Part shown: piece after piece, positions 1-64,000 of the stretch
How positions within the stretch are numbered: position 1 is the stretch's first letter
How the letters are laid out: every line of letters starts with the position of its first letter
Assembly: GCA_012960115.1 (NCBI GenBank)
Contig: DUBX01000013.1
Span: 38,260-102,259 of the forward strand
Direction: 5' to 3'
From: Porticoccaceae bacterium
GTDB lineage: Bacteria; Pseudomonadota; Gammaproteobacteria; Pseudomonadales; Porticoccaceae
Length of the DNA: 64,000 nucleotides
Notes under the pieces: generated by a model
Seen by the model: the letters and a program-made list of their open reading frames with translations, nothing else
What the model was told of the DNA's origin: nothing
The model's database searches: none
Program-made: the position numbers and the translations under genes

Positions 1-910
1 TGCTAACAGTCTATCCGCGGTGCAAAACGGTGCCCGTCAGGTTGAATGTACGATTAATGGTCTTGGCGAGCGAGCCGGCAATGCGTCTCTTGAAGAGATC
101 GTCATGGCCGTTCGTACTCGGCAAGATTTATTTCCGGTTGAAACTAACATTGATGTTTCTCATATCGTGCCGATTTCTCGGTTGGTGTCTAGTATTACTG
201 GGTTTCCCGTGCAACCTAACAAGGCGATCGTTGGAGCCAATGCTTTTGCTCATGAGTCGGGTATTCACCAAGATGGCATTTTAAAATTTCGAGAAACCTA
301 CGAAATTATGAGGGCAGAAGACGTTGGCTGGGCGGCCAATAAACTTTCATTGGGTAAGCTTTCAGGTCGGGCTGCATTTAGCGCACGTCTTGACGAACTG
401 GGCATTAGCTTTAGCAGTAAAGCGGACTTTAATGAGGCATTTATTAGGTTTAAAGAACTTGCGGACAAAAAACGTGAAATTTTTGACGAAGATCTTCAGG
501 CCTTAGTCTCGGATGTGCAAATGGGCACCGGAGATGATGCTTTGACGCTCGTTGACCTAGAGGTGCTTTCTAAATCCGGTCAATTGCCTCATTCAAAGAT
601 CATTATTAGGTATCAGAATAAGGAGCATTCTGCCGAATCCAGTGGGGATGGCGCTGTTGATGCCATTTTCAATGCTATTGAAAAGCTAATCCACAGTGAA
701 ACCGAACTGCAGCTATACTCAGTTAATGCGGTGACTCAAGGTACTGATTCTCAGGGTGAAGTTACCGTTCGGCTTCAAAAGAATGGGCGGATCATTAATG
801 GGCAGGGCGCCCATACTGACATATTGTTTGCTAGCGCTAAAGCGTACCTACATGCTTTGACACTCATGCGTAATCCGGGCCGTTTGCATCCTCAACTTGG
901 TGGGATTTGA
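1..910 (+). CDS. leuA: 2-isopropylmalate synthase, C-terminal part (5' end outside window)
   Basis: Protein [32 protein letters not shown]...[14 protein letters not shown] is characteristic of LeuA; frame open to the window start. Confidence 0.95.
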
Positions 911-1677
911 TGGCACAAGGCCATAGAGATTATTATTTAAAGACCTTGGGTATTGATGAATATCTGCCCAAGGATTTGGTAGCCGACAATGAAATGCCCG
1001 TTGTGGAGGTTTTAGAAACTGCCTTTAATGAGCCCTCGAAAGATGTGAAGATAGAACCGATTTCAGCTGAACAATTATTGGGCTCCTTTGATGTTTCTAG
1101 TGATCCGTCACCTGTTCTAGAGCAAGCTAAGACGCAACCAGTGAGTGAGGTAGCTGTAGATCCTTTAGGTGGAAAGCCTGACCCAACAGTTCGCATAGAG
1201 CTTCAATTGGCTCTTTGGCAACCCACCGATGAACTAGTGGTTTGCAGCCTTATTGATCAAAGCCTTCCTGATCCAGACCAAATTCAGCTACTGTCGAATA
1301 TCCTTGTTGCAATGGGTCAGGGTCAAATTAATCTACCCCAGATGGAGCTGGCCCAGTGGCCGCCCTATCCTAATGCCGCGGGTGGCGAACCCGAGGCTCG
1401 GGAGTTTTTAACAACGGTTATACAGGCTAGGCTAGAGGCAAAGAATAGTAAGATGATGCTAGTTCTTGGGATGGAAACAGCACGCTGGATTTTAACCGAA
1501 GAACAAACAGCTAACATTTCCAACGGCCAAACTAATGTCTTTAATGAGATCGTCGGGTTGGTCATCCCTTCTCTTGAAGAGATGATTGAAGATCCTCAAA
1601 GTAAGCGTAAAGCTTGGAACACAATTAGGTTCCTGTCCCCTCATAAAAAGCCCCATCTTGGGGATGCCAACGATTGA
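910..1677 (+). CDS. hypothetical protein, possibly DNA polymerase III psi subunit (HolD)-like
   Basis: Start overlaps leuA stop (TGATG); N-term YLKTLGIDEYLPKD and VVCSLID..LLSNILVAMGQ segment resemble HolD layout; directly upstream of rimI. Confidence 0.45.
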   Translation: MAQGHRDYYLKTLGIDEYLPKDLVADNEMPVVEVLETAFNEPSKDVKIEPISAEQLLGSFDVSSDPSPVLEQAKTQPVSEVAVDPLGGKPDPTVRIELQLALWQPTDELVVCSLIDQSLPDPDQIQLLSNILVAMGQGQINLPQMELAQWPPYPNAAGGEPEAREFLTTVIQARLEAKNSKMMLVLGMETARWILTEEQTANISNGQTNVFNEIVGLVIPSLEEMIEDPQSKRKAWNTIRFLSPHKKPHLGDAND

Positions 1678-2123
1678 ATAGTCTATCTAGATCGTTTTGT
1701 ATCCGTCCAATGGGTCAAACGGACATGGAGGCGGTCGTTGCTATTGAGGCATTAAACTCCAAGTCGCCCTGGAGCGAAAATCAATTCGAACAATGTATTC
1801 AGTGGACTCAGGTAATGGTTCTGGAAAATACAGTTGTTGGCTTCGCTGTCGTCGTAGAGGTGGTTGATCAAGCAGAATTACAAAATATTTCTCTTCATCC
1901 AGACCATGTTGGAGTAGGTCTAGGATCGGAGTTGCTAGATACCGTTATCGAACGGTTACCTGCGCAAATTAACCAAGTATATTTGGAAGTCCGAGTGTCT
2001 AATTTTTCTGCTATTCGTCTTTATAGCAAGGCTGGTTTCGCAGAAATAGGTCAGCGGAGAGGTTATTATGCCACTGAATATGGACGTGAGGATGCCTTAT
2101 TGATGAACCGCTCTTTGTGCTGA
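1674..2123 (+). CDS. rimI: ribosomal-protein-alanine N-acetyltransferase (GNAT)
   Basis: GNAT motif and LEVRVSNFSAIRLYSKAGFAEIGQRRGYY signature; stop/start overlap with upstream gene. Confidence 0.9.
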   Translation: MNSLSRSFCIRPMGQTDMEAVVAIEALNSKSPWSENQFEQCIQWTQVMVLENTVVGFAVVVEVVDQAELQNISLHPDHVGVGLGSELLDTVIERLPAQINQVYLEVRVSNFSAIRLYSKAGFAEIGQRRGYYATEYGREDALLMNRSLC

Positions 2124-2217
2124 TAGGGTAGAGAGTGTTTATAATTTAGTTGAAAACAGGATATTATAAACAGAAGCGTAGAAAGTTGATTATATAGACC
2201 GTAAACAAGGAGTTTAG

Positions 2218-2670
2218 ATGGATATTCAAATGTTGTATTGGCACTGGCTTGTTCTGGGGCTTTTGTTGGTGGTTGGCGAAATATTTATACCAAGCTTTAC
2301 CATCCTCTGGTTTGGACTTGGGGCCCTAGTGGTGGGTTTGGTCGAGCTGTTAATACCGATGTCATTGAGCGTCCAAGTATTACTCTGGACTATGTCTTCG
2401 GTGGCCTTTACCTTAGTTTGGTTCAAAATTATTAAGGTCAAGATGGCTCAGGGTAATCGTGGTGAGGACGCAAGAAATGATGCTATTGGAGCATCTGGCT
2501 TGGTCACTAAACTGCCCACTCAAAGCACCCAAGGGAGGATGCGTTTTAGCACGCCGGTGATGGACTCTGATGAATGGGAGTTTAGCTGCGACAGTAGTGT
2601 GGAGCTGGGTGATAGACTTCACATAAAAGAAGTTTCTGGTGAACTTTTGGTCGTTTCAAAATTGAATTAG
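2218..2670 (+). CDS. NfeD-like membrane protein
   Basis: Two N-terminal TM segments plus OB-like C-term; located directly upstream of an SPFH gene as is typical. Confidence 0.8.
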   Translation: MDIQMLYWHWLVLGLLLVVGEIFIPSFTILWFGLGALVVGLVELLIPMSLSVQVLLWTMSSVAFTLVWFKIIKVKMAQGNRGEDARNDAIGASGLVTKLPTQSTQGRMRFSTPVMDSDEWEFSCDSSVELGDRLHIKEVSGELLVVSKLN

Positions 2671-2698
2671 AGCGTTAGTAAATTAAGGAGATATCATA

Positions 2699-3550
2699 AT
2701 GGAAGACATGATCGTTGTAGTTGCAGTTTTTTTATTAGTAGTCGTTACCCTTTTTAAAGGTGTTCGCTTGGTGCCCCAAGGGTCGAAGTGGGTTGTACAG
2801 CGATTGGGTAAATTTCAGAAATCATTAAGTCCGGGGCTTAATTTGATCATACCCTATATTGATGTCGTGGCGTTCAAAGCGACGACTAAAGACATTGTTT
2901 TAGAAATCCCATCTCAGGAAGTTATTACCCGGGATAACGTTGTTATTATCGCCAACGCGGTTGCCTATATTAATATCCTCTCCCCAGAAAAAGCCGTCTA
3001 TGGTGTTGAAGACTACGAGTTGGCTATTCGCACTCTGGTGCAGACTTCGCTGCGTTCAATTGTCGGAGAAATGTCGCTTGATGATGCGCTATCTTCCAGG
3101 GATCAAATAAAAGCAAAACTAAAGCTATCTATTTCAGGCGACATTGCTGATTGGGGTATTACCTTAAAAACGGTTGAAATTCAGGATATCCAGCCGTCAG
3201 GCACAATGCAGTCAGCGATGGAAGAGCAGGCTGCAGCTGAACGTCAGAGGCGCGCTACAGTAACGCGTGCTGATGGTGAAAAGACTGCGGCCATTCTTGA
3301 GGCTGATGGCAGGCTTGAAGCTTCACGCAGAGATGCAGAGGCCAAGGTGGTGTTAGCTGAGGCCACTAAAACCGCGCTTGAAAGAGTCAACGAAGCTATT
3401 CAAGATAAGGAGCTTCCAGCAATGTACCTCTTAGGGGAAAAGTACATCGAAGCGATACACAGCATGTCGAAGTCTGACAATTCTAAATTAGTGTTGCTGC
3501 CAGCTGATATACCGGCAGCGGTTCGTGGGATATTGAGTAACGCTAAATAA
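2699..3550 (+). CDS. SPFH/band 7 (stomatin-like) membrane protein
   Basis: VPQGSKWVVQRLGKFQKSLSPGLNLIIPYID...MEEQAAAERQRRA. Confidence 0.9.
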   Translation: MEDMIVVVAVFLLVVVTLFKGVRLVPQGSKWVVQRLGKFQKSLSPGLNLIIPYIDVVAFKATTKDIVLEIPSQEVITRDNVVIIANAVAYINILSPEKAVYGVEDYELAIRTLVQTSLRSIVGEMSLDDALSSRDQIKAKLKLSISGDIADWGITLKTVEIQDIQPSGTMQSAMEEQAAAERQRRATVTRADGEKTAAILEADGRLEASRRDAEAKVVLAEATKTALERVNEAIQDKELPAMYLLGEKYIEAIHSMSKSDNSKLVLLPADIPAAVRGILSNAK

Positions 3551-3590
3551 TCGGTTCACTAAGGCCTCAGTATTATGTAGCTATAAATAG

Positions 3591-3618
3591 CGTCAACCAT
3601 TTCGATCGGTTGACGTTT
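3591..3618 (+). terminator. putative Rho-independent terminator
   Basis: CGTCAACC ATTTCGATC GGTTGACG TTT stem-loop downstream of the SPFH gene. Confidence 0.5.
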
Positions 3619-3648
3619 CAGGAAGGTATCTACTTAGGGAGAATGTGC

Positions 3649-4032
3649 ATGCGAAATCTAACGTTGTATTCTAGCTTTTTGTGGTGTGGTCTTTTGGCCG
3701 GTTGCGCAACGGGTCTTATGGATAAAACAGCGGACCAGGTTATTGTTGACACTCAGGGTCTTGATCTTAATGAGTATGAAAGGGATCTATCCGAATGTGA
3801 TGCCTTTGCTCAGCAGATTGATATCAGCAAACGTACTGTAGATCGTGTTATAGGTGGTGTCGTCGTGGGTAGTGTCGTCGGTGCGATTCTTGGTAACAGT
3901 GACTCTGCGCAAAAAATAGGCGGAACTGCAGGTGTGATTGGTGGTGTAAAGGGCAACGTTCAAGCTCGAAAGGAGCAACAAAAAGTGATTAAGCGCTGCC
4001 TCCAGGGTCGCGGGTATAAAGTACTTAATTAG
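3649..4032 (+). CDS. glycine-zipper lipoprotein
   Basis: Signal peptide with LLAGC lipobox; GGVVVGSVVGAILG glycine zipper. Start moved to the in-frame ATG at 3649. Confidence 0.7.
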   Translation: MRNLTLYSSFLWCGLLAGCATGLMDKTADQVIVDTQGLDLNEYERDLSECDAFAQQIDISKRTVDRVIGGVVVGSVVGAILGNSDSAQKIGGTAGVIGGVKGNVQARKEQQKVIKRCLQGRGYKVLN

Positions 4033-4147
4033 TCATAGTTACTATTATCTCTGAAATAATAATGTAGAGTCTTTCTCCTTGGGATGTAAATCCAAAACGG
4101 TTACTATGAGCGCCTCGAACAAAGCCTCAAAATAATGGAGTAACGCC

Positions 4148-4513
4148 ATGGAACCTTTGTCTAGTAATCTGCAGGAGAATTTGGATCGATTAATCGTAGA
4201 ATGCCTCGAGCAAGGTTGTATCTGGGGACTGCAAGATGGCACTGAAAATTGGGCGTTGGTAGGTTCAACAGATCATGATGATATTGATGTTATTCCCTTT
4301 TGGTCCTCAAAACCGCTAGCTGAACCCTTATGCAGCGGAGATTGGGGCGTATACAAACCAGTAGCGATCGATATCGAAGAGTTTCTCGACGATTGGTTGC
4401 CTGGCATGCATGGTGACGTGCTGCTTGTTGGTGTGAATTGGGATATAGACTTGAAGGGTATGGAGATAGAACCTCTAGATTTGTTAGAAGAATTTGAAGC
4501 TGAGTTTGATTAA
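4148..4513 (+). CDS. DUF2750-family protein
   Basis: EQGCIWGLQDGTENWALVGSTDHDDIDVIPFWS pattern. Confidence 0.7.
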   Translation: MEPLSSNLQENLDRLIVECLEQGCIWGLQDGTENWALVGSTDHDDIDVIPFWSSKPLAEPLCSGDWGVYKPVAIDIEEFLDDWLPGMHGDVLLVGVNWDIDLKGMEIEPLDLLEEFEAEFD

Positions 4514-4516
4514 TCC

Positions 4517-5221
4517 GTGTTTATTGATGACTTCTACCATAAGCGTGACAGCGGGATTACGATTAGCGGCCAGCAAGCTAGCGATTTTGCTAAAATTGTA
4601 TGTAATGATTTTAATCCCATACACGATGCTGGCAGTAAGCGCTTTTGTGTGCCTGGAGATCTTTTATTTGCCCTAGCGATAAATCATTATGGTTTGCGGG
4701 AGAAGATGGATTTTCGTTTCTCTGGATTATTGGCTGCTGATACACCGCTGATATTCCCACCCGATTCAATCGCTAATTATCAGATTTTAGACGTGCGGGG
4801 AAAGTCTTATTTAGAGGGTGTTCATTCGGGCAATAGCGTTCAACAGACGACGTCTGTTGATGCTTTAGTTAAAGCCTATGTTCGATTCTCTGGGCATAAT
4901 TTCCCTCATATTCTAGTGCCGTTGATGGCTGATAATAACGTCATGATTAATCCACAACGGCCATTGATTATCTATCAGTCAATGTCGCTTGAGTTGGACT
5001 ATTTAAAATTTAAAAACCCGAGATTACAAATTGCTAAAACCAGTCTAACCGTTGACGGAAAACGAGGCGATGGAGAATTATATTTTACGTTCCACGACGA
5101 CGACAAGATAATTGGGCGCGGCGTTAAAAAACTTATCCTTAGTGGCTTACGCCCCTATCAGCAGGAGGCGGTGGATGGCATGGTTGCTGAATATCAGAAC
5201 AGGCTGTTAAGTCATACATAG
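4517..5221 (+). CDS. DUF3581-family protein
   Basis: [48 protein letters not shown]3581 hallmark; first codon GTG/TTG-type. Confidence 0.75.
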
Positions 5222-8046
5222 GTTTGACGAGCCAGTATTTTACTCAAAAAGTGTCCTGTATAGGAGTCTTTAACCTTAGAAACCTGCTCGGGGGTGCCCT
5301 CAGCGACAATCTGCCCACCACCATAACCGCCCTCTGGACCAAGGTCGATAACCCAATCGGCTGTCTTGACAACATCTAAGTTGTGTTCGATAACTACCAC
5401 GGTATTGCCGTGATCGCGCAGTCTATGAAGTACCGCCAGCAACTGCTCTATATCATGAAAATGTAAACCGGTTGTTGGCTCATCTAAGATATAGAGAGTT
5501 TTCCCCGTGTCTCGCTTGGACAGTTCTTTAGAGAGTTTAACCCTTTGTGCTTCACCACCAGACAAGGTGGTTGCAGATTGTCCTAGGCTGATATACGACA
5601 GTCCAACATCAACGAGCGTTTGTAATTTTCTCGCGATCGCTGGAATAGCATCGAAGAAATCTCGTGCATCTTCAATAGTCATTTCTAACACTTGATGGAT
5701 ATTTTTACCCTTAAAGTGAACATCTAAGGTCTCTCGGTTGTAGCGTTTACCGTTACAAACATCGCAGGGCACGTAAATATCGGGTAGAAAGTGCATTTCC
5801 ACCTTTGTGACTCCATCGCCTTGGCAAGCTTCGCAGCGACCACCCTTGACATTAAAACTGAATCTACCCGGGTTATAACCTCTTGAGCGAGCTTCCTGAG
5901 TGCTTGCAAACAATTCTCTTACGGGCGTAAATATTCCAGTGTAGGTGGCAGGGTTCGAGCGAGGCGTACGACCAATTGGACTTTGGTTGATATCAATGCA
6001 TTTGTCTAACAGGTTGAGGCCTGTTATTTTTGAATGAGGGGCTGGTTTGAGCGTGGTTGCCTTGTTTAGTGCGACAGCGGCAGCTGGATAAAGCGTTTCA
6101 TTAACGAGAGTTGATTTGCCAGAACCAGAGACTCCGGTAATACAGGTAAATACGCCAATGGGAATATTTAAATCCACAGACTGCAGGTTGTTTCCAGTGG
6201 CACCTTTTACGGACAGAAGCTTCCCATTGCCTTTATGGCGCGTTTTGGGTATCAGTATATTTCGCTTGCCTGACAGAAATTGACCGGTGATAGACTTAGC
6301 GCTACTGCATATCTGCTCAACTGAACCTTGTGCGACGATCTCACCACCATGAATCCCAGCACCTGGGCCTATATCGACAACGTAATCAGCAGCAGCAATG
6401 GCTTCTTCATCATGCTCGACCACAATAACGGTGTTACCAATATCACGAAGGCGAACTAACGTTTTCAAGAGGCGTTCGTTATCTCGCTGGTGCAAGCCTA
6501 TAGAGGGTTCATCGAGAATGTACATGACGCCTACTAATCCTGCCCCGATCTGGCTGGCCAGACGAATTCGTTGCGCTTCTCCACCGGATAGAGTATCTGC
6601 ACTCCGGTTAAGGGATAAATAGTTAAGGCCCACATCCACGAGAAAAGTGAATCGTTGGCGAATTTCTTTGACAATCTTGTCAGCAATCTTCCCCTGTCGT
6701 CCTGGCAGTTCAAGTTGATCGAAATAATCAGAACAGTCTCCAACAGGCATACAAACGATGTCTTCAATGCGCTTGTCATCAATGAAAACATTGCGTGCTG
6801 ACTTTCTTAGTCTGGTTCCTGCGCATTCGGGGCAGCTTGAGGTAGCCATAAATTTGGTTAACCCTTCGCGCACTGATTGAGACTCTGTCTCTCTGTAGCG
6901 CCGCTCCATATTATGAATAATACCTTCAAACTTATGTTGCCGACGAAAAACGGTGCCTCTGTCGTTAACGTAATTAAAAGTGATCTCTTCATCGTCACTG
7001 CCGAACAGAATTTTCTGTTGGTGGATGGCGGCAAGTTTTTCCCATGGCTCATCAATATCAAATTGATAATGCTCAGCAAGAGAGGTGAGCATGTTGTAAT
7101 AAAATAGCGTTCTTTTGTCCCAGCCTCGAATAGCGCCTTCGGCAATGGAGACCTCTGGGTGCTGGATGACGCGATCAATATCGAAAAACTGATGTAAGCC
7201 TAAACCATCACACGTTGGGCATGCACCCGCTGGATTGTTGAAGGAGAAGAGCCGTGGCTCGAGCTCATTTAAGCTGTAATTACACACGGGGCAGGCAAAC
7301 TTTGCAGAAAACATTTGATCGGGCTCGTCACCCTCCATATAACTAATCATAACCAAGCCTTCTGCGAGATTTAAGGCCGTTTCAAATGACTCAGCCAATC
7401 GCAAGCCAATATCATCTCTCACTTTAAAGCGATCTACAACAACATCAACGCTATGTTTTTGCTTTTTGTTGAGGGCGGGGGCCTCATCTAAATCACAGAC
7501 CAGACCATCGATTCGTGCGCGAATAAAACCTTGACGCCTTAGTGTCTCAAATAGATGTAAATGCTCTCCTTTCCTGTCCTTAACAACGGGGGCCAAGAGC
7601 ATAAGTTTTGTCCCCTCAGGCAGCTCCATCACCTGATCAACCATCTGGCTGACTGTTTGAGCTTTGAGCGCGTTGTTGTGGTCAGGACACCGAGGCTCTC
7701 CTGCACGGGCGAAAAGTAGACGTAAATAATCGTAGATTTCGGTAATTGTGCCAACAGTAGAGCGAGGATTATGAGAGGTTGATTTTTGTTCAATGGATAT
7801 AGCTGGTGACAGACCCTCGATATGATCTACGTCGGGTTTTTCCATCATGGACAAAAACTGCCGTGCATAGGTTGATAGCGATTCAACATAGCGCCGCTGG
7901 CCCTCAGCGTAGAGAGTATCAAAAGCCAGAGAAGATTTACCAGAACCTGACAGCCCCGTGATAACAATAAATTTATCTCGGGGAAGATCTAGATCAATAT
8001 TTTTAAGATTATGAGTGCGCGCACCGCGAACCTGAATGGTTTTCAT
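5212..8046 (-). CDS. uvrA: UvrABC system protein A
   Basis: Two ABC ATPase modules, CPVCN/CxxCxG zinc motifs, 944 aa. Confidence 0.98.
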
Positions 8047-8285
8047 TAAAATGTCTTTTTGTCAGATTAAACCGTCAATTATAGTGGCCGGAAGGCCTGC
8101 TGGGCAAAGAGTAATTACTCTTAATTGATAGTGTACGGCAAGACCCCTTAGCTAGACCTTAGTTTTCAATGGAAATGCTGTAGATCGAGTGTTTTTTTTT
8201 ACAATATTAATGATAAACATTTTCCCTTGTCGACTGCACTGGTAGTATAGCGGCTTTAGAATTTTAATCAGACATCGACGCCACC

Positions 8286-9644
8286 TTGACAAACTACCCA
8301 GTTTTTTCGCCAATCGAAAGACGCGCAACCTTCTCTATAGCTAGCCTCTATGCTTTTAGAATGCTCGGGCTATTTATGGTACTACCCGTTCTTGCAATTT
8401 CAGTGGGAGGGTACTCAGACTACAGTCCGTTATTGTTGGGGTTGACTCTAGGTGCTTATGGGTTAGTCCAAGCGATTCTACAAATTCCCTTCGGGCTGTT
8501 ATCGGATCGAATTGGGCGGCGGCCGGTGATTATTGGCGGTCTTTTGTTGTTTATTCTGGGCAGTATTGTTTGTGCTCTTGCTGAGACGATGCAAGGTTTA
8601 GTCCTCGGGCGCGCTTTGCAAGGCTCAGGAGCAATAGCCAGCACTCTAATGGCCATGGTTACAGACCTTACGTCAGAGGAAAATCGGAGTAAAGCGATGG
8701 CGATGATTGGCGGGAGTATCGGCTTTTCATTTATCTTAGCCATGGTTCTTGGCCCGCTCATAAGCTTGAACTATGGCCTTTCAGGGGTTTTCTGGACCAC
8801 CGCTATTCTGGGTGTATTAGGTATACTGATTGTGTGGTTATTAGTGCCGAATAGGGTTCAAGTGCAACATAATCGAGAGACCTTAACTGATGTTAAGCAG
8901 ATCGTTAGGTTGCTCAAGCAAACCAAGTTGTTGCGTCTGAATTATGGCATTTTTGCGCTGCATCTAGCCTTGATTGCCGCCTTTGTCGCTATACCAACGA
9001 TATTGTCCGAAGAACTGGGGGTTGAAGGTCAAAACCTTTGGTGGGTTTATCTGTTATTGCTAGGCGGTGGATTTGTCATAATGTTACCGGGCATGATATT
9101 AGCTGAAAAATATAACCGACATAAATTGATTTTTTTGGCGTCGGTTGGAGTCATGACGGGAGTGACATTGATGCTAAGTTTTTATCGTGGATCAGTGGTG
9201 ACTCCTCTGCTTTTGTTGATATTTTTTACTGCATTTAATTTACTCGAGGCGTCATTGCCGTCGTGGATGAGTAAATCTTGCCCTGTCGGAAATAGGGGTA
9301 CAGCAATGGGCATTTATTCTACGAGCCAGTTCTTGGGCGCTTTTTTTGGAGGTCTGCTGGGTGGTTGGAGCTTGCAGACATTGGGCATGAACGGGCTTTT
9401 TGTTGTTATTAGCCTTGTCTTAGCGATTTGGTGGTGCGTATGTTTAGGGATGGAATCTCCAAGGCCCCTAAAAACGTTAGTATTAGTTGTTGGTGGATCA
9501 GGGCATGCCGATTTTACAAAAATAGTTTCAAATATAGCGGGTGTTAAAGATATACTCTTACTAGAAGGCGAGCGATTAGCCTATGTCCAAGTTGACCAGC
9601 GACAGGTGGATATGTCGAGCTTGCAACCGTACTTAAATCGTTAA
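8286..9644 (+). CDS. MFS transporter, YajR-like with C-terminal YAM-like domain
   Basis: 12-TM MFS (PFGLLSDRIGRRPVI) plus about 60-aa C-terminal soluble domain; TTG start. Confidence 0.85.
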   Translation: MTNYPVFSPIERRATFSIASLYAFRMLGLFMVLPVLAISVGGYSDYSPLLLGLTLGAYGLVQAILQIPFGLLSDRIGRRPVIIGGLLLFILGSIVCALAETMQGLVLGRALQGSGAIASTLMAMVTDLTSEENRSKAMAMIGGSIGFSFILAMVLGPLISLNYGLSGVFWTTAILGVLGILIVWLLVPNRVQVQHNRETLTDVKQIVRLLKQTKLLRLNYGIFALHLALIAAFVAIPTILSEELGVEGQNLWWVYLLLLGGGFVIMLPGMILAEKYNRHKLIFLASVGVMTGVTLMLSFYRGSVVTPLLLLIFFTAFNLLEASLPSWMSKSCPVGNRGTAMGIYSTSQFLGAFFGGLLGGWSLQTLGMNGLFVVISLVLAIWWCVCLGMESPRPLKTLVLVVGGSGHADFTKIVSNIAGVKDILLLEGERLAYVQVDQRQVDMSSLQPYLNR

Positions 9645-9661
9645 TAAATTAGGGGAAGAAA

Positions 9662-10129
9662 ATGGCACGCGGAGTTAATAAAGTTATCATAGTGGGTAAC
9701 TGTGGTCAGGATCCAGAAACGCGGTTTATGCCGTCGGGTGGTGCTGTAACTAATCTTAGTATTGCTACATCAGAGTCTTGGAAAGATAAAACCAGCGGAG
9801 AGCCTCAAGAGCGAACCGAATGGCATCGAGTGGTATTCTTTAATCGTCTGGCCGAGATAGCTGGCGAATATGTAAAGAAAGGTTCTAAGCTTTATGTGGA
9901 AGGTTCATTGCGAACACGTAAATGGCAAGGCCAAGATGGGCAAGACCGTTACACGACTGAAATTGTAGCGAGTGAAATGCAAATGCTTGATAGTCGAGGT
10001 GGTCCAGGCGGTTCAGGTGGATACGATTCACCACAAGGATCCACTGGGCAGGGTTCAGCTCCAAAGAGTTCCAACCAGCAGGCCCCTCAGCAGCAATCAG
10101 GGCCTTTCGATGATGATATTCCATTCTAG
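9662..10129 (+). CDS. ssb: single-stranded DNA-binding protein
   Basis: [21 protein letters not shown]...; acidic tip FDDDIPF. Confidence 0.97.
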
Positions 10130-10228
10130 AATGGCTTGAGTAGCTATATAACTTAGTTCAAATTTTAGTAAAGGGCCGTACCTAGGGTGTGGCCATAATA
10201 TTTTAAACACTAATTAATAGAGGTTGTT

Positions 10229-10705
10229 ATGACAATTAAAGTGGGTGACAGAGTCCCAGCCGGGATGTTTACAATCATGGGCGCTGAAGGCCCTGCTGGA
10301 TTAAGTACGGCAGATATTTTCGATGGTAAAAAGGTTGTTCTTTTCGCTGTTCCAGGTGCATTTACGCCAACTTGTTCGGTGGCTCATTTGCCGGGTTTTG
10401 TTGTTCATGTCGATGAGATAAAGGCAAAAGGCGTTGATACAGTAGCCTGTATGTCGGTTAATGATGTTTTTGTTATGCATGCTTGGGGTCAGTCGGCCAA
10501 TGCGGAGCACCTGATGATGCTTGCCGATGGTAATGGCGATTTTACTGGGGCTCTAGGTCTTGAGTTGGATGGCACGGGTTTTGGGATGGGTAAGCGCAGT
10601 CAGCGTTTCGCTATGATTGTAGATGATGGTGTGGTGAGTCTGTTAAATGTGGACGCAGGGGCTCTTGAAGGGTCTAGTGCCGAGGCGATCTTGGCTGCAC
10701 TATAG
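10229..10705 (+). CDS. peroxiredoxin (Prx5/AhpE-like)
   Basis: VPGAFTPTCSVAHLPGF active site. Confidence 0.92.
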   Translation: MTIKVGDRVPAGMFTIMGAEGPAGLSTADIFDGKKVVLFAVPGAFTPTCSVAHLPGFVVHVDEIKAKGVDTVACMSVNDVFVMHAWGQSANAEHLMMLADGNGDFTGALGLELDGTGFGMGKRSQRFAMIVDDGVVSLLNVDAGALEGSSAEAILAAL

Positions 10706-10714
10706 TGTAGTGAT

Positions 10715-10750
10715 ATTAAAAGATTTTCGCGCTTTCGAAAATCTTTTAAT
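10715..10750. terminator. bidirectional terminator between convergent genes
   Basis: Perfect 15-bp inverted repeat ATTAAAAGATTTTCG-CGCTTT-CGAAAATCTTTTAAT with A/T-rich outer stem. Confidence 0.75.
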
Positions 10751-10766
10751 TGGTTAGCAGTAAGCG

Positions 10767-11087
10767 CTAATAGAGGGTGTAGAAAACTGTGATTTCTTCA
10801 CCCTTTTTTATCGGCTGCTTAATAGTCAATCCCCTTATGTTTTCTGCTATTAAGTTTATTTTAGCGTTGGCATTTTCTGAGTGATTAATAAATCCGCCTA
10901 AGGGCGTTCTCAACCAATCATCTTTCCCATCAAATCGAAAGTGAGTCTGTCCGGCGTAGGTTCCGGCGGCGATATTGTCAATCGCAAAAAGGCCCAAGCG
11001 GTGAATACCACTATCTTTGATCGTAAGATAGGGCGGCAGGGGACGATAGCTAGTACTATCGAAATACTTTGATGTGGTTATTGCCAT
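10767..11087 (-). CDS. small SET-domain protein
   Basis: GLFAIDNIAAGTYAG...GGFINHSENANAKI...IKKGEEITVFYTLY matches SET core. Confidence 0.75.
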   Translation of the reverse strand: MAITTSKYFDSTSYRPLPPYLTIKDSGIHRLGLFAIDNIAAGTYAGQTHFRFDGKDDWLRTPLGGFINHSENANAKINLIAENIRGLTIKQPIKKGEEITVFYTLY

Positions 11088-11159
11088 CTACTATTAATTT
11101 TTAATTCGATGGGATTATAACTAAAAGTCTGCACTAGATTTACATAGGTTTTGTATAAC

Positions 11160-12373
11160 TTATCCCTTAAATCTTTCCATTACTAGCGCGGCATTAGTGC
11201 CGCCAAAGCCGAAACTATTGGACATGACACGATTTAGCTTGGTTTGCTTTGATTCTAATAGTATTGGCAATCCTTTAGCGTGATCGTCAAGAGTGTCGAT
11301 GTGCGCAGAAGCAGCCACGAAATCTGCTTCCATCATCAACATGCAGTATATGGCTTCATGAACACCTGCAGCCCCTAAGCTATGGCCAGATAGAGACTTT
11401 GTGGAACTGATGTCGGGACAGTTGTCTCCAAAAACATTGCGAATAGCCCCTAGCTCAGCCATGTCACCTACTGGTGTGCTGGTGCCGTGGGTGTTGATAT
11501 AGTCAATGGGCCCAGAAGCCGTGGCCATGGCCATTTTCATGCATCGTTCAGCACCTTCTCCTGAGGGAGACACCATGTCAGCTCCATCAGAAGTGGCGCC
11601 GTATCCGGTCACTTCACAGATGATATTAGCACCGCGCGCTAAAGCATGTTCTAGTTCTTCAACGATAACGCAACCGCCACCCAATCCAGGAGCAAAACCA
11701 TCACGGTCGGCATCATAGGCTCTAGAGGCGATCGCAGGAGTGTCATTGTATTTGCTGGTTAGTGCTCCCATAGCATCGAACATGGCGGCCATTGACCAAT
11801 GCATTTCTTCAGCGCCGCCGGCCAGTAATACGTCTTGTTTTCCGAGTTGAATTAATTCAACGGCATGACCTATACAGTGTGCACTTGTGGCGCAGGCAGA
11901 GGAAAGTGAGTAATTAACACCTTTAATTTTAAAGGGAGTCGCGACACAGGCAGACACAGTACTAGCCATAATTTGAGTGACTCGATAGGGGCCGCACGTT
12001 TAATGCCTCGAGCTCGCATCACGTCAACAGCCTCGACAAACATTTCGCCAGAAAGCCCGCCTGAACCCATAATCAGACCGGTTCTGAGGTTAGAGACCAT
12101 CTCGTCAGTAAGGCCAGCATCGGCAATGGCTCTATCAGCAGCTATGTAACCATAGGCCGCAGAGTCGCCCATAAAACGTAATATTTTTCGGTCAATATGA
12201 TCTTTTGGGTCGAGATCAATAACACCCCCGACATTACAACGCAGGCCCATATCAGCGAAATCTTCTCGCCGTTGAATTCCCGAGATACCATTGCGAAGGG
12301 AGTGTGTAACAGACTCTCTATCATTGCCTAGGCAGGATACGATCCCCAGCCCTGTAATTACAGCTCGTTTCAT
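11160..12373 (-). pseudogene. fabB: 3-oxoacyl-ACP synthase I, split by an apparent 1-nt deletion
   Basis: ORFs 11870-12373 and 11160-11969 together give a full FabB; the frame changes at about 11988-11993 (minus strand GCGGCCCC; one extra G restores [21 protein letters not shown]). Confidence 0.9.
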
Positions 12374-12412
12374 TGAGTTTCCTTCTTAAAGGTAATGCGT
12401 TAAAGATAAATA

Positions 12413-12940
12413 TTAAAAGCTGTCAGTGCTCTCGAATAGTCCCACTTTCAAATCTTGGGCAGTATAAATTTCACGACCGTCAACTTCTACGGATCCATTG
12501 GCGATTCCCATAATCAGTCTACGTTGGATAAGTCGAGTGAACTCAATTTTGTAGGTGACTTTTTTTGCGGTGGGCAATATCTGACCAAAGAACTTAACAT
12601 TTCCTGCCCCGAGGGCTCGACCACGGCCTTTATTTCCGTTCCATACTAAGAAGAATCCAACCAGTTGCCAGAGAGCATCTAGCCCTAGACAGCCGGGCAT
12701 TACAGGATCTCCTTCAAAGTGGCAGTCGAAAAACCAGAGGTCGGGCGTAATATCTATTTCAGCTATAATTTGGCCAAGACCATTTGTGCCGCCATGGTTG
12801 TTGATTTCGACGATCCGATCAATCATCAACATATTAGGGGCGGGGAGTTTGGCGTTTTCCGGTCCAAACAATTCACCGCGAGTGGAGCGTAGTATTTCTT
12901 CTTTTGAATATGATGATTTCGGCGTAAAGGACATGGGCAA
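12413..12940 (-). CDS. fabA: 3-hydroxydecanoyl-ACP dehydratase/isomerase
   Basis: [10 protein letters not shown]...[28 protein letters not shown]. Confidence 0.97.
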
Positions 12941-13133
12941 CTTTTTGCTGTGATTAAAAAGCCCATTTTAACGATTTATTGAATTAGCGGCAACTTTTAC
13001 GTTTTATTACGGGGCAATCTTTTAGTTATAAGCGATTTACTATTTGATTTCTACGATCTTATGAGTTGACAGTAAAGGACTGTCTGCCTAGCATGCATGC
13101 TGTCCAGTAATGAAGACACTATAGGAAGTATGA

Positions 13134-14087
13134 ATGCTACCTTTTCATCAGGCTGTGGAAAATGAGTTTTCCGAAGTTAACAAGTTAATCGTTAGTCAGC
13201 TCCATTCCGATGTTGGGTTAGTGGAAAATATCGGTCACTACATTATTGATGCGGGTGGCAAGCGCTTGCGTCCCGTGGTCGTTCTACTGAGTGCGCTCGC
13301 TAATGGTTACCAAGGCGTAGATCATTTGAAAATGGCAGCGGTCATTGAGTTTATTCATACAGCCACATTGCTTCATGACGACGTCGTTGACGTCGCTAGC
13401 TTGCGTCGCGGGCGACAAACCGCTAATGCTCAGTGGGGAAATGCGCCCAGTGTGCTAGTGGGGGACTTTCTTTATTCAAGAGCTTTCCAAATGTTGGTCG
13501 AAATAGCGCATATGCCAATTATGAGCGTGATGGCGAATGCCACCAATGTTATTTCGGAGGGAGAAGTTCAACAGATGGCTAATGCTGGCAATCCAGACAT
13601 TAGTGAAGAGATTTACCGTCAGGTAATTTATCGTAAAACTGCAAAGCTTTTCGAAGCCGCAGCTCAGGTTGGTGCCTGTCTTGCTGGGAAAAATCAAGAT
13701 GCGATGATTGCTTATGGAAAGCATCTGGGGTTGGCGTTTCAGATTGCTGACGATGTTTTGGATTATCAAGGTGATATAGAGGTAACGGGCAAGAATATCG
13801 GCAGCGATCTTGCTGAAGGAAAAATGACTTTACCGCTTATTTTTACTCGTGATAACGCTGGACCTGAACATGCTGATTTGATTCGCAAGGCTATTGCGGG
13901 CAAGACCGCGGATGATTTCGGGGCTATATTACAAGTGGTCAATACTAGCGGCGGTCTTTCCTATAGCCGTCAGCAAGCAGTAGTGGAAGTTGAGCTTGCT
14001 AAGCATGCTCTTGTTGGAATGCCCGATGGTGTGTACAAGCATGTACTGCTTGATCTTGCCGAATTCTCAATATCTCGTGTTAGCTAA
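13134..14087 (+). CDS. ispB: polyprenyl (octaprenyl) diphosphate synthase
   Basis: GGKRLRPVVVLL, LLHDDVVD, QIADDVLDYQGD motifs. Confidence 0.93.
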   Translation: MLPFHQAVENEFSEVNKLIVSQLHSDVGLVENIGHYIIDAGGKRLRPVVVLLSALANGYQGVDHLKMAAVIEFIHTATLLHDDVVDVASLRRGRQTANAQWGNAPSVLVGDFLYSRAFQMLVEIAHMPIMSVMANATNVISEGEVQQMANAGNPDISEEIYRQVIYRKTAKLFEAAAQVGACLAGKNQDAMIAYGKHLGLAFQIADDVLDYQGDIEVTGKNIGSDLAEGKMTLPLIFTRDNAGPEHADLIRKAIAGKTADDFGAILQVVNTSGGLSYSRQQAVVEVELAKHALVGMPDGVYKHVLLDLAEFSISRVS

Positions 14088-14493
14088 GCGCCTTTTAGAG
14101 GTATCAAATACCTTTTGTCCGGGATTTTACTGAACCCTATAGTGTCTAATAGGCGAAGACTTTGATCACAGATTAATTCGGTTCCAAAAAAACAAACAAC
14201 ATCCACCTAATGCACATCTGTACTTCAGGTTCATATGGTTTTTAGCTATAGCTCATAAAGACCATGATGTTGCTGAAGCTCCCTTATATTATATAATTTA
14301 AATGAAGTTTGACGAGACTATTCAGAAGGCTTAATAAATCATTAAGGCAACTCAAAATTTCTGATAATCGCATTATTTAGTTTGTAATAGTGACTATTTA
14401 TATTGCTGGTATGGGCCCCACGGTTTTTTTTGGTACTATTCATCTTAGTTATTAATACAACGATATTCATATCCAAAATTTAAGGAGAATTGA

Positions 14494-15726
14494 GTGATAG
14501 TCGGAATTCCTTCGGAAGTCAAAACCGGTGAAAAGCGCGTCGCCATGTCCCCTGCCAATGTCCAGTCATTAACGGACAAAAGTGTAAAGGTGCTTGTTCA
14601 AAAACATGCTGGTAGTGCGGCTGGCTACCTAGATGCTGAATATAACGCTGCTGGAGCAACGACTATAGCAGACCGAGCAGAGATATTTGCCACCGCAGAT
14701 ATCATTTTACAAGTCCAAAGCTTTGGCTCAAATTCTGAAAACAGTGACTCAGATCTAGCGTTGTTACGTCGTGGTCAGTTGGTGATCGGAATGATGGATC
14801 CATTAGCCTCTCCACAGGCTGCAGAGGCAGTCGCTGCGACAGGGGCTAGTGCCATCGCTCTTGAGTTGGTGCCACGTATTAGCAGAGCACAAAGTATGGA
14901 CGTGCTTTCGTCTATGGCGACCTTAGCTGGTTATAAAGCGGTATTGATCGGAGCCTCGGCATCTCCGCGCATTTTTCCTATGCTGATGACCGCAGCAGGC
15001 ACTCTTCAGCCCGCTCGAGTACTCATTATGGGAGTGGGCGTTGCCGGTCTGCAGGCCTGTGCTACGGCTAAGAGGTTAGGAGCTGTTGTTGAGGCCTACG
15101 ACGTTCGTCCCGCCGCTAGAGAACAGATTATTTCGGTGGGGGCAAAGCCTATCGAGTTGGACCTCGATACTGGCGAAACAGAAGGCGCCGGCGGTTACGC
15201 TAAAGAGCAGGGGGAAGATTTTCTTCGCCGGCAGCGCGAATTGATGACTGAAGTGGTTGCCCAGCAGGACATTATTATCACTACGGCAGCCATCCCCGGG
15301 GCAAAGTCGCCAATTCTAGTGACAGAAGAGATGGTTATAGCTATGAAGCCAGGTGCTGTGATAGTTGATCTCGCTGCAGAACGCGGTGGAAACTGTGACC
15401 TTACTGAGCAGGGGAAAACTATTGTTGCCCACGATGTAATTATTGTAGGCCCTGAGAACGTTCCTTCGGACTTGGCTTATCATGCCAGTCAGATGTACGG
15501 TAAAAATATGCAGACTCTTCTCGAACTCATATTGGATGAAAATGGTAGTCTCAGTCTGGACCTTAATGATGAAATTGTTGCGGGCACTCTTATAGCTCAC
15601 GATGGCGATGTTCCTCAGGCCCATATACGAAAATTACTGGGCCTTAATGAAATAGAGGTCTCTGCGGAATCAGATCCAAAACCTGCTACCGCCCATGCGG
15701 TCACTGACGAAAAACAAGAGAGATAA
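14494..15726 (+). CDS. pntA: NAD(P) transhydrogenase subunit alpha part 1
   Basis: MIVGIPSEVKTGEKRVAMSP; NAD-binding domain; split alpha subunit. Confidence 0.95.
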   Translation: MIVGIPSEVKTGEKRVAMSPANVQSLTDKSVKVLVQKHAGSAAGYLDAEYNAAGATTIADRAEIFATADIILQVQSFGSNSENSDSDLALLRRGQLVIGMMDPLASPQAAEAVAATGASAIALELVPRISRAQSMDVLSSMATLAGYKAVLIGASASPRIFPMLMTAAGTLQPARVLIMGVGVAGLQACATAKRLGAVVEAYDVRPAAREQIISVGAKPIELDLDTGETEGAGGYAKEQGEDFLRRQRELMTEVVAQQDIIITTAAIPGAKSPILVTEEMVIAMKPGAVIVDLAAERGGNCDLTEQGKTIVAHDVIIVGPENVPSDLAYHASQMYGKNMQTLLELILDENGSLSLDLNDEIVAGTLIAHDGDVPQAHIRKLLGLNEIEVSAESDPKPATAHAVTDEKQER

Positions 15727-15729
15727 TCA

Positions 15730-16011
15730 ATGGAAACCTTAATTTTACTTCTAGCGTTGTTCGTCCTCGCTTTATTCCTCGGGGTTGAGCTAATTACTAA
15801 AGTTCCTCCAACCTTGCATACACCATTAATGTCTGGAACCAATGCAGTATCAGGAATTACCTTGGTCGGGGCTTTATTGGCCGCAGGGACAGGCAGCTCC
15901 CCTATGCTGGTTAACTGGCTTGGTTTTATAGCTGTGACTTTGGCGACTATCAATGTGGTCGGCGGTTATCTGGTGACTAATCGTATGCTTGCCATGTTTA
16001 AGAGGAAATAG
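15730..16011 (+). CDS. pntAB: NAD(P) transhydrogenase subunit alpha part 2 (TM)
   Basis: FLGVELITKVPPTLHTPLMSGTNAVSGI. Confidence 0.93.
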   Translation: METLILLLALFVLALFLGVELITKVPPTLHTPLMSGTNAVSGITLVGALLAAGTGSSPMLVNWLGFIAVTLATINVVGGYLVTNRMLAMFKRK

Positions 16012-17460
16012 ATGATGAGTGGAAGTTTAATTAACCTTATTTATCTGATTGCCGGCATATTATTTATTCTTGGAATCAAAGGACTCACCAAACCAAAAAC
16101 AGCTGTTCGGGGCAACTTTCTCTCCGCGCTGGGTATGTTAGTTGCCGTAGTAATAACGCTGTTCACTATTAACGATGTGGATTTTACTTATGTGATAGCG
16201 GGTGTTGCCGTCGGCGGCATTGTCGGCGCGGTGATGGCTCTGCGGATCCAAATGACGTCAATGCCTCAAATGGTGGCTTTGTTAAATGGATTTGGCGGTG
16301 GTGCTTCGCTCTCTATTGCGCTCGCTGAATATGTTACGCGTACAGGTATAAATCCTGCTTCGATCTCTGATTTTCTACAGCCGACGGTTGTTGCCGCTAG
16401 TGCATTTGGCGAGGGAGCAGAGGCTACTATTGCCTTAGTGTCGATTAGCCTTACTGTCCTTATAGGTGCGGTTACCCTCACTGGTAGTTTGGTCGCCTTT
16501 AGCAAACTGCAGGAGTTAATGAAGAAAAGTTATGGACTGCCTGGAGGCCCTTTTGGCAATGGAATTTTGTTATTGGGCGCTTTGGCTGCAGTTGCGTTTC
16601 TCGTGATAAACCCAGGCAACACGATGGCTATGGTAGCCATCCTAGGGCTTGCTCTTTTACTTGGTTTGTTCTTGGTAATGCCCATTGGTGGTGCCGACAT
16701 GCCAGTAGTGATTGCGCTGCTAAATTCTTATTCGGGAATCGCTGCAGCGTTGGCAGGCTTTATTTTAGGTAACACTGTATTAATTATTGCGGGTTCACTT
16801 GTGGGCACCTCGGGGCTTGTCCTTACAAAAATTATGTGTGTTGCCATGAACCGCTCTCTGGCTAATGTCTTGTTTGGAAAGATGGCCGCTGGTGGGGAAA
16901 CCATAGATGCTGACGAGATCTATGATGGCAAGGTGACCAGTGCGCAACCTGATGAAGTTGCTATGCTTTTAGAGACTGCTCAGAGAGTCGTTATTGTACC
17001 GGGTTATGGTATGGCAATGGCACAGGCTCAACATGCAGTTCGAGAGCTTGCCGACGCGATGGTATCTAAAGGCGTCGAAGTTGAATATGGCATTCACCCA
17101 GTGGCGGGACGCATGCCTGGCCACATGAATGTACTGCTTGCAGAGGCAGAGGTGCCTTACGATAAATTAGTTGAAATGGATAGAATCAATCCCACCTTTG
17201 AAGATACTGATGTGGTGATTGTTATTGGCGCGAATGACGTGACCAATCCTATGGCTCGTGATATTGAAGGAAGTCCAATCTACGGTATGCCTATCCTTAA
17301 TGTTGATAAGGCTAAAACTGTAGTGGTGATTAAAAGATCATTAAGTCCGGGTTTTGCTGGATTGCCTAATCCGTTGTTTGCGATGGATCACACTTTGATG
17401 GTTTATGGCGACGGTAAGAAGGCTGTCATAGAAATGACAACAGCGCTGAATCAACTTTAA
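16012..17460 (+). CDS. pntB: NAD(P) transhydrogenase subunit beta
   Basis: 482 aa; GYGMAMAQAQHAVRELAD...HPVAGRMPGHMNVLLAEA. Confidence 0.97.
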   Translation: MMSGSLINLIYLIAGILFILGIKGLTKPKTAVRGNFLSALGMLVAVVITLFTINDVDFTYVIAGVAVGGIVGAVMALRIQMTSMPQMVALLNGFGGGASLSIALAEYVTRTGINPASISDFLQPTVVAASAFGEGAEATIALVSISLTVLIGAVTLTGSLVAFSKLQELMKKSYGLPGGPFGNGILLLGALAAVAFLVINPGNTMAMVAILGLALLLGLFLVMPIGGADMPVVIALLNSYSGIAAALAGFILGNTVLIIAGSLVGTSGLVLTKIMCVAMNRSLANVLFGKMAAGGETIDADEIYDGKVTSAQPDEVAMLLETAQRVVIVPGYGMAMAQAQHAVRELADAMVSKGVEVEYGIHPVAGRMPGHMNVLLAEAEVPYDKLVEMDRINPTFEDTDVVIVIGANDVTNPMARDIEGSPIYGMPILNVDKAKTVVVIKRSLSPGFAGLPNPLFAMDHTLMVYGDGKKAVIEMTTALNQL

Positions 17461-17477
17461 TTCCTGCTGTTGTTACG

Positions 17478-17509
17478 AACGCCCTGTCGGTAAACGGCAG
17501 GGCGTTTTT
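17478..17509 (+). terminator. Rho-independent terminator after pntB
   Basis: AACGCCCTGTCG-GTAAA-CGGCAGGGCGTTTTT. Confidence 0.85.
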
Positions 17510-17639
17510 GTTTGGGTCATAAGTGCCTATGCATTATGATAATTGCATAAGTGAATAATCTATGTAAACTGGTCGCTCTCTTAATAGGATTTTAGACAAA
17601 AAAAGACGGAAATACTACTAATAGAAAAGAGGATATATC

Positions 17640-18039
17640 ATGACTCAATTAGACATATGGCGCAAACCAAAGCGCAGCGGGTTCACATTTTATTGCGATC
17701 GCATTTTTAGTATGGGTTGGCTTACGTGTTTCTAACAACATCAGAAATAGTGATGAAGCAAATATTGTAATGAAACTAGCAGGCACGGGGTTTTGTCTCT
17801 CCGTTGCATATTTTTGTGCCTTTAATACGGGTTGGTACGAATGGAATGCTAATGGCGCGGCAGCAGCATTTAGCTATCTAGCGTCGACTAATATTGCTAT
17901 CAGTCAGGGTGCACAAACCTTTGTTGCAAACATGAACCCAGGTGCCGACTTCAATCTGAAGCCTGACCTTATGCAGGGTATTTTCTTAATATCAATGCTG
18001 GTAATGCAGATGGGTCAAATCTGGATGCCTAAGAAGTAA
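17640..18039 (+). pseudogene. small membrane protein with apparent frameshift near its start
   Basis: RBS (AGAGGA) and ATG at 17640 lead into a frame that stops at once, while the adjacent frame encodes YGANQSAAGSHFIAIAFLVWVGLRVSNNIRNSDEAN... fused to ORF 17770-18039 with no start codon of its own. Confidence 0.6.
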
Positions 18040-18071
18040 ACAGTATGTGTCTAAGGCCTTTCGGCCGTTAA

Positions 18072-18106
18072 AAGCCCCGGAGTGCAGGTTATTCCGAGGC
18101 TTTTTT
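18072..18106 (+). terminator. Rho-independent terminator
   Basis: AAGCCCCGGA...TCCGAGGCTTTTTT. Confidence 0.75.
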
Positions 18107-18236
18107 ATTTATACGTGCTCATAAATACTCTTGCCTGTGATGCTTTAATTTGGGTTGCTAGGTCGCGCCTATTGAAAAGGTGTTAACCAGACCCCAACTT
18201 AGTAATAACCAACAAAGCTTGACCTAGGAGTAAATT

Positions 18237-20810
18237 ATGCGCATGGAAAAATTAACCAATCAGTTGCAATCTGCGCTGAGCGAGGCTCAATCAATTGCCA
18301 TTGGTAATGACCACACGGCGATAGAGCCACCGCACTTACTATTGGCGTTGCTTGATCAGCAGGGCGGTAGTGTTCGTCCCATTCTTAATCGTGCTGGCTT
18401 TGATGTATCCGGATTGCAGCATCAGTTCAATGAGCAGCTTGAAAAATTAGCCCAAGTGAAGACGCCCACAGGGGAGGCCAGTATGTCTCAAGGCCTTGGG
18501 CGATTGTTTAATTTGGCCGATCGCGCTGCGCAAAAAAAGCACGATCAGTACATCTCCAGCGAAACACTGTTAAAAGTGGCACTGGAAGATACTGGCCATC
18601 TAGGGAAAATACTTAGCAGATTTGGGGATATTAAAAAAGCAAACGAGGTCATTGCTAGTGTCAGAGGTGATGGCAGCGTTGAGCATGCTGATGCTGAGGA
18701 GCAGCGTGAGGCGTTAAATAAATACACCATTGACCTAACTGAACGTGCCGAAATGGGAAAGCTCGACCCTGTAATTGGGCGTGATGACGAGATTCGGCGA
18801 ACGATTCAGGTGCTGCAACGTCGCACCAAAAACAATCCTGTACTTATCGGTGAGCCGGGGGTCGGGAAAACAGCAATCGTTGAGGGTTTAGCGCAACGTA
18901 TTATTAATGGCGAGGTGCCAGAGGGTTTAAAAAATAAGCGCGTTTTAACACTTGATCTTGGCGCGCTTCTAGCGGGCGCTAAGTTTAGAGGTGATTTCGA
19001 GGAGCGCCTGAAGGCAGTACTTAAAGATCTCTCCAAGCAGGAGGGGCAGATTATTTTGTTCATCGATGAGATACATACTATGGTCGGAGCGGGTAAGGCC
19101 GAAGGGTCCTTAGATGCAGGCAATATGTTAAAGCCAGCGCTGGCTCAAGGCGAATTACATTGTGTTGGTGCCACGACGTTAGATGAATACCGTAAATTCA
19201 TAGAGAAAGACGCGGCACTTGAACGTCGTTTTCAAAAAATATTGGTGGAAGAGCCTAATCAAGAAGATACGGTCGCTATATTGCGTGGGTTAAAAGAACG
19301 TTATGAGGTGCACCATGGCGTTGAAATCACCGATAGTGCAATTATTGCCGCCGCGCATCTATCTGCGCGGTACATTACAGATCGTCAATTGCCCGACAAG
19401 GCTATCGATTTGATTGACGAAGCGGGTAGTCGTATTAGGATGGAAATTGACTCCAAGCCAGAGCAGTTAGATCGGCTGGAACGGCGCCTTATTCAACTAA
19501 AGATTGAACGCGAAGCATTGAAGAAAGACAGTGACCAAGCCGCTAAAAAGCGCCGGACTAAACTCGACGAGGACATCTCGAGCCTAGGAAAGGAATACGC
19601 AGATCTTGAACAAATTTGGGTTGCCGAAAAAGCGTCGATGCAGGGGTCCACGCACATCAAAAGTGAGCTGGAGGACGCCAAGATAGATTTGGAAGTGGCT
19701 CATCGCTCGGGCAATTTGGAGAAAATGGCACAAATTCAATACAGTGTAATCCCCGAGTTAGAAAAACAGCTTATTGAGGCGAGTAATTCAGCCGATATAG
19801 AAATGCAACTACTTAGAAACAAAGTCACAGAAGAAGAAATCGCCGACGTCGTGGCTAAGTGGACGGGCATTCCTGTGGCTAAAATGCTCGAAGGAGAGCG
19901 CGATAAATTACTGCGTATGGAGGATGCCTTGCATCAACGAGTGATGGGGCAGTCTGAAGCTGTAGTGGCGGTATCTAATGCCGTTAGACGAGCTCGTGCT
20001 GGGCTCGCCGACCCTAATCGACCGAACGGTTCATTTCTGTTTCTTGGTCCAACTGGGGTCGGCAAGACCGAACTATGTAAATCTCTCGCTGAATTTCTAT
20101 TTGATAGTGAGGAGGCTATGGTACGTATCGACATGTCCGAGTTCATGGAGAAGCATTCTGTCGCTCGATTGATCGGCGCCCCTCCAGGTTACGTTGGGTA
20201 TGAGGAAGGAGGTTATCTTACTGAAGCGGTCCGACGCCGGCCCTATTCGGTATTGCTCCTTGATGAGGTTGAAAAAGCGCATCCTGATGTGTTCAACGTG
20301 CTACTGCAAGTGCTTGATGATGGTCGCCTTACGGATGGGCAAGGCCGCACAGTCGATTTCAAAAACACTATTATTGTCATGACGTCTAATTTGGGCTCTG
20401 ATGTTATTCAGCTGTTGTCGGGCGAAGAAAACTATGACGTTATGAAAACGGCGGTTATGGATGTGGTGAGCCTCAATTTCAGACCCGAGTTTATTAACCG
20501 AGTTGATGAGGTAGTCGTGTTTCATCCCTTGGATAAATCGGAGTTACGAGGTATTGCTAACATCCAATTGAAGTTGTTGCAGCGTCGTTTGTCATACCAT
20601 GATCTAAATTTAAGTTTGGATGTTAGGGTTCTAGACCGAGTGCTAGAAGCTGGCTTTGATCCTGTTTACGGTGCGCGACCCCTAAAAAGAGCTTTGCAAC
20701 AGCTTATTGAGAATCCCCTAGCAGAGCGAATTTTGGCGGGTGACTTCGTTGCAGGTAGCCATATTGTAGCTAACTTAGAGGGCGATGCAGTTGCCTTTGA
20801 TAGAGTTTAG
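18237..20810 (+). CDS. clpB: ATP-dependent disaggregase ClpB
   Basis: 857 aa, two AAA+ modules, [18 protein letters not shown] and [19 protein letters not shown]. Confidence 0.98.
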
Positions 20811-21634
20811 AGATAACCCACCAAAGGGTCTCCACTAGAATACTGGGTAAGGCTAGCGAGGGAGTCAATAAAGAGATAAAAAAGTTCTGCCTGTGAGGAT
20901 ACGTCTAATTTGGCGTAACTATTTTTACGGTGTAATTTAACGGTCTCAGGCGATATACCTAGGCGTTCAGCAATCGATTTAGTTGAGTGGCCATGCAAGA
21001 ATAGCTGCACTACCTGGCTTTCACGATCAGTCAGGTAAGCCGTTCCAAAATATTTAAGGGCGTTGTCGAGTTGGCCTGGCAATTGATTGCTAGAATTTGC
21101 CTCTGATTTTTCGGTGCTGTCCCATTGAATTTTACAGATACTTTCTATGATCGGCGCAATATCCTCAAGCATTGTTAGTTGAGTGCGATTAAAGCGCTGA
21201 GCCATACTTAAACGACCGATTGAAATATTAATAAACTGTTTACCGTCAAGATGGACAATATAGCCAGCCTCATCTTTGATCTGAGTAAACTTGAAATAGC
21301 TACGGTAATATTCGGTCTTTTTGAAACCTTCGGGCGCCAAGTCACTTAGCCTGTGGAGACCTGAAATACCTCGATCAACGGCAGCTCGGTAAAAAGGGTC
21401 AAGTAAAAAAGCCCCATTTACAAAACCATCGATCTGACTTTCACGGTCCAGAGGGGGAATATCATTGTAATGTATTTGAGGCTGATGCCCTTCTTGAAAG
21501 TGGACAATAACAGCATTATCAAAAGGGACCAGACCCTTTAGCATGGTGATCAATAACGAAGGCAATCGTTTACTACCGATTTCAGGCATGATGGCGGCAA
21601 AGCGTTGGCTAAAGGCTAACAGATGGCTCGTCAT
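20807..21634 (-). CDS. LuxR-family transcriptional regulator
   Basis: C-terminal [54 protein letters not shown]. Confidence 0.88.
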
Positions 21635-21851
21635 AGTCTAGGCACTTCATAAAGTAAGTTACAGTTGCGCATGATACTGAATAATCTCTATATCTCACAA
21701 GATTTATCGAATCGCCATGTACCTGTTTAGACGAAGTTAATCCAATGAAGCTTTCCTGCACAATTTATTTTATGTGCTAGACTAAAATGAAAGGTATAAA
21801 AAGATAGAGCACTTGATAGTGATTATACGAGCTATGGTGACTCTCTAAAAT

Positions 21852-21945
21852 ACCCGCCGAAAGGCAATAAGAACACTGCGAGCGCAATGCGTTCGCCTTA
21901 CTGGCAGAGTGCCATGATAAGGCACCTGCCCTTAGTAAACGGGGT
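21852..21945 (+). promoter_or_regulatory. candidate structured 5' leader of the oxidase operon
   Basis: Two strong hairpins (21878-21896; 21903-21930) nested in possible closing pair ACCCG/CGGGGT just before coxB. Confidence 0.4.
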
Positions 21946-21954
21946 CGAATCCAT

Positions 21955-23088
21955 ATGACTTTTGCAGTTATTTTGGTCGCTATTGTTGTGGTATCTGTTT
22001 TATTTCATTTTCTCAGCCCGTGGCAGGCGACGCCACTAGCATCAAACTGGGGATCTATCGACACAACCATCACCATTACGCTAGTTATTACCGGTATTTT
22101 CTTTGTGGCCATAGTTCTGTTTATGGCCTACTGCGTGTATAAGTATAAAGCGGTTCCAGAACGCAGATCGGAGTATCGGCCGGAAAACAAAAAACTCGAA
22201 TGGTGGTTGATTGGTATTACGACAGTCGCTATTTGTGCGTTATTGGCGCCTGGTTTGATCGTCTATAACGACTTTGTGCATGTTCCTGCCAACGCAGTAG
22301 AGTTTGAGGCTGTTGGAGAGCAGTGGCGCTGGAGTTATCGGTTACCAGGTAAAGACAAAACGTTTGGACGCACTAGTGTAACCAGAATTGATGAAAACAA
22401 TACCTTTGGCATTGATCCTAGTGATGCCGCGGGGCAGGATGACATTTTAATTGCTGGCAACCAAATACATGTGCTGATCAATCAGTCGACTAAGGCTCTT
22501 CTTCGATCCAAAGACGTGCTCCATGATTTTTATGTGCCGCAGTTTAGAGCCAAAATGGATTTGATTCCTGGTCAAGTAACTTATTTTTGGTTTACCCCGA
22601 CAGTCCTAGGTACCTTTGATATTCTCTGTGCTGAGTATTGTGGAATTGGCCATTATAATATGCGTGGACAGGTCGTAGTCGACGACGCAAGCTCTTACCA
22701 AAAATGGCTCTCCTCTCAGGTGACTTTTGCTGATGTACTTTCCGGTGGTACGGTCGAGGGTCTAGTAGATCAGGGCCAACGCTTAGCCTCTAGCCGTGGC
22801 TGCATAGCCTGCCATAGTATCGACGGGGCCCCGAGTCTTGGGCCAGGATGGCTAGATCTCTACGGCCGTCAGGAAACGCTTTCTGATGGCAGCCAAGTAA
22901 AGGTCGATGGTCCTTATTTGATCGAATCGGTTATTGATCCGGCTGTCAAAATTGTTGCTGGATATCCACCGGTGATGGTTGCGTATCAAATGAGTGACGA
23001 ACAGCTAGATAGTTTGGTCGCCTATATCGCCTCACTGTCATCTGACCCTGATAATTCAACGTCCATTCAACCGTCAATCGAGGAGTGA
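21955..23088 (+). CDS. coxB: cytochrome c oxidase subunit II with fused cytochrome c domain
   Basis: CAEYCGIGHYNMRG CuA site; C-terminal RGCIACHSIDG heme c motif. Confidence 0.95.
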   Translation: MTFAVILVAIVVVSVLFHFLSPWQATPLASNWGSIDTTITITLVITGIFFVAIVLFMAYCVYKYKAVPERRSEYRPENKKLEWWLIGITTVAICALLAPGLIVYNDFVHVPANAVEFEAVGEQWRWSYRLPGKDKTFGRTSVTRIDENNTFGIDPSDAAGQDDILIAGNQIHVLINQSTKALLRSKDVLHDFYVPQFRAKMDLIPGQVTYFWFTPTVLGTFDILCAEYCGIGHYNMRGQVVVDDASSYQKWLSSQVTFADVLSGGTVEGLVDQGQRLASSRGCIACHSIDGAPSLGPGWLDLYGRQETLSDGSQVKVDGPYLIESVIDPAVKIVAGYPPVMVAYQMSDEQLDSLVAYIASLSSDPDNSTSIQPSIEE

Positions 23089-23091
23089 TTT

Positions 23092-24840
23092 ATGGCCTAC
23101 GCAGATGATGTAGAAAACGAAGAACTCCACGAACCCACCGGTTTTATTTGGAAGTATGTTTGGAGTCAAGATCATAAGGTCATCGCCATTCAGTACTCGA
23201 CGACTGCAATTCTGGTGGGACTTGTCGCCTTGGTGTTGTCTGGAATGATGCGTATGCAGATTGGCTTCCCTGGCAGTATAGATATGGATGCCACAGCTTA
23301 CTACCAAGCTATGACTATGCACGGCATGATCATGGTTATTTATCTACTTACGGCTATTTTTTTGGGGGGATTCGGTAATTACTTGATTCCGCTGATGGTC
23401 GGCGCAAGGGATATGGTTTTCCCCTTCGTCAACATGCTTAGTTATTGGTTTTATTTGGTCTCAGTATTGGTCTTATTGGCGAGCTTTTTTGTCCCTGGAG
23501 GGCCTACGGGCGCTGGGTGGACACTGTATCCGCCGCAAGCTATTACCGCCGGTACGCCTGGGTCTGAGTGGGGCATTATTCTAATGCTAGTGTCGTTAAT
23601 TATATTTATAATCGCCGCCACTATGGGCGGTCTTAATTACGTGACTACGGTGTTGCAGGCTCGTACTCACGGTATGACTATGTTTAGAATGCCTCTGACT
23701 GTTTGGGGCATCTTTGTAGCAACAATTCTTGCTTTACTGGCCTTTCCGGCATTGTTCGTGAGCGGTGTGATGATGTTATTAGATCAGACCATAGGTACCA
23801 GTTTTTTCATGCCCGATATGATGCAGTTTGGCTCCCAGTTAGACTACAGCGGCGGTAGCCCTATTTTGTTTCAGCACCTGTTTTGGTTCTTTGGCCACCC
23901 TGAAGTCTATATCGTTGCACTTCCGGCCTTCGGCTTAGTCTCTGACCTTATTAGCATTCATGCTCGGCGCAGTATATTTGGTTACCGCATGATGGTCTGG
24001 GCGATTGTTTCTATAGGTGTACTTAGCTTTGTTGTCTGGGCGCATCATATGTATGTCAGTGGGATGAACCCCTATTTTGGCTTTTTCTTTGCTACTACTA
24101 CGTTAGTGATTGCCGTACCCACGGCGCTTAAAGTCTATAACTGGCTGTTAACTCTGTGGCGGGGCAATATTCATCTAACTGTTCCTATGTTGTTCTCACT
24201 AGCTTTTATTGTGACCTTCTTAGTGGGTGGCTTGACGGGTCTATTTCTGGGCAACGTGGTGGTAGATATCCCACTGTCTGATACTTATTTTGTGGTGGCG
24301 CACTTTCACATGGTGATGGGCGTAGCGCCTATTCTGGTGGTGTTTGGTTCTATCTATCATTGGTACCCAAAAATCACGGGTCGCATGTTACATGACGGTA
24401 TCGGTAAGTTGCACTTTTGGATCACCTTCCTGGGCACCTACCTCATTTATTTCCCTATGCATTACCTAGGCTTCCTGGGCATGCCGCGGCGTTATTATGC
24501 CTATGAGGACTACCCATTTATTCCTGAGTCTGCCCAGAGTCTTAATGCCTTTATTACCGTCGTTGCCATAGTGGTTGGGATCAGTCAGCTATTATTTTTG
24601 TTTAATCTGGCGTATAGCTATTTTAAAGGAGCTCCCTCAGGCGGGAATCCCTGGCGCGCTACTTCACTTGAATGGTTGACACCAGAGACTCCGCCGAAAC
24701 ATGGTAACTGGGGGTCATCGTTGCCGGTAGTGCATCGCTGGGCTTATGACTATGGTGTTCCTGGTGCTGAGCTGGATTATGTCCCTCAGACTACTTCAGC
24801 CGAAGAAGTGCCTGTGCATGAGAGTGATCATGATGAATAG
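23092..24840 (+). CDS. coxA: cytochrome c oxidase subunit I
   Basis: WFFGHPEVYIVALPAFG; HHMYVSGMNPYFGFFFATTT; HFHMVMGVAPI. Confidence 0.97.
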   Translation: MAYADDVENEELHEPTGFIWKYVWSQDHKVIAIQYSTTAILVGLVALVLSGMMRMQIGFPGSIDMDATAYYQAMTMHGMIMVIYLLTAIFLGGFGNYLIPLMVGARDMVFPFVNMLSYWFYLVSVLVLLASFFVPGGPTGAGWTLYPPQAITAGTPGSEWGIILMLVSLIIFIIAATMGGLNYVTTVLQARTHGMTMFRMPLTVWGIFVATILALLAFPALFVSGVMMLLDQTIGTSFFMPDMMQFGSQLDYSGGSPILFQHLFWFFGHPEVYIVALPAFGLVSDLISIHARRSIFGYRMMVWAIVSIGVLSFVVWAHHMYVSGMNPYFGFFFATTTLVIAVPTALKVYNWLLTLWRGNIHLTVPMLFSLAFIVTFLVGGLTGLFLGNVVVDIPLSDTYFVVAHFHMVMGVAPILVVFGSIYHWYPKITGRMLHDGIGKLHFWITFLGTYLIYFPMHYLGFLGMPRRYYAYEDYPFIPESAQSLNAFITVVAIVVGISQLLFLFNLAYSYFKGAPSGGNPWRATSLEWLTPETPPKHGNWGSSLPVVHRWAYDYGVPGAELDYVPQTTSAEEVPVHESDHDE

Positions 24841-24858
24841 AATCCCAGCTAACGACCG

Positions 24859-25551
24859 GTGGAGACAATTATGTTAACCCAAGCCCGAACCACATCACTA
24901 CCTTTTGCCGCCTCATCTGGTTATTTCGATCAACGTAGTGCCAGCGCTAAAACAGGCCTTCATCTGTTAATGGCGGCTATGAGTTCGATGTTTTTCTTGT
25001 TTTTACTGTCCTATATTTTACGTTCCCAAGTGTCTGATTGGGAGGCGCTCTCAGAACCTTGGCAACCGCTCGCTCAAACAGGGCAGTTGTGGTTCAACAG
25101 TGCTCTGTTAGTCGTTGCTAGCATCTCCTTAGAATTGGCACGTCGAAGTATTCGGCAGCCCGATCATGGCCATAGTCGTGAGCTTCTGCTGCTAGCGGGC
25201 CTATCTTCTTTTGGCTTTTTAGTAGGCCAGTTAGTATTCTGGAATTTCTTAACTAGCCGAGGATTTTTTGCGGGTAGCAACCCTGCAAACGCATTTTTCT
25301 TCTTGCTTACCGGCTTGCATGCTTTGCACCTTATTGGGGGTTTAGTGGCCTGGATCGTCGCTACAGTTAGACTATCGCGTCAACGCCGGCAACCCACAGA
25401 GGAAGGTCTAGCACTAACAAAATTAAGCATAGAATTGTGCACCACCTACTGGCACTTTTTATTGGTGGTCTGGATGTTCTTGTTTGCGTTACTGTCCAGC
25501 TCGCCGAGTACCTATGCAGCCATTGCTAAGTTTTGCGGACTGGGAGACTAA
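24859..25551 (+). CDS. heme-copper oxidase subunit III-family protein (first copy)
   Basis: LTGLHALHLIGGLVAWIV...TTYWHFLLVVWMFLF. Confidence 0.85.
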   Translation: METIMLTQARTTSLPFAASSGYFDQRSASAKTGLHLLMAAMSSMFFLFLLSYILRSQVSDWEALSEPWQPLAQTGQLWFNSALLVVASISLELARRSIRQPDHGHSRELLLLAGLSSFGFLVGQLVFWNFLTSRGFFAGSNPANAFFFLLTGLHALHLIGGLVAWIVATVRLSRQRRQPTEEGLALTKLSIELCTTYWHFLLVVWMFLFALLSSSPSTYAAIAKFCGLGD

Positions 25552-25556
25552 AGACT

Positions 25557-26228
25557 ATGGATAATACGACCCAACCAACCACGAGGGGCATGACCGGTCT
25601 AATTGAAGACTGGGTTTCTGACAAGGACGCATTTAAAAACGTCTCTTGGGGGAAAACCATGATGTGGATTTTCCTACTTAGCGATACGTTTATCTTTAGC
25701 TGTTTTCTAGTCGGTTACATGTCGGTACGTATGACTACTGACGTACCCTGGCCTAATGCTAGTGAGGTATTTGCCTTAACCATTGCGGGGGAGCATATCC
25801 CTCTGATCTTAATCGCCATTATGACCTTTGTCCTTATTACCAGCAGTGGCACCATGGCAATGGCGGTGAACTGTGGCTATCGTCGCCAACGCAAGCAGGC
25901 AGCTGTCCTAATGTTAGTCACTGCAGTTTTTGGTGTCTGTTTCGTTGGGATGCAGGCGTTCGAGTGGACTAAGTTAATTGAAGAGGGAGTTCGACCGTGG
26001 GGGAACCCCATGGGTGCTCCTCAGTTTGGAGCCGCCTTTTTCATGATCACAGGATTTCATGGCTTTCATGTCTCGATCGGCGTTATTTATCTGACGGTAG
26101 TGGCTTTAAAAGTACTGCGCGGTGATTACGAGGAAAGAGGTTATGAGATCGTTGAGATTACTGGCCTCTACTGGCACTTTGTTGATTTAGTCTGGGTATT
26201 TATTTTTGCCTTCTTTTATTTGTGGTAG
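25557..26228 (+). CDS. cytochrome c oxidase subunit III (second copy)
   Basis: ITGFHGFHVSIGVIYL...GLYWHFVDLVWVFIFAFFYLW. Start set to the internal ATG (MDNTTQ). Confidence 0.9.
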   Translation: MDNTTQPTTRGMTGLIEDWVSDKDAFKNVSWGKTMMWIFLLSDTFIFSCFLVGYMSVRMTTDVPWPNASEVFALTIAGEHIPLILIAIMTFVLITSSGTMAMAVNCGYRRQRKQAAVLMLVTAVFGVCFVGMQAFEWTKLIEEGVRPWGNPMGAPQFGAAFFMITGFHGFHVSIGVIYLTVVALKVLRGDYEERGYEIVEITGLYWHFVDLVWVFIFAFFYLW

Positions 26229-26563
26229 GGGAATCAAACATGCAAAATAACACTGACACACAGCCTCAACAGCACCCCATTAGCCTTTACTTTAAAGTGT
26301 GGGGCCTGCTCTTTGTCTTAAGTAGCTTTTCCTACTTAGTTGACTACATGCAGTATCAGGGACTGCTTCGCTGGACTCTTATTCTAGTGTTTATGTTTTT
26401 AAAAGCCGGACTTATTGTCGCCGTATTTATGCATATGGTGTGGGAACGGATCGCGTTTACGCTAGCAATTCTGTCACCACCGCTTTGCATTTTGGTGCTT
26501 ATAGCCCTTATGGCTAGTGAGGCGAGCTATACTAACCTTAACCGTTTAATATTCTTTGGTTAA
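26222..26563 (+). CDS. cytochrome c oxidase subunit IV-like (COX4/CyoD-like)
   Basis: Small 3-TM protein, FLKAGLIVAVFMHMVWE; end of the oxidase operon. Confidence 0.8.
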   Translation: MVGESNMQNNTDTQPQQHPISLYFKVWGLLFVLSSFSYLVDYMQYQGLLRWTLILVFMFLKAGLIVAVFMHMVWERIAFTLAILSPPLCILVLIALMASEASYTNLNRLIFFG

Positions 26564-26566
26564 AAC

Positions 26567-27139
26567 TTAGGGCATCACTTTCACAAAGTGTTTGAAACGC
26601 TCTTGTATGCGAATAAACCAATGGGGGACAGACGGCCCTTCGCCGGCCATTTCAAGCGTTGGGTGGTTGCTGATGATGTCGGATAAAAGCCGTTCTTTTT
26701 CGGCCTCGATATCAACGAAAAACAGATGTTTCCCAGCCTTCAGTTCTTTATCAAAACGCGCAAACCGCTTGTTTTTAATTTGAATTCCAAAAAAACCGCC
26801 TTCCCATGTACAGAATCCTAGGACTACAATAGATAGGAATACAAAAGGTATCCATGTGGGTCCTTGCGCCCAACCAGAGAAGTGCGCAACCGCTATAACG
26901 GTGGCTGCGCCGGCGACCCCAACTAGAGCGCCTATTTCTGTGCCGTGCACCACATCGGTTCGCAGTACAGCCTCGACTTCATGCAATTTAGTGTGGAGTG
27001 CGACCTCGCCATCATTCAAGCTTAGGACATGGATATGTGGCGTTGAGATACCGTGACTTTCAAGCTCTTTTTCTACGTTTTCTAGCTCATCGAGATTATT
27101 ACTGATATAAAAATGACGTCTCATTCCTCTAACCCCCAA
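26567..27139 (-). CDS. conserved hypothetical membrane protein
   Basis: N-terminal RRHFYISNNLDELENVEKELESHGI plus two TM helices. Confidence 0.6.
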   Translation of the reverse strand: MGVRGMRRHFYISNNLDELENVEKELESHGISTPHIHVLSLNDGEVALHTKLHEVEAVLRTDVVHGTEIGALVGVAGAATVIAVAHFSGWAQGPTWIPFVFLSIVVLGFCTWEGGFFGIQIKNKRFARFDKELKAGKHLFFVDIEAEKERLLSDIISNHPTLEMAGEGPSVPHWFIRIQERFKHFVKVMP

Positions 27140-27173
27140 CCTTTTTGTTATAAGTTATGGAGAAGGTCGAGCG

Positions 27174-27212
27174 AGACTCTAGGCGCGCTGAACTACTTAG
27201 CGCCTAGAGTCT
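27174..27212. repeat. 13-bp perfect inverted repeat
   Basis: AGACTCTAGGCGC-N13-GCGCCTAGAGTCT, no T-tract. Confidence 0.85.
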
Positions 27213-27276
27213 GCAAGCGCCTTCAATTTTAGTATAGAGCAGAGATTTAACTGTGTCGAATGGCGCTTTGCTTAGT

Positions 27277-27753
27277 TTAAGCCTGAAACTGCTTAGGGTT
27301 CATAAACATAAGTTTCACGATCAAATGTTCATCTAGAGGTTCGACTGCCATCATGAGGACATTTAGATCATCGCCTATCTGCACGCCCGTGGGTAAGTTA
27401 AATAAAAGGCCACCCGTAGCCTCATTTGTTAGGGTGCGTAGATCTTTAAGTTCCTTGTCTTTACGGGCCTCTGTTTCAAACTTCTCCAGCATTGTGCGCA
27501 GCGAAATGTCGAAATTTGGATAGTTGAATTGGCCGCAATATTCACTGCGGTCTAGCTCGAGCTTAATAGGGATGACCATCCCGCTTTCCTTTGCCGTCAA
27601 TTCTCCTGATTGAACCTGATTGCCCTGCTTAAGCTCTTTAAAGAGTTTCTTAGCATCTTCAGGTTTTTGCCGAATGAATCCGGCCACTAGAATGTTTACG
27701 CCCATGTTAAACAGTTTTCGTGAATCGATGTTAATAGATTGTTCTTCGCTCAT
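27277..27753 (-). CDS. hypothetical protein
   Basis: 158-aa ORF, good codon structure, no family recognised. Confidence 0.55.
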   Translation of the reverse strand: MSEEQSINIDSRKLFNMGVNILVAGFIRQKPEDAKKLFKELKQGNQVQSGELTAKESGMVIPIKLELDRSEYCGQFNYPNFDISLRTMLEKFETEARKDKELKDLRTLTNEATGGLLFNLPTGVQIGDDLNVLMMAVEPLDEHLIVKLMFMNPKQFQA

Positions 27754-28059
27754 TTTTATACGCCATTTTGTTTTCTTTGAACTCTAACTTAAACGTTGGT
27801 GAATTGTAATAGCTGGAGTTTTTTTCTTGGTCTACTTGTTGGTTTTTATGTCTTTAGCACAGCTTCAAGCGGCTAGTCGTTGCTGATTACGGCGGGTTCG
27901 CTTTTGAAACACTGTATTTCCGCGATAAATGCGACTATGACGTTTATTCGTTTTACCTATCAAAATCTCAGTACCAATATAATCGACCTAACTCTGTCTA
28001 CGCCGCTTCTGGTTGATAGTTTGTGATGAGTCAATACCAAGTTAAAAAGGCAGTGATAT

Positions 28060-29454
28060 ATGGCAATTAGTGCACTTGATTTATTTAAGATAGGCATCGG
28101 GCCCTCAAGTTCACATACTGTCGGGCCCATGTTAGCAGCAGCCCAATTTGCGGCCCATTTAAGAGATGTGGGTGTCTTAAGTTCGGTGACTCGCGTGGTT
28201 GCCGAAATGTTTGGATCTCTCGGCGCAACGGGCAAAGGACACGGCACGCCAAAAGCTGTATTACTTGGTTTGGAGGGAGAGAACCCTGAATCTATAGACC
28301 TTACCAGCATAGCGGCCAGGGTGGCCAATATTCGAGAAAATCATTGTTTAAACCTCTGTGGAAGCCATAGAATAAACTATGACCATGAAACAGATTTTAT
28401 TCTACATCGACGGAAAAGCTTACCCTTTCACCCCAACGGGATGACATTTTCTGCATTTGATGAGCAGAGTATCAGTCTGAGTAAAAAAACATTCTATTCG
28501 GTTGGCGGTGGGTTTGTTATCGACGGCAATGCGCAGTCTGCTGACTGTCTTATCGAGGATAGTAGGAAGTTACCCTACGAGTTCGATTTTGGGGCAGAGA
28601 TACTTACGCTATGTGCCGTGCACAATATGACCATTGCTGAGTTGATGCTGGCCAATGAAAGCGCTTGGCGACCGGCTGCGGCGACTCGAGCTGAGCTTTT
28701 GAAGCTCTGGCATTTCATGAAGGAGTGTATTGACAACGGTATAGCCAATAGTGGAATACTACCTGGTGGATTACAGGTGCCAAGAAGAGCGAAACATTTA
28801 CATCTTCAGCTCGTTGCTAGATCTGAGTCGGTTGACCCTTTGGCAGTATTAGATTGGGTTACTCTCTACGCACTGGCAGTTAACGAGGAAAATGCGGCTG
28901 GTGGCAGAGTAGTCACGGCACCAACGAATGGAGCGGCAGGTATTATTCCGGCGGTACTTAATTATTATCTTGAGTTTGTCCCCGGGGCCAACACAGATGG
29001 TGTCGTAGACTTTTTGTTAACAGCGGCAGCTATCGGTATTCTCTATAAAAAGAATGCGTCCATTAGTGGTGCGGAAGTAGGCTGTCAGGGCGAGATAGGG
29101 TCTGCCTGTTCTATGGCTGCCGGTGCCCTTACGGCCGTACTGGGTGGTACTCCAGAACAGGTTGAAAACGCCGCTGAAATTGGAATGGAACACAATCTTG
29201 GGTTGACCTGCGACCCGATTGGCGGCTTAGTTCAGGTGCCTTGCATTGAGCGTAACGCAATGGGTTCTATTAAAGCCATTCATGCTTCACGCATAGCTTT
29301 ACATGGCGATGGCAATCACTTTGTGTCATTGGATAAGGTCATTAAAACGATGCGTAAAACCGGTGAAGACATGCACAAGCACTACAAAGAAACCTCAAGA
29401 GGAGGTTTAGCCACTCAGGTTTTGGAAGTGCCTGTAAATATCATCGAATGCTAA
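28060..29454 (+). CDS. sdaA: L-serine ammonia-lyase
   Basis: [17 protein letters not shown]...[24 protein letters not shown]. Confidence 0.96.
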
Positions 29455-30554
29455 TCGACCAAGCCGTACTTTTCCCTCAGAACAGCTAAGATTTCGGCCT
29501 TAGGATTGTCGGAAATCTCAAGGGTTTGCCCAGTAATCTTTTCTGCTAAACTGACGTAGGTATTCGACACAGCCATCATTACTGACTCGGGTAAAGGGTT
29601 ATCTCTTGCCAAGGCAGTTCGCTCATCCATACGGTTTTTGTCTAGTAATATTTCGGGTTCGGGGAAGTGTCCGAGCAATAATTGTCGAAAGCTCTCCTTA
29701 GAGTTTTCAACCACTTTTCCGTCGCGGTAACTCGGTCCATCCCATATTCTTGAGGAGTCGGGAGTACCCACCTCGTCCATATAGATTAGCTTCTCATTGC
29801 CAGCGCGATCGGTCACATAACCGAACTCAAACTTGGTGTCGACAAATACCTGATCCAGTTTGGCCAGTTCGTCACTGATCACCGCAAAGCCTTCGCCTAG
29901 AAGTTTCTCGTAAACATCAATATCCCCGGGATTACTGAACTTAAAGGCAACGTAATTGTTTTCAATATCTGCCCTTGAGACGTTAACATCATCGACCTCA
30001 GGAACACCTGGAATACCCGTTAAGATTCCTTTAGTTGAAGGGGTAATGAGCAGCTCTGGTAATTTTTCATCACGCCCCAAGCCATCTGCCATTTGGATAC
30101 CACAAAATGCTCGCTCTCCTTTCTCATAGGCGCGCCACATAGACCCGGTAATATACTGTCGACAAATGGCTTCAATCATTACTGGTTTGGCTTTTTGTAC
30201 AATCCAGACGAGAGGGTGGGGGACATCTAAAATGTGACTCTCGGCAAGACCTTGCTCGCGAAACAGTTTAAACCAATGATTTGAGATGGCGTTCAAGGCC
30301 GCTCCCTTGCCGGGAACTCCGCGCATGCCGCCTTCCGCTTGCCATATGCATTCAAAAGCCGAGATGCGATCACTAATCACCATGATCGCTAGAGGTGCAT
30401 CTGGGGCTACATTATAGTTATTTTCTTCGACTAATCGCCGACTATCGCTGTCGGTGAGCCAATACACGGATCGCACTTTGCCGCTATGGACTGGTTTATC
30501 CGTGCGAATTGGAAGGTCATCGTTTACTGCTAATACTCTGTCCGCAAGACTCAT
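29451..30554 (-). CDS. purC: SAICAR synthase
   Basis: [47 protein letters not shown]. Confidence 0.96.
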
Positions 30555-30713
30555 AAGTTGTTACCTAGCTTGTTGCAATGTAAGTTGGTGTGGGAAAATT
30601 AACAAGCCGGCAATTCTAACAATTCGTAAAGCGCGGAGCAAAGGAAAGATTAGTCTAATATCGGTTACTATGGTCCGTCGAGTTTATAATCTACACCAGG
30701 AAAGGACATCTTT

Positions 30714-31616
30714 ATGCAGACCGTTTTGGTTGCCGGAGGCAGTGGTTTCATCGGCCGACATTTTTGCCGTGCAGCATCGGTGCTTGGTTGGGAACTTATC
30801 GTGCTCAGTCGTAATCCCGCAGCTGCAAAGATGGTTTTGCCCGAGGCTGTTCAAATAGTCTCTGCCCTAGACCAAATTGCTGTGGACCGAACTATTGACT
30901 CAATCGTTAACCTTGCCGGTGAGCCGCTTGCTGAACATCGTTGGACAAATCAACGAAAAAAACAGTTCTATGGCAGCCGCTCAGGGTTGACAGATAGCCT
31001 CTATGATTTCTTTTGCGGGCGTCAGTCCGCACCCGTCACCTTAATTAGCGGTTCTGCTATTGGTTACTACGGTTCCGGTTCCGGTTCAGATCCGAGGCAC
31101 GAGGGAAGTGCCGCTACCGATGGGTTCTCTCATCAGTTGTGCGATAGCTGGGAGAAAAGTGCCACGCAGTTCGAATCTTTGGGTACACGGGTATGCATGG
31201 TACGAACCGGCATTGTTCTTGGTGACCAAGGAGCCTTGGCGAAAATGCTATTGCCCTTTAATTTTGGTCTTGGTGGGCGAATTGGGGATGGTCGGCAAAT
31301 AATGTCTTGGGTTCATATTACTGACATGGTTAATATTTTATTACATTGTATAGCCGACGCAGAGCTGTCCGGACCGATTAACGCAACGGCCCCGAATCCG
31401 GTGGACAATAAAACCTTTGTCCAAGCTCTGGGTAAGATATTGCATCGCCCAACACTAATACCTATGCCCGGTTTAGTGGTCAAATTACTGTTTGGCGAGA
31501 TGGGTGTTGAGTTACTTCTGCAGGGGCAGTGCGTGATACCTGAAAAGCTTCAACAAAACGGCTTTGAATTTAAATTCCCGATACTTCCTCAAGCGCTTGA
31601 AGATTTGCTAGGCTAG
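30714..31616 (+). CDS. TIGR01777-family NAD-dependent epimerase (YfcH-like)
   Basis: VAGGSGFIGRHFCR; VNLAGEPLAEHRWT; SGSAIGYYG. Confidence 0.9.
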   Translation: MQTVLVAGGSGFIGRHFCRAASVLGWELIVLSRNPAAAKMVLPEAVQIVSALDQIAVDRTIDSIVNLAGEPLAEHRWTNQRKKQFYGSRSGLTDSLYDFFCGRQSAPVTLISGSAIGYYGSGSGSDPRHEGSAATDGFSHQLCDSWEKSATQFESLGTRVCMVRTGIVLGDQGALAKMLLPFNFGLGGRIGDGRQIMSWVHITDMVNILLHCIADAELSGPINATAPNPVDNKTFVQALGKILHRPTLIPMPGLVVKLLFGEMGVELLLQGQCVIPEKLQQNGFEFKFPILPQALEDLLG

Positions 31617-31725
31617 GTGCGGTATGCCACAAAAAGCCTAGATCAATTAAGCGTAATAAGTATACTAGATGGCTTTGTCGTCACGATCGACAGCAACAAT
31701 AAACCAACGTCAAAGGAGTCTGGCC

Positions 31726-32553
31726 ATGAATGCACGTTTTAGTGGGAAAACAATTATTATCACAGGTGCGTCTGCCGGTGTTGGTGCCGCCTGCGCGCGT
31801 GCCCTTGCTGCACAGAAAGCTAATCTGGTGTTGGTGGCCAGAGGTCAGCAAGGACTGGACATCATTAAGGAAGAGCTATCAGCGCAAACTAAGGTACTTA
31901 CAGTAGCAATGGATGTCTCAGACGTCGAGCAATGTTTGGCACTGTTGGTCAAGGCTGAGGAGGAATTTGGTACTGTTGATGTACTGGTCAATAATGCTGG
32001 CATGCATTGCCGAGGAGACCTAGAAACTGTGGATCCTGCAGACGTGGGTGCGATGGTCGATATTAATATCCGCGCCCCCCTTATATTATCCTGTGCAGCT
32101 ATTCCCTATTTGCGGCGCGCCGGTGGTGGCGGGATTGTTATGGTCGGGTCACTTGCAGGCATGGCTCCCCTGCAGGGCGCGGCAACCTATTCTGGTACTA
32201 AAGCTGGATTGCGGGCATTTGCATATGCCTTGGCGGATGAGATGCGGGGCACGGGAATTCATGTTGGGGTAGTTTCTCCCGGACCAATTGATACGGGTTT
32301 TATTATGGATGAGATCGACAAGGTTGAAGACATTGTCTTTTCTCAGCCGATGAGCAGTCCCAGCGACGTAGCAGATGCTGTGCTGAGCTTAGCCGTTGGA
32401 GATAAATTAGAGATTCCCATGCCAGCTACCAGTGGTAAATTGACTAATCTAGGATATCTGTTCCCCAGACTTCGACGTTACCTTCGTCCTAAGCTTTACG
32501 CTAAGGGTCGAAAGAATAAAGATAAGTACCGTAATCGGCAGGTTAACGAATAA
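31726..32553 (+). CDS. SDR-family oxidoreductase
   Basis: GASAGVGAACARALA; NNAG; YSGTKAGLRAF; GGAG RBS before ATG 31726. Confidence 0.85.
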   Translation: MNARFSGKTIIITGASAGVGAACARALAAQKANLVLVARGQQGLDIIKEELSAQTKVLTVAMDVSDVEQCLALLVKAEEEFGTVDVLVNNAGMHCRGDLETVDPADVGAMVDINIRAPLILSCAAIPYLRRAGGGGIVMVGSLAGMAPLQGAATYSGTKAGLRAFAYALADEMRGTGIHVGVVSPGPIDTGFIMDEIDKVEDIVFSQPMSSPSDVADAVLSLAVGDKLEIPMPATSGKLTNLGYLFPRLRRYLRPKLYAKGRKNKDKYRNRQVNE

Positions 32554-32569
32554 CTCTGTAGGCCTATAA

Positions 32570-33331
32570 ATGAAGCTAAATTATATCGACCAAGGCACGG
32601 GACAACCTATCGTTTTATTACATGGTATGTTTGGTTCTTTATCTAATCTAGGTAATCTCGCTCGCGAGCTGGCCACCGGTTATCGAGTGATTAGTGCAGA
32701 CCTGCGCAATCATGGAGATTCCCCCCATGAACAGGAAATGGATATTCCAGGTATGGCTGACGATATCATCGAGCTTTTAGACGATCTTGGCTTGCCCGCT
32801 GCGAGTCTAATCGGTCACTCCTTGGGCGGTAAGATTGGTATGCAGGTGGCGCTCAATTATCCCTCGAGAACAACCAAGTTAGTGGTGGCGGATATTGCAC
32901 CAGTGGCCTATGTTCCCCGCCAAGATGCGGCACTTCAAGCGTTGCGGACGCTGTCTGGTCTTGATGTCGATAGTCGTGGACAAGCTGATACTGCCATGGC
33001 AACGTATGTGCCGGAGTCTCAGACGCGATCTTTTCTGCTAAAAAATCTTATGCGTAAAGACGATGGTAGCTATTGTTTGAAGATCAATATGTCTTCCATT
33101 ATAGAAAATTATGACACTGCCTTGGTGGCTGCCCCAGAGGGCAATCCTTACTTTGGTCCGACGTTGTTTCTCAAAGGTGAAACGTCGGCCTATATTCAGA
33201 CCAAGCATCAATCTAGGATGATTGAGCTATTTCCGAATATGAAGCTGGATGTCATAAAAGACGTTGGTCATTGGTTACATGCTGAAAACCCAGCAGAATT
33301 TAATCGACGGGTGACAGATTTTCTCATCTAA
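32570..33331 (+). CDS. alpha/beta hydrolase (YbfF-like)
   Basis: VLLHGMFGSLSNLG; GHSLGGKIGMQ; DVGHWLHAE. Confidence 0.88.
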   Translation: MKLNYIDQGTGQPIVLLHGMFGSLSNLGNLARELATGYRVISADLRNHGDSPHEQEMDIPGMADDIIELLDDLGLPAASLIGHSLGGKIGMQVALNYPSRTTKLVVADIAPVAYVPRQDAALQALRTLSGLDVDSRGQADTAMATYVPESQTRSFLLKNLMRKDDGSYCLKINMSSIIENYDTALVAAPEGNPYFGPTLFLKGETSAYIQTKHQSRMIELFPNMKLDVIKDVGHWLHAENPAEFNRRVTDFLI

Positions 33332-33401
33332 CCCCTGAACAATTTGTCTAAATGGGTTAGAATCGCGCCCATACAAATCATCGCATCAGGAATTTCCTAA
33401 A

Positions 33402-34598
33402 ATGTTCGAATCCCTAAAGCCCGTTGCCATTGACCCTATTCTTGGTTTAATGATCGCCTTTAAAGCTGACCCACGTTCTGAAAAAATTGATCTTGGTGTA
33501 GGTGTCTATCAGGATGATCGTGGTCGCACCCCCGTGATGGAGGCCGTAAAGACCGCCGAGGCACGGCTTATGGATCTAGAAACCACCAAATCATACCAAG
33601 GTATGGCAGGGGACCCTGACTACAATCACCGTATGTTAGGGCTACTGTTTGGTGGGCAACACAGCATACTGAGTTCCGGTCGGGTAAAGAGCATTCAGGC
33701 GCCTGGTGGGTCTGGAGCGCTAAGAGTTGGCGCAGAAGTTATTTGTCGCGCTAGACCTGAATCAAAACTGTGGGTGGGCGTCCCTACATGGCCTAATCAT
33801 ATACCATTGTTAGGTAGTGCTGGTTTCGAGATAAAAGAATACCCCTACTACGATATGGCCAGTCATAAAATTAACGGCCAAGCTATGATGGACGCCTTGC
33901 GTAGCGTCCCTGCTGGAGATATGGTCTTGCTTCATGGGTGTTGCCACAACCCGACGGGCGCAGACTTGTCTCATGAACAGTGGGATCAAATTGCCGATTT
34001 GGCCTTGGAACGCGGGTTTATTCCATTTATCGACACGGCCTATCAAGGTCTTGGTGATGGATTAGATGAAGATGGCTATGGCATACGCATGATGGCTGAG
34101 CGACTTCCCGAGCTGGTCATTGCCTCCTCTTGCTCAAAGAATTTTGGGCTTTACCGTGAGCGTACCGGCTCCATTACCTTTGTCGCTGAAACGCCGGAGC
34201 AAGCTGATATTGTCGTGAGTCAGGCGATGTCTACCGCTAGGTCCATTTATTCTATGCCTCCGGCCCATGGTGCGTTGTTAGTGTCTATGGTGTTGGGCGA
34301 TGATCAGTTGCGGGCTCATTGGCAAGCTGAGCTTGAGACAACGCGGTTGCGCATTAAATCGATGAGAACACTGTTGTACGACAGTATTCAAGATAACGAA
34401 GCGGGTATGGACTTTAGTCATATTAAAGAGCAGAAGGGCATGTTTTCATTTTTGGGTATCACTTCGTTGCAACTTGAGCGGTTACGTGAAGAGTTTGGTA
34501 TTTATATAGTGTCATCGACCCGTATTAACCTTGCTGGCGTTAACTCTAACAATATCGATTATCTCAGCCAGTCAATGCTCAGGGTATTAAAACCATAG
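33402..34598 (+). CDS. aspartate/aromatic amino acid aminotransferase
   Basis: KIDLGVGVYQDDRGRTPVM; HGCCHNPTGADL; SCSKNFGLYRERTG. Confidence 0.93.
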   Translation: MFESLKPVAIDPILGLMIAFKADPRSEKIDLGVGVYQDDRGRTPVMEAVKTAEARLMDLETTKSYQGMAGDPDYNHRMLGLLFGGQHSILSSGRVKSIQAPGGSGALRVGAEVICRARPESKLWVGVPTWPNHIPLLGSAGFEIKEYPYYDMASHKINGQAMMDALRSVPAGDMVLLHGCCHNPTGADLSHEQWDQIADLALERGFIPFIDTAYQGLGDGLDEDGYGIRMMAERLPELVIASSCSKNFGLYRERTGSITFVAETPEQADIVVSQAMSTARSIYSMPPAHGALLVSMVLGDDQLRAHWQAELETTRLRIKSMRTLLYDSIQDNEAGMDFSHIKEQKGMFSFLGITSLQLERLREEFGIYIVSSTRINLAGVNSNNIDYLSQSMLRVLKP

Positions 34599-34624
34599 TT
34601 GGGGGGGGCGTCTGGCGGCAAGCC

Positions 34625-35155
34625 TTAAGGGCTTACGTAGGGCCGTGTGGCTGTAATTACTTGCTGAAGACACTCTTCGATGTTTTGACCGCTGCAATCA
34701 ATGCGTATATCCGCGTAACGGAGATAGAGCTCGCGGCGCTCAGCAAAGAGTTCAGTGAGCGACTGGCCGGGCTTTTTCACGATTCCTCGGGTGTTGAAGT
34801 CTTTGATGCGGTGAGTTAACTCGTTAATGTCCACATCCAAAAATACAGTTACTGCATTAGCTGTTAAATGCGCCATTCCAGCTGCGGAATACACTGCGCT
34901 ACCGCCAGTGGAAACGACTTTTTTTTGCGCTTGTTCTTTTAGTAACACTGCCTCTTCAACTGCACGTACTGTCAGGTAATCACTCTGATCGAGAAGCTCT
35001 CCTATGGGCTTTCCGCACTCGAGCTCGATACTTTTATCCGTGTCCACAAATTTCAGGCCGAGATTCTCCGCGATTAGCACCCCTATAGTACTTTTCCCCG
35101 CACCAGGCATGCCGATGAGGACTATGCTGGATATTGATTTATTTAAGGTGGCCAC
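34625..35155 (-). CDS. shikimate kinase-like
   Basis: LIGMPGAGKSTIGVLIAENLGLKFVDTD; VVSTGGSAVY. Confidence 0.8.
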   Translation of the reverse strand: MATLNKSISSIVLIGMPGAGKSTIGVLIAENLGLKFVDTDKSIELECGKPIGELLDQSDYLTVRAVEEAVLLKEQAQKKVVSTGGSAVYSAAGMAHLTANAVTVFLDVDINELTHRIKDFNTRGIVKKPGQSLTELFAERRELYLRYADIRIDCSGQNIEECLQQVITATRPYVSP

Positions 35156-35260
35156 TAATACTTGAACTCTAATAAGATTATCTGGATATTATGCCTGAAA
35201 TAGAGAGAAATGATCTTACAGTCTGTATAATTACAGAAAATCATTCGGGTGAGACCTTAG

Positions 35261-36157
35261 ATGGCACATTTTCAGCGTATTGGATTGCTTGGCAAACTTG
35301 ATTTACCTGCAGTCAAGGAGTCTCTGTACAAACTAGAGAGCTTCTTAGTTAGCCAAGGTCGAGACGTCGTGTATGAAGAGCAGACGGCTAACTTGGTCGA
35401 TAGAGCGGTCGATAAGACACTGCCTATTACTCAATTTTCCGGTGAAATAGACCTCGGTATTGTAGTTGGAGGTGATGGCAGTATGCTCAGTGCTAGCCGC
35501 AAAATGGCTTCATTAGGTATCCCTCTTTTGGGCATTAACCGCGGCAAGTTAGGCTTTTTAACTGATATCTCGCCTGATGAAATTGAGGATAGAGTTCTTA
35601 CGGTCTTATTAGGTGAGTACAAACAAACCCGTCGATTTATGTTGGAGGCATCTGTCACCCGTAATGGGAAGATCATCGGTTCTGGTACTGCGCTTAACGA
35701 CATCGTGCTGCACCCAGGCATGTCGGTTCGGATGATGACTTTTGAATTGTATGTGGATGGTGAGTTCGTCTATAGTCAACGGTCCGATGGCCTGATCGTT
35801 GCCACACCAACAGGTTCAACTGCTTACGCCTTGTCAGCAGGTGGGCCACTGTTATTTCCTGAGCTGGATGCCATGGTTGTAGTGCCCTTGAACCCTCACA
35901 CCCTGAGTAGTCGACCTATAGCATTACATGGTAGCGCTCAGATTGAGCTAAAAGTGAGCACGCGCAATGAATTACGCCCACTAATCACTTGTGACGGGCA
36001 AAATGATATTGTGACCGAACCGGGGGATGTTATTACGATTCAAAAGCATGCCCATGATATTTTGTTGATTCATCCTAAAGATAATAATTTTTACGGGGTT
36101 TGTCGCTCAAAATTGGGCTGGGGTAGCCGCCTCGGCGTAGTCACAGAAAACGATTAA
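35261..36157 (+). CDS. nadK: NAD kinase
   Basis: VGGDGSMLSASRK; GINRGKLGFLTDI; GSTAYALSAGGP. Confidence 0.96.
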   Translation: MAHFQRIGLLGKLDLPAVKESLYKLESFLVSQGRDVVYEEQTANLVDRAVDKTLPITQFSGEIDLGIVVGGDGSMLSASRKMASLGIPLLGINRGKLGFLTDISPDEIEDRVLTVLLGEYKQTRRFMLEASVTRNGKIIGSGTALNDIVLHPGMSVRMMTFELYVDGEFVYSQRSDGLIVATPTGSTAYALSAGGPLLFPELDAMVVVPLNPHTLSSRPIALHGSAQIELKVSTRNELRPLITCDGQNDIVTEPGDVITIQKHAHDILLIHPKDNNFYGVCRSKLGWGSRLGVVTEND

Positions 36158-36187
36158 CGTTTCGTTTGTAACGGATATTCTTAATTT

Positions 36188-36796
36188 ATGTCTCAAGAGC
36201 CGAATTGGTATAGAGTTGCCAGGCAGTATCCAGCTGTCACTTCGCTAGTAGCCCTTAGTGCCCTTGGGGGAATGCTGGTCAGCGTAGACTACTCTGCGGC
36301 GACACAGAATCTGAGTTTCAGTGGCATTACAGACAACCAATATTGGCGCCTTATTACGCCCATATTTTTACATTTTGGCATGCTGCATTTTGTTTTTAAT
36401 AGTCTTTGGTTGTCTATGCTGGGGTCGCGTATAGAGCAGTCTATGGGGTCGTTGCATCTTATTGTTGTGGTGCTAGTCAGCGGACTAGTCTCAAATATTG
36501 CACAATATAGTTGGTCTGGAACTGTAAACTTCGGCGGCATGTCCGGTGTGGTCTATGCGTTACTGGGCTATATTTGGATAAAAAACACATTGGTCCCTCA
36601 ACGATTATTGTCTCTACCCAAAGGTATAGTCGGGTTTATGGTTGGATGGTTGTTTTTGTGTATGACTCCGGTGGTGACGTTTTTTATTGGTGTTGGCATC
36701 GCTAATGCGGCCCATTTAGGTGGACTATTTGTCGGGCTTTTATTAGGTTTGGCATTTGGTTTGTTACAACGGTTAAAGGGTGAGTATGGATCTTAA
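36188..36796 (+). CDS. rhomboid-family intramembrane protease
   Basis: HFGMLHFVFNSLWLSMLG; GGMSGVVYALLGY (GxSG); AHLGGLFVGLLLG. Confidence 0.88.
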   Translation: MSQEPNWYRVARQYPAVTSLVALSALGGMLVSVDYSAATQNLSFSGITDNQYWRLITPIFLHFGMLHFVFNSLWLSMLGSRIEQSMGSLHLIVVVLVSGLVSNIAQYSWSGTVNFGGMSGVVYALLGYIWIKNTLVPQRLLSLPKGIVGFMVGWLFLCMTPVVTFFIGVGIANAAHLGGLFVGLLLGLAFGLLQRLKGEYGS

Positions 36797-37031
36797 GCAG
36801 TTACTGAATAGTATTACCCCTGAGGTTTATGACAGCCTTAAGCGGGCGGTAGAAGTTGGCAGGTGGCCTGATAGGCGATCTCTAACGGATGAACAATTAT
36901 CCCTCTGTATGCAGGCCATTATTGCGTACGAAGAGTCTATGCCAAGACATCAGCGTACGGGATATGTACCGCCAAAAAATACGGTTTGCGAGCCTCTCGA
37001 TCAGAATCAAACTATAGTGTGGAAAGAATAG
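36786..37031 (+). CDS. DUF1315 (YeaC-like) protein
   Basis: LNSITPEVYDSLKRAVEVGRWPDGxxLT-like, small ORF overlapping rhomboid gene. Confidence 0.75.
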   Translation: MDLKQLLNSITPEVYDSLKRAVEVGRWPDRRSLTDEQLSLCMQAIIAYEESMPRHQRTGYVPPKNTVCEPLDQNQTIVWKE

Positions 37032-37861
37032 TGGCGTTAAAAGCCTCAGGCCACCTGACTAAAATGGATGTTAAGTTAGATGATACAGTGAGCTATCGGC
37101 TTCCTCTTGACGATAAGCGAGTTGCCTTAAATGGGTTGATAGGTGAGCATATTAGCATCGAGCACTTAGGTGATATCCACTGTGTGCACTGTGGTCGTCG
37201 TTCAAAGAAGAGTTTTAGTCAGGGCTACTGTTATCCATGTTTTATCAAATTACCTCAATGCGACACCTGTATTATGAGCCCTGAAAAATGTCACTTTCAT
37301 CAGGGTACATGTCGAGATCCCGAATGGGGTGAAAAATATTGTTTCACTGACCACTTCGTATATCTGGCAAATAGCTCAGGCGTCAAGGTGGGCATTACCC
37401 GTGGCGATCAGTTACCCACCCGCTGGATTGACCAGGGGGCTACCCAAGGTCTGCCGATCTTTAGAGTTCAAACGCGCTACCAAGCGGGACTGATCGAAGA
37501 CTGTCTGCGAGAACATGTGGCGGACAAAACTCATTGGCAGAGAATGCTAAAAGGTAATGCTGAACCGGTAGATTTGCCCGCTATACGAGATGAGTTAATG
37601 GCGAAATCCGAATCTGGATTAGAGTTTTTAGAGCAAGAGTTTGGTTTGCAGGCATTGCAACGTCTTTACAATGAGACCACTACAGAGATTAACTTTCCGG
37701 TTCATGAATTCCCCGAAAAAGTGAAGAGTTTTAATCTAGACAAGCAACCCCTTGTTGAGGGTGTGTTAAAAGGTATTAAAGGCCAGTATCTTATTTTCGA
37801 TACCGGCGTGATCAATATTCGCAAATATACTGCCTACAACGTGCAGTTTTCAGTTAATTAA
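37031..37861 (+). CDS. DUF2797 Cys-rich protein
   Basis: CVHCGRRSKKSFSQGYCYPCF; CDTCIMSPEKCHFHQGTCRDP; YLANSSGVKVGITR. Start likely GTG at 37031. Confidence 0.8.
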   Translation: MALKASGHLTKMDVKLDDTVSYRLPLDDKRVALNGLIGEHISIEHLGDIHCVHCGRRSKKSFSQGYCYPCFIKLPQCDTCIMSPEKCHFHQGTCRDPEWGEKYCFTDHFVYLANSSGVKVGITRGDQLPTRWIDQGATQGLPIFRVQTRYQAGLIEDCLREHVADKTHWQRMLKGNAEPVDLPAIRDELMAKSESGLEFLEQEFGLQALQRLYNETTTEINFPVHEFPEKVKSFNLDKQPLVEGVLKGIKGQYLIFDTGVINIRKYTAYNVQFSVN

Positions 37862-37877
37862 TTCAAGGACATTACTA

Positions 37878-40508
37878 GTGAAAGACGCTTTACCGCAAAC
37901 TATTTATTTAAAGGATTATAAGGTTTCTCCCTTTTTGATTGAGACTACAAACTTGGTTTTTGATCTGGGTGACCAGCAGACTTGTGTGACTACTCGGTTG
38001 GCTGTTAGGCGTAATCCCGCCAGCGCAGAACAGTCAGAGTCACTGGAACTCAACAGTAAAGGCGACGTGCAGTTGCAGTGGATAGAGATAGATGGACAGC
38101 GGTTGAATGACAGCGATTACACGTTGAGCGATAACATGCTGATATTGCCGAATTTGCCCGCTAGCTGCGTTATCACTACCGAAGTGCTGATTCAGCCTCA
38201 ACTCAATACATCCATGATGGGCCTATATCGATCACGCACTATGTTCTGCACTCAGTGTGAAGCGGAGGGTTTCCGACGGATAACTTACTTCCCCGATCGC
38301 CCCGATATTATGTCCATCTTTACGGTCAAAATTGTGGCCGATAAAGCCAACTACCCAATATTACTATCCAACGGCAATGCTATTGCGCGTGCTGATCTGG
38401 AGGGTGGTCGCCACTCCATAACATGGCACGACCCATTCAAAAAGCCATCCCATCTCTTCGCCCTTGTTGCGGGTACTTTGGCCGTCGTTGAAGACAGCTT
38501 TACCACAGTATCAGGCCGTGAAATACCATTACAGATTTTTGTTGAAGAAAAAGATCTGGATAAATGCGCTCACGCTATGTTGTCATTAAAGAAATCCATG
38601 CGTTGGGATGAGGACGTTTATGGTCGTGAGTACGATCTGGATATCTTTATGATCGTGGCGGTTGACGATTTCAATATGGGTGCGATGGAGAATAAAGGTC
38701 TCAACATCTTTAATACTTCAGCGGTATTAGCCAACCCCAAAACTACGACTGACGCTTCATTTTTGCGTGTTGAAGGTGTGGTGGCCCATGAGTATTTCCA
38801 CAACTGGTCAGGGAATCGCGTAAATGTTCGTGATTGGTTTCAGTTAAGCCTCAAAGAGGGCTTTACTGTATTCCGTGACTCCCAGTTTTCATCTGATATG
38901 AACTCACCCACGGTGAAACGTATTGAGGATGTTAGCTTTTTACGTACCCATCAGTTTGCCGAAGATGGCGGCCCAATGTCTCATCAGGTACAGCCAGATG
39001 CCTATATGGAGATCAATAACTTTTATACCTGGACCGTGTATGAGAAAGGCTCTGAAATCGTACGTATGTATCACACCTTGTTGGGTGCTGAAACTTTCCG
39101 CAAGGGCAGTGATCTGTACTTTTATCGCCATGATGGCGAAGCCGTCACTATCGAAGAATTTGTAACGGCGATGGAAGATGCCAGCGGTCGCGACCTTACG
39201 CAGTTCCGTCGCTGGTACAAACAGTCGGGCACGCCTGTACTTAAAGTGCGCTCTGAATATGATGCTACAACAAAGACCTATAAACTTAACTTCGATCAGA
39301 GCTGCCCTCCGACACCGGGGCAAAGTGAAAAGCTTCCTTTTGTGATTCCGGTCAAGCTTGGTCTCGTCAGTGGCAATGGTGCGGACATGCAGCTTAATGC
39401 TGCAGGTGAGACCGAGATCATCATTGAAATCACTGAGCCTCACCATCAGTTGGTGTTTGAAAATATTGATGTTGAGCCAGTACCGTCTTTATTGCGCGGT
39501 TTGTCGGCACCGGTAAAATTGGACTATCCCTACGGTACAGAGCAATTGGCCCATTTGATGGCCAATGACAGCGATGGATTTAATCGCTGGGACGCCAGTC
39601 AAACACTGAGCCTGACAGTATTAACTCAACTCATGCATGACAGCCTGCACGATCGACCCATGGTTCTCGATGGACAGTTAGTTGAAGCTTATAAAGCACT
39701 GCTGTCTGATGAATCTCTAGATTCTGCGATGGTGGCGCTGATGTTGCAGCTACCGACTGAGGCATTGCTCCATGAAGAGGCTGATACTATTCATATCGCT
39801 GCGATTCATGATGCCAGATCATTTCTTCGCACCGCTTTAGCAGGTTGTTTGGCTGTTGAGTTGGAAACCATATATGAACGCCATAATACCCAGCAAGCTT
39901 ATGCCCCAAATGTGGAGCAGATGGGAAACCGTAGTCTTAAAAATGCTGCATTGGGCTATCTGATGCTGGTCGATAGCGGAGTGGAGCTGGCTTGGGCTCA
40001 ATTCCAAAATGCTGACAACATGACGGATCAGTCCGCGGCACTTAGCGCGCTAGTGAATTGCCCAGCTGCTGCCGACTATGCAGCTAAAGCGTTGGCGTTG
40101 TTCCTAGAAGAATTTAAAGATGAAGCCTTGGCCATGAATGTTTGGTTACAAATTCAGGCTGCCAATAGTCAGCCTAATGCCTTAGACCGCGTTAAAGCTC
40201 TGTTGGAGCATTCAGCGTTTAGCATCACTAATCCGAATAAAATTCGCAGCCTGATCGGCGGATTTGCCAATGTCAACCATGTTAATTTTCATGCGACTGA
40301 TGGTTCGGGATATGTCTTTTTAACTGAACAGATTTTGGCGCTAAATACAGTTAATCCGCAGATCGCGGCAAGGTTAGTTACGCCATTAACTCGATGGAAG
40401 AAGTTCTCCGAGCCCAACCGTGAGCTGATGCGAGATGCATTGCAAAACATCGCTAATGAGCCAAATTTGGTCAAGGACGTTTATGAAATCGCGACAAAGT
40501 CACTTTAA
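37878..40508 (+). CDS. pepN: aminopeptidase N
   Basis: GAMENKGLNIFN; VAHEYFHNWSGNRV; 876 aa. Confidence 0.97.
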   Translation: MKDALPQTIYLKDYKVSPFLIETTNLVFDLGDQQTCVTTRLAVRRNPASAEQSESLELNSKGDVQLQWIEIDGQRLNDSDYTLSDNMLILPNLPASCVITTEVLIQPQLNTSMMGLYRSRTMFCTQCEAEGFRRITYFPDRPDIMSIFTVKIVADKANYPILLSNGNAIARADLEGGRHSITWHDPFKKPSHLFALVAGTLAVVEDSFTTVSGREIPLQIFVEEKDLDKCAHAMLSLKKSMRWDEDVYGREYDLDIFMIVAVDDFNMGAMENKGLNIFNTSAVLANPKTTTDASFLRVEGVVAHEYFHNWSGNRVNVRDWFQLSLKEGFTVFRDSQFSSDMNSPTVKRIEDVSFLRTHQFAEDGGPMSHQVQPDAYMEINNFYTWTVYEKGSEIVRMYHTLLGAETFRKGSDLYFYRHDGEAVTIEEFVTAMEDASGRDLTQFRRWYKQSGTPVLKVRSEYDATTKTYKLNFDQSCPPTPGQSEKLPFVIPVKLGLVSGNGADMQLNAAGETEIIIEITEPHHQLVFENIDVEPVPSLLRGLSAPVKLDYPYGTEQLAHLMANDSDGFNRWDASQTLSLTVLTQLMHDSLHDRPMVLDGQLVEAYKALLSDESLDSAMVALMLQLPTEALLHEEADTIHIAAIHDARSFLRTALAGCLAVELETIYERHNTQQAYAPNVEQMGNRSLKNAALGYLMLVDSGVELAWAQFQNADNMTDQSAALSALVNCPAAADYAAKALALFLEEFKDEALAMNVWLQIQAANSQPNALDRVKALLEHSAFSITNPNKIRSLIGGFANVNHVNFHATDGSGYVFLTEQILALNTVNPQIAARLVTPLTRWKKFSEPNRELMRDALQNIANEPNLVKDVYEIATKSL

Positions 40509-40690
40509 GGGCTAATTAGCGCCTTAAATTAATGCGATATTGATTAGATAATTACGATTTTATAGACTAGCCTTAAGGTATCAGTCTAGTGGCTGCAATC
40601 TCTGTAGCTATTGCTGCTGCTCATTTTATTAGGCACATTGATCCTGATTGATGTGTTCTGCCGATGAGCTACATCTGACCCTAAACTTTT

Positions 40691-40717
40691 AGGAGGCTTT
40701 CACAAGCCTCCTTTTTT
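40691..40717 (+). terminator. Rho-independent terminator
   Basis: AGGAGGCTT-TCAC-AAGCCTCCTTTTTTT. Confidence 0.88.
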
Positions 40718-40964
40718 TGTTCGTTAATTTTGTCGAGCAGGAGCAATGGATCAATTGATTACCATCGGCACGCGAAAATAAAGTGACAGAACATAAGGAT
40801 ATGACAAGGGCATTTGTCTGTTCTTTATAGTCTTGTTGGATGATGTTTTAAAACAGCGCCAACAATAAGCTAAGATAATAATATATGGCATTTTTTTGCA
40901 GGCCTACGTCCCTCAAATGACAATGACTGAAAATCTTCTTATGACGTTAACCTAAGAGGCAAAT

Positions 40965-41346
40965 ATGATTGATCACCATGATGCGTTAACAGCCGTTAAC
41001 AGCCGTTAACACTTATCTCTCCAGTTTAGTTAGTTCCGACCATCAGGCTATTGTTTCTCTATATGCTCATGATGCAACCGTTGAAGATCCCGTCGGCAGT
41101 GATATATTGCGTGGAACAGAGGCGATCACAAGCTTCTATCAGCATGCTACTGCAGCACTGAAAGGCGCAGAGTTGTTAGGTGATATTCGAGTGGCTGGGG
41201 ATGAGGTGGCATTTCCATTTGAGATTACTGCAGATCTAGGGGCGGGAATTATGAAGGTCCAGGTAATCGATTTGTTTCATTTTAATACGGACGAAAAAGT
41301 GGACTCGATGCGAGCATTTTGGGACCAAAACAACATGAAGATGTAA
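40965..41346 (+). pseudogene. ksi: Delta5-3-ketosteroid isomerase, disrupted (or switched off) by a 10-bp tandem duplication
   Basis: Removing one GTTAACAGCC unit gives MIDHHDALTAVNTYLSSLVSSDHQAIVSLYAHDATVEDPVGSDILRGTEAI...VIDLFHFNTDEKVDSMRAFW, with KSI catalytic Tyr/Asp/Asp context. Confidence 0.88.
40985..41011 (+). repeat. 10-bp tandem repeat GTTAACAGCC, about 2.7 copies, inside ksi
   Basis: GTTAACAGCC GTTAACAGCC GTTAACA read directly. Confidence 0.98.
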
Positions 41347-41634
41347 ATTGGATGAACCTACCATATCTTCGGGCCGAGTATCATCCGCCTACAGTGCTCG
41401 AATAACCGTAAGATCTTAGTGATTTAGGCAATAGATATATTGCTCTACTGTTTTTATATAACGATCGATACTCATATCATTGAACTCTTCATTAATTGGC
41501 ACTGCATGACAGATTCTGAACGGCTGAACCACCACTCTAGGCACGTAAATTTATATACCTAAAGGCCGCCTTACTAAGATGCGAGCACACTCGAGCACTA
41601 AATTTAAGTCAGAATAGCAAGTTGAACGCCCAGT

Positions 41635-41732
41635 CTTCGTCTGCCGACAAATCGGCGGCTAATCCGAATGGACGAAGCGGCAATTCAGCCATAGCCCTAG
41701 ACTTAGACTTACGCGCAAGCCTAGGCTTCGTC
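41635..41732. repeat. cluster of inverted and direct repeats in intergenic DNA
   Basis: CTTCGTC/GACGAAG, GCCGA/TCGGC, GACGAAGC/GCTTCGTC, AAGCCTAGGCTT. Confidence 0.7.
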
Positions 41733-41779
41733 TGGCTAGCCTAGATTAGTCATCACACATACTATTTAGAGATCTTGTT

Positions 41780-42558
41780 ATGCAATGGTATACCGGCAAC
41801 GTTTTTTACGACACATTACTCATTGTGGGCTTTATTTATACAGCCTTGATTTTGGTCAGTAGTTTTTTTGGCACGGCTCAGTATGGCGGTCGATTTGGCG
41901 CCCGAGGGAAAGGAATGAAACTTGGCTCTAAGCTTGGCTGGGTTGTCATGGAGTCTCCCGGCCTACTAGTATTTCCTTTGGTGTATGTGGCAGGCAGCAA
42001 TGCACTAGAACCTGTACCTCTTTTCTTTTTGTGTATTTGGATGATTCACTACACTAATCGTGCGCTCGTCACCCCATTACTTATGCGTGTGCAACCCGGC
42101 GCGCAATCGTCATTCGCCCTCAACGTGGTTTTTGCCGGATGGTTTACATTATCGCTACATGGCTACTTTAATGCGGCGTACATATCTGAACTAGGCGACC
42201 AATACACGATAGGATGGTTTAGCGACCCACGCTTTATTGTTGGGCTGGCTTTTCACTCAATATTTACTCAGACACCATTCTGCGCAATTTGCGCTCGTTG
42301 CATCCAAATCCAAACGAGCCTCGCTATAAAATACCGTATGGCGGCTTATTCAAATGGGTAAGTTGCCCTCAATATTTCGGCGAAATATTATCATTTATTG
42401 GCTTTGCCGTTATGACTTGGAACTTAGGTGCCGTATTTGTATTGGCAATGACCGCTGGAAATCTAATTCCTCGAGCGATATATACGCACAAATGGTTCCA
42501 CAAAAACTTCGAGGATTATCCGGCAGAGCGCAAAGCGATAATTCCATTTATTCTGTAG
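41780..42558 (+). pseudogene. steroid 5-alpha-reductase (SRD5A-like, 3-oxo-5-alpha-steroid 4-dehydrogenase) with internal frameshift
   Basis: ORF 41780-42361 (LGWVVMESPGLLVFPL...WFSDPRFIVG) continues in another frame as GFSLNIYSDTILRNLRSLHPNPNEPRYKIPYGGLFKWVSCPQYFGEI...FEDYPAERKAIIPFIL. Confidence 0.85.
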
Positions 42559-42741
42559 TCTGCAAACAGGACTTTTTGCTAGCCAACACTCACATTAATG
42601 GGCGCTTAGAACATCTACGGAATGGGACGTGCAACGCAACAACGCGACGCCTTGCAGTCTCAATGACGGAATTGAACTGGAAGGTAGACGTTGAGGTGAC
42701 TATAGCGGCATTAAGCAGTGGCTAGTCGATTTTACTGATTT

Positions 42742-43887
42742 TTAAGAAAATGTTGCTAAGCTTTTCAGGATCAAACTGACCAGCATAGACTGTTGGGTGG
42801 CGCCAGTTTTGGCAAATATTGATCGTAATTGAGCGCGTGCTGTATTGCGTGCAATGCCGAGCAAAGCCGCACTCTGATCAAGCGTCTCTCCCGCAGCTAA
42901 GTGCTTGGCCAACATAGCTTCGGCACGGGTTAGTTTGTACAGAGAGCGTAGCATCTTAATGTCAATTTCGTATTTTTTGGCGGGATCGCTAATAAAGATC
43001 ATCAAGTGTGGGGTTTTAGTTGATTCGACCGTTTGGTCGACCGTTAATGGTTTGATTAACAGCTCTAAATGCACGGCGCCCGAAGGTCTCTCAACCGTCA
43101 TTGCATTGACAGGTGGAATGGTTTGCTTGCGCTGTGCGTCGATAACCTCAGAGATGTAATCATTCAGCTTATGTTTATCATTCGTGTTATCTAGATGCAA
43201 CTGGTCGTTAATAATATAGATTCCGTCTTTCTGGACGAGAAACTCCTCGGCGGCTCTATTTTGATTAATGACCTTACCTCTTTCATCCAGAGTAATGATG
43301 CCAATGGAAAGCCCTGATATGGTATTGGAAAAAAGCTTTCGTTCACTGTCGAGCTGAATTAGTTGCATTCCGTTGGCAACAGCGCGCTGTATATGCTGGC
43401 CAATTTCGGCCACAAAAGCCTTTTCTTCCTTATTAAAATTAGAGGCAGTTTTTGGGCGACAAAATCTGACTGTAAAGCGCTGGCCGTTGGCGTTTCTTAG
43501 GTCTAGGCCCATCATGTGATAGATATTAATGGGGGCCATACACATCGTGTATAACTTGCTGCTTTCAAGGGACTTATAGGATATGCATTCATCCAGAGTT
43601 ACCGCTTTACCCCAGGGTAGGTTATGCATGAGATCTGATGTGTAATACCTGTCGGTATAGGGGTTTTCGTGATCGTCAATTAGGGTCTTTTGAAGTATAT
43701 CGCAAGAAATAAAGAGCAGGCCACCATCATCACCTATGGGCTCTCTAAGGGTCATTGATGCAAAGTTAAGCTTCAGAATTTGCCTTATATTTTCAAGGAA
43801 ACTGTTATAAGGATCTTCTTCAATATGGCCATCATAAATGTAGCCAAGAAGTTTACTAAATTTTGCAATTGATAGGCATTCAAGCAT
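42742..43887 (-). CDS. LuxR-type transcriptional regulator, TesR/TeiR-like candidate
   Basis: About 380 aa, PAS-like middle, C-terminal LTRAEAMLAKHLAAGETLDQSAALLGIARNTARAQLRSIFAKTGATQQSMLV HTH; next to steroid genes. Confidence 0.75.
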   Translation of the reverse strand: MLECLSIAKFSKLLGYIYDGHIEEDPYNSFLENIRQILKLNFASMTLREPIGDDGGLLFISCDILQKTLIDDHENPYTDRYYTSDLMHNLPWGKAVTLDECISYKSLESSKLYTMCMAPINIYHMMGLDLRNANGQRFTVRFCRPKTASNFNKEEKAFVAEIGQHIQRAVANGMQLIQLDSERKLFSNTISGLSIGIITLDERGKVINQNRAAEEFLVQKDGIYIINDQLHLDNTNDKHKLNDYISEVIDAQRKQTIPPVNAMTVERPSGAVHLELLIKPLTVDQTVESTKTPHLMIFISDPAKKYEIDIKMLRSLYKLTRAEAMLAKHLAAGETLDQSAALLGIARNTARAQLRSIFAKTGATQQSMLVSLILKSLATFS

Positions 43888-44067
43888 AAAGAATTGTAAA
43901 ACCTTCGTTTGATAGTGGGCTTAAAAACCGTAGTTACACCTTTATATTAGACGCGATTGCCTAATATAAGTCGATAACTTTAGAATACGCAAGAAAATAA
44001 AATTCAGAGAGAGCTATCCAGGTTGAATCTTAGGATAACTATGAAATGGATTTAGGTGAAATAACGT

Positions 44068-45093
44068 TTAGTGCTTTGCCGCAGCGGCCATTTCGATGGC
44101 AATGTCCTCAATCAAATCTTCTTGGCCACCAACGGTCCTTCGTCGAGCCATTTCTAATAAAATTTGATGGGAGGGCACGCCGTATTTTAATTCGGCCCGC
44201 TTAGCGAAGAGTAAGAATGAAGAATAGGCTCCAGCATAGCCCAGTACTAAAGCATCACGGCCTAGCCTTACAGGCTCATCCATTATGGGGATGACCTGCT
44301 CCTCTGCGGCATCCATGAGCTTAAATATATCGATACCGGTTGTGGCACCCATGCGGTCTAAGACGGCAGCCATGACTTCAAGCGGCGTATTGCCGGCACC
44401 AGCACCCAGGCCTGCGGCAGAGCCGTCAATGCGGTCCGCGCCAGCTTCTAGGGCCGCCAGAGAGTTTGCCACACCCATAGCTAGGTTATGATGCCCGTGG
44501 AACCCAATCTGGGTGTCTTTACTTAACTCAGAGCGCAACAGTGCAATTCGCTCAGTGACATCATCTGGGAGCATATAGCCGGCTGAATCGGTGCAGTAAA
44601 TGCAGTTCGCACCGTAGGACTCCATCAGTTTTCCCTGTTCTAATAGCTGTTCGGGAGTGACCATATGAGCCATCATCAAAAAGCCGACCGTATCAAGCCC
44701 CATCTGCTGGGACAGGTTGATGTGCTGGCGAGACACATTAGCTTCGGTGCAGTGCGTGGCTACTCTAATTGTTGTTACACCGCACCCAGCGGCCATGCGT
44801 AAATGATCTACAGTACCTATGCCGGGGAGCAATAAGGCAGATATTTTAGCTGTTTTAACCCTATTTACTACTGCTGTTATATATTCTTCGTCTGTGTGAG
44901 CCGCAAAGCCATAATTGAGTGAGGCACCACCCAGACCATCGCCGTGGGTCACCTCAATCAGTGGCACACCAGCGTCATCAAGCGCACCCGATATATTAAT
45001 CATTTGTTCTATGGAGATTTGGTGTTGCTTAGGATGCATTCCGTCGCGGAGACACATATCATGGAGAATTACATTTTTACCTGAAAGATTCAT
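44068..45093 (-). CDS. hsaF: 4-hydroxy-2-oxovalerate aldolase (HsaF/TesG type)
   Basis: [56 protein letters not shown]. Confidence 0.93.
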
Positions 45094-45133
45094 AAGAGCA
45101 CTCTTTACTAAAAAATTAATGTCAGTGGCATGA

Positions 45134-46015
45134 TTAGGTAGACTGCTGAGCCAGCATTTCCGCTGTGCGCAGTCCCGCGGCAGTCATAATGTCGAGATTA
45201 CCTGAGTATTTTGGCAGAAAGTCTCCCAGACCTTCGACCTGAACTGAAATAGTGACCTTATTGCCGTTAAAAAGAGGTGTGTTGAGCATGATAAAGCCCG
45301 GGACATACTTCTGAACCTCCGCAATCATGTTTTCGAAAGAAGCAGTGATAGCGGGTTGGTCAGGAGTGTCGACAGTTAAGCAATGCACCGTATCACGCAT
45401 GACTAGAGGTGGCTGTGCAGGATTAATAATGATAATGGCTTTACCTTTACCCGCCCCGCCGACACTCTCAATGGCGGATGATGTCGTGCGGGTGAATTCG
45501 TCGATATTATCCCGGGTGCCCATACCTACTGATTCAGATGCGACAGTGGCCACAATTTCGGCGTAAGAGACGGCCTGCACACGGCTCACAGCCGCCACTA
45601 AAGGTATCGTAGCTTGGCCGCCACAAGTCACCATGTTTACATTGCTGTGATGACCTTCTTTAAGCAACTGTTCAAGATTGACCGGGGGCACGCAATAAGG
45701 GCCAATGGCCGCTGGAGTTAGATCGATCATAATGACGCCGCGAGAGGTTAACTTCTGTGAATTCTCAGCATGCACATAGGCTGAAGTAGCATCGAAGGCT
45801 ATCTTTATGTTATCTGCTTCAATAAAATCGAGCACACCGTCTACGCCATCAGTGGTGACTTTAAGTCCGTAGTCGTGAGCACGCTGAATGCCGGGTGATT
45901 CGTCAATGCCCACCATCCAAACAGGCTCTATCCAGTCGCTGCGCAGCGCCTTCATTAAAAGGTCTGTGCCTATATTACCTGGCCCGATAATTACAGCGCG
46001 TAGTTTGTTTGTCAT
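45134..46015 (-). CDS. hsaG: acetaldehyde dehydrogenase (acylating) (HsaG/TesF type)
   Basis: [38 protein letters not shown]. Confidence 0.94.
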
Positions 46016-46041
46016 AAAGAGTTCCTTAGTTGTCTATCTCG

Positions 46042-46848
46042 CTACAGGAAGAAACAGGTAGCGGTACAGGTATCAATGTCGATTCCAGATAGCTCTAGAT
46101 GCATATGGTCGCCAGCCTGAACCGGTTCTAAGGGCACCAGCGAGCCGGAAAGAATGACTTCCCCCGCAAGAAAGGGGATATCCAAAGCCCCGAGGGTATT
46201 AGCCAGCCAAGCCACGGCAGTAAGTGGATTTCCTTGGACCGCTGAACCCTTTCCTTGACTAATAAGGGTTGAGTTTTTATAGACTTTAATTTCGAGGTTA
46301 GCCAAATCAATACCCTTTGGATCTATCTCAGCACTACCCAGTACATAAACACCGCAGGAGGCGTTGTCAGAAATCGTGTCCTGTATCATTATTTGCCAAT
46401 TTTCAATTCTCGAGTCGACAATTTCAAAGCAGGGCATAATGCATTGGGTTGCATTAAGTACATCGAGTTCAGTTACCCCAGGCCCTTTAAGGTCTGATTT
46501 TAGTCGAAACGCGATCTCGGCTTCAGCGCGGGGCTGAATCAGGTTGCCTCGAACGCGAATCTCGGCGTGGTCGGCGTAGGCCATGGTATGGGTAAGAAAG
46601 CCAAAGTCAGGCTGGAATACGCCCAGCATATCTTGCACCGCGGCTGAGGTAACGCCAATCTTTTTGCCAACCACCAACTCGTTGTTGTTGTCCATGCGCA
46701 ATTGCAGGACCTGTCGAGAGATATGGTAGGCGTCGGCAATAGAAATATCAGGATACTCTTCAGTTAAGGGCGCAATGGTCGCTCCCTGCTTTAAGGCAGC
46801 ATAAAGTTGCGATGCGATGGACTCAATTAAAGCGCTCTGTATAGCCAT
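46042..46848 (-). CDS. hsaE: 2-hydroxyhexa-2,4-dienoate-type hydratase (HsaE/TesE type)
   Basis: VVGKKIGVTSAAVQDMLGVFQPDFGFLTHTM; RAEAEIAFRL. Confidence 0.9.
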   Translation of the reverse strand: MAIQSALIESIASQLYAALKQGATIAPLTEEYPDISIADAYHISRQVLQLRMDNNNELVVGKKIGVTSAAVQDMLGVFQPDFGFLTHTMAYADHAEIRVRGNLIQPRAEAEIAFRLKSDLKGPGVTELDVLNATQCIMPCFEIVDSRIENWQIMIQDTISDNASCGVYVLGSAEIDPKGIDLANLEIKVYKNSTLISQGKGSAVQGNPLTAVAWLANTLGALDIPFLAGEVILSGSLVPLEPVQAGDHMHLELSGIDIDTCTATCFFL

Positions 46849-46862
46849 AGCAGATATCCTGA

Positions 46863-47699
46863 TTAATTATCCTTCAAAAATTCAATGCACTGTTTGTTAA
46901 AATAGGTGCTGTGCTCCACCATTACCCAGTGACCACATTGGCTGAGCATGTTCATTCGAGCATCATTACACTGGCTTATAACAGTGTGTGCACCTGAGAT
47001 GGGGCAAAATTTATCTTGATAGCCCCAAAACCCCAAGATAGGAACGCTAAGCTCCGCCAAACGATGACTTAGGTTTGGTATCTGCATGGTAGCTAATACT
47101 TGGGGATTTTGTAATTGCAAGATTTTCCAGCGTTCATTAACAAGTTGCTCCGTCACATGCTTTGGATCAAAAACCAATAGTTTTAACAACTCACCCAGTA
47201 CATCTTTGGTAAATTCGGGTGACCCCATTGGGTATTTAACCATCGCTTGGATACCTTGAGTGGCAAAGTAGACCTCGCGCTCTTCAACCCCGCCGGTAGC
47301 CATCAATATTAAATGGCTTACTTTTTCTGGGTGCTCTAATGCATAACCAATCGCGATAGCCCCGCCCAAAGAGTTGCCCACGAGAATCGCGCTATTGATA
47401 CTTTTGTAGATCATAAATTCATCGAGATACTGGGTGAAGAAATCTAAGCTATAGATCGCATCAGTGGGCTTGCTGGTATATCCGTAGCCAGGTATATCAA
47501 TAACTATGGTGGTGTATCCAGCTTTGTGAAATGCATCAGTGTTTTGTTTGAAATTACTCCAACCACTGGCGCCAGGGCCGCTACCATGAATAAAGACAAC
47601 CGTAGGTGCATCCGCATTGCTTGAGCGCAACTCAAGATAATGAAGGTTCATCCCATTACTAAGGTTTGCGTAACTGCCTTCTGGAACCGTCCCTGCCAT
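46863..47699 (-). CDS. hsaD: meta-cleavage product hydrolase (HsaD/TesD type)
   Basis: FIHGSGPGASGWSNFKQN; VGNSLGGAIAIGYALEHPEKV; QCGHWVMVEH. Confidence 0.9.
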   Translation of the reverse strand: MAGTVPEGSYANLSNGMNLHYLELRSSNADAPTVVFIHGSGPGASGWSNFKQNTDAFHKAGYTTIVIDIPGYGYTSKPTDAIYSLDFFTQYLDEFMIYKSINSAILVGNSLGGAIAIGYALEHPEKVSHLILMATGGVEEREVYFATQGIQAMVKYPMGSPEFTKDVLGELLKLLVFDPKHVTEQLVNERWKILQLQNPQVLATMQIPNLSHRLAELSVPILGFWGYQDKFCPISGAHTVISQCNDARMNMLSQCGHWVMVEHSTYFNKQCIEFLKDN

Positions 47700-47711
47700 A
47701 ATAAATCTCGA

Positions 47712-48827
47712 TTAAATAAAGAAGTCAGAATTTCCAACGCCTAAGAGCGTGGCGCCTAGGTTTCGCGCGAACATCGCAGGACTATTGGCAACATGGGCAC
47801 GGGCAATATGGATGTCATTCCATATTTGTTGGAGAGCGTGTCCAGCATACACTGAGCGTCCGCCTGCTACATCAAACAGCCTGTCGATACCTTCAATACA
47901 TTTTTCTATTACCAAACTTGACTGATAACGATAGAGAATTCGCTGATTGATCGAAGGCTGCCAATTATTGCTTTGCATCTCATCGAAGTTTTTAAACATA
48001 ATGGTTTGGCATTCATCAATAATATTACTAACAAACGCGATTCGCGTCTGAGTTTCAACATCTCCAGCAAGCTTTGTCATGTCAGTACTAGCGGTATTGC
48101 GGTCTGACAAAAACAACTCTAGCCCCTTACTTAGCGCACCAATAGCGGGGGTGCAGACTACTCGTATAAAGACTTGGGCCCATGGCATTTGATACATTGG
48201 GTTGGGTTGACTTTGCACACAATTGAAGCCGTCCATTTGCTTGTGAGTGCGATGATCAGGAACAAATACGGGTGTATCTATCACTACGTCATTAGAGCCT
48301 GTTCCCTGCAATCCCATCACATGCCAGGTATCTTCGATATTATAATCATCTCGTGGAATCAAAAAGGTGCGATAGCCTTCGGTAGGAATTACGCCACCGA
48401 GAAGCGCCCAGTTGCAGTGATCTGACCCAGAGCTCCAGCCCCAGCGGCCACTCACCATAAAGCCACCATCAACGATTTCAACTCTCGCACCGACGGGGTT
48501 ATATGAGCTACTGATGAGGGTGGTGGGATCGTCTGAAAACACGTCTTGTTGAGCTTGCGGGTCCATCAGTGCAATTTGATAGGGATGCACGGCGACAATC
48601 CCGCACGCCCAAGCAGTACTCATGTCCGCCTTGGCAATGGCGAGATGGTCCTGGAAGAATTCTTGAGGGGTATGTTCAGAACCTCCTAATGATTTAGGTA
48701 GAAGCATTCCAAAGAAACCACAGTCTTTTAGCGCCTGAATATTCTCAGCGGGTATTTTGCGATTTGCCCTGCCTTGATCGGCATTTTTGGCAATGATATC
48801 TAGAACGTCTTGGTTCACAGTGTGCAT
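47712..48827 (-). CDS. hsaA: 3-HSA hydroxylase oxygenase component, acyl-CoA dehydrogenase fold (HsaA/TesA2 type)
   Basis: GFFGMLLPKSLGGSEHTPQEF...SGRWGWSSGSDHCNWALLGG. Confidence 0.87.
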   Translation of the reverse strand: MHTVNQDVLDIIAKNADQGRANRKIPAENIQALKDCGFFGMLLPKSLGGSEHTPQEFFQDHLAIAKADMSTAWACGIVAVHPYQIALMDPQAQQDVFSDDPTTLISSSYNPVGARVEIVDGGFMVSGRWGWSSGSDHCNWALLGGVIPTEGYRTFLIPRDDYNIEDTWHVMGLQGTGSNDVVIDTPVFVPDHRTHKQMDGFNCVQSQPNPMYQMPWAQVFIRVVCTPAIGALSKGLELFLSDRNTASTDMTKLAGDVETQTRIAFVSNIIDECQTIMFKNFDEMQSNNWQPSINQRILYRYQSSLVIEKCIEGIDRLFDVAGGRSVYAGHALQQIWNDIHIARAHVANSPAMFARNLGATLLGVGNSDFFI

Positions 48828-48878
48828 CTTCTAGCCCTCTCAAGCATTGCTTATACGTGTCATTACTTAATTATTTAG

Positions 48879-49379
48879 CTACGCGACCTCGGTGTATTTC
48901 CCTCGGTAGAACAGCAGTGGATTGGTGTGTGATTCACGCTCGTTATTGTCAAAATCTAGGACTCTACCGACAATAATTTCATGATCTCCTCCGTCATATT
49001 TATGCTCTACAGAACATTGAAAACAGGTGTTGTAATCGGCAAGAATAGGAACACCCTCTATTCCTGACCTCCATGCTTCGTTGGCAAACTTATCCGCATT
49101 ACGAGTTGCACAAATAGACGATAGCTCCTTCTGACCTCCGTGCAGAATATGTACGGCAAAATGCTCTGACTTAGAGAAAGCGTCAAAGCTTTTGGCTTTC
49201 TTATCAATGCTCCACAGTACTAGAGGAGGGTCAAGGGACACTGAGCAAAAGCTGTTAGCGGTCATTGCCACTGGAGTCTTAGCAATCAAGTCAACCTTAC
49301 ACAGTGCGGTGACAACGGTCACTCCTGTAGCGAAGGAACCAAACGCGTCACGTAAATCTCGAGGGTCAATGTCAGACAT
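48879..49379 (-). CDS. hsaB: flavin reductase component (HsaB/TesA1 type)
   Basis: MSDIDPRDLRDAFGSFATGVTVVTAL...MTANSFCSVSLDPPLVLWSID; internal ATG preferred. Confidence 0.87.
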   Translation of the reverse strand: MSDIDPRDLRDAFGSFATGVTVVTALCKVDLIAKTPVAMTANSFCSVSLDPPLVLWSIDKKAKSFDAFSKSEHFAVHILHGGQKELSSICATRNADKFANEAWRSGIEGVPILADYNTCFQCSVEHKYDGGDHEIIVGRVLDFDNNERESHTNPLLFYRGKYTEVA

Positions 49380-49480
49380 AAAACAGCATTCTCTTTGTAG
49401 AAATTGATATGGGAAAAGCGATGCCATAGTCGCAATATTAGCGATTTTGCGCATACCCCATTTGAATTAGGCTGTATCTA

Positions 49481-50383
49481 TTAACCCTGCCCGACACTGA
49501 AATCATGACCCCAAAAGCTAGGAACTGTACTTTCAAATACGCTAAATTTGTTCCAATCTTCAATGGTTCTACCTTCTGCGCCATACTCGATGTCAAAATT
49601 ACCTGGCGAACGCATATAGAATGACAACATATGATCATTGGTGTGACGGCCAAGAGTCCCTGAGAGATTTACTCCTTGTGCAATGCGTCGATCATTCGCT
49701 AGCCCAACCTCATCAACTGATTCAGCTTCAATCATTGCGTGCACGCATCCGGCAGGGAAATCCATCTCAAATAAGCCTATGGTGTGGTGACGTTGATTGC
49801 AGTGCATAAACCAAAGCCGCTTATTAAGCTCTGCTGGGTCGTCGCTGAATTTAATATTCATTAAATCAGAGAGGCCAAAGCCCAGCACATCAGTATAAAA
49901 TGCACTGGTTTCATCGAAATTAGGGGCAGGCAGAACGACATGGCCCAAGCCCATTTCACCAGTGACAAAACCACTGACCCCAACCGGAGAGACCATTCTT
50001 TTAGAATTGGATACCGGACCCCAGTAAAGCTCATGTTGATTCCCCGCAGGGTCGCTAAACATAACTAATTCGGTGACACAGCGTTGCTGTGTGAGTTCAG
50101 GGCTAGCATTGGTGACGGTTACTCCGGCCGCTGCCAATCTGGCTACTGTGTTGGCCATATTTTCTTGATTCGTGGCTTCCCAGCCGCAAAACCCAAAACT
50201 ATCGGCTTTTGATTGCTGGATAACCATGCGAAAAGGGCGTTCGTCCATTTTCAGTAATAAGCTATTATCGCTTGAATACTGATCAGTGACATCTTGCAAA
50301 CCAAGCACCTGAGTCCCGTATATTTGCCATTGACTGAGGTCGGTACTGTTTATTCCGATGTATCCAAGGCTTTGTATTGTCAT
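49481..50383 (-). CDS. hsaC: extradiol dioxygenase, 3,4-DHSA type (HsaC/TesB)
   Basis: Two VOC modules, GHVVLPAPNFDETSAFYTDVLGFGLSD, H-H-E pattern. Confidence 0.9.
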   Translation of the reverse strand: MTIQSLGYIGINSTDLSQWQIYGTQVLGLQDVTDQYSSDNSLLLKMDERPFRMVIQQSKADSFGFCGWEATNQENMANTVARLAAAGVTVTNASPELTQQRCVTELVMFSDPAGNQHELYWGPVSNSKRMVSPVGVSGFVTGEMGLGHVVLPAPNFDETSAFYTDVLGFGLSDLMNIKFSDDPAELNKRLWFMHCNQRHHTIGLFEMDFPAGCVHAMIEAESVDEVGLANDRRIAQGVNLSGTLGRHTNDHMLSFYMRSPGNFDIEYGAEGRTIEDWNKFSVFESTVPSFWGHDFSVGQG

Positions 50384-50411
50384 TCTATTTCTCCATTAAT
50401 TCTATTATGGT

Positions 50412-52019
50412 CTAGTGTTTTTGATCAACTGCAAGACTGCGCAACTGCATTTTTAATACTTTTCCAGAGGCGTTGAGTGGCAGGCTGTCGATTACCTGGA
50501 CCCGCCTGGGAACCTTATAATTTGCAATGTGATCACGGCTCCAGCTAATCAATTGCTGCTCGTCTAATGAGCAGCCACTCTCTAAAACAACCCAAGCCAT
50601 AGCAACCTCGCCTAAACGCACATCAGGGATACCAATGACAGCACAGCTAGCGATAGAGGGGTGTTGTGATAACTGGTTTTCGATCTCTGCGGGATAACAA
50701 TTAAACCCACCGGTAATAAACATATCTTTAAGACGATCAGTGATTGATAGATTGCCATGGTTATCTAAGAAACCTATATCACCGGTGTGCAACCAACCAT
50801 CGTTGTCGATTGACTCTGCAGTTGCCACTGAATTTTCAAAATAACCAAGCATGATATTAAATCCTCTAACCACAATTTCGCCTGCATGGCCTGCCTCTAA
50901 AGGCTGGCCATGCTCATCGACACATCTAAGCTCAATTCCAGGTATAGCGCGGCCAGAGGTGGTTGCTACCGTTGAGTCAGAGTCCTCATGTCGACACATG
51001 CTGACCAACCCACAGGATTCTGTAAGACCGTAGGCGGTCAGGACTGTTTTGATCCCTAGTGTCTGTCGTATGTTAGTAATCAGCTCTACCGGGATGACGG
51101 CAGCACCAGTGGTGGCTTTCGATAGAGTTGATATATCGAAGTCATTGAGGCGGGGTGACGATAAGATAGACTGAAATAGAGCCGGAGGCCCTGGCATCAT
51201 GGTTATTCGTTCACGCTCAACGCGCTGTAGAATTAATTCTGGATCGAAGACCTGATGAGGTATTAGCCTAGTGCCACGCATTAGACAGGCAAGAATACCC
51301 GCTTTGTAGCCAAAGCTATGGAAAAAGGGATTTATGACCAGATAGCGATCGTTCTCATCAAGCCCCAGTAACTCTGTCCATATTTTAAAGGTACGAATGT
51401 TTTGTTCGTGAGACGTCATCACACCCTTGGGTGCCCCTGTAGTGCCAGAGGTGAAAAGAATATCTGACAGATCAGTTGGTTGGATTTCGACTATCCGTTG
51501 CTCTAAGGCATCACTGCCATGCTTGGTGAGATGTTGCTCGCCACTGTCATAGAAGTCATTCCATGAAAGTGGGTCATTAGCCGTAGGGTTAAAAACCACA
51601 ATGTCATTAACCGAACCAAAATCTTCGTTGGCGAGCATTTGAGTGTAATCAGTGTTGAGAAAATCGCCCACACTAAATAAAACAGATGCAGAGGCGCGGC
51701 GCAGTATATCAGCCGCCTCGCTTCCTTTGTATCGAGTGTTTATCGTTACCAGTACGCCACCGGCGGTCTGTATGCCCATTGCTGCGATGACCCATTGGTA
51801 CATGTTGGGGGCCCAAATGGCGGCTTTATCACCGAGTTTAAAATCCCGCGACATAAGCGCGGCAGCTACATTGCGTGACTGCTCCTGAAGCTGCCGAAAA
51901 GTAATCATGTAACCATTGTCATCGACAAACACACGATCATCAAAATGGGCTGCAGCTGCGTTGATAAGCTGCGGAATGGTTTTGCTGTTGCAGGGGCTAT
52001 CAGCAGTGTTGTTGACCAT
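50412..52019 (-). CDS. acyl-CoA synthetase (FadD3-like, HIP-CoA ligase candidate)
   Basis: ILFTSGTTGAPKGVMTSH; GWLHTGDIGFLD; DRLKDMFITGGFNCYPAEIEN. Confidence 0.87.
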   Translation of the reverse strand: MVNNTADSPCNSKTIPQLINAAAAHFDDRVFVDDNGYMITFRQLQEQSRNVAAALMSRDFKLGDKAAIWAPNMYQWVIAAMGIQTAGGVLVTINTRYKGSEAADILRRASASVLFSVGDFLNTDYTQMLANEDFGSVNDIVVFNPTANDPLSWNDFYDSGEQHLTKHGSDALEQRIVEIQPTDLSDILFTSGTTGAPKGVMTSHEQNIRTFKIWTELLGLDENDRYLVINPFFHSFGYKAGILACLMRGTRLIPHQVFDPELILQRVERERITMMPGPPALFQSILSSPRLNDFDISTLSKATTGAAVIPVELITNIRQTLGIKTVLTAYGLTESCGLVSMCRHEDSDSTVATTSGRAIPGIELRCVDEHGQPLEAGHAGEIVVRGFNIMLGYFENSVATAESIDNDGWLHTGDIGFLDNHGNLSITDRLKDMFITGGFNCYPAEIENQLSQHPSIASCAVIGIPDVRLGEVAMAWVVLESGCSLDEQQLISWSRDHIANYKVPRRVQVIDSLPLNASGKVLKMQLRSLAVDQKH

Positions 52020-52212
52020 AGTGGCTTCAGTTTTCTTTAATTGGCTTTCAATATATTTGAGTGAGGCTTTTTTGTCATAGTCCTAATGGATGATGATTGC
52101 CTAAGGGCCACCTCACATAATCTGGTTTCTGCATTTATACTATTGCTTCGACGTCTATGGGTGGCCTTGAATACTTTTGGGGCGAGCCAATGTTCCCGTA
52201 GCGTTATTTTTA

Positions 52213-53109
52213 ATCAGGTTTTGGAGTTGCGCCATGAACAAGATAATGTCCGCTGAGCAGGCAATTGCACAGATTAGTAATGGCATGACTGTCGGCATTG
52301 GCGGTTGGGGTCCTCGACGAAAACCAATGGCTCTGATACGAGAGATCCTTCGCTCAGATTTAACAGATCTAACCATCGTTGCCTATGGCGGGGCTGATGT
52401 CGGTATGCTGTGCGCAGCGGGCAAGGTTAAAAAGGTCATCTTTGCCTTTGTCTCCCTTGATTTCATTCCTCTTGAACCCTATTTTCGGCAAGTTCGCCAG
52501 AATGGCAGCATCCAAGTGATGGAAGTTGATGAAGGTATGCTTTTGCTGGGTCTTCGAGCAGCGGCGTGGAAAATACCCTTTATTCCAACCAGCGTTGGTC
52601 TAGGTACCGATGTGATTAAAAACAACAGTGACCTGGCTATTATCGCCAGCCCTTATGATGAAAAAGACTGGGTCGCTATGCCGGCATTGAAACTGGACGT
52701 ATCGCTGGTCCATGTCGATAAGGCTGATAGTCGAGGTGTATGCCAAATCAAAGGTCCAGATCTTTACATGGACGATTGGTTTGCCCGCGCTGCAGAGGTG
52801 ACCATCGCGAGCTGCGAAGATATCGTCGACTCGGACTATTTTTCGCCCTCAGATGAAGCTAGACATGTTCATTGGGAGCGGTCTGAAACGACAGCTGTAG
52901 TGCATCTTCCCTGCGGGGCTCACCCGACGTCTTGTCCTCCATTGTATGGTTTTGATGTGGCGCACTTCAAACTCTATAACGCGACAACTAAAGAGGGTGG
53001 CTTCGATCATTACCGTGATACCTATATTGCTGAAAAAGATGAGCAGGAATACCAAGAAGCGGTGGGAGGGGTGGATAAGATCAAGTCTATTCCCTTGCCA
53101 ATTTATTAA
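52213..53109 (+). CDS. ipdA: CoA-transferase family subunit A, IpdA-like (COCHEA-CoA hydrolase)
   Basis: SAEQAIAQISNGMTVGIGGWGPRRKPMALIREILRSDLTDLTIVAYGGADVGML; followed by IpdB-like. Start uncertain (track starts at 52177; an ATG lies at 52234). Confidence 0.88.
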   Translation: MRFWSCAMNKIMSAEQAIAQISNGMTVGIGGWGPRRKPMALIREILRSDLTDLTIVAYGGADVGMLCAAGKVKKVIFAFVSLDFIPLEPYFRQVRQNGSIQVMEVDEGMLLLGLRAAAWKIPFIPTSVGLGTDVIKNNSDLAIIASPYDEKDWVAMPALKLDVSLVHVDKADSRGVCQIKGPDLYMDDWFARAAEVTIASCEDIVDSDYFSPSDEARHVHWERSETTAVVHLPCGAHPTSCPPLYGFDVAHFKLYNATTKEGGFDHYRDTYIAEKDEQEYQEAVGGVDKIKSIPLPIY

Positions 53110-53136
53110 TAATTATTTTGTAATGGATTAAAGTTA

Positions 53137-53940
53137 ATGACGACAACGGCCGCAGAATACAAACTATGTGAATTGATGATTTGCGCAGCTGCCGAGACCT
53201 TTAGAGGAAATGGCGAGGTGCTAGCGACGGGTATTGGGGTCATTCCCCGTTTGGCGGCGAGTCTTGCAATGAAATCCTGTAATACCGACTTGATGATGAC
53301 TGATTCTGAGGCTTGGATGCTAAGTGAACCCAATGCAGTGAGCGGAAGGCATTTTGGGGAAGGACAGAAACAAGAATCTTGGATGGGCTTTTCTCGGATA
53401 TTTGACAACGTTTGGGGTGGTAAGCGCCATGCGCTAGTTGGCCCAAGTCAGATCGATCGATTCGGACAAACTAACATTTCGGCCTTGGGTGGTACTTATG
53501 AGCAACCTAAAGTTCAAATGCTGGGTGTACGAGGTTTTCCAGGTAACTCTATTAGCCACGCTAACTCTTTTTATGTCCCAGCACACAGCAAGCGTGTATT
53601 CGTTGAAGGTGAGTGTGATGTTGTCTGCTCTATAGGCTATAACGCTGGGCGATTGCCTAGAGGTTATGGTTTTGATGATATTGACATCCGCCGAGTAATC
53701 ACAGACCTCTGCGTTATGGATTGGCAAGGGCCTAATCATCAGTTACGACTGCTGACCTTGCATCCTGGAATTACGGTACAGCAAGTGATCGATAATACCG
53801 GCTTTGCAGTGCATGTCGGCGATGAAGTCACCACTACTGCAGGGCCTACGATTGAGCAGATTGCCATAATCGCGTCCTTAGACCCTGTTGGAATCCGCCA
53901 CAAACAGTTAGCGGATAATCCTATGGGTGACCGACGCTAA
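53137..53940 (+). CDS. ipdB: CoA-transferase family subunit B, IpdB-like
   Basis: ATGIGVIPRLAASLAMKSCNTDLMMTDSEAWM...LGGTYEQPKVQMLGVRGFPGNSISHANSFYVP. Confidence 0.88.
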   Translation: MTTTAAEYKLCELMICAAAETFRGNGEVLATGIGVIPRLAASLAMKSCNTDLMMTDSEAWMLSEPNAVSGRHFGEGQKQESWMGFSRIFDNVWGGKRHALVGPSQIDRFGQTNISALGGTYEQPKVQMLGVRGFPGNSISHANSFYVPAHSKRVFVEGECDVVCSIGYNAGRLPRGYGFDDIDIRRVITDLCVMDWQGPNHQLRLLTLHPGITVQQVIDNTGFAVHVGDEVTTTAGPTIEQIAIIASLDPVGIRHKQLADNPMGDRR

Positions 53941-53978
53941 CCTTATTTTGACCTGAGCAAAAATGCGAGAGAAAAGTT

Positions 53979-54866
53979 ATGACTGACAACCAAAAAACTA
54001 AAACTAAAACTAAAACTGAAGTCGATATCGTGCTCTATTCTGTGGCGAAAGGCGTTGCCACAATTACTATGAATCGCCCGAAATATAACAATGCCCAAAA
54101 TGGGCGCATGACCTATGAACTAGACGCCGCGTTTCAGCGTGCAGTAGCCGATGACGAGGTTAAGGTGATAGTGCTTAAAGGCAACGGCAAACATTTCTCA
54201 GCTGGCCATGACATTGGCACTCCTGGACGTGATATCAACGAAAGCCAAGATCGAGTTACTCTTTGGTATGACCACGCCAATAAAGATGGCGGTGAGTTCT
54301 TATATGTGCGAGAAGCCGAGGCTTACTTGGGTATGTGCCGTCGCTGGAGAGATATTCCCAAGCCGACCATTGCGGCAGTGCAGGGCGCCTGTATTGCTGG
54401 AGGATTAATGTTGGCATGGGTCTGTGATCTTATAGTTGCTACTGACGATGCTTTCTTTTCAGATCCGGTGGTACGAATGGGTATTCCTGGGGTCGAATAT
54501 TTCGCCCACCCCTTTGAACTACCCCCTCGTATCGCCAAAGAATTCCTGTTTTTAGGTGATCGTATGTCTGCCCAAAGAGCAGAACGGATGGGTATGGTCA
54601 ATCGTCTATCGACCCGAGAGACCCTAGATGCCGACGTAGATGCTATTGCGGCAAAAATAGGCACCATGCCGCGCTTGGGTCTGGCCTTAACCAAACAGGC
54701 GATTAACAATATTGAAGACTTGCGGGGTAAGCGTACCGGTATGGACGCGGCTTTTGCTTGGCATCACTTTGCCCATGGCCACAATGAGTTAGTGTCTGGT
54801 GACAAACTTGGTGGTTTTGACGCGAAAAAGATGGCTGAGGAGAACAAAAACCAGGACAAAACCTAA
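53979..54866 (+). CDS. enoyl-CoA hydratase/isomerase, EchA20-like
   Basis: ITMNRPKYNNAQN; GNGKHFSAGHDIGTPG; AVQGACIAGGLMLAWVCDLIVATDDAFFSDPVVRMGIPG. Confidence 0.87.
   Translation: MTDNQKTKTKTKTEVDIVLYSVAKGVATITMNRPKYNNAQNGRMTYELDAAFQRAVADDEVKVIVLKGNGKHFSAGHDIGTPGRDINESQDRVTLWYDHANKDGGEFLYVREAEAYLGMCRRWRDIPKPTIAAVQGACIAGGLMLAWVCDLIVATDDAFFSDPVVRMGIPGVEYFAHPFELPPRIAKEFLFLGDRMSAQRAERMGMVNRLSTRETLDADVDAIAAKIGTMPRLGLALTKQAINNIEDLRGKRTGMDAAFAWHHFAHGHNELVSGDKLGGFDAKKMAEENKNQDKT
53994..54017 (+). repeat. hexanucleotide AAAACT x4 microsatellite in coding sequence (KT repeat)
   Basis: AAAACTAAAACTAAAACTAAAACT at the N-terminal coding region. Confidence 0.97.
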
Positions 54867-54934
54867 GGGTCAGTTTTGCAAGATAATATCTTCCTAATAG
54901 GGTTACCCAAACAGGGGTAATAGGTACATGTACT

Positions 54935-56101
54935 ATGAAATTGACATACACAGTTGAAGAGCAGGGATTTCGTCTACAAGTCCGTCAGTGGCTAGTGGAC
55001 AATCCGCCCAAACAGCCCCTCAACTCCTTTGACACACAAAAAGGGTTTGAGCAGCACCGGCAGTGGGAGAAAACCCTCGCGTCAGGAAACTGGGGGATGG
55101 TGACCTGGCCAAAGGAATATGGTGGCAGAGGCTGCAATCTTATTGAGTGGCTTATTTTTGAAGAAGAATATTATCGTGCTGGAGCACCTTTAAGGGTTAA
55201 TCAAAACGGCATCTTCTTGCTCGGCCCAACGTTAATGGAATATGGTACTGACGAGCAAAAAGAGCGTTTTATTAGTGCGATGGCCAGTGGCGATGAAATT
55301 TGGGCTCAAGGTTGGTCAGAACCGGGTGCCGGTTCTGATATGGCAGCAATAAGATCTAAGGCGACTCGAGATGGCGATGAGTATGTTATTAACGGCCAGA
55401 AAATATGGTCGAGCAGAGCCGTATTTGCTGACTGGGTGTTTTGCATATTTCGCACTGACCCAGATTCAAGCCGACATCACGGATTGTCATTTATGCTTGT
55501 TCCACTAGACGCAGAAGGTGTCACCGTTCGCCCCATCGAGCAACTTAACGGCCTGCCAGGGTTTGCTGAAATCTTCTTTGATAATGTGAGGATCCCTGTA
55601 TTCAATCGCTTAGGGGAAGAGGGGGAAGGCTGGAGCATTGCAATGTCTACTGCGGGCTTTGAGCGAGGCTTGATGTTGCGAAGCCCTGCACGTTTCCAGC
55701 AAGCGGCAAAAAACCTAATGGAACTTTATCGCGCCAAGCGCAACGACATTCTTGATTTGTCGATCGAAGATGCCGTAGTCCGCTGTTACATGGATGCAGA
55801 AGCTTATGCGCTCTCAACCTATCAAACGGCATCAAGACTCATGAACGGCGGCCAGATAGGGGCTGAATCGAGCTGTAATAAGATATTTTGGTCAGAATTA
55901 GACCTAAAGATACATGACGCAGCCATGCGCCTACTTGGAGCAAGGGGAGAGCTGGAGGCCGATTCAGAAGATGCTAGCGCTGAATTAGGCGGCTGGTTGG
56001 ACGGCTTTTTATTTGCTCAGTCAGGGCCTATTTACGCCGGAACCAATGAAGTTCAGCGCAACATAATCGCCGAGAGAATGCTCGGTATGCCACGCAAATG
56101 A
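54935..56101 (+). CDS. acyl-CoA dehydrogenase (IpdE1/FadE30-like)
   Basis: WAQGWSEPGAGSDMAAIRSKATRDGDEYVINGQKIWSS; YAGTNEVQRNIIAERMLG. Confidence 0.87.
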   Translation: MKLTYTVEEQGFRLQVRQWLVDNPPKQPLNSFDTQKGFEQHRQWEKTLASGNWGMVTWPKEYGGRGCNLIEWLIFEEEYYRAGAPLRVNQNGIFLLGPTLMEYGTDEQKERFISAMASGDEIWAQGWSEPGAGSDMAAIRSKATRDGDEYVINGQKIWSSRAVFADWVFCIFRTDPDSSRHHGLSFMLVPLDAEGVTVRPIEQLNGLPGFAEIFFDNVRIPVFNRLGEEGEGWSIAMSTAGFERGLMLRSPARFQQAAKNLMELYRAKRNDILDLSIEDAVVRCYMDAEAYALSTYQTASRLMNGGQIGAESSCNKIFWSELDLKIHDAAMRLLGARGELEADSEDASAELGGWLDGFLFAQSGPIYAGTNEVQRNIIAERMLGMPRK

Positions 56102-56150
56102 GCGTCTTTGATATCAAATATCTAGACCTAACTGACTACAGGTAACCAAC

Positions 56151-57266
56151 GTGAACTTCACCTACTCAGAAGATCAACTAACCTACCGAGATACGGTTGC
56201 AGCCCTCTTGTCCTGTGAAGTCACAGCTGATTCTATTCGCGCCCGCTGGACAAGCGCTCAAGGTATTGATGCCAATTTAACCCAGCAGCTTGCAGATATG
56301 GGGCTTAATGCCTTGTTAGTACCAGAGTCCTGCGGCGGTTTAGGCCTGTCCGAGCTAGATTTCATTCTGTTGGCACAAGAGTGCGGCCGCGTAGCCTTGC
56401 CAGAGCCTCTGGTTGAAAATGCGATGGCGGCCACCGCTATGTTATCTGAAGTCGCCAGCTCTGACCTAGCCGCAGCCAATCAATGCCAAGACACCTTAAA
56501 ACAGATCGCCACAGGTAATGCCTCGGTTGCCTGTGGCCATTGGATTAACCCCTACGTAAACATGGCAGATACAAGCCACTGGTTACTATTGCCTCATGGT
56601 GACGAGGTACATTTAGTGAGCACCCAAACGGTGGATTTGATTGCCCAGCGGAGCTCAGACCCCAGCCGTCGAATATCCAAAGTTAACTGGCAGCCCAGCC
56701 GCGGAACTAAGATAGCCGGCGGACAACAAGGGGCAGAATTATGGCGCTCTGCGCTCAATAGAGGTGCCTTGGGTGTAGCCGCTCAGTTAATAGGTTTGGC
56801 CGAAAGTATTTTGCGTCGGGCTGTGGTTTTCACGACCGACCGAGAACAATTTGGTCGGCCTGTGGGCGCCAATCAGGCTGTAAAACATCTGCTCGCTGAC
56901 TGTGCGGTTAGTCTAGAGTTTGCTAAACCGGTTATCGCCAGAGCGGCTTATGCCGTTGCGAATTCACCCACTCGTGCTGATTGGGCCGTGTCCCACGCTA
57001 AGGTGGCAGCGAGTTATGCTGCGCTTCTAACTGTTCGTCACGGCATGCAGGTACATGGTGCTATGGGCTACACATGGGAGTGCGATCTTCAAATCTGGAT
57101 GAAGCGTTGCTGGGCAATTGATAAGACCTGGGGCGATGTTGGATTCCATAAAAATAGAATTCACGAGTGGCTGTTAAACCCCAATGCGTTAATGGGCGCT
57201 GAACATACGTTTGACAAAAGCGGTTCGCCAAGTGATGAATCTAATTCACAACAGGGAGCGGGTTAA
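56151..57266 (+). CDS. acyl-CoA dehydrogenase (IpdE2/FadE33-like partner)
   Basis: YSEDQLTYRDTVAALL; TDREQFGRPVGANQAVKHLLAD; MQVHGAMGYTWECDLQIWMKR. Confidence 0.85.
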   Translation: MNFTYSEDQLTYRDTVAALLSCEVTADSIRARWTSAQGIDANLTQQLADMGLNALLVPESCGGLGLSELDFILLAQECGRVALPEPLVENAMAATAMLSEVASSDLAAANQCQDTLKQIATGNASVACGHWINPYVNMADTSHWLLLPHGDEVHLVSTQTVDLIAQRSSDPSRRISKVNWQPSRGTKIAGGQQGAELWRSALNRGALGVAAQLIGLAESILRRAVVFTTDREQFGRPVGANQAVKHLLADCAVSLEFAKPVIARAAYAVANSPTRADWAVSHAKVAASYAALLTVRHGMQVHGAMGYTWECDLQIWMKRCWAIDKTWGDVGFHKNRIHEWLLNPNALMGAEHTFDKSGSPSDESNSQQGAG

Positions 57267-58420
57267 TGGCTTTAAATCAGGCTTATATAGTGGATGCGGT
57301 TCGCAGTCCAACGGGACGACGTAATGGCGGCCTAGCCGATGTCCATGGTGCAGATCTCGGTGCTCATGTGTTAAAGAGCATTGTGCAGCGTAATGGTATC
57401 CCGGACGTTGAGTACGACGACGTTATTTTTGGCTGCGTTGATGCTGTTGGTCCACTAGCCGGCGATATAGCTCGGACTGCTTGGTTAGTCGCTGGTCTTT
57501 CAGACGAGGTTCCTGGCACCACTATCGACCGGCAGTGTGGCTCTTCCCAACAAGCGGTGCATTTCGCCGCTCAGGCGATTATGTCAGGGACTATGGATGT
57601 CATCGTTGCTGGCGGCGTCCAAACCATGACTCAGATCCCCATAGGCTCGGCAATGACCCTAGCGGGCCCCCTAGGCTTTTCTGATCCATTCTCAGGGAGC
57701 CAGGGCTGGACAGATCGTTATGGCGATGTTTTTGTCTCTCAGTTTAAATCTGCCCAGATGATGGCGGACAAATGGAAATTGTCTCGTGCCCACATGGAGG
57801 CCTTTGCGCTGCGCTCGCATAATCGTGCATTAAACGCTATCGAAAAGGGCTATTTTGATAGAGAAATAGCGCCATTAAATGGTGTAGTAATGGACGAAAC
57901 TGCCAGAATCACCTCACTTGAGAAAATGGCCGAACTGCAACCCATACAAAAGGGCGGCAGCATTACAGCGGCAGTGTCCAGTCAAACCTGCGACGGAGCT
58001 TCTGCGATTTTGTTGGTTTCTGAAGATGCGTTAAAGCGTTACAACCTAACACCACGGGCTCGCATTGCTCATATGTCAGTGCGAGGTGCAGACCCTATTT
58101 GGATGTTAACAGCACCGATTCCCGCGACGGCATACGCATTGAAAAAAGCCCAGATGAGTATTCATGATATTGACCTAGTAGAAATTAATGAGGCCTTTGC
58201 GCCAGTGCCCATGGCATGGCTTGCGGAGACTGGGTTTGACCCAGATAAAACCAACGTTAACGGTGGGGCGATTTCGCTGGGACACCCCTTAGGAGCCACT
58301 GGCACAAAGTTAATGACCACTTTGTTACATGAGTTAGAGCGCAGTAACGGGCGCTATGGACTTCAGACGATGTGTGAGGGTGGTGGTCAGGCAAACGTCA
58401 CCATTATTGAGCGACTCTAA
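57266..58420 (+). CDS. acetyl-CoA acetyltransferase (FadA6-like thiolase)
   Basis: DRQCGSSQQAVHFAAQAIMSG; NVNGGAISLGHPLGATGTKLM; CEGGGQANVTI. Confidence 0.92.
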   Translation: MALNQAYIVDAVRSPTGRRNGGLADVHGADLGAHVLKSIVQRNGIPDVEYDDVIFGCVDAVGPLAGDIARTAWLVAGLSDEVPGTTIDRQCGSSQQAVHFAAQAIMSGTMDVIVAGGVQTMTQIPIGSAMTLAGPLGFSDPFSGSQGWTDRYGDVFVSQFKSAQMMADKWKLSRAHMEAFALRSHNRALNAIEKGYFDREIAPLNGVVMDETARITSLEKMAELQPIQKGGSITAAVSSQTCDGASAILLVSEDALKRYNLTPRARIAHMSVRGADPIWMLTAPIPATAYALKKAQMSIHDIDLVEINEAFAPVPMAWLAETGFDPDKTNVNGGAISLGHPLGATGTKLMTTLLHELERSNGRYGLQTMCEGGGQANVTIIERL

Positions 58421-58479
58421 ATACGCTGGCTTGAGTCAGCACCGACTAATTAATTAGATACTTTATAGGAATTAAACAA

Positions 58480-59361
58480 ATGAGCGGTATTTGTGATGGG
58501 CGAGTCATTATTATCACTGGGGCAGGGGGCGGGTTAGGGCGAGAGTACGCCTTAGCTTTTGGCGCCGCTGGGGCCAAGGTATTGGTTAATGATATTAACG
58601 CTCAGGCTGCGGCAGATACGGTAGCCGATATTCAACGTGCAGGTGGGAAAGCTTTAGCAAACACTCAAGATATCACTAATTATGAGCAGTCTGAATCTAT
58701 CGTTCGGACAGCCATAGATCATTTTGGCGATCTTCACGTTGTGATTAACAACGCGGGTATATGCCGTGATCGAATGTTCGCATCGATGACAGAGCAAGAG
58801 TGGGATCAGGTAATTTCGGTACATTTAAAGGGTCATTTCTGCATTAGCAGTCATGCTGTGCATTACTGGCGCGACCAATTCAAAGAGGGCCATCAAGTAG
58901 ATGCTCGAATTATCAATACATCTTCAGGCGCCGGATTAAATGGCTCCATTGGCCAGAGTAACTACGCGGCTGCTAAGGGGGGCATTGCTTCTTTAACACT
59001 CAATCAAGCGGCCGAATTAAGACGCTACGGTATTACCGCAAATGGTCTGGCCCCAGCGGCCAGAACTGGTATGAGCGAAGAGGCTTTCGCAGACATGATG
59101 AAAAAACCTGAGAACGGAAGCTTTGACTATTATGATCCGGCCAATGTCGCGCCATTAGTTGTTTGGCTAGGGTCTAAGCATTCAGCAGATTGCACGGGAC
59201 GTTTATTTGAAGTCGTCGGTGGAGAGATATCCGTGGCCGATGGTTGGCGTTCAACCCTTTCGGTGGATAAAGGTGCCAAGTGGCAAGCAGAGGAGGTTGG
59301 TGAAGCGGTACAGGTGCTTATGTCACGTGAAACCCCAGCACAAAAGGTATATGGCGCCTAA
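58480..59361 (+). CDS. SDR oxidoreductase, 17-beta-HSD4-like 3-hydroxyacyl-CoA dehydrogenase
   Basis: GAGGGLGREYALAFGAAGAKVLVNDIN; SNYAAAKGGIASLTLNQAAELRRYGITANGLAPAARTGM. Confidence 0.87.
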   Translation: MSGICDGRVIIITGAGGGLGREYALAFGAAGAKVLVNDINAQAAADTVADIQRAGGKALANTQDITNYEQSESIVRTAIDHFGDLHVVINNAGICRDRMFASMTEQEWDQVISVHLKGHFCISSHAVHYWRDQFKEGHQVDARIINTSSGAGLNGSIGQSNYAAAKGGIASLTLNQAAELRRYGITANGLAPAARTGMSEEAFADMMKKPENGSFDYYDPANVAPLVVWLGSKHSADCTGRLFEVVGGEISVADGWRSTLSVDKGAKWQAEEVGEAVQVLMSRETPAQKVYGA

Positions 59362-59398
59362 TATAGTATTAACCTGAGTGGAGTAGAGCCAAGCTATT

Positions 59399-60568
59399 AT
59401 GGATTTTAAGTTTACCGACGAACAGATAATGATTCGCGATACCGCAGACGCTTTTCTAGCAGAGACATCCACTAGTGCTGCTGTGCGGCAGGTAATGGAC
59501 AGCGAGTTGGGTTATGACCCTCAGTTGTGGCGGCGCATCTGTGATGAAATGTACTGGCAAGGAATACACATTCCAGAAGCCTATGGTGGTTTGGGGCTTG
59601 GCTATGTCGAACTGACGGCGACACTAGAGCAAATGGGGCGTTACCTTTGTTGTTCTCCGTTTTATGCCTCAGTCTGTTTAGCCGCCAATGCACTTTTAGT
59701 GGCTGGCACAGAGCTGCAAAAATTGACCTATTTGCCGCAGATTACCGAGGGTAAAACCGCCACCCTAGCGCATACCTCTGAGGCTGGAGATTGGAGCTCT
59801 AGCGGCGTTAAGGTCACTTACCAAAAGCAGGGTGACAGCTATTGTTTAAATGGAACCTACCGCTTTGTACCAGACGGCCACAGTGCCGATATTTTGATGC
59901 TGGCAGCGCGAGATCAAGACTCCCACGGGCTCGAGGGCATTAGCCTATTTGTCGTGCCTGCCAACACGCCGGGTATAAGTCGCGAGTGGTTGCCAACCAT
60001 GGATCAGACTCGTAGACAGGGGCAGTTGCAGATAAACAATCTGATACTTCATGAGGGCACCGTGATGGGCAGTGCGGGCGAAGCTTGGCCGCAACTTGAG
60101 CAAATTTTAGATTTAGGTCGAATCGCAGTGGCTGCAGAGCAATTAGGTGGTTCACAGCAATGCCTTGATTCAACGTTGGCTTATATTAGTGAACGAGTCC
60201 AATTTGGTCGGTCAATAGCCTCTTATCAATCGGTAAAACACAAGTGTGCAGACATGATGGTTAAGGTCGAAGCCGCACGCTCAGCCGTCTATTACGCAGC
60301 CTGTGTTGGCGATCAATTTTTCAATCAAACCGCAGGCGCCTCAGAGTTAGCTGAAGCTGCCAGTATTACCAAAGCCTACAGTAGCGACAGCTTTTTTCAC
60401 AATGCCGGGGTGGGTATCCAGCTTCATGGTGGTGTTGGCATTACCGCGGAATACGATATTCAGCTATATTTCAAGCGAGCTAAGTCTACAGAGACGTTTC
60501 TAGGCGCCTCAGACTATCATCGGGAACGGCTGGCGATTCTTTTGCTGGATACTCAGGTGACCTTGTGA
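59399..60568 (+). CDS. acyl-CoA dehydrogenase
   Basis: FKFTDEQIMIRDTADAFLAETS; ERVQFGRSIASYQSVKHKCADMMVKVEAARS. Confidence 0.87.
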   Translation: MDFKFTDEQIMIRDTADAFLAETSTSAAVRQVMDSELGYDPQLWRRICDEMYWQGIHIPEAYGGLGLGYVELTATLEQMGRYLCCSPFYASVCLAANALLVAGTELQKLTYLPQITEGKTATLAHTSEAGDWSSSGVKVTYQKQGDSYCLNGTYRFVPDGHSADILMLAARDQDSHGLEGISLFVVPANTPGISREWLPTMDQTRRQGQLQINNLILHEGTVMGSAGEAWPQLEQILDLGRIAVAAEQLGGSQQCLDSTLAYISERVQFGRSIASYQSVKHKCADMMVKVEAARSAVYYAACVGDQFFNQTAGASELAEAASITKAYSSDSFFHNAGVGIQLHGGVGITAEYDIQLYFKRAKSTETFLGASDYHRERLAILLLDTQVTL

Positions 60569-61755
60569 AGCTAGACTTTAGCCCAAAGGATGAGTTGTTT
60601 CGTCAGGAAATTGCCAGCTGGTTAGCATCCAACCTGTGCGGTGAGTTTGATGTTATTCGTGGTCGTGGCGGACCAGGTGATCAGCATATGTTTATTGACG
60701 AACGAAAAGCTTGGGAGCAAAAGCTCTACCAAGGGGGCTGGACCTGCATTGGTTGGCCGCCTGAATACGGTGGCCGTGACGCCTCAATAGAAGAGCAGGT
60801 TATTTTTAACGAAGAATACGCAAGAGCCCAAGGACCAGGCAGAGCAGGCCATATTGGTGAGACGCTGGTTGGGCCGACACTTATTGCCTTTGGCAATCAG
60901 GATCAGAAAGACCGATATTTACCAGAAATTTTGCGCGGTGAGGCCTTTTGGTGCCAGGGTTATTCTGAACCTGGGGCGGGTTCAGACTTAGCTAATGTAA
61001 AAACCGGCGCCCAGTTCGATGATGCCACGCAGCAATGGTTTATCAGTGGACAAAAAGTATGGACTTCCTTGGCTCGAGAGTCTGATTATTGCTTTGTTAT
61101 TGCGCGCACTGACGCTAAATCTGTTGGTCATCATGGTTTAGGCTTCTTTTTGGTACCCATTGACCAGACTGGAGTAACGATTCGCCCAATAGAGCAACTC
61201 ACCGGCACCAGCGAGTTTAACGAAGTGTTTTTTGATGATGCCCAGTGTTCAGTTGAAGACATTGTCGGCGAACCTGGTGATGGTTGGAAAGTCGCCATGG
61301 GCTTGTTGGGCTTTGAACGCGGTATCTCTACGCTGGGCCAGCAAATGCTGTTTCAAAACGAACTGGACGAGATTATTACACTGGCCAAGACCAATGGTTC
61401 AGCCAAAAACCCTCAGATCCGGCAACGAATCGCGGAGGCCCATATAGGCCTCAGAATTATGCGATTTAACAGTATGCGAGTGCTCTCCTCTGAAGGGGCC
61501 GATGGAAGTTTACAAAAAGAATCGATGATTTATAAGTTGTATTGGTCTAGCTGGCATCGAAATTTGGGTAAGCTGGCCATGGACGTAATGGGAGCTGAGA
61601 GCGAAGTACTTAAGGGTGGGCCCTACCAGCTAAACCGGCTGCAATCGATGTACTTGTTTTCTCGCGCCGATACTATTTACGGCGGAACCAATCAAATTCA
61701 ACGCAACCTTATTGCCGAGCGTGCCTTGGGTATGCCCAGAGAGCCCCGAGGTTAA
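60565..61755 (+). CDS. acyl-CoA dehydrogenase, partner of preceding gene
   Basis: CQGYSEPGAGSDLANVKTGAQFD; YGGTNQIQRNLIAERALGMPREPRG; start overlaps preceding stop. Confidence 0.87.
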   Translation: MKLDFSPKDELFRQEIASWLASNLCGEFDVIRGRGGPGDQHMFIDERKAWEQKLYQGGWTCIGWPPEYGGRDASIEEQVIFNEEYARAQGPGRAGHIGETLVGPTLIAFGNQDQKDRYLPEILRGEAFWCQGYSEPGAGSDLANVKTGAQFDDATQQWFISGQKVWTSLARESDYCFVIARTDAKSVGHHGLGFFLVPIDQTGVTIRPIEQLTGTSEFNEVFFDDAQCSVEDIVGEPGDGWKVAMGLLGFERGISTLGQQMLFQNELDEIITLAKTNGSAKNPQIRQRIAEAHIGLRIMRFNSMRVLSSEGADGSLQKESMIYKLYWSSWHRNLGKLAMDVMGAESEVLKGGPYQLNRLQSMYLFSRADTIYGGTNQIQRNLIAERALGMPREPRG

Positions 61756-61784
61756 GGGCATTATGCTTATTAAGGAGTACTAAA

Positions 61785-62576
61785 ATGGCTTTAAAAGCAC
61801 CACCAGCTTATGTAAAAGGGCACAACTTACTCGAGGGAAAGTCGGTATTGATAACAGCCGGGGCAGGTGCTGGTATTGGTTTGGCCGCAGCTAAACGTGC
61901 TGTAGAGGAAGGTGCTAGAGGCATTGTCATCAGTGACATTCATCAAGGACGTCTGACGAAGGCAGTAGAGTCGTTAAAAGCTGAAACCGGTTTAGATGCG
62001 ATATACTCCAAGCTGTGCAATGTCACCATAGAGGTCGAGGTTCAAGAGCTCGTTGATTATGCCGAAGAAGGGCTCCAAGGGGTTGATGTTTTGATCAACA
62101 ATGCAGGACTAGGTGGCACAGTCCTGCTTACAGACATGACTGATGAACAATGGTCTGGCGTTTTAGATGTGACATTAAACGGCACCATGCGAATGATGCG
62201 CGCCATGCTCAAAAAAATGCAGCCTCGCGGTGCGGGTGTCATTGTTAATAACGCCTCAGTGTTGGGTTGGCGAGCGCAAAAGGAACAGTGCCATTATGCT
62301 GCGGCTAAGGCGGGGGTAATGGCGTTGACACGTTGCGCTGCGTTGGAAGCGGCTGATTTTGGTGTCCGCATCAATGCGGTGTCTCCTTCTATCGCGTTCC
62401 ATGATTTCCTAAAAAAGACGACCCCGATCGAGTTATTGGAAGAGCTGGCATCCAGAGAGGCTTTTGGCCGAGCAGCTGAAGTATGGGAAGTGGCCAATGT
62501 CATGATGTTCTTGGCATCTGATTACTCTAGCTATATGACCGGTGAAATAGTGCCGGTGTCCAGTCAAAGAGCTTAA
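61785..62576 (+). CDS. SDR oxidoreductase, IpdF-like
   Basis: GHNLLEGKSVLITAGAGAGIGLAAAKRAVEEGARGIVISDIHQGRL. Confidence 0.83.
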   Translation: MALKAPPAYVKGHNLLEGKSVLITAGAGAGIGLAAAKRAVEEGARGIVISDIHQGRLTKAVESLKAETGLDAIYSKLCNVTIEVEVQELVDYAEEGLQGVDVLINNAGLGGTVLLTDMTDEQWSGVLDVTLNGTMRMMRAMLKKMQPRGAGVIVNNASVLGWRAQKEQCHYAAAKAGVMALTRCAALEAADFGVRINAVSPSIAFHDFLKKTTPIELLEELASREAFGRAAEVWEVANVMMFLASDYSSYMTGEIVPVSSQRA

Positions 62577-62738
62577 CCGCTGCTGTAGAGGTTAAATTAG
62601 GTTTCTGTGTGAAAAAAGGCGGGGACAACTCTACCTTTTTTAGTGGTGGCCTGCTCAGGTGGCCAAATACAATCATCCACATTGCGATGGGAAAACGACT
62701 TAGAAATATTAAGTCTAATCAGAATAGGTGTAATCACC

Positions 62739-63722
62739 TCAATACCTATTGTTCGCTAGATCAGTCAATGGTTCCCTCAAGAAAATCTGATAACCCTGTT
62801 TTAGATCTTCAATATGCTGTTTTAGCAGCAGCTCTCGCTTCTGATTAGCTAGGGTTGTTTCAATTGTCGCCGAACTATCAGCCAAACCATTTTGCCGTAT
62901 AGGGGCGATCTGATCCACCCAAACCAGATGCTAGCCATAGACTGAGGTGATAGGTTGAGACCACTGGCGTGCTTCTAATTTCGATACCGACTGAGCAAAC
63001 TGGTTGCCGAATAAAGCAATGATCTCAAGATGAGTTTTACCTGAGACTAAGGCGCCACTGTAAAAAAGGTCGGTGCTTTTGAATGCTTCGTCAGAACTAA
63101 TAAGACCATTGTTCAACTTAACACGCAGCTCGTCTATTTCTAGTGCAGACTTGGCTCCATGCTCAGCCTTAAATAGGTGTTTGATCGATCGTCTTTCAGG
63201 GGAGCTAAACAGATCACTGTTCTGGTGATAGTATTCCTCGATTTCCACTTGGGAGATCGCCACCGGTGGCAATGACTTTTCTAACAGCGCCCTCATCGCA
63301 TTCATCATAAAATTATGAATCACCAGATCAGACAGCAAGGCCTGCCGCGTAATTTGGTCGACTAACGCACTCTGCATCAGGAAGCTCATCTCACTATCTG
63401 TAGAGACTGCCATCGCGATAAGTCTATCGAGCCGCCGCTGCACCGGGGGCAACGTTTGTAACTCGTACCTAAATGCCTTTTTTAACAGGACCTGGCCGAT
63501 AATTAATTGCTCTATAAGAGCGGCTAACTGGTCTACGTTGGGTGCACGACCCGCTTGCAAGGTCCAGGCTGCTATGTGTTGATCAACAAGGTCTTGGCTA
63601 ATGTGTACTGAAGGTAGCGGATCGAGTAGAAGGCGGTCCAGACAAAAGACCACCAATCCTGCAGTGAGCATCGACTTGAGCGGCGCGCGTGTTATTAAGC
63701 GAGTAATTTGACCCAATACCAT
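62739..63722 (-). pseudogene. PpiC/SurA-type peptidyl-prolyl isomerase with in-frame amber codon
   Basis: ORF 62931-63722 ends ...QWSQPITSVYG-TAG; same frame continues HLVWVDQIAPIRQNGLADSSATIETTLANQKRELLLKQHIEDLKQGYQIFLREPLTDLANNRY-TGA (stop at 62739-62741), matching the expected rotamase end YG(x)HLV. Confidence 0.78.
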
Positions 63723-63867
63723 AGCGATATTATGAGCTAAAACGACAGGAAAAGGGTTTTAAAATAAACATTGCAGTGCAAATGTTTTGTATGATAGATT
63801 GATCTGCATAGGCCGTACATTGGCTGGTTTTGTGGTGGGTCGAAAAATGATAACGGAGGATTTCAGA

Positions 63868-64000
63868 ATGGATCATCAAGAAGCTAAGTGGGATCATTCA
63901 GTAGATGTTTTGGTGATTGGGTCAGGGAACGGTGGTTTGACTGCCGCGGTCGCCAATCATGAGATCGTGTTCTGGCCCAAAACCAAATCACCGTATGTGC
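63868..64000 (+). CDS. FAD-binding dehydrogenase, KstD-like, N-terminus only (runs off window)
   Basis: SVDVLVIGSGNGGLTAAVANHE Rossmann FAD motif. Confidence 0.65.
   Translation, partial: MDHQEAKWDHSVDVLVIGSGNGGLTAAVANHEIVFWPKTKSPYV

Follow-up and report, generated by a model that had tools for sequence, protein, structure and literature searches.

The reading frame of the SRD5A-like gene

The DNA analysed here, a stretch of 64,000 nucleotides from a SAR92-clade bacterium of the family Porticoccaceae (the window), raises the question whether its SRD5A-like gene is broken, works in two parts, or was broken only in the assembly. The preliminary description, made from the sequence alone, had proposed an SRD5A-family gene interrupted by a frameshift, and the gene (41780-42558, + strand) was indeed confirmed to be split between two frames. 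The first open reading frame starts with ATG 41780 and extends to 42361. Its in-frame homology to intact relatives is confined to the 5' fragment, 41780..42247 (+), which ends at ...WFSDPRFIVGLA; past 42247 it is out of frame. By homology this fragment is the TM1-4 part, and it carries Met57-Glu58 and Tyr91 at the positions of the Q-E-Y motif. Homology picks up one frame over, at GGC 42247, as GFSLNIYSDTILRNL... (GFSLNIYSD...). This 3' fragment, 42247..42558 (+, -1 frame), corresponds by homology to the NADPH-binding TM5-7 part, and ends in FIL with the stop codon at 42556-42558. Its matches to the Steroid_dh profile PF02544 (9.5e-33; 113.7 bits, with a cut-off of 22.6 bits) and to PbSRD5A, PDB 7c83 (2.2e-29), are far beyond chance. 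The intact relative G003 scored 133.4 bits with the same profile, and the intact relatives aligned with PbSRD5A along almost the entire length (E 3.8e-55). The window's own genome contained one strong PF02544 match only.

The missing nucleotides

DNA comparison with two syntenic relatives of the same genus, G003 (L006; 92% DNA identity) and G024 (L005; 86%), each with one open gene of 264 codons, revealed that the window lacks exactly 16 nt. The junction, 42245..42248 (+), lies between GGGC and TGGC, or equivalently after GGGCTG, and it is recreated with zero mismatches when the G024 sequence is shortened by 16 nt at any of three equivalent neighbouring positions. The earlier estimate of about 16 missing nucleotides was thus correct, while its other proposal, a missing piece of one TGGC unit, failed; the protein length of 260-270 aa proposed with it could be narrowed to 264 aa from the intact relatives. 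Nor does the TGGC/CTGGC motif have the role ascribed to it, for GGGCTGGC at the junction is created by the join. Slippage on TGGC was rejected as the cause of the deletion, because the relatives' sequences leave TG alone as microhomology. With only these 2 nt flanking it, the 16-bp deletion would probably have arisen by replication slippage or end joining.

Roughly five TM5 codons are lost with the deletion, and the frame changes immediately ahead of the NADPH-binding N-x-x-S-D motif. In the alignment to PbSRD5A the break falls in TM5 directly before the N159/D163 equivalents, and the NADPH contacts N159, D163 and R170 together with all of TM6-7 are located 3' of it. In PbSRD5A the steroid pocket is formed by TM1-4, and NADPH is bound by TM5-7 via N159, D163, R170, N192, Y193, E196 and TM7 residues (PMC7815742). 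The 5' product would accordingly keep the steroid-pocket half and be without the whole cofactor half, so an active enzyme is not expected from it, and enzyme activity was presumably lost.

It is very improbable that the gene still works, either as two polypeptides or by -1 slippage on the TTTT run present at the junction, which would yield a protein with five residues fewer in TM5. Such a reading could draw on that run and on the full conservation of the downstream half in the -1 frame, where 92-93% of the residues agree with those of the two closest relatives. However, the 3' frame contains no start codon upstream of the conserved NIYSD (N-x-x-S-D) motif; its only starts, TTG 42289/42298 and ATG 42412, come after it and are all within conserved sequence. 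In addition, an X-XXY-YYZ heptamer is absent, five residues of a conserved transmembrane helix would be gone even with slippage, and the arrangement was found in zero relatives.

Orthologues in related genomes

The codons missing from the window are retained in all of the distinct aligned relatives (33/33), and every one has the same distance between DPRF and the SD motif. A survey of 50 genomes of the genus gave seven orthologues with 73-100% identity to the G003 protein, each an uninterrupted frame of 274-291 aa; only in G000, the window's genome, is the gene split into two pieces. The named relatives with an orthologue include Halieaceae and Luminiphilus MAGs, HTCC2080, Pseudomaricurvus alcaniphilus and Endozoicomonas elysicola. 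A split shared by relatives, which the preliminary description had named as evidence against a broken gene, was sought in the 50 genus genomes and 29 named genome loci; none was found, each orthologue being a single open frame. A programmed frameshift or two-part arrangement is therefore not conserved in any of these genomes and loci. A genuine two-part or recoded gene is not supported, since 33 distinct relatives keep the missing codons, none is split, and no start lies ahead of the conserved 3' motif. The inactivating lesion has no counterpart in any orthologue, as is the case for a pseudogene.

In the SRD5A-like gene 6 synonymous and 5 non-synonymous substitutions were assigned to the window lineage, and 9 and 8, respectively, to the G003 lineage. 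By these counts, which are too few to tell, the window lineage does not appear visibly more relaxed than that of G003. Nothing indicates prolonged decay, and the break, if real, would thus be recent; the lack of relaxed selection is compatible with a very recent break and with an artefact alike.

In the preferred reading, which we consider probable, this is an accessory SRD5A-family gene, situated before a 9,10-seco steroid cluster, that has recently become a pseudogene through a loss-of-function mutation. As in ordinary bacterial short-indel pseudogenes, the lesion is an indel of a single lineage, with intact orthologues and an accessory function; the only distinctive feature of the case is that the neighbouring ksi gene is hit as well.

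The neighbouring ksi gene

The ksi-like gene (SnoaL/NTF2-type; 40965..41346, +) is itself broken, by a 10-bp tandem duplication, in agreement with the earlier claim that the SRD5A-like gene is the second broken steroid gene at this site. The duplication, TTAACAGCCG twice and followed by TTAACA, occupies 40986..41011 (+). Translation from ATG 40965 meets a stop at 41007-41009, after 14 codons, and homology returns in another frame up to 41346. This break is independent of that in the SRD5A-like gene.

In relatives, ksi is intact upstream of srd5a on contigs L028 and L029, and intact in G015, where srd5a is absent. At this location G003 and G024 lack ksi, except for a short 3'-terminal remnant in G024. 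The states seen between pepN and the hsa regulator are consequently ksi with srd5a, srd5a alone, ksi alone, and, in the window, both broken. Three relatives have an intact ksi and two have none at this position, so that the stretch before the hsa genes is variable in content. This variability and the broken ksi suggest that neither gene is needed for ring degradation. L028 and L029 belong to MAGs named Rhodospirillaceae and Akkermansiaceae, and their srd5a and hsa genes have 76-93% protein identity; these contigs are likely misbinned, since they carry a SAR92-like steroid cluster at that level of identity.

The steroid-degradation cluster

Between srd5a and the hsa genes is an open gene of 381 aa (42742..43887, -), conserved with the cluster. 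It gave zero matches in Pfam and NCBIfam, and its C-terminal sequence suggests a LuxR-like regulator. The A/B-ring steroid degradation genes follow, HsaF-, HsaG-, HsaE-, HsaD-, HsaA-, HsaB- and HsaC-like (44068..50383, -), then a FadD3-family acyl-CoA ligase (50412..52019, -) and, on the + strand at 52177..62576, genes for an IpdA-like CoA transferase, an enoyl-CoA hydratase, acyl-CoA dehydrogenases (one IpdE2-like), a thiolase and SDRs. All of these are open, and the region from 44068 to 62576 is, as judged from its gene content, a 9,10-seco steroid degradation cluster. It resembles known clusters of this type (hsa/ipd/fadD3) in that HsaA-G-like, FadD3- and Ipd-like genes are contiguous and open, and differs from them in having the SRD5A-family and ksi genes as variable extras at the edge.

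Nine genomes of the genus have hsaC at an identity of at least 62%, and eight of the nine have an srd5a orthologue, the copy in G000 being broken and G015 having none; among the 50 genomes, no srd5a orthologue was found in those without hsaC (kinship was ignored in all these counts). The confinement to hsaC-bearing genomes links the gene with the breakdown of steroids. A homologue of the FAD enzyme adjoining srd5a in G023 is also retained in the window's genome.

Synonymous divergence from G003 was about 0.1 in hsaA, B, D, E and srd5a, and 0.4-0.9 in hsaC, fadD3, ipdB, echA and the thiolase gene (window 49481-58420), with ipdA (0.11) sandwiched between the high-divergence genes. This mosaic over 49481-58420 suggests recombination. 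The hsaB of G015 (L078:16561-16900) matched in three pieces and may be broken or divergent.

Quality of the assembly

Could the breaks instead be an artefact of consensus or assembly, or a minority strain variant in the consensus, with srd5a and perhaps ksi intact in most cells? This we regard as unlikely, but as a serious rival. The whole contig of 133 kb was compared with two contigs of G003, about 110 genes in all. Away from the gaps of Ns that scaffold the contig, srd5a and fabB were the only genes with short coding breaks, and an assembly generally ridden with frame errors was for this reason ruled out; the remaining splits are at N gaps or concern a single gene from which a large part is missing. 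As a separate observation, the window's contig has only remnants of a gene that encodes 441 aa in G003 (G000:C13 near 4051, L069), with about 290 codons missing.

The fabB-like gene (KAS I, beside fabA; 11160-12373, -) lacks one G at 11994 relative to G003, which breaks its frame at a distance of 30 kb from the SRD5A-like gene. An essential role is expected for FabB, and the genome, which is 94% complete, yielded no further clear KAS I gene; the 1-nt break is thus probably a consensus error. It serves as a warning on other frame breaks in the contig and, together with the N gaps, the intact genes of close relatives in the genus and the lack of relaxed selection in the fragments, speaks for an artefact. 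On the other hand, there are two or three coding breaks only in about 110 genes. Indels of 16 nt and 10 nt are atypical of short-read base errors; a clean deletion and a tandem duplication of these lengths are typical of real slippage mutations, and both hits are in adjacent, functionally linked genes. We infer that the deletion is present in the cells and not in the assembly alone.

Family label and active-site residues

The preliminary identification as a steroid 5-alpha-reductase holds for the family but not necessarily for the activity. The Q-E-Y catalytic motif (Q56/E57/Y91 of human SRD5A2) was not found in the marine clade, as counted in 34 sequences (L005-L010, L028-L054 and window 41780-42558). 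Compared with PbSRD5A and human SRD5A1/SRD5A2, the clade keeps the Glu and Tyr of this motif, as well as the NADPH motif N-x-x-S-D...R-x-L-R, but has Met for Gln (M-E-Y) in 34/34 sequences, including the window, and Gln for the NADPH-binding Asn192/193 in 32/34; the window copy differs further in being frame-broken ahead of TM5-7. Of the NADPH-binding set, N159, D163, R170, Y193 and E196 are kept in the 3' fragment and its relatives, N192 being the residue replaced. Human SRD5A2 requires Q56, E57 and Y91, and its activity was abolished in Q56A/L (PMC7815742). With Met throughout the clade at the required Gln, 5-alpha-reductase activity should not be assumed; the name is a family label here, and true activity of this kind is uncertain. 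A literature search on the srd5a-like gene in SAR92 found only PbSRD5A and general steroid-degradation surveys.

More tentatively, the intact gene may represent a marine SRD5A subfamily (M-E-Y, usually with Gln for the NADPH-binding Asn), present in the genus only with the hsa cluster, which might catalyse a step other than 5-alpha-reduction, e.g., reduction of another double bond or the reverse dehydrogenation. Losing it along with ksi, as here, would then mark a change in usable steroids.

A broken SRD5A-like gene is in itself ordinary. If the breaks are real, A-ring helper genes such as ksi and the srd5a-like gene can vanish while the ring-degradation genes stay open, which would point to a drift of substrate range within a group of marine bacteria. 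M-E-Y throughout the clade is a caution against naming the marine genes '5-alpha-reductase' after human SRD5A2.
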